Shown here piece by piece: positions 1 through 64,000 of a stretch of DNA of 64,000 nt (position 1 is its first letter; every line of letters starts with the position of its first letter). A program made the position numbers and the translations under genes. The notes under the pieces were generated by a model. The model made no database searches and was not told where the DNA came from. It saw only the letters and a program-made list of their open reading frames with translations. Source of the DNA: Branchiostoma floridae (taxonomy: Eukaryota > Chordata > Leptocardii > Amphioxiformes > Branchiostomatidae); contig NC_049989.1 in assembly GCF_000003815.2 (NCBI RefSeq), positions 9,216,880 to 9,280,879 on the forward strand. The letters run 5' to 3'.

Positions 1-397
1 CCAAATCTACAAAAGTCTCTTTTTAGATGTACATGTATAAGATCCGCTTCCTTTTTATGCACTGTGTATATATTGATGGCATGACTGATAACTGTTTTTA
101 ATTGACATGTATGTAAATATTGACCACTGTATGTACAAGTATGTTGTCTGTATGAAGTCCAGGAAGATAAGTGGTGTGCCCTAGGGCACGTCACTAATGG
201 ATTTTCAGATAAAGTCTCAAGTCTCTTACTGTAGTGTGATTTTCTGGTACAGCATTAGTTCAACTAAAGGGCACTGGTACTCACAATTTGACTTAATAAG
301 CACAAATGTACGTACTACATATACACAAAATATACACCAAACTAAAATCTTGTCACATTTCTCTAAGTATGCTATCAGTGGTACTTGAGGCACTTAC

Positions 398-1235
398 AGT
401 GAGCAGCATGATGCTGGGAGGCTTCATTGGGTACTCAGGAGGCAGCGTGATGCGCCCGTGGTACATCCCTCCCTGGAAGTCTGAGTCAGGGGGACCACGC
501 ACGGTGAAGTGCCACTCAAACAAGTTGTCCTGCAAAAAATGGCCAAAAATCATGTATATCACACAACATACTTATTCATTTGTTAATAGTGACTAAATTC
601 AGCAACCTTAAAGCAATCACTATTCAACCAATAAAATGTCATCATTGCATGCGCAGCTTTTCAGATTCTCACCTCCAGCGGTTGGGCGTAATACTGTTCT
701 GTCGGCTCATGCATTTCTTTTGCCTCCCTCATCAGCCGCTTCACAGCTGTGGGGAAAAAAAACATTGTATAGAATTACATTGTATTTGTATTCACGAGGT
801 AGAATACCCTGTTTCAATTTTTAGCGTGCAATATGCTGGAATGTATATTTAGAATATTTTTAGCTAATAATCTGATGCCTATGTCTTAATGCCAACATAT
901 GGACACATATAGATACTGTATATATACATTGAGAGAGAAAGAGAGACTTGTAAGCCATACTGTGCTGAAAAAATTAACTGATATAAATCTTTTTAACTTT
1001 AAAATAATACATTATGCTGATCTTGTAAGACTTCGATATCGTTTTTCTAATGAAATTTAAGCAAATGACTGATTGTACCCCGACTGACACTGATGCTAAA
1101 AGTTTGTGCTGGAAACTTTAAAACGTTGATAATATAATGTTGGAAATTCTGATCCCCTCCCCATTTTTAAATGGGGATATTAAAATATCTAAATCGCCGG
1201 TCACCTGGACTTTTCATGTTGTATCGTCCCTCCAT
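398..1235 (-). CDS. UBE2J1: Ubiquitin-conjugating enzyme E2 J1, N-terminal part (partial)
   Basis: Three coding exons are visible on the minus strand: 1235-1205 (ATG at 1235, reads MEGRYNMKSP), 746-673 (AVKRLMREAKEM onward) and 529-398 (DNLFEWHFTVRGPPDSDF onward to PSIMLLT). Every junction has GT/AG signals and the phases agree (1, then 0, then 0). Together they give the first 79 residues of the UBC fold, and the residues match vertebrate UBE2J1 much better than UBE2J2. UBE2J1 is a tail-anchored ER-membrane E2 that works in ER-associated degradation. The active-site cysteine (about residue 91 in the human protein) and the C-terminal membrane anchor are not in this part and should lie left of position 1. 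The gene is divergent from UPB1. Bases 1-397 would be its third intron; I see nothing else in them. Confidence 0.9.
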
Positions 1236-1882
1236 CTTTGCGGCTGTTCTGTCCACTCGTCCTGAAATTATGCAGTCTTCTGTCGGTTTTGTGACTACAA
1301 AATTTAGATTGATTGATCTGAATTTTACACGTACGTCGAAAACCCGGAAGTTGATCTGTTTTGGACACGTATTCGGTAACGGATGTAACACGTCCGTTGA
1401 TTGGCTCTCTTGTGGAAACAATAAACATTTCAACCAATCACTTAATCGTACTCTTGCAGATTTGTCTGTAGAAAAAAATAGTTTATGATTTGTAGACTAT
1501 GTTTCAGGGTATTGTAAAACAGCAGGCTATTCAAATCACACGATTCGAAGGTATATATTTTTCCTTTCCCTGGATATTTGAGAGGACTTTGAAGTTTGAA
1601 ACACTGCAGATAACAACAATGTCAAGAGCATGTCATTCGTTGAATTTTTTTAGTGGCAACCTCTGACCCCACATAGCCGCGTGTGAAGCCAAATCCCTGC
1701 GCCGCGAAAATTATATGAGAGGTCAGGTACGCCCACTGAGGGTCATAGGTCACTGACAGTCTTGGTAAGTTTCTTTGAGAAGTTGCTTCGTCTGCATTTC
1801 TGAAATTGGGCTCCTACTGAAGGACTCTAACGCCTCTCTTCTTACTTAGAAGTATAGTAGAGCTCTCTTGGGCGTTTGCACT
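1236..1882. promoter_or_regulatory. Shared spacer of divergent UBE2J1 / UPB1 (candidate bidirectional promoter)
   Basis: The two start codons face away from each other and are 647 bp apart. The spacer holds the 5' UTRs and presumably both promoters. I see no clear TATA box at a fitting distance from either ATG. The half next to UPB1 (about 1660-1740) is moderately GC-rich, with a few CpGs. That fits a TATA-less bidirectional housekeeping promoter, which is inference from the arrangement. Confidence 0.45.
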
Positions 1883-4800
1883 ATGGGTGACGAGCTGAAG
1901 AACGTGGATGACGTGTTACGGGAGCATATCCCGCCGGAGAAACTCAAAGAAGTTCAAAGAGTTTTGTACGGCTCAAGTTTCAGGTGAGTACTTTATATAC
2001 TTACTTTCATGCTCAGAAAATGTACATGTTACATTGTAGCATTGTAATAAAGGAACAGAAACATAAAGATACAATATCCTGACTCCCGGGATATCAACCT
2101 GTCTAAAAAATTATATAGACCGGGTTTTGAACCCCGCATTTACCCCTTTTTGCAGAAAATGCACAACTAGGTCAAGGCAAGGAGTTTGAAAAGGAATCCT
2201 TGGTCAAGGCAAACGTCCTTTAACTAGTTCACTGCCTATTTCCTAGCTTATTGTCAGAATCATCTACACTTAACTATTCTGAATGCCAATCTCTTTGAAA
2301 TTTATAATCAATTGTTGATATGCAGTCTGAATCATAATAGGTAAAATGTAGGTGTGACAAATTCACTATTCAGAAAAAAGAACTCATTATCCATAAGACT
2401 ATTTTTGGCAATGCCTCAGTGGTGGATCCTCTGATTCAGTTGGAGGCCATAGACAGCCAATGATCAATTCAACAGTTTGCAAAGCAAGATAAATGACCAA
2501 AGGCTTTCATTATAAGTTATGAATGTCACTATATAAATAAAGATGTAGACTACATACATACATACATCTTTATCCTTCCACCTTTGGAGACAATGATTCA
2601 TTGTATTCCCCAACTGTTGTACTTGTAGTAAGTTGACCCTCCCAGCAGAGGCAGTGAAGTTGGCTGATGAGCGTAAGTTTGAGCTGGCTGGCTACGGCAT
2701 GCAGGCTGTACCTGAACAGCTGAGGCCTGCCCGCGTGGTCCGCGTCGGAGCCGTGCAGAACAAGATCGTTCTACCCACAAGTGCGCCCATAGCAGAGCAG
2801 GTGTGTGAACTTCTGTTCAATTGTGTTGTTGTCAGTGCCACCCATCCTGTCATGTATAACATCTAGGTCTGGACAAACCACATAAACCCAATATGACTGC
2901 ATGCTGACTGAAGAGATGACAAGGAGTTCAAGAGGAGTGGTTTCAACTGGAGCGAGACACCTGCCTAACTGAAGAACTCCACTCTACTCTACAAATATCA
3001 CTGTATTGCTAAGCTTAGATATTGGGGTCTAACTTTAATCAGCTGCCTTCCTGATACAAATCATGGCCACTACTTGCTCACTGACCTTAACCTTTGCTTT
3101 GAGAAGACATTTCTGTAGCAATGCTGCTTGAAGCTTTCCTATCATACTTTAACTAATCCATTTCTTTGTGTCTGCCATGTATGTTTCAATGATAGTACTT
3201 TGGATTTGATTGGCATGATCTTGAGCTTGTTGTTTGTGTCCAATCTGCTAGGTGGCAGCACTGCACGCTCGTATTGCAGAGATTGTGGAGGTTGCGGCCA
3301 TGTGTGGGGTCAACATCATCTGCTTCCAAGAGACCTGGAGTAAGGTTACTTAATGTTTGTAATTAACCAATCACATATTGTAAAATACTAACAGCAGCTA
3401 GTGTTCTTAATTATTGTCCTTCCAACAATTTTTTACTGATCTTCAAACAGGTGATTCTAAAAAAAGCAACTGCTTTTGCTTCTTGTATGTGTTTTTCATT
3501 TTCATTTGATAAATGAAGAGAAACTTGTACAAAACGTATTTTGCACTAGGAGTTAAAGTCAGCTTTGAATGGTTGCTGTGCAGCTGGATTTCACAAATGT
3601 ACATTATGTGATTAAATATATGTACCATACAATCGCCTTAATTCTTGGACAGTCAATTTCCTATTAGTGATTTCAAGTGTCTAGTAATATGTCTCTTATC
3701 CAACCAAAACTCTCCTCTTTTCACAGCGATGCCGTTTGCATTCTGCACCCGTGAGAAGCAGCCCTGGTGCGAGTTTTCTGAGTCAGCGGAGGACGGGCCT
3801 ACCATCACGTTCTGTCAGGAGGTGATGCGGAAATACTTATGTAGGGTTTAAGACATAGATATTACAAATTTAAGAGACAGGTTTCTTTAATTGTCTGTTT
3901 AATCCGTTGTATATTCATACTGTCAAATCAGCCTGCTGACCATTTTTCACTGAGGTCATGAGGGAAGAGGTAATGGTCAGACAAAACATAGCAAAGGCAC
4001 AGATCGGTTAAAGTAACTAATAACTTCATAAACTTTTGTTCCTTATAAAGAAGGAACAAATATGTCCTTACACATATACGACATTACAAAAGCACAAAAG
4101 AAAATGAAAGTTTACACTGTAAAAGATAATGAAAGCTTTTCCACAGTGTGTTTCTCCATTAGATACTAGTAGTAGAAGATATTCACAATTGTGTTTGGCA
4201 CAATATTATGCAAAAGTAATGTAAAACTCTTCTTATGCCCATCTTTCAGCTTGCCAAGAAGTACAACATGGTGATCATCTCCCCCATCTTGGAGAGGGAT
4301 GCAGCACATGGTGATATTATTGCTAACACTGCTGGTAAGGTTACATACCAGGGCTCCAAATACTGGGTGCATGTGCACCCAGGTCCACCCAAAATTGAAG
4401 CTGTGCACCCATTTTTTTCTGTGGGTGCACCCAAATATTGTCTTAGGTTTACGTATGTTAAGATATCAAAGTATACTACTAGTCTAGTATACATCATATT
4501 CTTGACATCTATGTGTTTAAAAGATGATAAAAATGTCTGTCATGGAATTCTTTAAGACTTAAGTTTTGTAATTAGTTTTTTTCTGACATTCTACTTTATC
4601 TTATGTGGTGCACCCAAAAAAGTGCACCTAATCCAAAAAAAGAATTTTGAGCCCTGATCATACAGATCAGTTGGTACTTAGCTATAGTGTGTGTGTGTGT
4701 TGTAATGTGGTGCTAATCAGCATAATAGACTCACGTACACTTGACATACACATTAACACACATGCGCAAGAAAACTAAAAGAAGATCTTCTAAGACCGGT

Positions 4801-7800
4801 GATACCTCAAGCATGAGGGAAGTGTGTTTATAGTAATGGTACGCATAGAGTAATACATAATGGCGTCACTTTTTGGTGTCAAAATTTTCACCTTAACTGT
4901 AATCATCCACCTAGTACTTAGTCGATGCAACTGACTATTCTGAAACAGTCTAACAGTTAGCATTTTGACATTGACCTTCCCCAGTTGTGATCTCCAACAC
5001 TGGAACTGTTATGGGGAAGAGTCGCAAGAACCACATTCCAAGGGTTGGTGACTTCAACGAGGTGAGCACCACCAGTTTGTATCTGTGTTTGATTTAGTTA
5101 TTTTGACTGATGACTTATTATTTGTAATTAAAGTGGAATTTTGCAACTTACATTATTGTTCAGTAATTTATGGTGTTTGTGAACAAGGAAGTTACAATGG
5201 TAATCTGGTCATTAGTGTTCACTTTATCACAATTGTTTTCACTGATACACTAATATGATAAGACTACTTTTTGTATCCTTTTATGAAATGTTCAAGTTTA
5301 TGTAAAAGATTTCAAAAAGAAATAATGCTAGCCATTTCAGGTCATTTTATTTATGTAATGCCATTTTTTTGTGGGAACTACATAATCATAGCAGAACAGA
5401 AAAGGAGGTTTTTGCTGTGTTTTTTATTTTGTAGTTGAAAGAATTCCGTGGTACAGTATAATGTGTTAGAAAGCATATTCACAGAAAGCACAAAAATAAA
5501 ACCTGGTGACCACAAACATTTCAAAATTCACACTACGACTTGTGGCACTTAATTTAGTTGTGTTTTTTTTACCAGTCTACATACTACATGGAGGGGAATA
5601 CTGGACACAGGGTGTTCCAAACTCAGTTTGGTAAGTACATCCCATGTAGGGAAAAGATATGCCTTCATAATATCATTGCTGTGTTGGCCTTTTGGACAAT
5701 CATCTTAATTTTTCTGTACTTTTGTACATGACACTGTGTATTTTACTTTTACAACATACATGTTGTTGTTACGTCACTCTTTTCCTATAGGCAGAATAGC
5801 GATCAACATCTGTTTTGGCCGTCACCACCCGCTGAACTGGATGATGTATGGGATCAATGGTGCAGAGATAGTGTTTAACCCTTCTGCTACTGTGGGTGCA
5901 CTCAGGTACATCATGCAGGGTTAAGGGGGGCTCACATGTGTGTATATTTTAGTCTGCATGAGTTCCAATGACATTTTTGCTAATTCCTTTCATACGCAGA
6001 CGTACGCACAGTGGGTACCATACAATCATATGCTCTTTTTAATAACGATGCATACGTGAATCATATGCTCCTATTCGCAGCAAGAAACCTCAGATAGAAT
6101 GGATATGCTGAAGTCGTAATTCATACACAAGATGGGGATGACGTATAATTTACTTTGTTCTGAAAGATTCCAAACGTTGGGCGTACGGCTGCATATTGCC
6201 AGAATTTCATATGGACCTCATGCACACTTGAAAATATATGCATTTGTAAACCCACCTTTAGATTCACTTTCAACTAATTTTTGCAATCCACTGCTTCTAT
6301 GACATTAATTCATGCAGAAATAACAACTTGGATACAGAACCAAGGAGAGAAATAAAACTTAAGCAATAGATTTCAGGTCCTTACAACCCTTCCCAGAATA
6401 GAAATTGGGGACACCATAATGTTTGTAACTTTTGTTCTATTGCATCCTTGGGAATTAAAATTCTGATTCAAAGTAAATCCTACCAAACACAAATGAACTT
6501 TCAAGCTTACACTGAAGTTGTAGTGTAACATCTATTATCATAATACCGGTACGTTTACGACGATTTCTCTAGCCATACTGATTTGACAAATTGTCAACGC
6601 ATCATTTTCTCCAGTTACATGTTGCTGGTATAGGTTACCCTTGCCACTTCTTCTGTGTAACTTTTCTGCCACTCTTGTCCTGCTAAAAGCGTAATATTGT
6701 AATTGTAACACGCCGCGGAATTACACGGCGAACGGGCGCGTGGTTGGGAGGGGGTAAAAAATACCGGTAGGAAGAAACACGGTACAATTAACTGCCGCTA
6801 TGTACTTTTATACATCCTCTGATGTTCCTTCCTTTTCTGTCAGTAAATGCATGAAACATAAACCTGCATGAGCATACAAAATGTCATGAGAAAACGGACG
6901 TATACTGTCAAGAATTTTCATTTAACTTCTGTCCGTCACAACCGCTATGACGTAACACTTCACTGCTAGCGTAGATATAAAAATGGCGGGAAAATGGCTG
7001 CGTACGTTCAATTTTGCCCATTCAGTCGTAGATCCGGGCTATTATGCAACGGTTCTCCACACTTTTACATGAGTTGTACGTCACCAACAGAAATTCAAGA
7101 TTGTTGTTGAATCATGTTCGTCTTGTGCCGTGAGCATGTGTAATTATGATCTATAAATTTGGCAATGAATGTGACAGTGTGTTCGTCCCACGACGAGCTG
7201 CCTACCCCGAAAAAGATACTGAAAACTTTTGGCCTTGTTGTCTTCGAATGCATTGTTATCGATGCTTTGTAAATGATGTATTGGACACCTAGATGTCTGA
7301 AGTGTGCACAGCTCAGAAATAACTATTGTTGCATGTGTAGATCTCTTTAAGTTCCAGTATTTTTAATCTACCGGTATAAGTCTTACTACCGGTATTATGC
7401 CAATGCATGTTAAATACTGTGCATGCCATCCCTCTCCAGTGAACCAATGTGGTCAATCGAAGCCCGTAATGCTGCCATCGCAAACAGCTACTTTTCTGTA
7501 GCCATCAACAGGGTGGGCACGGTATGTACAATGTACAGATTCCCTATTAAATAGTTTCTGAAATTTTCCTTCTTTATATATGATTCCTAAAGTATATACT
7601 TTTAATATTGAAGTTGACTGTCACTCAGATGTTGAATGTAACCTTCAGTGTTACATTTCCAGAATTTTGTTTTTCTTTGTTGAGAGGTGTGTTACTTAGA
7701 ACTGTATGATTATAGAGCACGAATGTCAATGATCATCTTGTTCATCGCAAAACATTTTTGGTTTCTTTAGGAGAGTTTTGAGAGCGAGTTTACATCAGGA

Positions 7801-9170
7801 GATGGGAAGAAGGGTAAGCTACACTAAGCAGACAGATTATTGTTTAAATAAAAATGTGTACAATGTGTACAACAGGGAAATACCATACCAATTACATGTA
7901 CATATATATTGGAGTATAGATGGCACACAAGATTTTTTTTACAGCATGTTTCATTTATAATAGCCACTCTGTATGTTACCAGCTAGAATTTAAAGTTCAT
8001 TGTACATTGCTGTTGTTCACTGCTTTTACTTCTTTATTTAAGTATTTTCTTTTTCACCATAGCTCACCATGACTTTGGCCACTTCTATGGTATGTAGTGT
8101 TTTTATGGCCTGCATATTTATCTGCTTTTTATCTGTGTAATATGATGAATTACTGAACTTTTCCCCTGATATATGTATATAAAGTTATCATGACCATCTG
8201 ATTTTTCCACTCCAGGTTCCAGCTATCTAGCAGCCCCCGATGGAAGCCGCACTCCTGTGAGTCTTGTAACAGGTCTTAGTACATAAAAGACAGCTTTTTG
8301 TCAGTCTGTCTTTTGCAGGAATGCTTATTTGTTGTAAAAATCAACAACAATATTTTTACTGTCCTATATGTGATGAAATAAATCAGTCTCTACCAATTGT
8401 CTGTATGCTGTATTTTGTTTTCTAAGACTTACTGCTGACTTGTGAATGATTTTGCATGTGTGGACTCCCTATACACGCAGGGTCTGTCACGAGTTGATGA
8501 TGGTCTGCTGGTGACCGAGGTGGACTTGAACCTGTGCAGGCAGGTTAAGGACAAGTGGTGCTTCAGGGTGAGTTATGTATTGTAGTGTGCTAACTTTCAA
8601 TTGACAAAAACTCGGATTCACCTATTATGCAAAAGTTACTTTTTGTTAGTATGTGCAATCACTGCAGGTATATCTCATTGCATGATGCATTTGTGACATT
8701 TTCTGTTTTAATAAAAAGTCTTGAGTGCAGTAATTGTACATTTATCTCAAATTGTACACTGAGACATGACTTTGTACATGTACAATGTCTGCGTGGGAAA
8801 ATGCAGTTTGATTTCATTGAATTATTGCACCAGTATATTTGAAATTTGCCATGCACAAGCTTTGTGTGCAGGATCAAAGTTTATCTACCAACGCATAGAA
8901 CTTTTGTGCTGATAATTGCATAACATTTATAGTAAAATTAATGTAAGAATAGTTAGTTATTGCTAATTTGAGTAAGGCAGAAAAAACTTGGAGTGTAGTG
9001 TATTACATAATCCAAAGAATTCAGATTTTTTTTTTTTTTTGGTTAAAGAATGTAAATCTTGATCCTGTGTTTTGTCTATCCAGATGACTGCCCGACTGGA
9101 CATGTATGCAGAGTCTTTGGCCTACGCCATCCAAGATGGCTACCAACCTCCTGTCGTCAAGGAGACATAA
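1883..9170 (+). CDS. UPB1: Beta-ureidopropionase (N-carbamoyl-beta-alanine amidohydrolase)
   Basis: Fourteen exons: 1883-1983, 2629-2800, 3252-3339, 3727-3821, 4250-4334, 4985-5061, 5576-5630, 5791-5905, 7440-7521, 7771-7813, 8063-8089, 8216-8256, 8481-8567, 9084-9170. All have GT-AG boundaries and consistent phases. They total 1155 nt, i.e. 384 aa plus stop, the same length as the human enzyme. It catalyses the last step of pyrimidine catabolism in the cytosol, turning N-carbamoyl-beta-alanine into beta-alanine, CO2 and ammonia. The nitrilase-superfamily Glu-Lys-Cys triad is present: Glu118 in ICFQETW, Lys195 in SRKNHIP and Cys232 in NICFGRHHP (human 119/196/233; one residue fewer near the N-terminus). 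The gene appears intact. Intron 5 holds a MITE directly after the donor. Intron 8 (5906-7439) is the longest and shows no other coding signal. Confidence 0.96.
4349..4656. mobile_element. MITE in UPB1 intron 5 (hAT-like ends)
   Basis: A 308-bp insertion-like block whose ends are inverted: CAGGGCTCcAAAT at the left, and GAATTTTGAGCCCTG at the right. The interior carries several GTGCACCCA / TGGGTGCAC words in both orientations. CAGGG-type ends are typical of hAT MITEs. The flanking 8-mers are only partly alike (TTACATAC, ATCATACA), so a target-site duplication is not clean. It begins 15 bp after the end of UPB1 exon 5. Confidence 0.6.
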
Positions 9171-9464
9171 ACAATTGGACATGTTGATTTGTAAAGTAAA
9201 AAACAACTAAAGAAAAATTTACCTCCATTACTTTTTTTTCTATATTTTTTTCTATCTTTAAGAGCAGGACTGATGGTATGAGTTTTTGATAATGCTAACA
9301 CATTGACTGTTAGTATTGCTATCAACCATTGGTCAGTTCAGTCTAAAAAATAATACTATGTACAAGTGATAACTGTCTAGCATAACTGTATTTATGCTAG
9401 ACACTTGTCATTTCTCTGGGAATGATACTTTCAAGTAGATAACATTCCACTAATTCTAATACAA

Positions 9465-9476
9465 AATAAAAATAAA
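9465..9476 (+). other. UPB1 polyadenylation signal candidates
   Basis: Two back-to-back AATAAA hexamers lie about 295 bp after the UPB1 stop codon. They are the first canonical signals downstream, so the 3' UTR probably ends near 9490. Confidence 0.5.
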
Positions 9477-9490
9477 ACTACATTGACTTT

Positions 9491-10982
9491 GGTAATCTAT
9501 ATGTATTGCCTTGCTTTTTCCATATTGAAAGACCCTCTTGCCTGATCTATAATCCAAAATAGCAGTAATCAGGCACGTTTGTCACTGTCAGCTATTGTCA
9601 TTCTCTCTTCACATTGACAAGTGTTTACTTAAGTACTACTAAATTATACATAAAACCAACCAGTGCCATAAAATCCATGTTACTGACAGTAAACTAAATA
9701 AATGATTTGTCTTCCCTTCACATTGTGTAGTAATCATTGTCTTCCTAATAACTCTGACATAATATTAATATCAGAGACTTGTATGATAGGTGATAAAATG
9801 AAGATCCAACAATGTAGTTTAGACTACTTAACTTTGTAATATGTACAATTTTTTTTCATATAAGAGTCTTGTGGTACATGTACATGTAGATGCAAGACTT
9901 GAAAGCATAATACATAACAGAACAACAATTTTGGTAGTGGGCAAAACAGAACAAAATACCAATATTTTCACATTTGTAAACCATAGAATTGACTTGGAGA
10001 CTAATGAATCAATGAAACATGGTATCACAACCAACAAAGCTTATATTTCTATATTCAATAATACACTGGTATCAACATAAACATTAAACAGAATATGATG
10101 AGCATTTCTATAACAAAGAAAACTAACAATACCAGGGCACTTTTATGTCTGTTTCAGATCTGTGAACCGGTAGTTTTATCAAGTACATTGATTTCACAGA
10201 CTGCCCAAAAATGGGCCTATAAGGGATGAAATACAAAAGTTCTCTCTGTATCAAAGGAAAAATAAAGAATACACAGAAGTTAATACTGGTGGTCCTTGAT
10301 AACACTTTCTGAATGTTTTGTGGACTAGATGCGGTAGCAGTGACTAAGCTGATAACAAAGGTTGGCTTCACCTGCTCAATATCTACTGCATAACAGTTTG
10401 CAATGAGGTTGCCACCATTCCTAAATGTATTTAAGTAACTTAGTAACATAAATAAAAAGTTGTTTGACGTAGAATGATCCAAAGATGCCGCCAAGAAACC
10501 AAAGACAACAGCAATGCACCTCATTATGGTAGGATGTTTTGCCATAGGACTGATAGAAGTAAGTACAACTGTACATATAGTCACATTTTTTTCATATGTT
10601 GACCATCACTTTGTTTTTTTCCAAAATCAGGCAAAATCAATACATGGAGTGATGTCATCCATAAAATTTACTTGCTCCAGCCTCAGCAAAACATATTGAT
10701 ACAATATGCAGGAACTTACTGCTGTTTCAAAAAGTTCAGGTTTTGTCTGCATGACTCTATTTAGAAGGCAATAGTAACACATGATTTCTAAGTGGACCTA
10801 TAACAGAAAATAAACTGCAACCTGGACAAAAGCATGCTTCATTTAAACTGGAAGCCCTAAAAGCCCTAGTATGTCTGTGTCATTCTTTCATTTCCAAATG
10901 GTTCCTTGTGCTACTCATACAAAGCACAGATGAAACATTTGTAGATGTAAGAAGAAGCAGTTCTTCACGATCAGTTGAGGGC
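9491..10982. other. Intergenic, no gene recognised
   Basis: AT-rich sequence between UPB1 and the next minus-strand gene. Its open frames (the longest is about 153 codons on the minus strand) have no motif or splice context that I can support. It probably includes the 3' UTR of the minus-strand ubiquitin-fold gene. One copy of a dispersed repeat end (minus orientation) lies at 10651-10676. Confidence 0.5.
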
Positions 10983-13675
10983 TCAATTCCCATCTGCCCA
11001 CTGGAACAAAAAGAAAATTCCATGAACACACAACTTTATAAACCCTACAGCCCTTCACCTTACAGTGATGGTACCAGTAGCTACAAACAGCTGCTGTGAT
11101 GATAATCATAATGATTAGTAACTGTGTTTATTATCAGCAAGAAAGAACATTAAAAGCCAAGGTAAGTACATTGTTACTTTCTAGTTTTTTATTTTTTTCA
11201 GAAAAGTATTTTGCATGACTTGAGTATGAATGATGTGACATAAGATGAGTTGATAATGAAGATTATATTAATGACAAGCTTTGGCCTGATCTGACAACTT
11301 TACTGAAAGGGCAATCAGCTTTTTTCCAATGCACTTACTGATATGTTGTCAGGGAATACATATTAAAAGTTTCACTGACATTAATTCAATCCAATCTACA
11401 GACAGAAACTCAGTTGTTGTCACCTCTCTTTTCTCCAGCATGCCGTTTGCATCCATTCTCCACTGCCACTGGCCAACCTCAGCCTCAACTACACGGATGC
11501 TGAGTTCGCCGCCCCCTTCTATCTCCATGTCAGCAGGGAGGAGCAGCTTTTCCGTGGACGACCAGTGAGCGAAGGTGAACCATGCGCCCCTCAGTTTTCC
11601 AAAGATCTATGCAGACAAGTAGATTTTAAGTGTAAACTACATGTAACAGTGATTGAGAGCCAGGCAGTCAGTGTATAAGTTGCACTTCTCAAGCAATTTC
11701 TGTTAGTACTGACGAAGAAGGAATATCGTGATATTGAGGTCCAGCTCTAAGACGTAGTGCAGAACATTATGAAAGATAGTGACTCATGGCAAAGTAAAGT
11801 AGATTTAGTTGGGGCAAACAGTCTGCCTTGATAAAGAAGATGATTATAGATGCTATATATTCATGCTTCAAATGAAGTAAGCATTTCACTATCATGTGTA
11901 TATACAGTTAATGGCATTTTTTTTCATACGTCATGTAATTGATGTATTTTCCCTGTAATTAAAAAATAAGCACTGTTACATGGAGATAGGCATTATTAAT
12001 GTGCCTTAATGATCATAAAATGTTTTACTGAGACTTATTGTAAAAGATGATCAAGGAGCATTAAAAAAAAAAACTATACTTCTAGATCTTCACATCATAC
12101 TATTTATGACTGAGTAACGCATGAGATAATGACCTTGTGGCGGTATTGATGTGCCACTGCCTTAAGCGGTGTCCCTGGGTGAACATCAATGTCTACAACT
12201 TTCTCATCACGAGGATTGAAGATCGATACCAAAGCTGAAAAATAAATGATAGGATAATTAATGTACATTATAACAGTCTGTAAAAGAACTTGAGCAAACT
12301 TGCCATTTCTTAGTATTTGAATCACATATTTTGATTTGTTAAATTAGTCTGAAGGTTGCTCTTTGTATACCTTGAACTTTTATCAATGTGTTAAACACTT
12401 TAATGTGTGTATTTAGAGTTCCTTTTTTTCTCCATTTAACATGTGTGTGATAAACAAAAAACTACAATTAAGTATGCATAATGCTAATTTTGTCTTATCT
12501 ATCAGACAAGAAATTTGGTATGATATTATCTATTGTATAGAGTCTGTTCAAAGGAAGATAATGCTACACTGATATACAATTGGTAACTTACTGTACTGGT
12601 CAAATGTTGTGGATAATGGCTTGCGAGTATCGGTGAGCGTTGCAGGTGCCATGATTTCATGAATTGGTGCATTTTGGGAAGAATTAGGTGGGCTGAGAAG
12701 GGACACAAGACTGGAGATTGACAGCATGGGAGAAGCGATGCTGGACATGGACTTCTGAGCAGCTACAGTGGTACAGGCGGCAGGGAAGGGGTGGCACCCG
12801 ACATCAGTTGGGCCAGAGGGCCGCGTAGTTAAGAAACCCGAGTCTAGGCCTGATCCTGCAAGGGTAGCACTGGGGTAAAGGTCCATGGAGTATAGTGCCT
12901 TTGGTACCGACTCATCTTCATCCATAGAGACGGAATGGAATGGCATATCCATGTCAAGCTGGTTGGCTCCCTGGTCTTCGAAGTGGATTTCTTCTGATGC
13001 TGTTGGAAGAGTAGCCAGGTCTGAATCCTCTGCTTGGATGATTGACAGGGTGCTGAACGGGACGTCATCCATGGTATGATTGGTGTTGGTACCTGGCTGT
13101 TGGCTGAAGCCCACTGCAATTGAACAGATGGCAGAAACCTGCAGACCCCCAGCAGGGTTGTCATCTGTCGATGGAACTTGCAGTGACAGAGCTGACGAGC
13201 TTGAAGTCTCTGTTTGATCCATCAGCAAGGTGCTGAAGGGAGCGTCGTCCATGGGATGATTGGTGTTGGTATCTTGCTGTTGGTTGAAGGCAGCTGGAAT
13301 TGAAGAGGTACCAGAAGACACGGGAACCAGGAAACCCCCATCTATTGGTGGAACTTGAAGTGATGCTGGCTGTGGTTGGTTGAAGGCTGCATTACCGGTA
13401 ACGGTGGACATCCCGGGAGCTGGTGTGCTGCAAGACAGCAAACCTTCAAAGGGGCAGTCATCCCATGGTGGAACTTGTGAGGATGACTCCGGCGGTGGGT
13501 TAAATGCTGCTGGAAGCGTTGACGTCCTGGAAGCAGGAATGCTGTCCAGCACCCCTTGGAATTGGCCATCATCCCATGATGGGGCCTTGGACAGCGGCTG
13601 GCTGACAGCAGCAATGGAGTCCTGAATCTCAGCAGCTGATTCAGCTGAGAGGTGATCCTCTTCACAAGATTGCTG
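10983..13675 (-). CDS. Protein with DDxPF-repeat disordered region and C-terminal ubiquitin/SUMO-like domain (5' end not found)
   Basis: Minus-strand exons: 13675-12592 (1084 nt, open throughout), 12234-12134, 11606-11424, and perhaps a short last exon 11000-10983 that would end the protein after EWADGN. Phases agree (1, 0, 0). The donor at 12133 (GTCATT) is weak. The first exon encodes a Ser/Thr/Pro-rich acidic chain with a motif repeated five times: SWDDGQF, PWDDCPFEGLL, MDDAPFSTLL, MDDVPFSTLS, MDMPFHSV. The next two exons read VSIFNPRDEKVVDIDVHP..PLKAVAHQY, then FGKLRGAWFTFAHW..LLLPADMEIEGGGELSIRVVE. The beta-hairpin, then PLK-helix-Y, then F.F...LP.D...E.G..I.V pattern suits a ubiquitin-like beta-grasp fold of the SUMO/Rad60-SLD type (as in NFATC2IP/Rad60). 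That assignment is inference. No start codon or upstream exon was found. Confidence 0.6.
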
Positions 13676-13975
13676 CTGGGTACATGAAATGAAAAACCAT
13701 CAGTCTGCTATAGTCAAGCAAACCAGTGTCATTTGGGCCATTTGTAATGTAGGCCTCTTGTTAATTTCTATAGGAAGGTGAAGCTGCAGTTGATGATACA
13801 AAAGAAATATTACATTAATGGATTATTTGCAATGTTCAATGCTACATTTAAGATCTATGAGAACATCATCATGTCAATCTCATGTATGACCAATTAATTA
13901 CTCATAATGGGCTGGAATTGGGCAGTAATCTGGTAGAATTTCAAAAGATACTTGTACATATGATTTTTCTTTTGG
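13676..13975. other. Presumed 5' intron of the ubiquitin-fold gene; no coding signal
   Basis: The large exon at 13675 begins after a CCCAG acceptor, so upstream exons must exist at higher coordinates. I could not place one here. The frame at 14291-14046 (minus) is open and ends near a GAG/GTGAAT donor. It is a possible exon, but it lies inside a transposon-like block and I do not call it. Confidence 0.4.
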
Positions 13976-15047
13976 TTAGGCCACACTGACTTAATTTTAT
14001 GGATGACATCCGCGCGCGCATTAGTTTTCGCCTGCTCTCTCTCTCTCAAAAAAAAAAATTCACCTCCTCCAAGGCTCCACGCAAGCCCGGAAATTGCCGA
14101 CCCAAAGGGCCAGCATATGTCTGTTTGTCGTAAAACTCCCCAAAACGTTCTAATTTTGTAGTAAACGGTACTTCTGCACATGCGTCTTGCTTTGCCGCGA
14201 ATTCGAAATCTGGCAATATGACCACGATATGACTGCTATCCAAGCAGAGGTTAGAGGTTATTGAAATAATAAGCTGCCCTACTTCACACATCTCCAGACA
14301 ATTGGCAAAATTTATCCAGTTAGCAACTGTTGTTAGAGAAAAGCAGCTGATGAGAGCTCCGTGATTGTTTGCGTTTATGTGCGTTGTTGTTATATATATT
14401 GTTTTTATTATTGTTTCTCATGTTGTTTCCGCCTGTCATTATGGTACTTTTAATATTGTTACTCTTATGATTTCTTTTTCATTGTGATTGTTATATTTTA
14501 TGTTTATGATATTGCTATGGACATTTGTTGTCTTAAAGCAAATAAATAAAGTTCAAGTTCAAGTTAGGCTCCGGCTATTCTTCAAACCTTTTTTGTTTTG
14601 TTTTTATCGGACTTTCAATTTTATAATGTTTTCTTGATGTCTCACAGCCGACAAGAGAACAGTAAAAAATAGAGGACCCGAAAAAAAATGCCTAAAAATG
14701 TAAAAACAGCCGGAGCCTAACCTCTACTTGTATAGTAAGATATGACGAAAACACCATCAAAATGCGTCAGCATCAAAGGAGGGCGTTATTATTGAGGGCG
14801 TCAATATATTATATATTGGTCACTTCAGCTGAGTCTGCTAAGATGAACAATACAACCTACATGTGCCTCCTACAAATAAAGACTTGTTTCTTTTGATAAA
14901 CCGTGTTCTGTTCATAATGCCAGCTTTATAGTCCTGTGGTTTAGCATCATTTTTTTTCTTTGCTGGATTTTTATTTTTTCGCCCTCTCGCATTAGTTTTG
15001 GGGTCTCCAGAGGATGTCATCCATAAAATTAAGTCGTTGTGGCCTTA
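13976..15047. mobile_element. Candidate 1.07-kb DNA element with ~35-bp inverted ends
   Basis: The left end (13976-14010) and the reverse complement of the right end (15047-15012) both read TTAGGCCACA or TAAGGCCACA, then ACTTAATTTTATGGATGACATCC with few differences. The similarity continues inward weakly (GCATTAGTTTT in both). The interior contains a second small MITE at 14564-14720. Just before that MITE is an AATAAATAAA followed by GTTCAA repeats, which looks like the tail of a retroposon. No transposase frame was seen. Related single ends lie at 10651, 44447 and 48209. Confidence 0.5.
14564..14720. mobile_element. Short MITE nested in the 14-15 kb element
   Basis: The 157-bp block starts TTAGGCTCCGGCT and ends AGCCGGAGCCTAA, 13-bp perfect inverted ends. 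There is no coding capacity. It sits directly after a GTTCAAGTTCAAG tail. Confidence 0.6.
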
Positions 15048-15564
15048 TGTGATTGAGTTATCTACATGTGCAGAATGCCAGAAATACACAACATGAATGG
15101 TGGACTGTAGACTTGTGGCATTTCAGTCATTCAATGATAAAACTATACCAATACCACAATGTATTTTTCCCACCTAGTTTGTTGAATTTCTATTAAGCCC
15201 CAGTCACAAATCAAGAATTTAGCTCGGCCATCATGTTGGTGACAGCTTTAAATGTGCATTTTTGGTCTAAGAACAACCAACGTCCTGGTGATTACACGGG
15301 CTTCGGACGACATTTTGGCAAAATGTACACAAATGCTTCATGTTGACATGCCCTCCCCTCCCCCGACGAAGCCATGTTTGCACTACAAAGGTGTCACAGA
15401 GCTAACGACAGTGCATTATTCCTTTAGACTTAGCTACACGTGTGTCCCTCTACTTACGTTTGATGACATTTTTCAGATGTTGGAAAACCTACGGCCGGGA
15501 AAAGTATGAAAGACTCTGGTCTTACATGTAAATGTCCGGGTTTCCGTACACGCATGCGTACAGC
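15048..15564. other. Intergenic, no gene recognised
   Basis: There is one open frame of 85 codons on the plus strand (15252-15509), without family resemblance or splice context. Nothing else was seen. Confidence 0.4.
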
Positions 15565-15615
15565 GTTTTGATGGGCTATAGCGTTTGCCTGCTGTCCGCT
15601 ATAGCCCATCAAAAC
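15565..15615. repeat. Perfect hairpin (19-bp arms, 13-nt loop)
   Basis: The left arm 15565-15583 (GTTTTGATGGGCTATAGCG) is exactly complementary to 15597-15615. It is probably a very small palindromic MITE or its relic. Confidence 0.8.
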
Positions 15616-16271
15616 AATATGTCAAAACTATTCATTTTCCATAATTGTAAAAATTAAACTCATAAAATGAAGGTGTAATGAAACCTTTAACTTATATTTG
15701 ACAACTATAGCAGTCATGCCATTTAAGTAAGGTACAGGTGTGTAAAGATATTGACTCAGTTGTTGTTTTGTTGCGCTGACATAAAAACCAGCGCCGGACC
15801 CTGAAGTGCCCCCTATCAGTTTGCCAGTAAATCATCAGGACCTTTGTGTGTGCTGTTTCATGTATGGCTTGTTATAAGATCAATTTGTGTGGAGAATCAG
15901 GCTGTTCTGACTTTGATATATTGTGGATAATTATAATATGGTAAACTAGATTTAAGTTTTTCACTTTGAGACCACTTTCAGCTGCTAAACAAGATTTAAC
16001 AGGACAAACTTTAGCACGTCCCTCTCCCATCCAACACTTGACATGACATCTGCAAGGATATTTCTTTTTGCCTGTTTTTATATATGTTCAAATTGCTGCA
16101 TTCCAATGATGAGCAGTGTTCTATGATATGAATGGCCACATTTTGTAGAAACTGTTGCAACCAATTGAAAAGTCCTGGTGTGAGCTTTATATTGTCATGG
16201 AAGCTTATCTGTGTTGGTTGTAATCAACAATATGCTAAGTTGTCCTTCAACACAAAGGTAAACTGTACCTG

Positions 16272-16370
16272 GATCAAATTTTCAAGGACAACTGTCACCT
16301 TCTTCAGGATCAGGATGATTGGTCATTGTTGATCCTGAAGAAGGTGCCAGTGGACCTTGAAAATTTGATC
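16272..16370. repeat. Palindromic element (41-bp arms, 17-nt loop)
   Basis: Arms 16272-16312 and 16330-16370 are inverted copies with a few mismatches. The outer words are GATCAAATTTTCAAGG and its complement, and the inner words CACCTTCTTCAGGATCA and its complement. Foldback/MITE type, non-coding. Confidence 0.75.
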
Positions 16371-17842
16371 AGTGTAGCCCTTAGTGTTGGAAGAAAGGTT
16401 AGAATTGTACTGTAGCTTTATAGATAGTTTATTAAGCCCCTGTGCAATATTACAAAACAAAAGACCAGGTGTCATTTATTAATCCATAACCAACACAAGT
16501 CTATTCTCAAATTGTCTCTGCAAAATGTGTCAAATTATATAATAAGTTTACATTTTGGTATTGGGTTTGAAGTCTCTTGACATCATTATTCATAATCTTC
16601 CCAGTGTGGTCTTTATAAACTTTTTAAAAGGTCTTAAAGAGCAAAAAGAATAATAGTTTTCTCACCTTGTAAGCTGCAAAATGTACAGTTTCTGGTCGTG
16701 TTGTTAGATCCTTTCTGGCAGTGATGGGTAGGAACCTGACATTTCTTGAACTTTTACATGATAATGCTCTTTAGCATTGGTCATCAAAGTATGTCTTGAA
16801 TTATCCAGAACATTGTTTCAGATTATGTCACATAGTCCATTGGTACATCCTGACATGCCAGCTTTATGCTGTGTTTATCTGTGCAGTATTTACATCTGGT
16901 TGCACATGAATGATGGTGATCTCTTGAAGAAAATTCCCAGAGTCTAGGGCCTACACATTTACTGGCCAGCTTTTGATCCATTGTGTCTGTTGAGAAAAGA
17001 AGAAAGCAACATTTAAAAAAAACTCTTATCTCTACAGATTTTGCTGACTATTCAATACACTCAATCATCTAAAGCTTGGCTATTATAAAGGAAGGCAAAT
17101 ATCTTTGATGGGATTAGAATTAGTATGAAGTAATCTGGCCAACATGACGATGACTCATAGACATGAAGCATTACCACCACATGTACGGCTACTCCAATAC
17201 TCAAAATGGGGTGGGTCAATAAAACTCTTTACATCCTCCCCTACACAACTGTTATACATTATTAAGCATCGCATGCAGTCTTACAATAAAACATAGACTT
17301 TGGATATTGAACATATGCTTGCAATATATCTTCAATTTTAGACAGCAATTGTGGCCAGAAGAATTTCGCTAGTCGTCCCCGAATATCCGAAGTCAGTTGT
17401 TAATGGCGACTTGAGTACACAATACCTACCTGTTTAGGTCTACTACAGTAACTACAGTTCCTTTCTTTCCGCAGAGCGGGGATACGTGCACAATTATATG
17501 TTGAAACCTGTCCCAACGTTACACGCGCAAATGATCCGGTTTGCCAGTTTTTCCGATTTGGAATGTGCCTTTGTCCGAGGTCACATGTTGCACATGTTTG
17601 TCCAAAGTACATTTAAAGTGCAAACAAAGTAGTTTTCTGACTTCACTGTTATAAATTAGCCAGAGCCAAATAAGTGCTGATCAAACATAGCTAATATAGG
17701 CGGTTAGAAATTATATATATTACCTTCGTTTTAAGGTGCTATCCAAATTGGGTCCGACGGCGCTTACAAATCACAATGGCGGCGTGGTGTGCTTTGACTA
17801 ACTAAGTTAGTCAAGGGAGGGGTTCATGCTTGGAGTGATCGA
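16371..17842. other. Intergenic, no gene recognised
   Basis: Mostly AT-rich. About 17440-17600 and 17740-17810 are richer in CpG. An ATGGCGGCG with good start context occurs at about 17775 but stops after eight codons. No exon can be supported. Confidence 0.4.
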
Positions 17843-17849
17843 GTACAAG

Positions 17850-18065
17850 GTAGCCTCCTTCGCAGACTTCTATACTGGTGATATTTATTTTTTGGTGAGC
17901 GCTGATTTGTGATTTTTAACATTGGCAAAGGCACTCTAGGCCGAGAAAGGGAGTTTTGCCGCACGCTTTTCCTGCATAACGTTAACCTATATGTTGAAAA
18001 TCACAAATTAGCGTAGCGCTTCGCCCCAAAAAAATTCCTTCAGAAATCTGCGAAGGAGGCTACGT
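17850..18065. mobile_element. MITE with 7-bp target duplication
   Basis: The ends are inverted: GTAGCCTCCTTCGCAGA at the left, and TCTGCGAAGGAGGCTAC at the right. The inner AATCACAAAT words are inverted too. The 7-mer GTACAAG flanks both sides (17843-17849 and 18066-18072), consistent with an insertion that duplicates 7-8 bp. Confidence 0.75.
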
Positions 18066-18072
18066 GTACAAG

Positions 18073-20382
18073 ACGTGACAGCATGCATGGCGGGACATAC
18101 TTGAATTACCAGCGCGGCTTTCTTTAAGGAGATGAAAGAGGCCGCATTGTCAGGCCCATATATAGACTTAAGATCGTGTCGATCAGTACAGCTGATACTT
18201 CTTTAAGTTATATAGTTGTATTACTTGTTGCGTACACTTTCAATAAATTAACTAACGCATTTATTAGTTGACCTTTTTCTCCTCATGATGATGTTATGTA
18301 ATTTTGTGTCGGGTTCCCTCCCCAGGAAAACGCATTTCGTGGTAAACTATATCAGATGGAAAGGTCAGAGATAGTTTTTCATTTTTATTCTCCTTTTGAG
18401 AGTTTTACATTGGAGCAGGTTTATTCACCTTGATAATTTAGGAAAGTTCTGTCTGCAGCTAGTTTAGCTGCCTAATGGTCAACAAGTAGATAGTCGTGTG
18501 GTATCTTCAAAAGCATTATGGAGGATTAGGATAATGATAATTTTGGGACAACTAGGATGTTAATAAAAGCAGTCTTCTGCAGGAAACGGAGAATTTTTAC
18601 ACTTAACGCTAGTTAACGTTTACCCGCAGGGTAACGTACCTATATCCGGTATCTTTCGATACGTGGTATTTAGGAATATCAAAGTCGATGGTGTTTTCAA
18701 CTTGCAATATTTTGAAAATATCGAAGTTTGTCCGTCTACTCGATATTCATAAATTTTTAAATACCCTGTTGTTGTTTTTTTAACAATGGGTTTAGGTTTC
18801 GCGTGGATAAAGGTGAACCAGCTTCACAATTCTGTTCGTAACAGATTCTGTGAAAGCCACCTCAACCATCTTAGATCTTTGTCTTTGTTTCGCCCTTTTC
18901 CTCAGACTGGACTTATTTGCAATTGGACGCCATCTGGCCTAGTATTTTTCTTGATTTTTAGATGCTATTGTTTAGAGCCATTTGGTGCTATAAAATAGCA
19001 AACTGACTTCTAAATCAAAACAGGGCCAAGTCGTGTACAGACCGTCTTTAACTGACACTATTCTTAAAAAGCCGATGATCGAAATAGGAGATCTTGTCGC
19101 CGACTAGCTGCAAAGGTAGAAATCATTTAAATCATTCATCCATCTAATGCCTAGTACAATGCGAACAAACCCAGTCCTCACCTGTTCTTTGTCCTCTCTC
19201 TTTTTCCATGATGTAGTAAACACTTACTACCGGTTTCAGTTACTTGACTAAATTGATCTTAGAATTATTGAGGCTAGACTTAGACTGAGGAGAGATTTAT
19301 GTCGGAAAATGGGAAGTGAAAATGGCGACTGGTACCTGAACACCTGCCAAGTTTACCGGAACTGAGATATTCACATCCGTGTGCGCCTGCGTGGTGTCAC
19401 GTCACATGCAAAATGAGAGCGAACAGGTCCTCGAGTCACCGGAGACGGAGTGGTAAACTTTACATTGTCAGTGGGACTACATGTAGTACTAAAATTACGA
19501 TTTAACAATATCTAGGCTGATGTCATATCATCATTATCTGTTCAAACGCCTACACATATGCAAAGTAAGCTAGAAGATGACTATTCTATATTAGTATATC
19601 ATTTAGAATAGCTTAACTCGTGTAGTGCTGTTTCTACTCTGAATGTGTCCGTTACGTCACACTATCAACGACCTGTTCCTAGCCTGTCTAGACATGAGTG
19701 TACAATGAATGTCTTTCATTTATTCATTCATATATGTTTTAATATATAATAAATTGCTCTACGGTTAGTTATTTCCTACGCTGACGGCGCCCTGTAAGTG
19801 GATTTTATGTACATTTGAATTAAAAATTTTCAGAGTTAAAACATTAGGTCACCGGGTAGTTGGGATATTGGACATTTTGTAATCAAGTATAAGGCTATAA
19901 AGCTATCAAGTAATCGTTTATCTTAAAGCGTTAAAGCGACAAGGGATATGCAAATCCCATAATGTAGCGTTGAAGTGATCAACATGAAAAATATATAATT
20001 CCGAGTTTTCAATTATAGGACAAACATGTTGCAAAAAGGCAGGTGAGGTTGGCATGACATTACTAGAGCGGCCAAAGTATTGATAGAAATCAATCATGCA
20101 AAAAGTACCCAATTTGCATGATTAATAGGAAATTACCATGATTATTCCTTAGTGGTAAATGAGGGGCATCATACATGTGACATACGTAAAAGGGGGCTGT
20201 CAAGACCATAGGTGATATAGATTTGGATGTAATTTGCATAATTCATGACAATCAGTAGGCGAGAAGCTGACAATGAATATAGTTTTTCAGTCAGCATTTG
20301 TCTCGTGTCATTGAAACTTCTTTATTGGTCATTATATTTCAGCCATACCATAGGTATGGTGAAATATATTGTATTCGTAATG
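18073..20382. other. Intergenic, no gene recognised
   Basis: No open frame in this 2.3-kb stretch has a recognisable motif. No strong repeat was noticed. Confidence 0.4.
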
Positions 20383-20407
20383 TTTCTTTCTTTCTTTCTT
20401 TCTTTCT
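20383..20407 (+). repeat. (TTTC)n microsatellite
   Basis: About six uninterrupted TTTC units, directly before a diverged tandem array. Confidence 0.9.
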
Positions 20408-20447
20408 CCTGTCAAATCTTCAGAACACGGTATCTCCGTCGTTCCTA

Positions 20448-21060
20448 AACCGAATGACTTGAAATTTGGCACAAGGGTAGAGTGGGCCAATACCCTCGGA
20501 CGTTTTTTTCATTTTTTCCATATCTGTCTCTTAAATGATTTTATTAAGGTTTTTTGGTCATCTTAAGACCAAAACTGTATATTTGGGCCCCCTGTACCCT
20601 GGTATTATAACCGAATCAGCTGAAATTTGGCACAGATGTGCCTTGATAAGTCCCCCATATAGATTCAATATCAGTTTTGGTGTACAGTATAAGGAAATGC
20701 TTATTTTTGCGATTTTTTGGTCATTTTTTGACCAAAAAAGGACACTTTTGGCTCCTGTACCTTGGTTTTAGAACCGAATGACCTGAAATTTAGTATAGGA
20801 GTGCCCTAGACATATGCGCACATGGATTCAATAACATTTGAGGCATACAGTACAACAAAATGCTTAATTTTACGATTATTTGGCCATTTTATGACCATAA
20901 AGTACACTTTTGGCTCTTGTGCTCTGGTTTTAAAACCAAATGACCTAAATTTTGGTAAAAGGGTGCACTAGATATTTATTCAAATGACACATGTAGAATT
21001 TTTGTCATAGACTACGTCAAAATGATATATTTGGGGATTTTTTTGTCATTTTCCTATTGC
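20448..21060 (+). repeat. Diverged tandem array, period about 162 bp
   Basis: The word AACCGAATGACCTGAAATTTGG recurs with changes at 20448, 20609, 20773 and 20934 (spacing 161, 164, 161). Each is followed at a similar distance by a TTTTTGGTCATTTT segment and a CTTTTGGCTCCTGT segment. Four diverged units of a satellite-like sequence. Confidence 0.75.
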
Positions 21061-21220
21061 CAGAGGGGTCAATGACCTTAAGGTCGTTGACCCCCAGCTG
21101 CAGATTGCACCTACTGGCATATATGTCTATTTAATCTAATTAGATAGATAACCAATCACTTAGCCTGAATCTATATCCTAAAGAGGGGGGGTGGCAGCCA
21201 ATCAGCGAGTCCGGTGTTAT

Positions 21221-21850
21221 CTGGAAGAGTCCATTCTTACACAGAGGGGTTCATTTTTTTTTTAAATTCATCATTGGACTGGTGAAGTCTTTCAGTGGAT
21301 GTATTTTTGGACAGGTCTATTTTACAATTTACAGAATGTGTGCTGGAAGAGTTTATTCTCGCACGGAGGGGGGATTTTTCAAAATTCATATTTTGGACTT
21401 TGGTGACTTCTAGTTTGTCAAAGTCTTTCAGTAGGGTTATTTTTGGACTGGTCTAATTTGCAATTTTACATGGGTGTTCTGGAAGAGTCCATTCTTGCAT
21501 AGAGGGGGCTTTTTTTTAAAATCCATTTTTTGGACTTCAGTGATTATGTCAAAGTCCTATTTTAGCGGATGTATTTTGGACTGCTCTCCTTTACATGGAA
21601 GAGTCAATTTTTTGCACACGGAATGGGGATTTTTTCAAATTCAGTTTTGAACGGGTGATGATTCAAAATTCAATTTTTAGTGGAAGTGTTTTTAGACTGG
21701 TCTATTATACCTTTTATGCTAAATTCAATTTTGGATTTGGTTTCCTATTCAAAAGGCCAAGGTTTCAGTGGGAGTATTTCTGGACTGGTCTATTGTGCAA
21801 ATTCATATAGGGTGCACTGGAGTCCATTCTTGAACGGGGGAATTTTGTAA
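21221..21850 (+). repeat. Second diverged tandem array, period about 115-136 bp
   Basis: CTGGAAGAGTCCATTCTTGCA followed by a G-run starts units at 21221, 21343, 21479, 21594 and (decayed) 21817. Between them TTTTTGGACTGGTCTATT recurs. It is unrelated in sequence to the array just upstream. Confidence 0.7.
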
Positions 21851-22119
21851 GATTCATTTTTGGGTTAAACCATCATTAGTAAAAGTGAATTTTCAAATGG
21901 GTAATTTTGAAATAGTCTATTGTTGCATGGAGAGGGAGATGGCTGAAATATGCTGTATTTGCTCTCAAGCAAATGTCGGCCTTTCTAGTTTCAAATAAAA
22001 CTTGATTGGTAATGACGCGGTTATGATCATGATTTTGTGTAAGTGCCATGTCGTGGGTAACACACCCGAAAGTGTGCCAAAATTTCACTGCCAATGCCAA
22101 ACGCTGTAGGCAGAGATCT

Positions 22120-23909
22120 TTCAGCATTTATTTCTTCCGAGATTCACTCATTAGGTAACCAACTATGGTGTTCGACCCATGAATCTACGGTCAAAGTATA
22201 TGATGTGCAAAGATGCATGACCCATATTCATATATTTCTATATGATACAAAGTATTGATACAGTAACAACGGGTATATTGCCAAGTTTCCGAACCTTTTC
22301 TATTAGGTTTATATGACCAAAGTATGCAACAGTAGAGTATCGCACAATTCTGCTACGAGATGCTACTGATATGGTTTATGATTGTTTAAAGGTAATGTAA
22401 AGACTTGCTTTTACTATAGCTATAGGTGTCTATTAGGAGCTAGCAGCTTCAAAACAACTCCATTCATATCATTTTACAAGGTTTTCGTGCACTGAAGTCA
22501 GCCTGAAGTCCTGCTTGGTGTTACAAAGTAGTCCGTTAGACTACGTACGAATCTGATTCATTCAATTACAGCTCAGTTGGTGGCCAGCTAAAATGTTAAA
22601 CGTGATTTTTTTATCTTGATTGCAAATTTGCAATGTTTCCAGATTCATCAAATTGGCTGGCTCATGATCTCACTTTGAATTGACAGTTTTACATGACAAG
22701 GGACTATGTCCTGTAAACATGGTAGTAAAGAATTAGGAATGATGGTTTTGACGAAGAGACAATTGAAAGAAAGGCACTCATCAGAGAATCTACCCTATAC
22801 AAATCATCTGCTACATTTGATCACTCGGTCACTAGGTCACTAGGTCACGTTTCAGTCATGTTTCTGTAATCTACAGAGAGTGATGTCATAGAAGAGATTA
22901 CTTCATTTCTCCACAGAGACCGACATTGTACAGTCGACAATGTGGGTATTAAAGTCCAAATGTCTATGTTGAAAATTACAGTCTAAGTACTTTCTTCATA
23001 ATAAAATCTACCAACAGAAAGGAAGTTCTAAGCCAAGTATAAGTCAATTCTACCTACTTGTGTGGTGAAATCTAGCAACAGAAAGGAACTGCTAAGCCAA
23101 GAATAAGTCAATTCTACCTACTTGTGTGGTAAAGTTTATTCTTCCTACCCTACGGCATTCTCCCAAGCATTACGGAATAAGTTGTTTTTTAAGTCAAACC
23201 AACATCAATCAAGGTGAAACGTATTATCAAGATAAACACCAAAGGCGAAATAACGGACGAAAAATGTGATCGGAATGAGTTTTCATCAATGAGGATGAAG
23301 GCTCCTTGGTTTTGTACACTACCTCGGACAACTTTGCCTTTAGCCCGCATCCCGAGGGCCGAGCGGCAGCGCCGCTGGTCGTCGTATGACTTCTAAGTTT
23401 CACCCTCAGTCAGAGAAAATATTAACTCCTCTGTATGTACTCCGAAGTTATTCTGCTGTCAATTAAAAATCGTTCTCAAAATTGTTGAAATCAGTTCGCC
23501 ACACACAATGTTTATATTCCCGGGCTGCACCATCATGAAAATGACCACAAAACAAATGGGAAACAAAAGCTCGCGCGGGTGAGATAGAGAGGAATGCCCA
23601 GGAGTATCTATGGCACTGGTGGGTAAATTATTCTGTTCACACCTGCTACGAACTGAGGAAAAAATGAAAGTAATTTGTACTTCTCCTGTTGATGAAAACT
23701 CCTTGGTGATCGCAATCCCTTAAGCCAGAACTCCGGCAGAGACATTCCATAGCTTGCAATCGAATTTGGTCCGTAGGAAATCAAGTAATGAGCTTTTGAT
23801 GTAATGACATGATATTGCCAAGGAGACAAATTTTAGCGTCTTTGTGAGAGCTTAATGGGTGTGAAAGTCACATACAATACTCTTAGTTGTTTAATAGGCG
23901 AAAGGTTCG
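22120..23909 (+). other. 5' flank of CUB cassette copy 1 (segmentally duplicated)
   Basis: No gene is seen here, but blocks recur elsewhere. 22120-22390 resembles 31755-32010. 22440-22880 resembles 27658-28050. 22680-23830 resembles 39950-40520 in parts, and the last part also resembles 33500-33660. These shared blocks show that whole units, not only exons, were duplicated. Confidence 0.65.
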
Positions 23910-23916
23910 TATATAA
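23910..23916 (+). promoter_or_regulatory. TATA box of CUB cassette copy 1
   Basis: TATATAA, 61 bp before the ATG. The surrounding AAAGGTTYGTATATAACAGC is conserved before copy 4 (40578-40584), which supports a real core promoter. Confidence 0.6.
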
Positions 23917-23970
23917 CAGCACGAATATCTTGTTTCTACCAGTTCGTCGGAGAAGAGGGAAGCGGAGACG

Positions 23971-26544
23971 ATGGCTGGCGGCTCCATGGTTTTGCTGAAC
24001 TTTGCAATTCTTGTCTTTTTGTTGTTTGGAACTTCAGAGGGACAAGACAATGGTAAGTAAAAATCATATGTATTCATCTAAGGTAAAAAAAATGCAGCAG
24101 TACCAATTATTATGTGATTTTCATTATAACCGCTACGTTATATTAGTACCTACATATGCATAGCCGGACTCACATATTCATTCTTTGAAGCTAAGTTACA
24201 TTTGACCGAGAAATTGCTACTCATATCTGAATAGTCACGATATATTGTTCAGCCATTTTTGCATGTTGTAATGATACGTAAAATTATTCTGACAAAACAT
24301 CTGTTGTGTTTCATAAATTCGACTTTGGGCTCAGCAAAAAAGAGAGTTTGTACCTAAAATTTATAGGAGTACCGAGTAACCCTGTACATGTGTAAATTGC
24401 TCTGCAGCGTGTTCGCTTACGGGAACCCGGGCCGGCTACGCCGTCCATTCGGCTTTGTCTGGTACTATCAGGAGCCCAGGGTTTCCTGGCATGTACCCAT
24501 CTAACTCTTTCTGCAGGTAAGTATCTACGATGCCTTACTTCGTCCAACGCCGCCAAGTTGTCTTTGGTGCCGCCACTTGAAGCTTTTCATGCCGATTCCA
24601 GACGCCCCGTTTCTTTTTCACGTTGGAGTTCAAAGTCAGTGTTGGCGTTTGCTCTGTTTCCCCAATCGTCACACTAATCTTTCTAGCCCTTCTCTTTTCT
24701 TATATTTTTCATACATTTCATGCATATCGTCACTTCCCTCTGTTTATTCTTTTTATTCTTTTGTAGCCTTTTACGTCGGTAGACTACTTTTCTGTGTTAA
24801 GCTATGTAAGTCTCGTATAAATTTGACAGCAGTTAGTCTATCATTTATGTACTTTACAAAAGCTGACAACACGGCTCACGAATATGTCTCTCTCTTGCTC
24901 NNNNNNNNNNNNNNNNNNNNNNNNNNNNNNNNNNNNNNNNNNNNNNNNNNNNNNNNNNNNNNNNNNNNNNNNNNNNNNNNNNNNNNNNNNNNNNNNNNNN
25001 CTTCTATCAAAGAACTTCATCAGATGGTCAGATTGTTTATCAGACTGTCTTTCCAATTGGTACCGCCAGGTGGAAGATCCTGGTTCCCTACGGAAAGCGG
25101 ATTCGTCTAGTCTTCAATTCTTTGGAATTGGAAAATCACATGGATTGCACCTACGACTACCTAAAGGTACAAGTAAAACTTAAGCAATGATAGAAAGATG
25201 TTGACTGACATCGCGCAAACGGTGGTAGCTTCTGGAGAAATCCTTTTTTTTCATTGTTCGTTTTTAAAAATACAACATTTCTCTCTATACATTTCAGAAA
25301 TAAAGTATAGTAATATATGTGTGAAGGTATTGTCGATATTTGCAGTATACTCTAGACTAGATGTAGGCGATGTTTTTTTATCCCTGTACATGTGTTGTGA
25401 AGGTAACGTATTGGCCCTTGTACCGTACCATGATAAAGCATTGGAATAAAATACCATAAACTTGATACAGTGTAGACAGCGTACCGAACTGGTGTATCAA
25501 AGAATGGATAATCGAGTACCCACCTTTGTGCGATAAATTTCATAGATATTTTTTCAGACATAAGTAGAGGAGATGCTGTTTCAGTCATATTCGTGTAACG
25601 TATAGCCTTGACGTGTTGTTACATGCTGGAAACTGTGTAGGATGAAAAAATTCTACATATTGTTTGAAAGAAAAAAAGCTTTTCCTCCGCAACTCTTTCA
25701 CGCAAATCAGATATATGATGGAGGTGACGACTCTGCCCGATCCATGGCCAAATTATGTGGTAACACCATTCCGGAACAACTGATCACTTCTGGAAACATG
25801 GCGTTTCTTTCATTCAGGTATGGGTCGATTTCAAGGATTATATCATCAAGGATTATATACAAGCATACTGAAGCAATGGCTTAGTGGTTAGAGTGCTCAC
25901 TTTGCATGCGGTATACTGCTAATGACTTCAATTCCCAAACCAAATACTTCAAAAAGTAAAGAATTCCTTTTAGCAGCTACCTAGCGCACAGAACTTCTGC
26001 GAAATTGTGTAAAAGTTAGGCAAACACTGACACCTGCTTCGAATTCCGATGGACTAAGCTCCTGTTGTATACAGTAGTATTACCTTTGCTTGAAAAGCTG
26101 TGTGGCTCAAGGGCTAAGGACACGGAGATTTGCGAGACGCTACACAACATACGGTGTGGAAAAGATAAATTTGACGATATTTTTATTTTGTCCACGTCGA
26201 CATTAGTATTACTTACTGGGTATTAAAGGTATTTTGAATGTCAAAATAATGTATTATGGTAATTATACCAGACTTAATTTAAGGCTTTAGATCTAAAAGG
26301 TGTCTCATTGAACTGTACGCTAAAGCGTATTTACGACTTATGACGGATTCTTGTAGATCTGACACCAGCGTTTCGGGCAGTGGTTTCGAACTGCAATGGT
26401 CGGCCCTGGATTCGACTGCCATCGTCAGTAGCGTCACAGCTGATGGAGGAGGGTCGGAGGTCAAAACTGCAGCAACCAGTACATGGACCACGGTAACCAC
26501 TGGGACCGAGCGGCCAGACAATATCGCTTCAGCCACAAACAGCG
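23971..26544 (+). CDS. CUB-domain secreted/surface protein, copy 1 (exons 1-5 only; 3' end not found)
   Basis: Exons 23971-24052, 24408-24516, 25070-25166, 25711-25817 and 26357-26544, all GT-AG with consistent phases. Exon 1 encodes a signal peptide (MAGGSMVLLNFAILVFLLFG). Exons 2-4 and the start of 5 encode one CUB domain: GTIRSPGFPGMYP, C/WKILVPYGKRIRLVF, DCTYDYLK, IYDGGDDSARS and GFELQWSAL, with the four CUB cysteines. The rest of exon 5 is Ser/Thr-rich (TSTWTTVTTGTERPDN). It ends in phase 1, as in copy 4, but I find no counterpart of exons 6-9 before the next copy. Either the gene is truncated, its last exons fell in or near the gap at 28055-28179, or it splices onward over a long distance. 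A 100-N gap lies in intron 2. CUB domains mediate extracellular protein or carbohydrate binding; the ligand is unknown. Confidence 0.75.
24901..25000. other. Assembly gap (100 N)
   Basis: A run of N in intron 2 of CUB copy 1. By comparison with copies 2-4, little but intron is expected here. Confidence 0.99.
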
Positions 26545-28054
26545 GTGAGTTTGGTACTAGGATAAAACGGTGTGTTTCCTGAGTAAAAACCAATCCGACA
26601 TACGTGCAATGAAAAGGTTTTGTCCTGTTGTTGCGTTTTGGGTCTGCACTGGTAAAGCGCACACAAACTGGGCAACAGTAAGATTTGATTCCCGATTCTC
26701 TAGCGCTATAGCAAAGCCGCGCGGGAACGAACATACGAAGGGAAACACTAGTTTTCTGCAATACAGTATTAATATTGTGACGACATGGAAACATAAGTCA
26801 ATTTCTGCAATACATAAAGTGGATCTAACTAGTTGAAATTTGATAATCAATGTGCACGTGTGCAGTACACATTTTTGTATCTGTATAAGGCAGCAAACGA
26901 TGGGCTAGTTTCAATGTCCACTGGGTACTCACTCCACTCTTAAGGCAGGAAAAACACAAAAAAGAGAGACGGAAAAACAGCGTAGTCCAGAAACGACAGG
27001 AAAAGCATTTCCCTTGGTTCTCTGGTGAGTTTCTATAAAACAAAAACAAGAATACAAGATAGTGACTATGTGTGAAGAATTGCAACAAAAATCGCGGCAC
27101 TCAAAATGACACGTCTTGATACTTGTATAGGTCAAGTACTGACAGTGGTGGTTCAACTTTTAAATGTCAAACTTTCCCGACCACATGTACTTTTTGTCAA
27201 CTAAATTTCCTCCTACTCTCTGTGCTTGTCCAGATACTACGTTGTTGCAAGGCGTTCTCAGCAAGTTGTTGTAAGCTTGGTACGCTTTGAACTGAGTCTG
27301 TAAAAAGTCGTCCCCAGAACATCAAAGACGAGATCAATGGATTCCGCTGTCACTGTCGCCGTGCTCGTAAAGTAGACTGGATCTCTGCAAATTTTCACTC
27401 CCCGATGTAAAATGGAATATTTCCGTCTGATTTTTGCAGTGAAAATAGGACGTGAGGTTGAGGGCTCTTTGCATAGTCAAACAGTGAGCAAACGACTTCA
27501 CTTTCCTCGGATTTAGAGACCTTCAGAGGAGCTTCGCTGTAGTAATTGTACAAGATTGCCGCGCACGTGCACAAACGGAAGGGGTGATGACGTCACGTGA
27601 ATAAGCCCTATAACAGTATTTTAGGAGAGGAGAATCATGAAACTTAATCAAATGCAATACCTGGCAGCTTCAAAACAGCTCCATCCGTATCATATCATAA
27701 GGTTTTCGTGCATTGAAGCCAACCTGAAGTCCTGTTTTATGTTATGTTACAAAATAGTTCGTATGACTACGGGTCTGATTGAATGTATTACAGCTCGGTT
27801 TGAGGTCAGCCGGAAGGATATCGTGATTTTATCTCGATCTGTTTCAAGATTATTTAAATTGGGTGGCCAACCTCACTTTAAATCGACAGCTTTGTACGGT
27901 ACTGAACTCTGTCCCGTAAGGTATGGTAGTAAAAATTGCAAAGGATGATTTTTGCCAACGATTGCTGCTAACACAAAGAAGTAAACATCAGAATCTACCT
28001 CATACAAACCATCTGCTTCATTTGATCCACTGCTCATTGTAATTGGCATTAAGT
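26545..28054. other. Between CUB copies 1 and 2; no exon recognised
   Basis: 26600-26870 resembles 32130-32290 plus 33450-33500, and 27658-28050 resembles the 5' flank of copy 1. Between them (26900-27600) I see neither a gene nor a recognisable repeat. Counterparts of copy-4 exons 6-9 were looked for and not found. Confidence 0.5.
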
Positions 28055-28179
28055 NNNNNNNNNNNNNNNNNNNNNNNNNNNNNNNNNNNNNNNNNNNNNN
28101 NNNNNNNNNNNNNNNNNNNNNNNNNNNNNNNNNNNNNNNNNNNNNNNNNNNNNNNNNNNNNNNNNNNNNNNNNNNNNNN
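28055..28179. other. Assembly gap (125 N)
   Basis: A run of N between copies 1 and 2. Exons 1-2 of copy 2, if they exist, could be missing because of an assembly fault here. Confidence 0.99.
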
Positions 28180-28440
28180 TCTATAGGAGCAACACGGCTC
28201 ACAGACCGCATATGGACGGAGAATCTGGGTCACGGGCGAAATCACTTCCAACGCGTAGAAATACAAGGAAATTAAGCTCGGGCCCAAGACCAATTGCACC
28301 CAAAAACACATCACTTCTTACGCTTTTCAGCCATGCCAGTATTAAATGCCACTTCGCAGCAGATTACGAGAAATTTGAACTCAAACACGGGCCCTCGAGA
28401 CCCTTTCTCGCCTCTGTCGCGGAAGAATTGGTGTGTGCAC
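28180..28440. other. Unique sequence after the gap, no gene called
   Basis: A 117-codon open frame (28212-28565, plus) has no recognisable motif and runs into a dispersed repeat. It is probably not a gene. Confidence 0.4.
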
Positions 28441-28645
28441 CGATAACCGCCCTTCGGTGTAACACACCAGCTTCGCAGGCACGCGGCGCGGCAGCAGCTG
28501 GTTATATTACACTGACCGACCCGTCAGACCTAACTTTTGCACATCTATCTGCAAGAGTTCTTTAAAACTATCCAGAGAAGATGCCCGTACTGTGCTTGGT
28601 GATAAAATATTCCACTCTACGATAGTTCTGAGAAAATACGAATTT
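28441..28645 (+). repeat. Dispersed repeat, copy A (copy B at 43911-44115)
   Basis: About 200 bp is nearly identical to 43911-44115, which lies in intron 6 of the complete CUB-LU gene. Shared words include GTAACACACCAGCTTCGCAGG, CAGCAGCTGGTTATATTACAC and CACATCTATCTGCAAG. The frames are broken. It could be a transposon fragment or a remnant of the duplicated intron. Confidence 0.7.
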
Positions 28646-28849
28646 TTGAACACTTCAATCCTAGGTTGGTAACTCCGGTACTTTAAGGCATGACTGTTTC
28701 TAGTTCGTTTGAGCAGGTATTAGATACTTATCAGTCAGTAAGTCCACCGGCTTATTGGTCATTTTGTACATCATGCAAAGGCTGGACATTTTCCTTCTGT
28801 CTTCAAGTGACGTCCATTGCATGCAGTTCTGCTTTCATTCACTCCAGAC

Positions 28850-29171
28850 GCTCCCTCTTTCTTTTTCACGTTGGAGTTCCAAGTCAGTGTTGGCGTTTGC
28901 TCTGTTTCCACAATGACCACATGTGTGGTTTCTAATCTTCCTGACCCTTCTCTTTTCTTATATTCTCCATATATTTCATGTATATGTCATCACTTCCCTG
29001 TTTTTTTCTCAAGTAGCCTTTTTTGTTGGTAGACTATTTTTCTGTATAAGCTATTGTTTTGTATCAATTTAAAAGATGTTTGTCTATCACCCATGTACTT
29101 ACAAAGCGGATAAAACTGTTCACGAATACGTCCCTCTCTTGCTCATCTCACTAGCGTCTATCAAAGAACTT
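28850..29171 (+). other. Intron 2 remnant of CUB copy 2
   Basis: The sequence matches intron 2 of copy 1 (24590-25015) almost throughout, including CACGTTGGAGTTC, GTTGGCGTTTGCTCTG and GAATAYGTCTCTCTCTTGCTC. Homology stops abruptly at about 28848, just where exon 2 should follow upstream. So exons 1-2 of this copy are lost, or are misassembled. Confidence 0.7.
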
Positions 29172-30227
29172 AATTACCTCCATGAAATGTCATGGAGGTT
29201 ATATTTTACCCTGCGTTTGTGTGTCTGTCTGTCTGTCAACAAGATAACTCAAGAACGGCTGGATGGATTGGTTTCATACTTCGTGTGTTGGTAGGGTGTG
29301 ATGAAAGCTGAAAGTAGTTAGATTTTGGGCCCCCTAGCGGCTTCCCTTGGTACTGCAGCGCAACTTCCGGTTTTGCTGAACAAGTTATGGTCCCAATTTT
29401 AGATAGCTCTTGTGCTCAGGAATAAGTGACATAAGTTTGGGCTCCCTAGCGTCTAATTTGGGGATAGCAGGGGCATTTTTGTCAAAAACTTTTGAAGCAG
29501 CTAACTCAAGAAGGGAACAACGGATTTTCACGATTTTTGGTATGTAGGTACCTTGGACAATGTTGTACAAGATAAGATACTAATCATGCCAAATAAGAGT
29601 ACATTTGCATAATTAATGAGAATATTCTATCAAAGTAGTTTTTTCAATGTATCTCCTGTCCCGGAAATGATATGATCTTGAAAATTGGGTCGTAGACAGC
29701 GTTTAGCTTCATGACATGTTGGGCCAAGTTTCAGCGCCTAACATCTAATTTTAGAACTGCATAGGTATTTTTGTCAAGACATTGCAAAGAAGATAACTGC
29801 AGAGAGGAATGATGAATTTCCATCATTGTAGGCATGCAGGTAGCTTAGGCAAATATGTTCATAATGATATACATTTTATGCAAATGAGGACATTATTTGC
29901 ATAATTAATGAGGAATTTTTTAATTCCATTATTTCAATAACTTGACTTCAATAAATGTAACAAATGTACATTATGATAGATGGAACATATTAAGCAGATG
30001 CCAAATATGCTAATTAGTAACTGATTTGTATAACATATGCGAAAATTGCACTGATATTTGCTCAATGATTAATGATAGGAATTTCATACTTGACGTGTAT
30101 GTTAGTCAATGATGAACATCACCATGCATGCGCATGAATCATGAAAATGTGCAAGTCTGTTAAAAGTCTGCATAAAATTTACAAAAGCTTGAATATTTCA
30201 TGGAGGTATGAGGTCGCTGAACTCTAG
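29172..30227. mobile_element. ~1.05-kb insertion in intron 2 of CUB copy 2
   Basis: Copies 1 and 3 read straight from CAAAGAACTT to TTGTTTATCA. Copy 2 has about 1.05 kb extra between them. The near-terminal words are inverted: ACCTCCATGAAAT at 29176 and ATTTCATGGAGGT at 30195-30207. The left end also contains a small palindrome. The interior is AT-rich with GGGCCCCCTAGCGG-like words and no long frame. It is a non-autonomous DNA element of unknown class; exact ends and target duplication are unclear. Confidence 0.6.
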
Positions 30228-30264
30228 TTGTTTATTAGACTGTCGTTCCAATTGGTACCGCCAG

Positions 30265-31529
30265 GTGGAAGATACTGGTTCCCGCCGGTAAGCGGATTCG
30301 TCTCGTCTTCAACTCTCTCAGCCTGGAGCATCACGGCAGTTGCAACTACGACTACCTCAAGGTGATCAAGAAAAGTACAACTTAACAATAATGATAGAAA
30401 GATTTTGACAGTGGCGCAAACAATGGTAGCTTATGGGGAAATGCTTTTTATAATTATTGTCCATTTTGAATACAACAATCATGTCTCTATCTTTCAGAAA
30501 GTATAGTAATATATGTGTAAAGGTATTGTCTGTATTTATAGTTTTCTCTAGACGCGATCTTTTTTTTTATCCTTGTGTTGTGAAGGTCACGTCTTGCCCC
30601 TTGTACCGTACCATGATAAAGTATTGGAATAAAATGCCATAAACAGCATAGACAGCGTACCGTATTCTTAGAACTGGTGTATAAAAGAATGGATCATCAA
30701 GGTCTTGTTTTCGTACTCAACTTTAAGCTATGAATTCCATAATCTCTTACATGCAAATTAGATATATGATGGAGGTGGCACATACGCCGGCTCCATCGGG
30801 AAATTTTGTGGTTACACCGTTCCGGAACAACTGATCACCTCTGGAAACATTGCGACTCTTTATTTCAGGTATGAGACTATTTTAAGGATTATATACAAGT
30901 TTTCCGAAGCAATGGTCTAGTGGGTAGAGTGCTCAATTTGCATGCGGTATACTGCTAATAGTTTCAATTCCCTTTCAATTCCTATTCTTTTTGGCAAAAC
31001 ATTGTAGTCATAGCAGAACCTAAAAGTTTTCGTCCTGCAAAGCTGTCTTGTCTAACTGCACACTAAAGTGTATTTACAACGTACGACGGTCTCTAGCCTG
31101 GATACCACACCCCATCCCGATCTCAATATGTATCGTGCACGATAGATATTGAGATCGGGCTGGGATGTGGTAACCAGGCTAGACGGTCTCGTGCATTTGT
31201 CAGATCTGACACCAGCGTTTCGGAGAAAGGTTTCGAACTGCAGTGGTCGGCCCTGAATGGAGGTGTGTCGGAAGTTACAACGGTAGCTACCACAACGTTG
31301 GGACATCCGACTGCCACCGTCAGTAGCGTCACAGCTGATGGAGGAGGGTCGAAGGTCAAAACTTCAGCTGCTACTAGTACATGGACCAAGGAAACCACTG
31401 GGACCGAGCGGCCAGACAATGTCGCCCCAACCACCAACAGTGGACTTCCGGCAACTACTACCAGTATATGGACCACGGAAACCACTGGGACCGAGCGGCC
31501 GGACAATGTTGCCCAAACCACAAACAGCG
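30265..31529 (+). pseudogene. CUB cassette copy 2 (exons 3-5 only)
   Basis: Exons 30265-30361, 30762-30868 and 31204-31529 match exons 3-5 of the family and are open with intact GT-AG sites. They encode the second half of a CUB domain (WKILVPAGKRIRLVF, SCNYDYLK, IYDGGGTYAGS, GFELQWSAL) and a Thr-rich stretch. Exon 5 is longer than in the other copies because a 23-codon block (STWTKETTGTERPDN.. then SIWTTETTGTERPDN..) is tandemly duplicated. No exon 1 (signal) or exon 2 is visible, and exon 3 starts in phase 2, so it cannot follow the phase-1 end of copy 1 exon 5 in frame. It is probably a relic, or a cassette used only with exon 2 of another copy. It is interrupted by a 1-kb element and a palindromic MITE. 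Confidence 0.7.
31094..31181. mobile_element. Palindromic MITE with perfect 9-bp target duplication
   Basis: The 88-bp near-perfect palindrome starts TAGCCTGGATACC and ends GGTAACCAGGCTA. GACGGTCTC flanks it on both sides (31085-31093 and 31182-31190). The other copies carry this word once at the same place, so the empty site is visible. It lies only 14 bp (after the duplication) before exon 5 of CUB copy 2. A relative with the same ends is at 58723-58901. Confidence 0.9.
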
Positions 31530-31754
31530 GTGAGTTTGGGGTTAGGAAAATGTTGTGTTTCCTGTTACGTAATCGAGCCTAGTAAAACCTGCGAACCAAC
31601 GCTTTTTTGTGGTTCACCGCTATCAAAGGACATAACATTTTCGATCCGACATATGTGCGATGACAAGGTTGCAGATTAATTTTCTACTTCTTCTTATTCT
31701 ATGTTCTACTCATTTACATCGTAATGGGGTCTGCATGAGGGTCCTGACAACGCT

Positions 31755-32295
31755 TTATGCATTTATTTCTTCTGAGATTCACTTATCAGCTAACCAGCTC
31801 TGGTGTCCGATCCACAAATGTACGGTCAAAGTATAATATGTACAAAGATGATTCATATTTACATATATATATATATATAATATGATACGAAAGATTTATA
31901 GAGTTACATTGCCAAACTAACTTTTCTGTTAGGTTTAGATAGCTATAAGTGCCGCACATGTCTTCTACGAGATGCTACTGATATGATTTACGATATAAGT
32001 TAAGAATTGATGTAAACACTTGCACATTTTACTTTTACAATTACACTTCACTATTTTCAAAACTTTAAACATTTCCTAGGCAATGTGCAATTTCCCTTCA
32101 AAACATTTAGTTCCATAATCGCGGTGTTTTGTCTTGTTGTGGGGTGTTGGGTCTGCAGTGGTAAAGCGCACACAAATTGGGTCACAGTAAGATTTGGTTC
32201 CCGATTCTCTAGCACAGCCGCGCGGGAACGAACAGACAAAAGGAAACGCAATTGTGACGACTCGGAAACAAAATTCAATTTCTGCAATGCGAATA
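31755..32295 (+). other. Duplicated flank blocks between copies 2 and 3
   Basis: 31755-32010 matches 22120-22390, and 32130-32290 matches 26620-26770. No gene is seen. These are joints of the segmental duplication. Confidence 0.6.
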
Positions 32296-33449
32296 CCGGT
32301 GTGACAGCGATCTCGCCCCCCCGTGATCTCGCCCCCCCGGGGGCGAAATCACTAGCGATCTCGCCCCCCCGGGGCGAAATCACTAGCGATTTCGCCCTCC
32401 CCGGCTAGTGATCTGGCCCCCCTACCTCGCCCCCCTTTAGCGATTTCGCCCCCCCCCCCCCAAAAAAAACGGGTTTACATGACCTTTTAGAAGTTGATTG
32501 GTATAAATCACAAAATGCAGTTTCAGAATGATATAAGTACACGAGTTTGATACATAACTCCATTCATAGTATCAATATTAACGTAATTACATGGTAATAA
32601 GATAGTTGAATTTGTTTCAGACAAGGAGGGTTGGGTCCCTTGTATTCCCATAATTGCATATACCTGAGTCTTGACATAAGATGTATTTCATTGTATTCAC
32701 CTGTCCTCAAGCAACCTATATATCTCCAATATGAAGTCTCTACCATGAAGTGACCACAAAAGAACTATGTCATGTCTTTATTGATTATGCAAATATTAGG
32801 TATTAATTAGAATAACGCACATTTTGGTATATGCACCTGGCCAAGGGATATCTTCACCTCCAACATGCCTGTTTTTTCTAGTATTTAGGAACTGATGCAT
32901 TTACCCGTGTTTCTTAAGACTGGTACTTTACCAGTGTTTCAGTGTAGCATTTAGCAACAGCTATATCAACTTGCGCGTAGATAGTGTTTATAATGAGAAA
33001 CTATTATTCACGTGTGTTTTAGTACTTTGGAAATGTTTCCAGCACAAGAAAGAAAACACTGTGACAAATTGAAAACATATAGCTGACGTATTCCGTACCA
33101 TAGGCGGTGTTGATTTATACGTTCGCAGTAGCACTGTTTTTATGCCACCTCAGCTGCAAAAATTGTCTTTTTCATTTCAATGTCATGTTTGCACCGAACA
33201 ATATAGTATCGACTTTCGAGGTATAACATCTTACGGTACGGTAATAAGGTGCCATATAGGTACCAGGTAACACACCATATACGTTACTCCCCAGGTGCAG
33301 TATAGTACCAGGTAGCGCACCTGTAATATGTAGTAACCAGCTGCTCTTGGGGGGGGGCGAAAACGCTAAAGGGGGGCGAAAACGCTAGTGATCTCGCCCC
33401 CCGGGGGGGGGGCGAGATCGCTGGGGGGGCGAGATCGCTGTCACACCGG
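32296..33449. mobile_element. 1.15-kb transposon with GATCTCGCCCCCC end arrays
   Basis: The terminal inverted repeats are perfect for 20 bases and more: CCGGTGTGACAGCGATCTCG then a C-run at the left, and the complement at the right. Inside each end, GATCTCGCC or GATTTCGCC plus runs of 6-11 C (or the complement with G-runs) is repeated several times in both orientations. The middle 0.85 kb is AT-rich without a long frame. The surrounding sequence continues as in the empty locus of copy 1 (GGATCTAACTAGTTG at about 26820), so it is an insertion. No clean target duplication was seen. Non-autonomous, class unknown. Confidence 0.8.
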
Positions 33450-33730
33450 ATCTAACTAGTTTGAATTTGATCATCAGTGTGCACGTGTGTAGTACACACG
33501 TCTACCTACTTATCCCTTAAGTCGAAACTCGAGCAGAAACATTCCATGACTTGCAATCGAATTTGGTCCGTAGGAAATCAAATAATGAGCTTTTCTAAAA
33601 GATTGCAAAGGAGCAATTTTAGCGTCTTTGCGAGCGCTTAAATTGTGTTACAATCATAACATAACTCCTGTCATACATAAATTCGACTTTTGACTCAGAG
33701 TACGGTTAACCCGTGTACATTACTCTACAG

Positions 33731-36674
33731 CATGTTCGCTTTTGGGGACCCGGGGCGGCTACGCCGTCCATTCGGCTTTGTCTGGTACTATCAGGAGCCC
33801 AGGGTTTCCTGACAGGTACCCATCTCGAACTAGCTGCAGGCAAGTATCTACCAGAACTTACCTTGTTCCATGCATTTGTTTTTGGCGCCGCCACGTTAAG
33901 CTTTTCAGGCCGATGCCAGACGCTCCGGTTCTCTTTTTCAAGTTGGAGGTCCAAGTCAGTCGTGTAGTTTTCTCTGTTTCCCCAATGGTCACCCTTGTGT
34001 GGTTTCTAATCTTCCAGGCCCTTTTCTTTTCTTATATTCGTCATATATTTCATGTATACTTCCCTCTGTATAATTCTCAATTGGCCTTTTTGTTGGTAGA
34101 CTACTTTTCTGTGTTTAAGCTATGGTTTTGTATCAATTTGAAAGAAATTTATCATCCATGTACGTACACGAATACGCTTCTCTCCTTCACGGTACACTGA
34201 ACAAAAACTAGTTTCTATCAAAGAACTTTATTGTTTATCATATTGACTGTCATTCCAATTGGTACCGCCAGGTGGAAGATCCTGGTTCCCGCCGGCAAGT
34301 GGATTCGTCTCGTCTTCAATTCTTTCAGTCTAGAGGGGTTCTTGGATTGCACCTATGACTACCTCCAGGTGATCAAGACAAGTAAAACTTAGCAATGATA
34401 GAAAGATGTTGACAGTCGACTAGTCACGCAAAAAATTGTGCCTGATGGAGAAATAGTTTTCCATCGTTCGTTTTGAATACAACATTTCTCTCTCTCTCTC
34501 TCTGTTTCAGAAAGTAATATAAGTGTGAAGGTATTGTCGGTTTTTGCAGTTTACTCTAGACTAGATGTACGCGCTATCTTTTTTTTATTTTTGTATTGAG
34601 AAGGTCACATCTTGCCCTTGTACCGTACCAGGATAAAGCATTTTTAATGCAAAAAACTATACAGTGTAGATGGTGTAGACAACTGGTGCATCAAAGGAAT
34701 GGATCAAGGACTCGTTTTAGTGTTCACCCTTGAGTGATGAATTCATAATGTTTTTTTACTAAAGAAGAGATGCTGCTTCGGTCATGCTCATATCAAGTGT
34801 TTTTGTGACTTGCTCGGAACTTGACTAGGGTGAGAAACTATTACTATTGTTTGATACAAAACGTCTGACTTATAATACACTCTTTTCCTCTGCAACTCCT
34901 ACTTGCAAATTAGATCTACGATGGGGGTGACGACTCCGCCCGATCCATGGGGAAATTTTGTGGGGAAAACGTTCCAGAACCACTGATCACTTCTGGGAAC
35001 ATGGCGTTTCTTTCATTCAGGTATGGGATGATTTTAAGGACTATATACTAGTATACCGAAGCAATGGCTTAGTGGGTAGAGTGCTCACTTTGCATGCGGT
35101 ATGCTGCTAATGGTTTCATGATCTCCAACCAACGCATTCCAAAGACTTTTTAAAAAAAGTTAAACATTCTGCTTAGCATCTATATAGCACGCAGAACTTC
35201 TGCAAAAATTTAAAAAGTATAAAAGTTGAACAAACAATGACACCTGCTTCCAATGGTTTAGACACAGTTATAGTATAGCACAGTATTACCTGTGCTTGTA
35301 TAGCTGTGTGGCTCACGGCCGCCCTATAGACCTTACGGTGTGGGAAAGACAATTTAACAACACTTTTTTTAACCGTTCAGAACACGTTCACATCAATATT
35401 GGTTTTAGAGATACCTCGTTTCCTCAAATAGCCCGACCGGGCCCCGGTTTGGAAATGTGACGTTTGGTCCTTAACCGTAATTACGACTTATGACGGTCTC
35501 GTGCATTTGTCAGCTCTGACCAGGTCATAAGCAAGAAGGGTTTTGAACTGCAGTGGTCGGCCCTGGATGCGACTCCCACCGTCACAGCTGATGGAGGAGG
35601 TTCGGAGGTTACTGCAGGTACTACAGCATTTGGACATCCGACAACTACTACCAGTACTACCGATCGGCCAGACAATGTCGCTCCAACCACAAACAGCGGT
35701 GAGTTCGGCACTAGGAAAATGTTGTATTTCATGTTAGGCCAACGGCAAATTTCCAAACAGGGTCCCGGCCGACCTGTTTGCGCTGGAAACGAAAAATAGA
35801 AAAGCATACGTTATAAAACTATACACGCGTAATACCCACGACTGTTCTCTTTACGTCAAGTGTAGTCTAGTTTGGAGTCTTTTATATCATGGATGTGAGT
35901 TCTCTTCTAAAACGTTTTATATAAGGTAAATGTCTCTTATATATAAGGTCTCATTAGATAAAACCCCAAAGAATGTATTTTTCAGCAAAATCCGTACGTG
36001 GGTGGACCACGGTGTCACGATGATTCACCGGACAAATTTGATCATAAATTAACAACAAACACCTTTTGAAAGAGTGTCAATTTTTTGCCATCAATTTTAT
36101 CAGTCCCATAGCTGCTATTATAATAGTTTCAGGCAGGCAAAAATAAAATTCACCGGAGTAGATTTAGTAAGGCCTACGCATACGTGACATTCCCAAACCG
36201 GGGCCCGGTCGGCAGCCTTCGGGAAAGAAAAGTATTGTGTAAAAGACACCAAACTACACAAGACGTAAAGAGAATAGTCGTGGGCATCATTTGTGTGTAT
36301 TTCGACGTATATATTTCTATTTTTCGTTTCCACAGACAATCCGATCGGGCCCGGTTTGGGAATGTGACGTTAGCCTTAACCATGCGCATGCGCCGGGGAT
36401 AGAGGGGTATACGTATACAGTAGTGAAGCAAATGAGCCTACAGGGTCTTACAGGCCTGGAATACCTATAAGTTTTGCTAAGCAGGTACAATGCGTACAGT
36501 TGTCTAACCTCCCCCCCCCCCCATGTTTTGCAGGTGTGCAGTCTGTGCTATACGGATGAAAGGTGTAACACTCGCGTCCTGACCGGCCATAGCGAAGCTC
36601 GAGCCCCAGGCGGAAGTCACGCTGGCTCGTGTCTATCTTGGCCCTTACAATGTGTCTGGATATCCTGGCAATGA
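33731..36674 (+). pseudogene. CUB-LU copy 3, decayed (exons 2-5 and 9)
   Basis: Exons 33731-33839, 34272-34368, 34914-35020 and 35514-35698 match exons 2-5, and 36534-36674 matches exon 9. Exon 1 with promoter and signal peptide is deleted: flanking homology jumps from about 33665 to 33680. Exon 2 ends in a GC donor (CAG/GCAAGT). Exons 6-8 are absent, and exon 5 (ends phase 1) cannot join exon 9 (starts phase 0). Exon 9 has lost one cysteine of the CC pair (CSLCYTDERCN) and carries a 22-nt deletion relative to copy 4. That deletion shifts the frame of the GPI-signal tail, which instead ends in PLQCVWISWQ. The CUB half itself is open and well conserved. It is probably a pseudogene, unless the cassette is spliced to other copies. 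Confidence 0.8.
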
Positions 36675-38285
36675 TTGATTAAACGAGTTTTCTCATTCTT
36701 ACCTTTAAACCCAAATAGATTATTCGCTGCTTTCTACCAGTCACAATATTTTATGGACACATTTGACTCTTAGCAAAAAGCAATATGCTGAGTGTGTTCT
36801 AGGCTTCTGTCTAATGCTAACAAGCCACATCTGTGTAGATTCTGGACAGTTTCTTGAAGTTTATACTACTCTCTTAGTTTGGGACAGAAACACAAAGCAG
36901 TACTTGTGCCAATACATTTAGTAATGGGTATTTTTACAGTTAACATAATTTTGGTTGAAAGGCCGAATACTGAACTTTCCTTTATTCTGATTTCACGTAT
37001 TTGGTAAATAGACCATGACCTTTGACATGAATGTAATTGACTAGACTAGACCATATGGAGGAGGAGCTTAGATTAGCACATTAGGTAATCCCTGATTGGT
37101 TGGGTAGTGAGAGTACCTAATTAACTTACCTGATTGGCTAAGTTGACAACCTATCGTTATTTTACGTCGATGTAGGTTAGACATCCAAGTAATAAGATAC
37201 GCCAAAAAGCAGTTACTCAAGCAACTGGATATGGTTTTACAAAACTATATCCAGTTGCTTGAGTAACTGCATTTTAGCGTATTGTTATGTTAGTTTAGCT
37301 TAATAGCTTATGGATTGTATAAAATTATATATCTGTCAGTTGGTGCCCACGGGACTGAGGTAAGCACACTTGTTAGCCAGTCCCTCTGTAAGATCGTGTA
37401 CAAGTTTGATAGACCAGCTCTCTCTGTATTTATTTAGAATCGCTATCTCTGTATTGTAATTAGGCTTAGTAATGGACACATCTTATGCCCAAACCTGCAT
37501 CCTGGACTTGTAAATGTAAATCTGCTGTAACAGTATTGAAGCACCTTTTATCATATGTCACTCGAGTATAGCATAGATTGAATAAACACGGCTCACAAAT
37601 GGTAATCGAACTGGTTTGGAGTTTGTTTGGAGTTTCTGATAAGCTAATATAGAACTTAGAACCCAAACACCATTTACGTTTCAGCTACAGCGGCTACAAT
37701 GCCCATCTAAATGTTTGTAAATGGGCTTCTTTCGGGTGGTAGATTTTATTTAGACTAACTTGTGAATACGGCTAGTAGAACAGATTCAACGTCACATACA
37801 CATAATACAGTTGCAATTGTTGTTTCGTGGGCAAAATGGCAAATATCAAAGGAACAATTCAGAATTTCTATCACACTTTTGTATGTATGTTTTTGTCACC
37901 ACGCTGGGAACGAGATTATGATTCATGACCAATGAAGACCACGCATGAGGGTTGGTCGTGCCCAGAGAATAAAAGATACATAATTCTATTATTGCAATTT
38001 TAAACTTTACATCTGTAGCCAAAATAAAGCGCTTACCAACAAGTATTCGATTAGTCCTCTGATCCTTATTTAGTTGAAATGACCCAAAGCCTATGTCACA
38101 CATCCAGACCGGAAGTGTGACGTCAGCAAAGGGTCAAAGGTGCTTGGCAGTCGGTATCGGCCCCCGTCTCGGTTGAGGGAAGGTTGGAAGTCTTTGTAAA
38201 GGAGTGAAGCACGTACACAGGTCAAATTTTAAACGACTTTTAAATCGACAGCTTTGTATGACCAGGAACTATATCTCGTAAAGAA
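36675..38285. other. 3' flank of copy 3, no gene recognised
   Basis: 37850-37970 (GCTGGGAACGAGATTATGA, TGAAGACCACGC) is repeated at 46187-46330, after copy 4. So the duplication unit extends well past the last exon. A palindromic element lies at 37209-37270. No coding signal. Confidence 0.6.
37209..37270. repeat. Palindromic element (24-bp perfect arms)
   Basis: Arms 37209-37232 (GCAGTTACTCAAGCAACTGG..) and 37247-37270 are exact complements with a 14-nt loop. Outer similarity extends to ATACGC / GCGTAT. A half-like word AGTTACTCAAGCAA occurs at about 63429. Confidence 0.8.
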
Positions 38286-38288
38286 TTG

Positions 38289-39949
38289 TTATTATTAACA
38301 CCTTGGTGGTTCCCCAGTTTACGAATTTATTTCAAGTCTTACCATCCCCTGACGATTCCTTTTTCAAAGTATATGAAAAGAAGATATTTTCTTTTATTTG
38401 GGACGACGGTCCTGAACGAGTTGCACGGAAGGTATTATACAATGTATTTGAAAATGGAGGACTTAATTTAAAAAATTTACGTGCATTCAACTCTTCTATA
38501 AAAGCTTCATGGGTGCCTAAACTTTATTCCCATCCCGAATGGTTTTCCTCTTGGGTAACAGTCTTCCATCCTCAACTTAGTCATAGTTTATTTCCTTTTT
38601 ACCAGCTGTCCTCGGTGAAAAACCTTTGTTTAAAAGGATTTTTTTCTGAAGTTTTTATGGCCTGGTTTAAATTTCAGCAAGTAGAGCCCACGACGCCGGC
38701 AAATATACGACAGCAATTAATTTGTTTAAACTCTAAAATTATCATTGATGGTAGAACTGTTTGTATGACTTCTTTCCTGAATAGAAATATCTATTTCATA
38801 AATGACTTGCTGTCCCCGAATGGTAATTTTATGTCTTATGATGAATTCAGTATAAATTTCCCAAATGCTTGTGACCAACATAGATATCTACAACTTATTT
38901 CAGCTATTCCCGGTAAATGGAAAAAAATACTTAGTACTGAGAAGCGTAAAGACCTTGTGTGCCTGCCCTTTCAAAAAAATTATAAATGGTTACGAAAGAT
39001 AAAAATCACAAAAGCATGTATATCTACTTTCTTACGTCCATGAACGATGTCAGTCTTGCACATAATACTAGACTTTCTTGGTTTTATCATTTTGACAAAC
39101 CTATACCATGGCGAGAAGTATTTACAAATTTATACAGATGTACTATTGATCCTAGTGCTAGATACTTTCAATACCGTTTAATTAATAAATTCTTACCTTG
39201 TAACAAAATTCTACATATATGGAAATTAATAGACTCTAACTCCTCTTCTTTCTGTCACGATGATGTAGAGTCCTATACTCATGTTTTCTGGGAGTGTCCG
39301 CATGTTGTATCCTTTTGGAATGATGTACAAAGTTGGTTACGAGTGGAAACGTCTATAGATTTTGACCTAAACGCCTTTATCATCATATTTGGAGATACAT
39401 GTAACGATGCGCCCCCACTGAAAAATTTGATTATGTTGTTAGGTAAAGTTTTTATTTTGTAGACGCTTTAAAATGATAAACTTCCAGGCCTTTAAAAAAC
39501 TAATATATACTTTTGAAAAAACTGAACGTCTTATTGCATCTCGGAGAGGGAAGCTGGAGAAGCATCGGGGTAAGTGGGGAACCTTGTGTTTTTGATTTGA
39601 ATTTAAAAAGGTAAAAATAATTACGAAATAATATAAATACGATACGAGAATGATATTTGATTAATATGTTACAATAACACGATAAAACGATGTACAATGA
39701 TCTAGTATCATGTTAATATGGTCTTATGATATAATGTGTTACAATGTGATGATAAAATTATATTAAGTAATGCTTTGATAGCTAAAATGAATAACGAGAA
39801 TAATGACATAATAATATTTATATGATGTGATCTGTAATAATGTATACAATGTGGCTGTTAGACATTTAGCTTTATATTCAAAGGGAGGCTCTTCTTTGTT
39901 CTGTGTGTAAATAATTGAAAATACAATGAATAAATTTAAAAAAAAAAAA
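38289..39949 (+). mobile_element. 5'-truncated L1/Tx1-type LINE with poly-A tail
   Basis: Two overlapping open frames (about 38303-39043 and 38986-39462) encode the C-terminal part of a LINE ORF2. The first has the post-reverse-transcriptase region (IFSFIWDDGPERVARKVLY, ENGGLNLKNL). The second has a region ending in a C..H..WECPHV..FWN zinc-finger-like motif. A frame break separates them, so the copy is dead. After about 490 bp of AT-rich 3' end come AATAAA (39929) and a 12-A tail. The flanks share AAAGAATKG (38280-38288 and 39947 onward), a plausible target-site duplication inside the duplicated 5' flank of copy 4. Endonuclease and polymerase core are missing. Confidence 0.85.
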
Positions 39950-40577
39950 GAATGGTCATAAGAAATTGTGAAGGATGATTTTGCCAAGGAATGTTGTTAA
40001 CACAAAGAAGTACACATATCTGAATATACCTTACACAAATCATCTGATACATTTGATCCACTGCTCCCTGTACTCTGCATAAAGTGACGTGCTAGACGAA
40101 ATTAATTTCTTGGCTGAGACAAGCATTGTTCAGGCGACAAATTGGGAGAGTCCAAATTTCTATGTTGAAAATTACAGAATACCAACAGAAATGAACTTCT
40201 AAGCCAAGTATGAGTCAATTCTACCTACTTGTGCGGTACAGTTTATTCTTTGTACCCTACGGCATTCTCCCAAGCATTCCGGAATAAGTTTCTTGACTCA
40301 ACAACAAGCCCACATTTATCAAGGTGAAACGTATCATCAAGGTAAATTGCCCAAATCGCCCCAAGGTGAAATAAAACACCCGAGAAAAAAGTGATCGCAA
40401 TCCCTTAAGCCGGAACTCGAGCAGAAACATTCCATGACTTGCAATCGAATTTGGTCCGTAGGAAATCAGGTAATGAGCTTTTCTGAAAGATTGCCAAGGA
40501 AACAAATTTTAGCGTCTTTGCGAAAGGGTGTAACAATCGTATCATAACTCCTGGTTGTTAAATATGCAAAAGGTTTG
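39950..40577 (+). other. 5' flank of the complete CUB-LU gene
   Basis: Resembles 27930-28050 and parts of 22680-23900 (e.g. CAATCGAATTTGGTCCGTAGG, TTTTAGCGTCTTTG). Probably proximal regulatory sequence shared by the family. No coding signal. Confidence 0.6.
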
Positions 40578-40584
40578 TATATAA
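40578..40584 (+). promoter_or_regulatory. TATA box of the complete CUB-LU gene
   Basis: TATATAA, 46 bp before the ATG, in the context TTTGTATATAACAGC shared with copy 1. This implies a very short 5' UTR. Confidence 0.65.
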
Positions 40585-40623
40585 CAGCAATAATCTCTTG
40601 TTTCTGGTCATTCCTCGAAGAAC

Positions 40624-43600
40624 ATGAAAGTAGGAACGATGACTGTGCGCGCCATAGTTTTGATGAATTTTGCAATTCTTGTCTTTTTGTTGTTTGGAAC
40701 CGCAGAGGGACAAGACGAAGGTAAGTCAATAACTTTATATCTTCATCTGATATCAAAAACACATGAGCATTGTATACAGCTTTTGTGTGCCACTCACATA
40801 CGACGTACCTACACCCATGTACACACACTCATGATATAAAGTCATTCCGTTAAGCTAAGTTACATTTGGCCAGGAAATTGCACTATAATAGTTAGTCACG
40901 ATATCGTTTCAGATATGTAAAATCATTCTCACAAAAGATAAAAAAAAACTTCGACGTTTGGCTTAGCAAAATGGAAACGTCTTTAGCTATAATTTATGTG
41001 TACTGTTTTGCTCTGCAGCATGTTCGAATTCGGGGACTCGGCGCCGGCCCGCCATCCTTTCGGCTTTGTCTGGAACTATCAAGAGCCCAGGGTTTCCTGA
41101 CAACTACCCATCTCCATCCACCTGCAGGTACGTATCTACAAGACCTTACTTCGTCCCACGCCTTTGTCTTCAGCGATGTCACGACAGCTTTTCAGCCCGA
41201 TGTCAGACGCTCTAGATAGATCCCTGTTTTTTTGTTGTTGTTTTTTTTTGCGTTGGAATTCTAAGTCAGTGTTAGGATTTCCTCTGCTTCGCCATGGCCA
41301 CACTTACGTGGTTTCTAATCTTTCTGTGACTCTTTTCTTATTTTCTTGTACATGTCAAGTATATATCTGCCCTCTTTTGATATCATGACCTCTAGCTCTG
41401 GCATGGTCACTTCCCTCTGTTTTGTTCTAGTACTTCTACTTGTTGGTAGACTACGTATTTGTGTTAATGTATCAATTTAAAGAGGTTTATCTATCATCCT
41501 TGTACGTTTACGAATACATCCCTCTCTTGCAAGGCTCACTGAAATAACTAGCCTCTATCAATGAACTTGTTTATCAGACTTTGCATATCAGAATATTGTC
41601 ATTCCAATTGGTGCCGCCAGGTGGAAGATCCTGGTTCCCGCCGGCAAGCGGATTCGTCTCGTCTTCAACTCTTTCAACGTGGAAAAACAAGCGGATTGCA
41701 CCTACGACTACCTCCAGGTGATCAAGACAAGTACAACTTAACAATGATAGAAAGATTTTGACAATCACGCAACCAATTGTGGCTGATGGAGAAATAGTTT
41801 TCGTCGTTCATTTTGAATACAACCGGTGATTTCTCGCTCTTTCTTTCATAAAGTATGGTAACATAAGTGTGAAGGTAATGTTGGCTCGTGGTCGGTATTT
41901 ACAGTACCCTACATATCTTTGTTTTATGTGTTGGGAGGCTCTTGTCAAGTGAGGGTACCGTACCATTATAAAGCATTGGAATAAAATACCATTAACTATA
42001 CAGTGTAGACAGCGTACCGTACTCTTAGAACAGGTACACCAAAGGAATGGATCAAGGATTAGTTCCCACCTTTAGTTGATGAATTATATAATGTTTCTGG
42101 CTTAATGAGAAGAGATGTTGTTTTAGTCATATTCATGTAACCTTAAAGTGGTCTTCGGGAAGTTGAGTAGGGTGAGGAAATCTTATTGTTTGATACAAAA
42201 CTCTGCCTTATAATACACGTTTATCCTCCGCAAATTAGATCCATGATGGAGGTGCCGACTCCGCCCGATCCATGGGGAGATTTTGTGGGGAAAACGTTCC
42301 AGAACCACTGATCACTTCTGGGAACATGGCGTTTCTTTATTTCAAGTATGGGGCGACTTTAAGGATTATGTACTAGTATATAGAAGTAATGGCCTCCTGG
42401 GTAGAGTGATCACTTTGCATGCGGTATACTGCGATTGGTTTCAGTTCCCAACCGAGTTATTCCAAAGACTTTAAAACTTAAACACTGCTTCTCTCTCTCT
42501 TTTTTTTAACATACAGAAACTTGCGAAAAGGGATAAACGTTGAAGAAACACTGACACCTGTTTCCGATTGACTAGGCTCCTGTTGTATACAGTAGTATTA
42601 CCTGTGCTTGTATAGCCGTGTGGCTCAAGGGCTAAGGACACGGAAATTTTCGCCGCCCTATACACCATACGGTGTGGGGACGACAATTTGACGATTTTAT
42701 TTTTTATCCGTCCAGAACGCGTCAATTAGTATTGGGAGATACATGTTTAACTTACATGGTGTCAGAAATACGTGTAAAAGGCATTGTGTAATTGGCAAAT
42801 ACTGTATTTATAACAGACCTAATTAAAGGCCTCAGGTCTATGAAGTTGTCTCCTTGAACTGTACACTAAAGCGTTCTTACGACTTATGACGGTTTCGTGC
42901 ATTTGTAGATCTGACACCAGCGTTTCGAGCAAGGGTTTCGAACTGCAGTGGTCGGCCCTGGATCCGAATGTCACCGTCAGTAGCGTGACAACTGATGGAC
43001 AGGGCGGGTCGGAGGTCACAACTGCAACTACCACAACACTGGGACATCCAGCAGCTACTACCAGTACATGGACCACGGAAACCACGGGGACCAAGCGGCC
43101 AGACAATGTCGCCCCAACCAGAAACAGTGGTACCGGTGAGTTTGGGACTAGGAAAAATGTTGTTTCTTGTTACCCAACTGATCATATCAAAACTTACTAA
43201 CTATAGCTTGTTTCTGGTTCACAGCTATCAAAGGACATTAAATTTTCTACCATCATCTCTACGTGTGGTTTAAAGGTTGTAGAGTTGTTTTCCAACATGC
43301 TCTCCTCAATAATATGTATGTATCAATAGAAAAAGTGGTATAAACAGACCAGTTGAATCCGGGTCCCCCTTCAATCTATCAAAATATATGATTGAAAATA
43401 CTAATGTCTAAATGCATTTTAGCTCTGCATTGTCAATATGTTTACTTAGACCAAAATCTAAAATAAAGGAAAGAAAGAAAAAAAGATAACCCCTACCCAC
43501 TGACCGAGGATCGTTATTTACGGATTTTTTTTTTCGTAGGCTTTGTTGTTGAAACAAGCGGGCGGCCAGCGACTATCACAGGGCATATAAACACCACCGA

Positions 43601-45574
43601 TCGGTCAGGCATAGCCTTTTCCTCAAGAGATGCGTCTGGGGGACCCCTGGCAACTACATGGTACACGAGCACCACCAAGCGGTCAGACATCGTCACTACA
43701 CCAGCGCTTTGGGATAACATGACCATGAACACCGAAGGTAGGACATGTTGTATACTCTTATTAGGAGGTAGGGGGTGTGTAAGGTTGCAAACTATTATGT
43801 ATATGTCTGTTAGCGTTAGCCTAGAAGTCTCCGTAAACATGCATGTATGGTCGTCTTAAATTCTAAATTCTGTATCTGTCTGTATCTGTATCTGTATCTA
43901 TATAGCCGGTATAACCGCCATTCGGCGTAACACACCAGCTTCGCAGGCATGCGGTGCGGCAGCAGCTGGTTATATTACACTGAACGATCCGTCACACCTA
44001 ACTTTTGCACATCTATCTGCAAGCGTTCTTTAAAGCTATCCAGAGATGATGCCCCTACTGTGCTTGGTGATAACAATTTCCACTCCACGATAGTTCTGGG
44101 AAAGTACGAATTTTTTAAAAATTTTGAAAAATTCTACGTTGTTGATACAGATTTGTGATATTTTGATTTTCTATCCCTTCTAGTGTATGCGGAGAACATC
44201 ATCTGTTACGCGTGTGAGGGGACATCGCCTGCGTGTTTAAGAGGAGAGGGCCTGGGAGACTTTGCAGTGGAGTGCCGACAAGACGAAGCTTGCTGGGTAA
44301 GGTTCACAAGAAGTACGGGTTTATGCAGTTATCATTTTGATGAAAATGACACCACCGTAAACTTTGATTTTACATCACAATGCATCACGTCCGCACCTGC
44401 AACTGTGGTTAACTGGCTTATACAATGTTAACACGCCTTTGACTCGGGCCACAGCAAGGAAATTTTATGGATGACATCAGCATGCATATTACTCTAAGCC
44501 TGACCTTAGAAAAAATTACCCCTCAGGGTTGAACATGACAACAAAATACCAAAAATGGAAAACATATCGTATGGTAGCTTTGATTGTACTTGTAGAGGCC
44601 TAGTGAGGAATATGTAGCCATGGCCGTAGTTGTAGAAGTGAAACTTTAGTTCGATACTGGCACCAATGTGGTAGCCATGACTGTACTGTAGATGACAACT
44701 TGGTAAGTGACACCAGTCTTCCGCACTAGTGTAATTTTGTGCCCTTCTTGGAGATCGTTATAAAAGCCATTTGGCCATGCTACCATGTTTTGTTGTCATC
44801 TCCAGGTGGAACGTATCGGAGAGCGAGGAGCCGTGATCTACCGGCGCAGCTGCCGGCCGAAGTGTACCGACTACTGGCAGGAGGAGGTCTGCATGACCGC
44901 CGATGGGCAAGCCGAGGTGAGCTCTCTTCCAAAAAGTTTCAATGTAAAAAAAAGGTTCATCACACGTTTAATATTTAAGTCCTTACGAGGTCCGTATGGA
45001 AGTCTTAGCAAATGTACTAGACAGATAACATGCCAGAGGACTTAGCTGGTCGCAAACCATACTTTCCAGACAGCTAACTCTTCTGGCATATTATGTGTCA
45101 CAATCAACCTCAAACGCTTTTGTAAACAAAGTGTCAAAGTTTGCCATCAATTGTATCAGTCCCATAGCTCAGCTTTTACGTACGTACACAATAGTTTCAA
45201 ACAGGCAAAAATCACCGGAGTCGGTTTAGTTAGTAGTTAGGCATAAGTCACGTATCCAAACCGGGGCCCGGCCGGGTAGCTTTCGGTATTGAAAAGCATG
45301 CTACAAAAGCATGAAACCAAACGGCTACATACAGGCCTGGGATACTGGTAAGTTTTGTTAAGCAGGTGTACAGGTTTAACTTAACCCCCTAAATGTCTTA
45401 CAGGTGTGTAGTCTGTGCTGTACGAAGGACAGGTGCAACACTCACGTCCTGACCGGCCATAGCGAAGCTCGAGCCCCAGGGGGAAGTGACGCCGGGACAA
45501 CCGTGGCGTCAGTCAAGCTAGTGTCTATCTTGGCCCTTACAATGTGTCTGGATATCCTGGCAATGGCTGATTAA
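40624..45574 (+). CDS. GPI-anchored-type CUB / Ser-Thr-rich / Ly6-uPAR (three-finger) protein
   Basis: Nine exons: 40624-40720, 41019-41127, 41621-41717, 42239-42345, 42909-43135, 43540-43737, 44184-44296, 44806-44916, 45404-45574. All have GT/AG signals and matching phases; they total 1230 nt, 409 aa. Residues 1-30 are a signal peptide (MNFAILVFLLFGTAEG core). Residues 34-150 form one CUB domain with cysteines 34, 68, 95 and 117 and motifs GTIKSPGFPDNYP, DCTYDYLQ and GFELQWSAL. Residues 151-280 (exons 5-6) are Ser/Thr-rich, mucin-like. Residues 283-368 are a Ly6/uPAR (LU) domain with 12 cysteines ending in CCTKDRCN, the CCxxxxCN signature. The tail (VKLVSILALTMCLDILAMAD) is hydrophobic and suits a GPI signal. 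Predicted to be an outer-leaflet surface protein; ligand and role are unknown. I know no named family with this order. The tail contains Asp residues, so GPI anchoring is inference. Confidence 0.85.
43911..44115 (+). repeat. Dispersed repeat, copy B (in intron 6 of the CUB-LU gene)
   Basis: Partner of 28441-28645. If this piece is native intron 6, copy A marks where the 3' part of copy 1 used to be, and exons 7-9 should have followed it. They are not found there. Confidence 0.6.
44447..44479 (+). repeat. Dispersed repeat end GGCCACAGCAAG..GGATGACATC
   Basis: The same about 32-bp word as the ends of the 14-15 kb element. Here it is in intron 7 of the CUB-LU gene. A further copy at 48209-48236 is slightly different. 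Confidence 0.6.
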
Positions 45575-47223
45575 ATGAGAGGAAAAGTTTTCTCGTTCTT
45601 ACCTTGAAACACAAAATATTGTGTAGATTATTCGCTGCTTTCCACCCAAACAATCCACTACAATTTGAGGCGATTTAAAGTCTATCGTTACATTTATGGG
45701 TACATTTGAGAGAGAGTGAGTTGACTCTTTGCAATGTACAATATGCTGTGCTATATGCTTCTGTCTAAAGCCAACAAGTGACATTTGTGTAGATTTTGAA
45801 GTCCTGAACAATTTACGGAAGCTTGCACCACCAGATACACACAGCAGGGCATGTTCAAATGTTGCCGTTACAGCAGTAATATGGATTTTTGCAGTAAACA
45901 TGATTTGTGGGGTTAAAAAGAAACTAGCCTGAAAACTGCACTCACCTTTATTCTAATTTGACTAAATTGTGTAGTAGAATTTTAACAATATAATAGCAAT
46001 AACAGTTTCAATACTAATCGAAATGTTTGTGATCTCATAAAACTTGCATTTTTCGGATGGTAAAGTTTATCAGGACTAACTTGCAAATAACCAATAGAAC
46101 AGATTCAATGTCACTTACACGGTAGTTGCTATTTCATCGACTAATTGGCAAGCACATTAACCAATTATATCAAATTTCCTTAAAAGGAACACTTACGAAT
46201 TGCTATAACACTTTTATTGTGTGTATGTAATGTATGTACATGTATTGTTATCTCGCTGGGAACGAGATTATGATTCATGACCAATGAAGACCACGCTTGA
46301 GGGTTCTCGTGCCCAGAGATTGCCGGTTAGAGCAGACATGATGATCGATGTCATACATGTATTCATTTTAAATCTTAAACGTTTGTCATTCAAAATATAG
46401 GCTGTTATTGCCATAGTCATCCTTGTGACGTTTGTTGACTTAAAGCCCGAGTCTATTGAAGGTAGAAGTCACGGTGTAAACACAGGCCATTAACATATCA
46501 CGGCTCAATGGCAACACAACAACATATTTGTTGAAAGGTATGTGGTTAAGTGATTTTCGATTTCTTTTGCCTTCCTCACATGTTAATGCATTATGTCGAC
46601 GATCCATATTTAAAAGATGAAGTCTCTCAGTCACCTGAAACCCGATGTCCTTGCTGAAAAGTTTAGTTTGGTGTCCCTCAACAGAACCGGGTATCTTCTA
46701 CAAAAACAGTACCTTATCATAACAATCATAGAGGTGCAACAATTCAGCAGTCAAAGTAATCCAACAGAAGTACACATCACCATGTACAAAGTAGGACAAA
46801 TTTGAAAGAGTGCATGAAAATTCCTGAAATAATCAGTTCGTATTATTAGCCAACGGATGTTCACGGTTATATTCCAAAACATGTTTCCTTCATTTCATAA
46901 ACTCACAATTCAAAATTTGACCCACGTTCTGTTGTATCGACATTACAGTGTGTCGCTTGCCCCAAACAACAACTGTGCATTGATCACACTTCTAAATATG
47001 CTAAGAATCATGAAATATCGATTATTATGTAGGTTTAGGTCACACAGGTGAGATCACCCTGATCACCCATCAAAATCAGCCCTTCCAACCAAAGATGGCA
47101 CGGTATGTAGTGGTTCGACCAATGGCTGTACGTCCGTTAAATATTTGCATTTTTTGTGTTTCTATTTTGCATTTCTAACACTTTGACGGGTGGGCGGGGC
47201 GATAGACTACTCTTCCTATTTTG
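45575..47223. other. 3' UTR / flank of the CUB-LU gene, no other gene seen
   Basis: 46187-46330 is the duplicated block also found after copy 3. I noticed no canonical AATAAA soon after the stop. Open frames of 60-100 codons here show no motif. Confidence 0.5.
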
Positions 47224-47230
47224 TATATAA
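47224..47230 (+). promoter_or_regulatory. TATA box of the 134-aa ORF
   Basis: TATATAA, 46 bp before the ATG at 47276. The distance is the same as for the complete CUB-LU gene. Confidence 0.5.
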
Positions 47231-47275
47231 AGTGAATGACAAGGCATCCGCCCCACTTCTTACTGACATATCATC

Positions 47276-47680
47276 ATGAGCCAGTCCCAGCGGACGATGG
47301 CAGGGTTCGAGGCGATAGCGTCTACAGAGTCTACCGACACTCCGTCTCACGCTGACTACGCCCAGAAGATATGTGAGGTTGCGGAGAAATTGGGGTACCC
47401 ACATGAGTACACACGTGTCATGGAGGTACTTATGGACGCCAGTGACCCTCGCAACCAGCCCATATACCCAGGAGCAAGGATCACGATCATACAAGCTGTT
47501 ACGCTGCAGCTCCATTTGTTTGTGACGTCAGGTCCGGGAGGGAGCAGCTCCGTACCAAGCCGAATGATGTGGAGGGCCGTGCATTCGTTATTGCCAACTC
47601 CCAATAAGATGCCCAACAGAATAGCGGTGGCGGAAAAGATGATAAAAGATCTGCTTTCGGACAGTGTCAATTCTGACTAG
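47276..47680 (+). CDS. Uncharacterised single-exon protein, 134 aa
   Basis: An intact frame from ATG to TAG (starts MSQSQRTMAGFEAIAS, ends KMIKDLLSDSVNSD). It has no signal peptide and no membrane segment. The middle is mixed alpha/beta in character (DYAQKICEVAEKLGYP, ARITIIQAVTLQLHLFV) with a short GPGGSSS linker. I do not recognise a family. Balanced amino-acid use, an upstream TATA box at a sensible distance and higher GC than the flanks argue that it is real. It could be a young or lineage-restricted gene, or the first exon of a longer one, since a readthrough stop is the only visible end. It lies 1.7 kb after the CUB-LU gene on the same strand. Confidence 0.55.
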   Translation: MSQSQRTMAGFEAIASTESTDTPSHADYAQKICEVAEKLGYPHEYTRVMEVLMDASDPRNQPIYPGARITIIQAVTLQLHLFVTSGPGGSSSVPSRMMWRAVHSLLPTPNKMPNRIAVAEKMIKDLLSDSVNSD

Positions 47681-48888
47681 ATGACAGCATAGACGACAGG
47701 TATGTAACTTTCTTAATCGTCCAATATATTTTCTTTTCCTCGAGTTATATTACGTTACTCTCAGTCCGGTGATATAATATACACAAATCACTTAATTAGC
47801 AACGTGCTACGGTATTCTTATTCAAATGTGATATTCCTTCGTCGTTTAGCGGTGTATTTACACGCATACCAGTCAAAAGTAGCCTCCGGAGCAGGCTCTC
47901 TTGGCCTTTTCTGGCTTATCATACACTTTTTGCCGATGCTACCTTATGAATTGGGTGGTTTGTGTAGCCGGAACAGTCTGCTATGGAGGCTATGTCGAAA
48001 GGTTCTTGCACGACTTATAATGGCATAAACGCAGATGTATTTCTTTGCCGTTATTTTCTGGATAATGATGTAACGTTACATATATCATGATACTTTTCGT
48101 TATTTACCCTTACAACACAAACATAGAGTTCGTTTTCATTCCAGCAAATCTATGTTTATCAGCGAATGTAGCCATTGATTCGACTTGGGTGTTTTTTATT
48201 TGTATTTAGGCCACAGCAAGTAAATGTTATGGATGAAGTAGTGTACAAACTCCAAATCTAACAACCAACAAGAATTTATTCCTGAATTCACTACTTACAT
48301 GTACATACAGTATATGACACTTGTGTCAACACTAATATGATTAAAGAGAATATGATTAACATTTCTTTGACAAATAAAACTTATTACCGGAACATATTAG
48401 ATAATATGTTACGCGGTGGGTAGCAGAATTACTTTCTGTCCAAAGTCAGGCGAAAATGAAGGTTAAGTGTGGCCATAAATCAAATTACAGCAATAGTACA
48501 TGTACATCGCAATGCCGTGCTGATACAGAAGCGTCGCCTTGCGGACAAAATTATCATTACAGTGTACCATTATATTCCAGGCAAAAAGATTTTGATTTCT
48601 CATCTGCAATTGGTCTTTAAGCATTCTCATTAGTGGACATGCTAGGCATGTTGACCAATGGTAGCGTATCAATTTAACAACTACGGTTCACTTTACCCTG
48701 TCCATTAAGTTCAACTGTCTGTCATTGGTTAGCTGGGCCCAATCATATTAACGATAGACTTCGCATTAGCCAATCAACTGCAAGTTCTCTCTGCCTGTCG
48801 ACGTAAGAGCTGCACTTTGCTTTCTGATCACTAGGGGTCGCTGTGAGACCGTGTCCGTAAAAACTTGAAATGAAAGCCTGACGTGAAA
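47681..48888. other. Intergenic, no gene recognised
   Basis: Contains the dispersed repeat end at 48209-48236 (GGCCACAGCAAG). Nothing else could be supported. Confidence 0.4.
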
Positions 48889-48952
48889 ATGGCTTCTGTG
48901 AAACGTTTTGTGGTTTTAGCCTTATTAAAGTTTGCTGTCTTCAAGTTTCACG
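48889..48952 (+). CDS. Candidate orphan signal-peptide exon
   Basis: ATG with good context (GAAAATGG), then MASVKRFVVLALLKFAVFKFH, then a GTTAGT donor in phase 1. Basic n-region plus hydrophobic core suggest a signal peptide, and phase 1 is usual for such exons. I found no downstream exon before the Deltex gene, so it may be chance or a gene remnant. Confidence 0.25.
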
Positions 48953-49149
48953 GTTAGTGCATAGCGTGGTAGCCATTCTATTCTAGCTCTGATTCGATTC
49001 TCTGATCACTTCTGCTGAAATTGAATCGATATCGATATCAAGGTTGCGCGTTTTGGGGAGGGGATGGTCAACATCAATGGCGTGTTGGCTGTGGTAGACT
49101 AATGTTTGAAGTGATTTCTGCACTCATTCATTGTCTACATAAGGCAAAT

Positions 49150-49335
49150 GCACCTGTCTTTGGTGCTGAACACCATCCACACGTGTCCCTGACGCTGAAC
49201 ACCATGTACCCATAAACGATCATACTTGACCTTGGTGCTGAACACCATCCAAACATTAGCTAAACAAACTTGTTCCTGACGCTGAACACTATACACCCAT
49301 ATGCGAGCATACCTGTCCTTGGTGCTGAACACCCA
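49150..49335 (+). repeat. Minisatellite with GGTGCTGAACACC units
   Basis: CCTTGGTGCTGAACACCATCC and CCTGACGCTGAACACCAT alternate five times or so, with spacer words such as ACCCATA. The higher-order unit is about 80-90 bp. Non-coding. Confidence 0.7.
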
Positions 49336-50839
49336 CACATTGTCAAGTAAACACACATGTCCTGCACAGTGCTTACACGTGGGGTCTTTTCCACAACTGT
49401 ATACAGTACAGTATCCCTGTACAGTATACAGTGGTCATACTTCACACCACTTACAAGTTTTGGTGGGAGTGTTTTGTGGTATTGCAGTTTGACTTTGAGA
49501 TAAAGGTATTAAAACTCAAGTCGAAATGTTTTTATGCAGGTGACGAGTTTCTGCTAAGGCTGGTATGGTGGTGAATCCTCTAGTGGACTAAGGAAATGTA
49601 CTGAAACTAGGGAAAGATGCGCTCTACAAATAAGAATTTACACTCAACATGCCATCAATTGTTTGTATTACTAAGTGTAGCATTGTGCAATCTATGATTA
49701 CTGCAATAATCTATTGAGCTGCTAGTGAACTCTATTGACTTCTTTAGTGTTGGTTAAAACAATGACACACATGGTAGCCTAAGGATTGATGTATGCATAT
49801 AGACCAAAAAGCATGGACTGTAAATCTTAAACTATGGACATCTATCCTTAAAATGGTGGCAAGTGAAACAGCCTGTTTAAGTTCTGTTATCCAAATACTT
49901 GCTGAAATTTTATTACTGTTGCCCTATACTTGTTAGAACACAATCCCTCCTAAGGTAGATAACTTGAACAGACAGCACAGTTCACAGTTCACAGTTTTTA
50001 GAGTTACTTTCTTTTCTCTTTGAACAGAAAAAAATACAAGTGAACACTAGTATGTAGTAAACCTTACAACTGTTACCCAGTGATACTGATAAGTACAATG
50101 TTTGTCAATAAAAATAAGCCAACAATCAATAAACATTGTTTTTACAAAGTGACTTGGTATTTTCTGTTTTCCCTTTTAGATATTTGTTGAAGATAAACAA
50201 GTCAGTAATACTGAAAGGCAAGCCTTATAGCTCCATATTTATATACCTGAAATAAATACTGCACAATGCTTTCTAACAAAACCTCATAACCATTGCAACA
50301 ATAAAGAAAGGGTTAGCCAAAAAGTACTTGAAAATAGCAACAAAGACACATCACTAATACAGTCACAAGCAAATGTTTCATTGTGTGGTAGGTACATGAG
50401 ACAATAGTTTGAAAACATGAGTAATTCTGTTGGCTATCGAGTACATGGGAAGAATAAAAAAAATGTTTAAAAAAATCTTCCCTAAAAGTTGGCTCACCAG
50501 GGCAAAGAACTAATATCATCAGTAAATCTTGTTTCATAGTTTACCCTGCCTTACTATCTACAGCAATATCAAACAAGAGGATATTCTGTAGTGACCATTT
50601 ACTACAGAAACAGTAGAGAAAGAAAACACAGTCAGACACTACAGGCTTTTCCTGTATGTTATGTTTGCAAGATAGCTGTAGGTACAGCTCAATACTTTCC
50701 TTTTTCAAACAATATCAGCTATTAGTATTATGTTAGCTCACACAATTTCAGTTTGCGTGCCTACATCGTTGTTTTCCTGCCAAAATCATACAACTGAAAA
50801 TTTAAATCCGTGTGGCCTTTGTTTCACACAGTAACATAC
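49336..50839. other. Intergenic, no gene recognised
   Basis: AT-rich. ACAGTATACAGT-like words at 49400-49440 form a small palindromic cluster. No exon could be supported. Confidence 0.4.
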
Positions 50840-50845
50840 TCTCCA

Positions 50846-50990
50846 TGGGTTGATGGGGAAAATCATGACCTTCTACCTATAATAAAGTTACATACCGTCT
50901 TTTTCTATCAGCTGTCATTGGTGGGGACAGCTGATAGAAAAAGACGGTATGTAAGGAAAATGTCATGATTTTCACCTCACCATCAACCTC
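50846..50990. repeat. Foldback element with a perfect 29-bp core hairpin
   Basis: 50888-50916 and 50926-50954 are exact complements (TTACATACCGTCTTTTTC.. and its reverse), with a 9-nt loop. Outside them GGTTGATGGGGAAAATCATGAC (50848 onward) and GTCATGATTTTCACC..CATCAACC (to about 50987) are inverted too, less perfectly. It probably represents a young MITE or a miRNA-like foldback. No target duplication was noticed. Confidence 0.75.
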
Positions 50991-52012
50991 TGCTTTGAGA
51001 GTTACAGTAACAGAAGTAGATGCCTTCCACCATCCATGTTTTTCCTGCAAGTCATGGAGGTCGGAAAACAACTTGCAAAATGAATCTCAAGATCCTGATT
51101 TCAAGTGTGAACAGCTGTTTTGCCAACATAAAATGTTATGATTGTGAATTTCGGTTGTCAACAAAGATTTCACTTCTTTTTGACACAAAAATGCATGATT
51201 CTGACACTTTTTTCCGCTCTTTAAAAAAACCCCATAGATCAAATAATTAGTAGGAATGTCTACTTAGGTTGTTCTTGACAAATTACAAAGTTTATGCACT
51301 TTTCAACATGCTACACGATTATCCAAAACCCTTGTCTCAGGACATGCTAGTCAGTAGTTCAGATAGAAAGAGTCAACTTGCCAAAACCCAGTTTCCCTCA
51401 AAACATGGTGCGAATTGTTTTTTGAGCATATTTGCACTGCTGTAGGTAAAATTTGGACAGTTTTTACCTGCACCAATCATCTTCTTTCCTTTTGTAGTCC
51501 ATCTAAAATAATGTCAAGATGTTCCTGGTAGTACTCTGCTGTATAACAGGGTGCCTTTCTCAAGCATTCATGGCAATTTTGGACGACTGCTGTCAGGTTT
51601 TATCATAGGCCCATGCAGGTTAGGTGTACCTGCACAAGTCTAACTTTACCTGCACTAAACTTGCATGTTAATGCTATTTCAAGCCTTGGAATGCAATTCT
51701 GTTTCAGCATATTATATACATATTGAACAGATTGAAAACTAGATTTAACCAGTACAAATTGTACCTGAACTTTTTCCAATGGCAAGTTTCGAAACAAGAC
51801 TTTCAAACTGGTCCCAGGCAGTACTATACAAATAATAACAGATCTCTAGAAAATCTTCTAACTGAATGTGTTATCAATATCATAATTGGTAATGCCTGTA
51901 AATTTCTTTGCCATCTTTCAAGTACTTCTAAAAGTTGAACTAAAATCAAAACTTGCCACCACAGAATCAAAACGTGGCACCACAGAGTCTACTTTGCGGA
52001 CAGTGTTCGTAG
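50991..52012. other. Deltex 3' side, no other gene seen
   Basis: Presumably includes the Deltex 3' UTR. Short open frames have no motif. GTACCTGCAC-type words recur at 51610-51770. Confidence 0.4.
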
Positions 52013-55000
52013 TCACTCGGTCACCCCGTGTGCCGCCAGCTCTGCGATGACGTTGTCCAGGTACTCTGGGTCGGGGTAGCCGTGGCCGGTCACGTTGGAG
52101 CCGAACTCCGTCTTGTGGTGGATCTCGTTCCACGTGACGGTGTTGTCCTCTCCCGTCGTCGTGGAGCGACCAATGGTGAAGATGAGGCGACGTTCCCACG
52201 CCTTGATCAGCAACTGGAGCACCTGGAAAGGCACGGTGAGGGATATTTTTAAAGAATAGCAATGGTGCGTCTACAGCTTCATTACATTGTACTAGTTGAT
52301 CTCTTGTAAATTATTATCAGACTTTCAGCAAAAGATTTTGAGTGCAATGGGCTTATTTTTTTTGCTGCCATCTAATAAAGCCATTGCCTACCTTGCGTCC
52401 CTTTTCAGTGTCTGGCAGGTAGCAGAGGCGAGGAAAGCCCCGTGCTGTGTACTTTTTCCCTGGGGTGGGATGCTCTCCCCACAGAGGCCAACCAGATGTT
52501 GGGCAGGCTGCTAATATAAGTGAGATTTAATCATGCTACAATAAAGCCATTGCCTACCTTACGCCCCTTTTCAGTGTCTGGCAGGTAGCAGAGGCGAGGA
52601 AAGCCCCGTGCTGTGTACTTTTTCCCTGGGGTGGGATGCTCTGGACCCTGAAAAACATGCAATACAATTAAACCTCAAATTATCATTGAAGAGGTTCATC
52701 AGTCATGTATGAGTAAGTTAATAAAACATTCTTTAATCAGTGACTCTTTGGGAACTCAAAAATCCAAATTTTCAACGTCTGCTCAGTACATCTTGATCAC
52801 AGAGTGATGTTTGCTTCTCAAACACATTTTTGTAAACATCTGTATAGTATGTGGGGAAGGACAACCTCAAGCCAACCGTTCACACTTACGCCACATCTTC
52901 AGAAAAGACGCTGGAGATGCATGTTCCCCGTTTAGGAACTTTATTCGAACCGACGATTTCTGTAAACGTCTGTGCTTGTTTCTGAAGTTTCTGGCATGTG
53001 CACTATGACATCATTGCCAAACAATAACTTGTAATTAGAGTGAAAGAATGAAGTCGCAAATATGGTTTGTTGATGGTGCAAGGGAAAAGGGTGTACATTT
53101 GGCACAGAAATGCATTAAGTACCTGTTAGCGGAGTTATATTATTTATTTCTGGTCTTCTGATAAAATCTGAGAGTTTCAGAAATACATGGAATGTCAGAT
53201 TGTGATGCCACACCTGGATGCCATGGGGTCATGGTGTAGATGATGCGGATGTGTGTTTATGTAATGTCAGATTGTACTGCCACACCTGGATGCCATGCGG
53301 TATGGTGTAGATGATGCGGATGTGTGTTTATGTAATGTCAGATTGTACTGCCACACCTGGATGCCATGCGGTATGGTGTAGACGATGCGGATGTGTGTTA
53401 ATGTAATGTCAGATTGTACTGCCCCACCTGGATGCCATGGGGTATGGTGTAGATGATGCGGATGGTGTGACAGTCCACGTAGCCGGGTAGCGGGTACGGG
53501 ATGACGTGGTAGTCCATCGTGCCGGGTGGTTGGTTCCCACATTTCTCTCCGTAGATCGTCTTACAGGTGGGACACTGCAAACTGCCATCCTGGGTCGGAC
53601 CAAAAAAGACGTTAACCTTCATAGTATTGAAACAGCCTTGATAAAAATCATATCACTGACATGCTGTAAAACTAAAAGGCTACACTTTCTACTTTCACAA
53701 CTTGCGTGACTTGTTCTGAATCTGCAAGGACAAGTATATAATGTCCTTTGATATAGTGATGAACACCCAACAAAAATCCCATGTTTTTCTTTAAACAAAA
53801 TCCAACAAAACCTTGTAAATTCATTTAACTGCCAGAAATCTAGAATTTGCAGCATGATGAAAATCAAGAATTTGTAGCATTTTTAACTAAATTGAAACAA
53901 TCCTGACAACATATATTTTGATGTAGAGTGGATGGATCAAAATTCAATATTTACCGCCATAGATCTGTTACTATTCAGCTTCACAAAAGCAAAAGCACAG
54001 AAGAACCAGTTACATTGTCACCCCTAAAATACTCATTTTTAAAATGCGTCCCCTAAGAAAATTCTCATTTTCTAAATGCCTCCCCTAAAAAATTCTCACA
54101 GTCCAAATGCCTCCCCTTAAAAAAGTCTCATTGTCCAAATGCCGGTACTCCTGTTGTCAAAATCTCCCATCATTCTCAGCCCTGCTAACCTCTTTTCTAG
54201 ATCTAGCCTCACAATGATTGGCTAACTGGCTGACCTTTGACCCACTGTTGTACATGGCCAGTAGACAGACTCCGTGGAACACATGGTTGCAGTGCTGCAG
54301 TTTGGTCACCATGGAGGGAGCCATGTTGTCTGTGGCATCGTAACCAGATGGTCCTCTCAAGTTCTCACAGCAGATGGGACAATCCTGAAACAGAAGATTA
54401 CAGCTTGTCAGGTTCTAAATCTTAAGAAATTTGCATATGAATATGTGTACTCAAAGGTTGTGTCTTGTAGCATTAAGCCCACCACAAAAAAATGTGAATT
54501 TAAAAAGATTTACAAATATCCAGGTGTTTCCTGGTCATTATTCAAAAGCCTCAACAGTCATGTATTTTAAAATGACGAGGTCAAAAGTCCTTTTATTCCA
54601 ACAAAAACTAATGTAATATTACACATGTATCTTGTAGCCTGCTGTATACTAGTTACTAAGCCACTTCTGAGGAGTATTCGAGGCAAGTTTAGGCTAGTAG
54701 TAGTAATCGCAAAATGTGACCACTGAGGTCGGCTGGCTTTATCATGGCCCAATGCACGTCAGATATCAGAAATACCTGCACAGCTCCAATTTCACTAAAC
54801 CTGCCTCTGCAGATTTCTTAAGAATTACACACCTCATCAGGGGGCTGTTCCTTCATCTTCACAGAGTACTTCTTTAAGACGTCAGGTCCACTCAGGCTGT
54901 TCTTGGTTTTGGACGATTTCCTGCGGAGTTTCTTGGGCGGGGGGACCCCCTGCACGGGGCGGCACTCCATTTTTGACACGTGAGGGGGGCTGAGGATGGG

Positions 55001-56878
55001 TCCTGTGCAGTGGGTCAGACGCACGGGTAGAGCTGGGGACATCAGCAAGCCTGTCATGCCTACATGAAACAGAAGGGGGAGCTGTTAGGCAGGAAACAGG
55101 TAGGAAAATTAGATGATATGAAAAGGTGGGGAGATTGCCATGTAAATAAAAATTAAACCAAAAAATGTCTTTCCTAATGGTTTGAATAAGAGCAATTGTA
55201 AAAAATGAAGTATTAGTGTTAATGTTCACTTACATTCACTCACTATCCTATATAATATCAACATATGCCAATAACAAATGCCTCCTATTATGCTGTGTAT
55301 CGGTATTAAGAATAATGCAGTCAAACTTGGTCAGGGTAACTACCTTGCGTAGACAGCCACCCCCAGTCAAAAAACACATTAAAACAGCCCTGTCCATTTT
55401 TCCAAGTCCTCTAAAACCACCTGGTCACAGGAATGACTTTTGCTTAGTATCTCGAGTGATTGCTGAGACCAGGTGTTCTAAAGTAGTCCAAGACATAAAG
55501 AATTGACACAATGTCTATCATACCTGTCACAGCATGCGTTAGGTGGGAAATGGCATGTCTGTTATGCGCCACAACTGTCGTGGGCTGTCCTCCGCTGACC
55601 AGTGCAGGCGTGCTCCGTGCACGCGGCCTTGCTCCTGTGTTCACTGGTAGCGACGTAGCGGCAGCGGGTGGCACTGCCGCCATCCCATTTGTACTTGTTG
55701 ACAGTTTATAGTTTATTCCATTCCTGCTTTTCATGCCAGAAACACTAGGTGGCGGTACTGCACTGCTAGCACTATGTGTCCTTTTATTGCTCCCTCCAAC
55801 TGAAGTGCTTGGCACTAATGTCGTGTTACAGTGTACATGACCGTTCACGTATGTCGGACTCGGCATCTTGCCGGTGCCCACGTAGCTATAGTTTCCTGAC
55901 AGCGGGTACACGACTGGCATCTGTACGCGCTGAATCTTCCTGGTGTAGCCCGTCTCCTGGCGAGTCTGAGTCATGGTTCTGAAGTCTATGGTGTACGGCA
56001 GGTTGGCCAGCGTGTGCAGCAGGTCGACGGACGGCGCTCCGGATATGTACGCGGCCTCCAGGACGTAGCACGTGTCCATGTCGTACAGCGACCAGGCGCA
56101 GTCTCCCCACCACTGCCACACCACGCCCCGGCCAGGCGCGGAGTCTGGGGGGTACTCCTTTCTCCTGACGGATCGGACTGTTCCTAATAATCACGTGGAA
56201 CAAAATCTTTTATCATGGACAAATATAGCCTGTACAACACAATATTTCCTCAGGTCCAAAGAAGCAAAGCTATTTTCCGCTTTGGTCAATAATATGCACA
56301 TAAGACGTAGTGAAACCAATTCCTTCTGGAATAATTTAGGCAATTTTTTCAATTCTCTTTACTCAGTCATAGTATACTTTTGAATGCCTCTGCCTCGGGC
56401 GTATAGTCAAAACACAAAACTACAATTTCTTTCCACTTTGTCACCACAATTATATTGCCTTTGATAAATGGATAAGCAGCACGATAACACTACACAAAAA
56501 TTCCTCCTGGAACATACAGTAAGTCACCTTTATCTTTAACCTTTTCACTGCTGAGTCTTGACATTAAATGTATATCTATTAATATGGGCTAGGTAGAAGA
56601 AGGAAGATTAATCCTAGAGTATGACTGGTACCTGTGTCTGTCCGTAGTTGCTCCATGGAGTCCTTGTCCACCACGTACACCCCCAGCCGCTGGTCAGCCT
56701 TCACCAGTCCCACGCTGGGAGTGGGCGACTCCTGCTCCAGCAGCCGGCACACCGCGGGCTCGTACGGGCGCCAGTGTCCCGTGTCCGTCTGCCACTCCCA
56801 CACCGCAATGTTGGGCATGGCCACGGGCCCTGCCGCCGCAGAGACGTTACCACATCCGCTGGGGACATACGTCGCCAT
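52013..56878 (-). CDS. DTX1/4-like (deltex): Deltex E3 ubiquitin-protein ligase (DTX1/DTX4 type)
   Basis: Seven coding exons: 56878-56632, 56183-55524, 55059-54833, 54384-54235, 53589-53428, 52647-52558, 52222-52013. All are GT-AG with matching phases; 1746 nt, 581 aa. An alternative in-frame ATG at 56890 would add four residues (MFSE). Residues about 25-170 hold two WWE domains ([33 protein letters not shown]), the Notch ankyrin-binding part of Deltex. Residues 171-335 are low-complexity. Residues 380-437 are a RING ([24 protein letters not shown]). The rest is the Deltex C-terminal domain ([35 protein letters not shown]). Deltex modulates Notch trafficking, and the RING-DTC unit of this family can ubiquitylate ADP-ribose-containing targets. 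The protein is somewhat shorter than the human ones (about 620 aa), with a reduced Pro-rich linker. Confidence 0.95.
52392..52472 (-). CDS. Duplicated copy of Deltex exon 6
   Basis: An almost exact second copy of exon 6 lies between exons 6 and 7. It encodes [19 protein letters not shown] and onward to GRK, followed by the same GTAGGC donor. In the 81 shared bases I count two differences near the end, both synonymous (GGG/GGA, CGT/CGC). Its acceptor side differs: the GGTCCAG start is replaced by TGTGGGGAGAG, leaving a poor AG directly before CAT. Use of this copy instead of exon 6 would drop three residues (GPE); use of both would stay in frame. Expression is unknown. Confidence 0.7.
53192..53475 (-). 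repeat. 71-bp tandem repeat covering the end of Deltex exon 5 and its donor
   Basis: Units start at 53192, 53264, 53335 and 53406 (period 71-72). Each contains, on the minus strand, the last about 45 nt of exon 5 (CACCATCCGCATC.., GGCATCCAG) plus a GTGTGGC or GTGGGGC donor. The donor-proximal bases are therefore present four times, with last-exon-base positions 53428 (true), 53357, 53286 and 53214. Confidence 0.85.
54018..54145. repeat. Short tandem repeat, period about 36 bp
   Basis: CCCCTAAAAAATTCTCAT followed by TTTCTAAATGCCT or GTCCAAATGCCT is repeated about 3.5 times in Deltex intron 4. Confidence 0.75.
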
Positions 56879-56890
56879 CTCTGAGAACAC

Positions 56891-58722
56891 ATATTAACAT
56901 GGATTTTAATTAAACACTTTCAACGAATTTCTTATACATTCAAATTCCTGCAGAAGATTTGTAAAAATCTTACATGCTAGTGCTGCATAATTCTTTCAGG
57001 TTTACATAATTCATAATACTGGAAATGCATTTTAAGTTCGTGGGGATGTAATTTTGCGGTAGCGGGAAAATGGAGTATTCGCGGTGGTTTCAAACAGTTC
57101 ACTTAAGTTAAAATTATGGCAAATAGTCCCTTTAGATGGTAAAATAAACATTCCAAACTTCCAGAGACATTTTGCATACATGTTAGCGTTCAGAAAAAAA
57201 AAAATCACAATTTTTTTTCATTGTCAACATGGGGACAATTTTCATCTTAGTTTCCATACAATAATCGATATCCCTACTGGTGATGTTGGTGGTAATTGGA
57301 ATTATAGATCCTATGCAATAGGTTTGTGTCTAGTGCAATTTAAAACTGTATATATCAGTTCAAACATACTTTTTTCGTTATCAAAGATCGTCAAATATTT
57401 GAACATGCAGTTCAGGTACAAATTCAGGTCCAGACCTGTACCTAAACCCATGTACCTGTACCTGTACCTGTAGCTAAAATTTGTTTAGGTACACAGCTCT
57501 ACTGATGACAAATTACAGCTTTAACTTACCATAAGGCCTGATAACTGTATAATGACTAAGTCTACAATAGTATATGTGTGTCCTATCATATTGTACTACT
57601 CGGCAATGGCAGACTAATTTTCTCTACAGCCATCATTATTCATGGAACATGCGCAGAGGCTGCAGAAATCCAGCATCTTCATCTGGCTCAAATGAATACA
57701 AGAACAATGAAGACATGATTGACCAAACTTAAGTTTCTGCACTTTTGTATAAACTTTATCACGCTTTTTTAGAGAGACTAGAAAATCATGATAAGGAAAT
57801 GTCACCACATTTCACTGTAGGTGACTATTTAAATAGTATTACATAATGCCTTTGTGAACTCAAAACCACAGTGAGCATTCGATTTTGCCCATACCAGGAA
57901 ATTGACATTTTAAATCACAGTGAACTGAAACGCATTTACAGTATGACCTGGACTAGATCTGCACATTTGGTCAGGAACAACAGAGTAAGGTTGTGTCCCC
58001 GTGTCACCCCTGATGGCACATTCCAGTAAAGCCCGGAGACATGGCCATTGTCATGTCAATGACAACAAAGACACCACAAGGATGTCACCTTGGACACTGA
58101 CAAACAGGAACAAAGTGCAGCTTGTTGTACCTCTGCAGTCTGGAGCCACAGAATTTGATTAATACTGCAAAGCAGAAGGGTCACTTACTGCCTCCACAGT
58201 TTTAATGGTGGTTAGTGAATAGCTATACCTTATCATACTTGTTATAGCCAGGGAAACATACACTAAATGTAGAATACAACACTTCATGTATTCTGTATCA
58301 CCCGAGACTCAAGCACGACCATGGGTTTTTGATTGACAGTTTTGTTAGCAGAGTAATTATAAGCTAAATTTCTAACAGAGAAAAAAAACATTTTTGAGGG
58401 CAATGGCCCGCACCCCAACATATTTTCACTATACCCTTGATAGTGGGAAGGTCCAGAGAAACTTTGAAATCTTGACCCCCTGAAATGGCATTTCATGCAC
58501 TTTTAACATTAAATGCTTGTAAACTAACCCACTAGTAAATTTGAATCTTTGATAATGAAATTTCTACAACTGAAAAGGGTTTTAGGGCGACACTCTTGCA
58601 GCATATTTTCACCATGTCCATGGTCCATGTCAAGCCACCATGAACATTAATCAATGCAGCTTGAACATAATGCAGTATATAGATTGACTTGAACTGGCCA
58701 TGGGATCAAGATAGGGCCTTCA
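56891..58722. other. 5' side of Deltex, presumed intron; no coding exon seen
   Basis: If the 5' UTR exon at 59.6 kb is real, this is intron. 57411-57500 has clustered ACCTGTACCTGTACC words. No other gene signal. Confidence 0.4.
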
Positions 58723-58901
58723 TAGCCTGGATACCAGATTCCGGCCCGATTTCAATAATATCTAAATTGTGCACGTTTATTAGGGTCTAACTCAGGGGGC
58801 CTGATGTAGAACTTCCTTGTGGGCATGTAGGCCCTAGAGCGGAAGAGTTAGGTTGTAATTAGCATATTGTTGGCCTTGGAAACAGTCTGGCATCCAGGCT
58901 A
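58723..58901. mobile_element. MITE, relative of the palindromic MITE at 31094
   Basis: Starts TAGCCTGGATACCAGA and ends TCTGGCATCCAGGCTA, the same ends as the 88-bp element, but with a longer unique centre. The flanking 9-mers do not match, so the target duplication is absent or eroded. Confidence 0.7.
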
Positions 58902-59626
58902 CGCGTATACGGTCTTCGGATCCCTTTGACCTGTGCATGCGCTTTATTCTGCAGTACAGTAGCAATGCAACGGAGATACATGTACATATTTGTGCTGTCA
59001 TGATTTTGGGTTTCAGACTCAGAGCTCACTGTGAACATTCAGAATTTACAGCAATTTGTTTGTCTGTTTGTTTATGTATATCATATGGTAATGGATGATG
59101 AATAATTGAATGAAAGATCTTAGGCTGGAAAACACACAGTGCTTTGTTTTTGTTTTGTGTTATTGTCTGTCTGTCTGCATTCTTAACCGTGCTGATAACA
59201 AAACGCTGACTGACATAACATTTGTTCCTTCCGTGCAGAAACGGACTGGAACGAAACCAAGTCTTCCGGAAGCTCATTGTCTCGGGTCATAAATTTGGCT
59301 TCGCTTTCACCAGAAATATATGAATATTTTAGACGCGTCCTTGTGATTTCGAACAGGCACGAGGAACAGATTGTACAGGAAAACATATAACGTTACATAA
59401 ATCTATTTGCTAATATTCAATCGCCAAAGAAATATTTCGCCCCCTCCCCCTTCATAATTTAGCTCGTACCTTTTCCTGCAGGAAGAACGGGACTTGTGGC
59501 GCAGACCAAGCAGACATATGAATTACTTTCTACATACAATCAAAATATGGCCGAGTCTACGTTTCATTTCGTCCTAAACCTTCCTTGTCTTATCTTGTTT
59601 CATGTGGAAATGGGTTCCTTACTCAC

Positions 59627-59760
59627 CTAGCTCTCCTTTAAGAAGGAGATCTTGAGATTTGGGCAGCAAAAATCGGCCTAGGGTGAAAACATTGGTGTTG
59701 GTCACTGCAGCAGCTGAAGAGAAAGGACCGGACCAATTTCTGCAGGATTACCCAATGAAA
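59627..59760 (-). other. Candidate non-coding first exon of Deltex
   Basis: On the minus strand, a sequence ending at 59627 is followed by a very strong donor, CTAG/GTGAGTAAGG. It sits about 2.7 kb upstream of the Deltex start codon, and the coding exon 56878 has a plausible UTR before it. The transcription start and the upstream border given here (59760) are guesses. Confidence 0.35.
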
Positions 59761-60424
59761 AGGTCTATAACATAATCGCAGGGATAACTGGCCAATCATA
59801 GCACATGTAGCTTTTCACTGCTCTTGGCAATAGCTTCCGGTGTCTGGCTGAGTTCATTTTGATTGAAGGGGGGTATTGTTTGCTAACATTTTGGATTCTT
59901 TGCAATATTTTCTGCTTAGGTTATTTATCAATTTCAGTAAATTAACGAAATTAGGGACAAACAGTTTCTGAAGTTTGTGTGCTGAAACTAGGGAAGCGAT
60001 GAGATTCTGAAATCAATTTTGTTTTTTCCTTGCTTGTTCGTTTCATTTTTTAAAAGGCTTATTGTGCACAATTTATATCAGTTATATTTTTCTCTAAATA
60101 TCGAGCATCTATTCCTGTAACGTTACTGTACTGTAATATTGAAAATATAAAACCTTCAGAATGGAGTAGTACCTCCATCCGAAAGTGGTATAGTCTAAGT
60201 AACAATCGTGTCCAACAGCGCACCTTGCGGAGTCAAGGCAGCTTGCACTCAAAGTACCTGCCATAGAAAGTCAACATTGACAGACGTATTGATTGGCTCA
60301 AGTAACGTCCAGAGTGCCAGGCTAACAGTACGGATAGAGTATTATGGATAATATAATGCTGACATTTTCTGGAATTATAAGTTTAGCTATTCCTCACAAT
60401 GTTCCCAATTTTATGTCTTTTATA

Positions 60425-61819
60425 GAGTCAATTCCGTGACACCATGAGGGTTTTTAGACAATAATTGTAATAAGTTGGAAGTATTTTGAATAAAATAATA
60501 TCTAAGCCCCAACAATTATAATTTTTTCAAAAATAGTAATATGGAATTTTGAATCTATTTGAATGCCCTTTGAATACTTTGGAAACATTTTGAAAGAGAT
60601 CACACAACAATCTCTGTATTTACAATAATTTCCAAACATCTGCAGGATTCTTTCACTTTTAGAAACATTTACAAAAAATGGTAAACCTTGCCAAATGGTA
60701 GAATTCATTTATTGCCCCATAAAAGTTAGCCCCTTTTGTCTGCCTAGTATATTTTTAGATTTCACTGATGGGCACTGGTGGGGCCTTTGTGGTAGGCCAT
60801 TGACATGACACCCAATCGTACTTTGCAAGGATGTGTGAATTGCTTTCTTCCTAGCCCACTGACCCAACATTACAAAAAATGGTAGAAAATGGTAAATAAT
60901 GGCCAAATGCTGTTAGAGTCCATTCCAAGACACCATGAGGGTTTTTAGGCGATATTTATTATTATTCTGAATTATTTTGAATAAAAGAATATCTGAGCCA
61001 CAATAATTAAATCCTTTTCAAAAAATTGACTAAGAAAATACTCATTTATTTGAATTTCTTTGAATATTTTAGAAACATTTTGAAAGTAACTGTACAAAAA
61101 TATCATTATTTAGAATAATTGTGAAACCTCTCTGTGATTATTTCACATTTACAAATATTTACAAAAAATGGTAAACCTGGCCAAATGGTAAAATTAGTTT
61201 ATTGCCCCCATAAAAGTAAGCCCTATTGTTGCATCTGTATATTTTTAGATTTCACTGCTGGGAACTGGTGGATCCTTTGTGGTGGGCCATTGTTGCATGG
61301 CACCCAACCATACTTTGCAAGGATGTGTGAATTGCTATCTTTCCAGCCCACCGAACCATTTACAAAAAATGGTAGAAAATAGTAAATAATGGTAGAATGC
61401 TGTTATCATTTTTTAGAAACCATTAGAAGTATCCAATTCCACACCATGAATATTTCCAAAGTTTTACAGGACCAGGGAAACATTTATAAAGTTGAAACAG
61501 TGTTAAAAATATTTCTGAAGTATCAAATGTCCTAGACACATAATTACAAAACTTTAAAATCAATTCTAAACAATGGCAACAAACATCCGCATGGTGTCTT
61601 GGAATGGACTCTACCATTGTTTACAAACTGTTAGAAGCATTCTGTTCCACATCATGAATATTTCAAAGGTTTTACAGACCGGGGAAAATATTTAGAAAGT
61701 TCAAATAGCATTAGAAATATTTCAAAAGTATAAAATCTCCTGGACATATAATTGAAACCAATTGAAACCATTTGTAAATGATGACAATGGCAACCCTCGC
61801 GGTGACTCGGAATCGACTG
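60425..61819. mobile_element. Outer copy of a TA-target inverted-repeat element (interrupted)
   Basis: The left end is GAGTCAATTCCGTGACACC and the right end GGTGACTCGGAATCGACTG, inverted with a few differences. TA lies on both sides (60423-60424, 61820-61821). It is split at 60914 by a second copy of the same family. The left part (60425-60913) and right part (61614-61819) correspond to the left and right parts of that inner copy. TA duplication suggests a Tc1/mariner-type MITE. No transposase. Confidence 0.8.
60916..61611. mobile_element. Inner copy, inserted in the outer copy of the same family
   Basis: The 696-bp element starts GAGTCCATTCCAAGACACCATG and ends with the exact complement (CATGGTGTCTTGGAATGGACTC). 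TA lies on both sides (60914-60915, 61612-61613). The interior has many AAACATTT, TTTACAAAAAATGG and GAAATATTT words and no frame. Confidence 0.85.
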
Positions 61820-61821
61820 TA

Positions 61822-64000
61822 GAATCACAAAATAAAATTATAACATTGCTTATGTATATAATAGTTCACACTAATCTTTCGTTGCCGCTCCATTTTATAA
61901 AACGATGATGAAAAGATCACATGTCCCATTCAGGATATGAATCCCCCCCCCCCCCTCTTGTGCATATTTTGGCATAAAAAGGTGAACAATGGGCTTAGTC
62001 TTTGTCTCCCAAGTTGTCAGTTGTTTTTTTTCAATCATGAGTGTTAGAAATGTCTTAACATATCACGGTTTGAAATGTTAAACAACCGGTTGAGTTGACG
62101 TACTGTGATGGCACTTGTGTCGAACATAGCATAATACGCTTATTTTTGTTTCCGCCCGCCCGATCCGATAGGTAGTTAAAAATCTACAATGATTGAAAGA
62201 ACAAAAAATAAAACTGGCTGGCAGCAAGGCATAATATAGTTGGCAAAAAAATTCTGTACCGCATGACCACATTTTACCAGTAACCACTGTATCTGTTTTC
62301 ATCAGATCTAGTGATTTGTTTTAGTTTACCAAAAATGATGTGAGTTGATTGTTTTCATGTCTTCTTGTATTTCAAGAAGTAACGTAACGGTTATACATTT
62401 AATTTATCATCTGAAAAACAGGTCAATGACCTGACTTTTACGTTTACTCTTGTAAGATAAATAATAATAACTCCGAATAGAAGGCCTTTCCATCCGCCAA
62501 CTTTTACAAAAGGTCATATCTAATCATACCTTCAAGGAATTAAGTACCAACAGATAAAACTACGTTTCATAACAACCATCTAGGGTTTACAAGAGGTCAA
62601 ACCTTTCACCGGATCGCTTTATGTTCTTACTTAGATAATCGCTTGCTTTGATGTCTTTCCCCTTGTTGCTTTTTACAGACTAAAACCCTTTTCAAGAGAA
62701 GCGAGTCAACTATGAGAAAGATACAAATATGTGTCTTAAGTGGTGTCTTCTGTATGAGAGACTTTAATGTGTATAATTCTCTAGACTGAGAGCTTCTATC
62801 CCACAGAACTAATTCTTAAAGCCCGCAAAAGAGGGATTAATAAGGGGGGGGGGGGTATGTTGGTTTCTCAGAAGTGGATCTAAGATGTTGCTACCGGTCG
62901 ACTGGCGTCGGAGTTGTAAAGAATATTCCGAGCTCATAACTACTCGTTTACCGTATGTAAGGAGCGCTGAAATAATATCTAAGTTTAATTTTTGTTATGA
63001 TATCAGGAAAAATTCAATTACTATCGCAGTAAAAATAGAAAATCTTTACCACAAAACGGGTATCAGTTGGCGCTGGTGGTGTAATAGATACATGTAACGT
63101 TAAGCACATCCCATGCATTAGGAAAATGACAGGACACGATTACATGTTCTATCATACTCATAGGCAATCAACACAATTGAATTGAAACTTCATTCTCTGG
63201 AATCATGTAATAATGATATACCCTATACAGTTCGCCACTTACGACATCTCCAAGCAGATGTTGGTTAGTAGCCATCCTTCCATCTCGGTGGATGGCGGTA
63301 GCGTTCTAGTGTGCCTTGCCTAGCATGACTTGCCAATCCAAGGTGGTTAAAGATAGGACATATGAAAGTAGAAAAAGACGTATACGCATATTGAGACGGT
63401 ATACGTAAATGTTGGACCATCTATGGAAATAGTTACTCAAGCAATATTGATAGATTTTGGAATGGTCCATGAGTTCCAGCAATAACTACTTTACCGGTCT
63501 ATGATTGCCGAGATATTCGTACTTGTACAGAAAAAGATAAACAAGAAACCATGTACAATGGGAACTAATGTTCAATAAAAAAAAACACATAAAAGACCAA
63601 AGCAGTACGTGATCATAAGCCAACTTAGACAGCTCTATGCACCCCTGGACATAGTCAGGTTATACACTAGTACACTTTTATCCGTGGGGTAACCCATATC
63701 CGTTGTTTGATAAACAGGGCATATAGGGATATCAAGTCAACGGACTGTGGTTTCAAGATAAAATATTCGGAAAATATTGCAATTCAAAACCACTCTCCGA
63801 CGACAATGGACCCATGCCTGTTCTAGCTGTAAATTCATCACCACACAGTGCCCACAATCAGGTTTAAGACCTACGTAGCCATTTTACGTCTACATGTACG
63901 TCATGCCAGCGTTTATCATTCAGCAATTTATGTGTTCTAAAAATAGATTCATGCCATTTCTTTAGTATTCGTGACTATCTCAGGTATCTGCCCAATGGGC
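61822..64000. other. Intergenic, no gene recognised
   Basis: Contains a poly-C run at about 61948 and a poly-G run at about 62846. There are short open frames without motifs. The region near 63410-63470 has weak inverted words (TGGACCAT / ATGGTCCA), possibly a decayed MITE. Confidence 0.4.

Follow-up and report, generated by a model that had tools for sequence, protein, structure and literature searches.

A lancelet gene that probably encodes a GPI-anchored CUB-Ly6/uPAR protein, and its CUB/LDLa relatives

A nine-exon gene of the lancelet Branchiostoma floridae appears to encode a secreted, GPI-anchored protein that is the single-CUB member of a CUB(/LDLa)-stalk-LU family built from phase-1 exon modules, a reading to which we assign a probability of roughly 80%. 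The gene lies in a window of 64,000 nt of contig NC_049989.1 (assembly GCF_000003815.2; here contig C11), and its product is ordered as signal peptide, CUB domain, Thr-rich stalk, 12-cysteine LU (Ly6/uPAR) domain and GPI-type tail. Relatives on C4, a large contig of the same genome, combine the two domains in the same way and add further ones, so the CUB-LU combination seems to reflect a genuine gene family rather than an error of the gene model. The gene spans 40624-45574 on the forward strand, with the following elements:

40578..40585, +, TATA box TATATAAC; an identical 8-mer lies at 23910, 5' of copy A
40624..40720, +, exon 1: start codon and signal peptide; phase 1 at its end
41019..41127, +, exon 2: CUB part 1; enters in phase 1, leaves in phase 2
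41621..41717, +, exon 3: CUB part 2; carries Glu90, Tyr97 and Asp98 of the putative Ca2+ site
42239..42345, +, exon 4: CUB part 3
42909..43135, +, exon 5: CUB end (Asp139, Ser141) and Thr-rich stalk; phase 1 at its end
43540..43737, +, exon 6: stalk; symmetrical 1-1; has a relative in C4 unit R1a
44184..44296, +, exon 7: LU domain, cysteines 1-5
44806..44916, +, exon 8: LU domain, middle
45404..45574, +, exon 9: LU end (CCTKDRCN), GPI-type hydrophobic tail, stop

All introns are GT-AG, and the exons join into 1230 nt including the stop codon, or 409 residues. In the predicted frame the coding score is +0.40 for exon 6 and +0.26 for exons 7-9, whereas other frames do not exceed -0.056 and the best intron window scores -0.22 (n = 111). 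The nine in-frame exons of the preliminary description are thus borne out, and its layout is supported, also by the related genes on C4. Module borders in the window gene are phase 1 and those of the C4 units R2 and U2 are compatible with it, a pattern that would fit exon shuffling. AATAAA was not found within 1.9 kb 3' of the stop codon, and the single ATTAAA there overlaps the stop.

The CUB domain is recognized by Pfam PF00431 at residues 48-150 (3.6e-30; 105 bits versus a curated cut-off of 21.4). CUB domains typically contain four cysteines forming two pairs, and the window gene has Cys 34, 68, 95 and 117, which would form them. Six CUBs of the family cluster with moderate support (87/92) when compared with seven other CUBs from the same genome. 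Solved CUB structures matched by the domain include Neto2, with cubilin, PCPE-1 and the neuropilins ranking above it. The Ca2+/lysine site described for C1s consists of Glu45, Tyr52, Asp53, Asp98 and Ser100 (PMC4222235), and all five residues have counterparts in the window gene (Glu90, Tyr97, Asp98, Asp139 and Ser141). Judged by these residues the domain would be of the Ca2+ type, with binding putative.

LU domains adopt a three-finger fold with disulfides 1-5, 2-3, 4-6, 7-8 and 9-10, and the LU cysteines of the window gene presumably correspond one-to-one with the spacing in CD59. Two cysteines, 345 and 355, come on top of the standard ten. The ten plesiotypic cysteines and the Asn following the tenth, which define the domain in the relevant section of a review (PMC6600238), are all present. 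The 90-residue LU piece is matched jointly by four LU-like Pfam families, best by QVR (quiver family) at 0.0013 (20.1 of 27.3 bits), with UPAR_LY6 at 0.0054 (17.6 of 24.8 bits), both below cut-off. No LU-like family matched any of nine shuffled LU sequences, five of which retained every cysteine position, and a chance match was rejected on that basis. In the profile check that the preliminary description had proposed for both domains, the CUB therefore stands while the LU domain stays under the cut-off, although the C4 relatives and the shuffles still favour LU. Exon 7 enters in phase 1, and the inner LU intron falls one residue past cysteine 5, which would put it a few residues short of where the tip of loop 2 is expected.

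The stalk is 34.6% Ser and Thr. Homology between its exon 5 and exon 6 portions is weak, and because 163 of 5000 shuffles reach the same score, better stalk evidence comes from the exon-6 relative found between CUB and LU in R1a (54% over 35 residues, 2.2e-7). The GPI signal was assessed by rule: small residues, a spacer, a hydrophobic end and nothing after. Small residues occur at 379-385, ahead of a 17-residue hydrophobic stretch (mean hydropathy 2.29) that ends at residue 408 of 409; Asp403 lies in the tail.

Contig C4 carries at least seven LU units of this family; of these seven, six are preceded by CUB exons on their own strand. Three LU exon triplets are complete and further LU exons are also there. 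Unit U2 is laid out as CUB-CUB-LDLa-stalk-LU-tail, and R1a and R2 as CUB-LDLa-CUB-LU-tail, with Pfam LDLa scores of 2.4e-6 (U2), 4.8e-7 (R1a) and 2.5e-7 (R2); a strict LDLa pattern caught the R1b copy only, the remaining LDLa modules being spotted by eye and then confirmed with Pfam. Because these fuller relatives have CUB-CUB-LDLa or CUB-LDLa-CUB, the window gene is, as judged from the layouts, a reduced, single-CUB member of the family. The first CUB of R2 is split in the same phases (2, 0, 2) as that of the window gene. The exon 7 donor and the exon 8 and exon 9 acceptors occupy the same places in all six members compared (W, R1a, R2, R3, U and V), as does the exon 8 donor in five of six, U2 being left out; for member U, one anchor was taken from U1 and the exon 8 acceptor from U2. 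Twelve cysteines are invariant across all six aligned LU sequences.

It is highly improbable that a CUB gene (exons 1-6) and an adjacent Ly6 gene on the same strand (exons 7-9) were wrongly joined. The phase match at the junction is weak evidence alone, because phase 1 is common among extracellular modules, and R3 has LU exons with no CUB match found in about 45 kb upstream, a stretch that includes a 100-N gap. Wrong gene models are also a known worry: a study of domain combinations states, in the part relevant here, that such error cannot be excluded from counts including lancelet (PMC3499355). However, six of the seven C4 units keep the same order, R1a has its exon-6 relative between CUB and LU, and a partial copy in the window (copy C, below) has an exon 9 equivalent 3' of its CUB exons. 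Moreover, a search of 43138-44170 for another signal-peptide exon, one with a phase-1 consensus donor that could serve the LU part, found none, and no anchor was found for the CUB part on its own. Two separate genes were rejected on the C4 order, the R1a exon-6 relative and the absent second signal peptide; the earlier concern that exons 1-5 and 7-9 might be such genes is countered by the order seen in the C4 relatives, as far as their predicted exons indicate.

When exons were searched genome-wide with the CUB and the stalk, the 150 matches listed, out of 665 candidates, included none of the C4 relatives; because their CUB is split into short exons, this result speaks neither for nor against the family. 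PF00021 gave three weak exon matches in the lancelet's own genome, none from the window-gene family. In a prokaryote contig collection, 281 pattern matches were obtained and none was confirmed.

Upstream of the complete gene, referred to as copy D in comparisons, the window contains three partial copies:

23971..26544, +, copy A: equivalents of exons 1-5; 100-N gap inside, 24901-25000
30265..31529, +, copy B: equivalents of exons 3-5 only
33731..36682, +, copy C: equivalents of exons 2-5; GC donor at exon 2; exon 9 equivalent at 36534-36682

The 'copy-number variation' noted beside the gene is thus a set of three partial tandem paralogues; as the copies are seen in a single assembly only, copy-number variation as such is rejected. 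LU exons were not found in copy A, nor exons 1 and 6-8 in copy C, whose exon 9 equivalent is 22 nt shorter and out of frame. All three retain an open frame and a phase-1 exon 5 donor and have no intact LU and tail exons. The CUB exons (2-4) of A, B and C equal those of D in length (8/8), and exon 5 measures 188 nt in A, 326 nt in B, 185 nt in C and 227 nt in D, always 2 modulo 3. Global alignment returned CUB-exon indels in A [1,1], B [2,2] and C [2,7,9,2,1,3], which were discounted as over-gapping because the exons have equal lengths.

These copies bear on a role in immune or gamete recognition, in which tandem-duplicated, fast-changing CUB heads would face variable partners. The window has four CUB cassettes in about 19 kb, of which one is partial, and dN/dS on the branch of the D CUB is 1.08 and 1.00 in two of three comparisons and 10.9 in the third, which has almost no synonymous change, versus 0.36-0.63 for A, B and C. 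In addition, one study reports an enrichment of defence genes among the dispensable genes of lancelets (PMC12373286). The D excess is not significant, however, as dN = dS falls inside all three bootstrap intervals, and positive selection on D was not upheld. B and C as assembled also have no signal-peptide exon or intact anchor. Overall, we consider such a role rather unlikely. Clustered protocadherins offer a model of variable heads spliced to a shared end, and the CUB-stalk cassettes of A-C might likewise be spliced onto the sole stalk-LU-GPI end, that of D. This is a long shot; if true, lancelets would use the LU-GPI end as a mobile anchor that changeable heads have in common.

As a GPI-anchored single-CUB protein, the product would have its signal peptide cleaved and its hydrophobic tail replaced by GPI. 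The Thr-rich stalk would be O-glycosylated and raise the CUB domain above the membrane, where, by analogy, it may bind a protein ligand at a basic residue and depend on Ca2+ to do so, and the membrane-near LU domain could make lateral contacts. With no cytoplasmic part the protein would not signal alone, so a role as co-receptor, adhesion molecule or decoy that captures ligand through its CUB head is expected. By inference from analogous proteins, the initial suggestion of a surface receptor or decoy probably stays the best reading.

The family also bears on how LU domains spread. In the section concerned, a review regards LU as probably not a true mobile module but a 'proto-module' in a few other contexts, because it occurs mostly in single-LU proteins or LU repeats (PMC6600238). 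In several C4 and C11 units, an LU domain with a GPI-type tail and a phase-1 border ends CUB and CUB/LDLa proteins. These units present a case of LU as a shuffled module that carries a putative anchor, and open a testable candidate class of GPI-anchored CUB co-receptors.

Similar to the CUBs of C1s/C1r/MASP, cubilin, PCPE-1 and the neuropilins, that of the window gene has the C1s Ca2+/lysine residues at matching places (5/5), but it is a single, stalk-borne domain. The protease, EGF, Sushi and discoidin modules that we take to be the partners in those Ca2+-binding proteins are absent from the window gene.

With LU GPI-anchored proteins of the CD59, lynx and quiver/sleepless type, the window gene shares the ten standard cysteines, the Asn after the last, the phase-1 intron before the domain, an inner intron near loop 2 and, putatively, a GPI-type signal within the last exon; the gene structure outlined in the LU review likewise has a phase-1 intron before the domain, an intron at the loop 2 tip and the GPI signal in the last exon (PMC6600238). 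It differs in the preceding CUB and stalk, in cysteines 345 and 355, and in an additional intron that separates the loop 3 part from the CC motif. The same review, where it treats LU in non-homologous protein environments, names GPIHBP1, SP-10 and the TGF-beta receptors (PMC6600238). Like the window gene, GPIHBP1 and SP-10 each have, besides a single LU domain, an added part that is not LU, and GPIHBP1 is glycolipid-anchored. To our knowledge, that added part is neither a CUB nor an LDLa module. No paper naming a CUB-LU protein was found among the open-licence papers searched, and the main text of a starfish survey reports 48 LU proteins, none with a CUB, a term with zero occurrences there (PMC11595613).

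The fuller relatives resemble a third group. Neto1/2 and LRP3/10/12 are CUB-LDLa receptors, and the Neto / LRP12 type has two CUBs and an LDLa module, a transmembrane helix and a cytoplasmic tail. CUB and LDLa modules occur in the auxiliary subunits Neto and LEV-10, and LU domains in lynx and sleepless/quiver, so the family could represent a fusion of two auxiliary-type modules that serves a receptor or an ion channel as its accessory subunit. U2 combines the CUB-CUB-LDLa order of Neto with an LU domain, and both the best LU model (QVR) and the lower-ranking match to Neto2 point the same way; the missing transmembrane and cytoplasmic parts, and the missing second CUB and LDLa in the window gene, speak against this role, which we hold to be unlikely. 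The GPI-anchored, reduced family member that we favour has one CUB, no Pfam LDLa match and no cytoplasmic tail, its hydrophobic end lying one residue from the C terminus, whereas U2 has two CUBs and an LDLa. The likeness to Neto1/2 and LRP3/10/12 thus lies in U2 (CUB-CUB-LDLa) and in R1a and R2 (CUB-LDLa-CUB), and the C4/C11 family has an LU domain and a GPI-type tail where those receptors have their transmembrane and cytoplasmic parts.

The gene that encodes a signal peptide, a CUB domain, a Thr-rich stalk, a Ly6/uPAR (LU) domain and a GPI-type tail is borne out as a nine-exon model (E1-E9), exact at 40624-45574, with GT-AG introns and a product of 409 aa, as proposed in the preliminary description. 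Its introns are 298-563 nt long with 34-41% G+C, and its exons have 42-65% G+C. The exon phases (in/out) are 0/1, 1/2, 2/0, 0/2, 2/1, 1/1, 1/0, 0/0 and 0/stop. Accordingly, E2-E5 (the CUB and first half of the stalk) form a symmetrical 1-1 module, as does E6, the second stalk exon, and the LU domain begins behind a phase-1 intron. In a codon-usage score trained on the CUB copies and exons 1-5, the predicted frame reaches +0.40 for E6 and +0.26 for E7-E9, with the other frames at or below -0.056 in both; the best of 111 windows from the introns, which also supplied the background, scores -0.22.

The CUB domain is unambiguous (3.6e-30), and cubilin, PCPE-1 and the neuropilins head the solved structures matching it. 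The Ca2+-dependent lysine site of C1s consists of Glu45, Tyr52, Asp53, Asp98 and Ser100 (PMC4222235), and all five have counterparts here (Glu90, Tyr97, Asp98, Asp139 and Ser141). The LU piece falls below the Pfam cut-off, matching QVR (0.0013), UPAR_LY6 (0.0054), Toxin_TOLIP (0.17) and Activin_recp (0.23) jointly. A chance match was considered and rejected, as none of nine shuffles, five with the cysteines fixed, matched any of these four families. A sequence search found no solved structure for this piece. Its 12 cysteines comprise two further ones (345 and 355) and ten that we take, by comparison with CD59, to be those of the LU definition; all 12 are invariant across the six family members aligned. 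The definition itself has ten cysteines (PMC6600238, section 2). Ser and Thr make up 34.6% of the stalk. The protein carries three N-glycosylation sequons, and a C-terminal hydrophobic stretch of 17 residues ends at residue 408 of 409.

The window lies at C11:9216880-9280879 in a genome of 513,431,437 bases and 431 contigs. A search of this genome with the LU query gave 21 matches: four in the window, nine making up three complete E7-E8-E9 triplets on contig C4, and eight weaker ones, four on C4 and four on other contigs. We inspected the surroundings of every C4 match and of three of the four weak matches elsewhere (those on C1, C12 and C13; the fourth lies on C2). C4 holds at least seven LU units of this family, and may hold more because the searches went exon by exon:

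R1a, 28.742-28.755 Mb, minus strand: first CUB (CUB1) in four exons, with LDLa in the last of them; downstream, a second CUB-like stretch, then an exon-6 relative, LU and tail
R1b, 28.763-28.771 Mb, minus strand: fragments of CUB, an LDLa, and exons 8 and 9 of LU; no exon 7 equivalent found at this locus
R2, 29.650-29.661 Mb, plus strand: CUB1 (four exons) and LDLa, next a second CUB-like stretch, then LU and tail
R3, 31.149-31.153 Mb: LU and tail, exons at G000:C4:31149149-31152711 (L023)
U1, 20.330-20.336 Mb: CUB, CUB, LDLa-like motif, LU (order followed as far as LU)
U2, 20.338-20.344 Mb: two CUBs followed by LDLa, a Thr-rich stalk, LU and tail
V, 17.569-17.574 Mb: one CUB represented by its second half and another by its first part, followed by LU and tail

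Six of the seven units have same-strand CUB exons upstream of LU. With 968 CUB candidates in the genome, chance alone would place about 0.01 in a 12-kb upstream stretch; this is a rough estimate, and CUB exons are clustered. R3 shows no CUB match within about 45 kb upstream and has either lost its heads or is a plain LU-GPI gene; the LU-bearing loci on C1, C12 and C13 show none at E <=0.05 in the 9.9 kb examined. LDLa scores above the cut-off in R1a (4.8e-7), R2 (2.5e-7) and U2 (2.4e-6) and slightly under it in R1b (8.1e-5). The piece of R2 with the second CUB-like end has no Pfam match. The last LU exon of R1a, G000:C4:28742285-28742458 (L013), is reported inside an open frame of 1699 aa; the stretch examined around it contains just 377 N, which do not account for that length.

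Intron positions in the LU part are shared by the members compared. All six have the E7 donor directly behind Cys-Trp and the E8 acceptor directly ahead of Val-Glu-Arg, and they agree in the E9 acceptor as well; the E8 donor is at one and the same place in five, U2 giving no reading. CUB1 of R2 has intron phases 2, 0, 2, identical to the window gene, and the module borders of R2 and U2 are compatible with phase 1, several of them with alternative candidate sites. In a tree of 13 sequences (six manually spliced family CUBs and seven of the eight best-scoring CUB loci, the incomplete L005 being left out), the family CUBs cluster with moderate support (87/92). The C4 relatives, whose CUBs are split into short exons, are absent among the 150 matches listed of 665 in a genome-wide exon search with CUB and stalk. 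Read by eye, all five C1s-site residues are kept in R1a, R2 and the neighbouring copies A and B; the Ser position is altered in copy C, U1 and U2, and U2 has one additional residue between Glu and Tyr.

Copies A, B and C are partial paralogues in tandem upstream of the window gene (copy D):

Copy A: E1-E5 equivalents, own TATA box
Copy B: E3-E5 equivalents
Copy C: E2-E5 equivalents and an out-of-frame E9 equivalent, without the stretch containing E6-E8

Part of the missing end of A could sit in a 125-N gap at 28055-28179. CUB exon lengths are unchanged in 8/8 comparisons; exon 5 is 2 modulo 3 in length with an intact GTGAGT donor in all four copies, and the exon 2 donor of C is the sole GC. 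On the branches leading to A, B and C, dN/dS is 0.36-0.63; the D branch gives 1.0-1.1, plus one unstable value of 10.9. The branch bootstrap interval excludes dN=dS for C only (two of its three comparisons), and the pairwise interval does so for A-B and B-C. On these ratios, A-C were probably under some protein constraint after duplication; they have either recently decayed or their heads are still in use. Positive selection on D is not supported by branch dN/dS with bootstrap, its intervals including dN=dS.

Other features of the window are:

28443-28647 and 43911-44115: repeat of about 205 bp, 92% identical, by inference SINE-like, one copy near the start of B, the other immediately ahead of D's first LU exon
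31092-31183 (92 bp) and 37197-37282 (86 bp): each about 91% self-complementary, mobile-element-like
38282-39462, between C and D: retrotransposon piece, probably of non-LTR type (zf-RVT 2.8e-8 in 38986-39459)
47267-47680: one uninterrupted reading frame of 137 aa, TATA-like stretch upstream, only a sub-threshold Pfam match (ARID, 0.11)
about 52000-56190, on the minus strand: Deltex-like gene, matching WWE (6.9e-19) and the Deltex C-terminal domain (7.8e-29)
52374-52476 and 52540-52642, in that gene: duplicated 103-bp exon-bearing stretch, 98% identity, possibly an alternative or dead exon
53187-53469, in that gene: unit of about 71 bp repeated in tandem, with 91-95% similarity between copies

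The module order, the Ca2+-type site and the gene family are established at the level of sequence. From what is known of such modules, the protein would be GPI-anchored with an O-glycosylated stalk, its CUB capturing a protein ligand at a basic residue in a Ca2+-dependent manner and its LU making lateral contacts, and it would lack signalling of its own; by analogy, it would thus be a co-receptor, adhesion molecule or decoy.

Because of the relatives, the CUB-LU combination is unlikely to be a gene-model error. No CUB-LU protein was found by name in the part of the open-licence literature covered, and the combination may be annotated elsewhere. A starfish survey describes 48 LU proteins, of GPCR-like, activin-receptor-like, two-LU and one-LU forms, and 'CUB' never occurs in its main text (PMC11595613). 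According to section 5 of PMC6600238, LU proteins are mostly single-LU or LU-repeat, and examples of LU in other contexts are GPIHBP1, SP-10 and the TGF-beta receptors.
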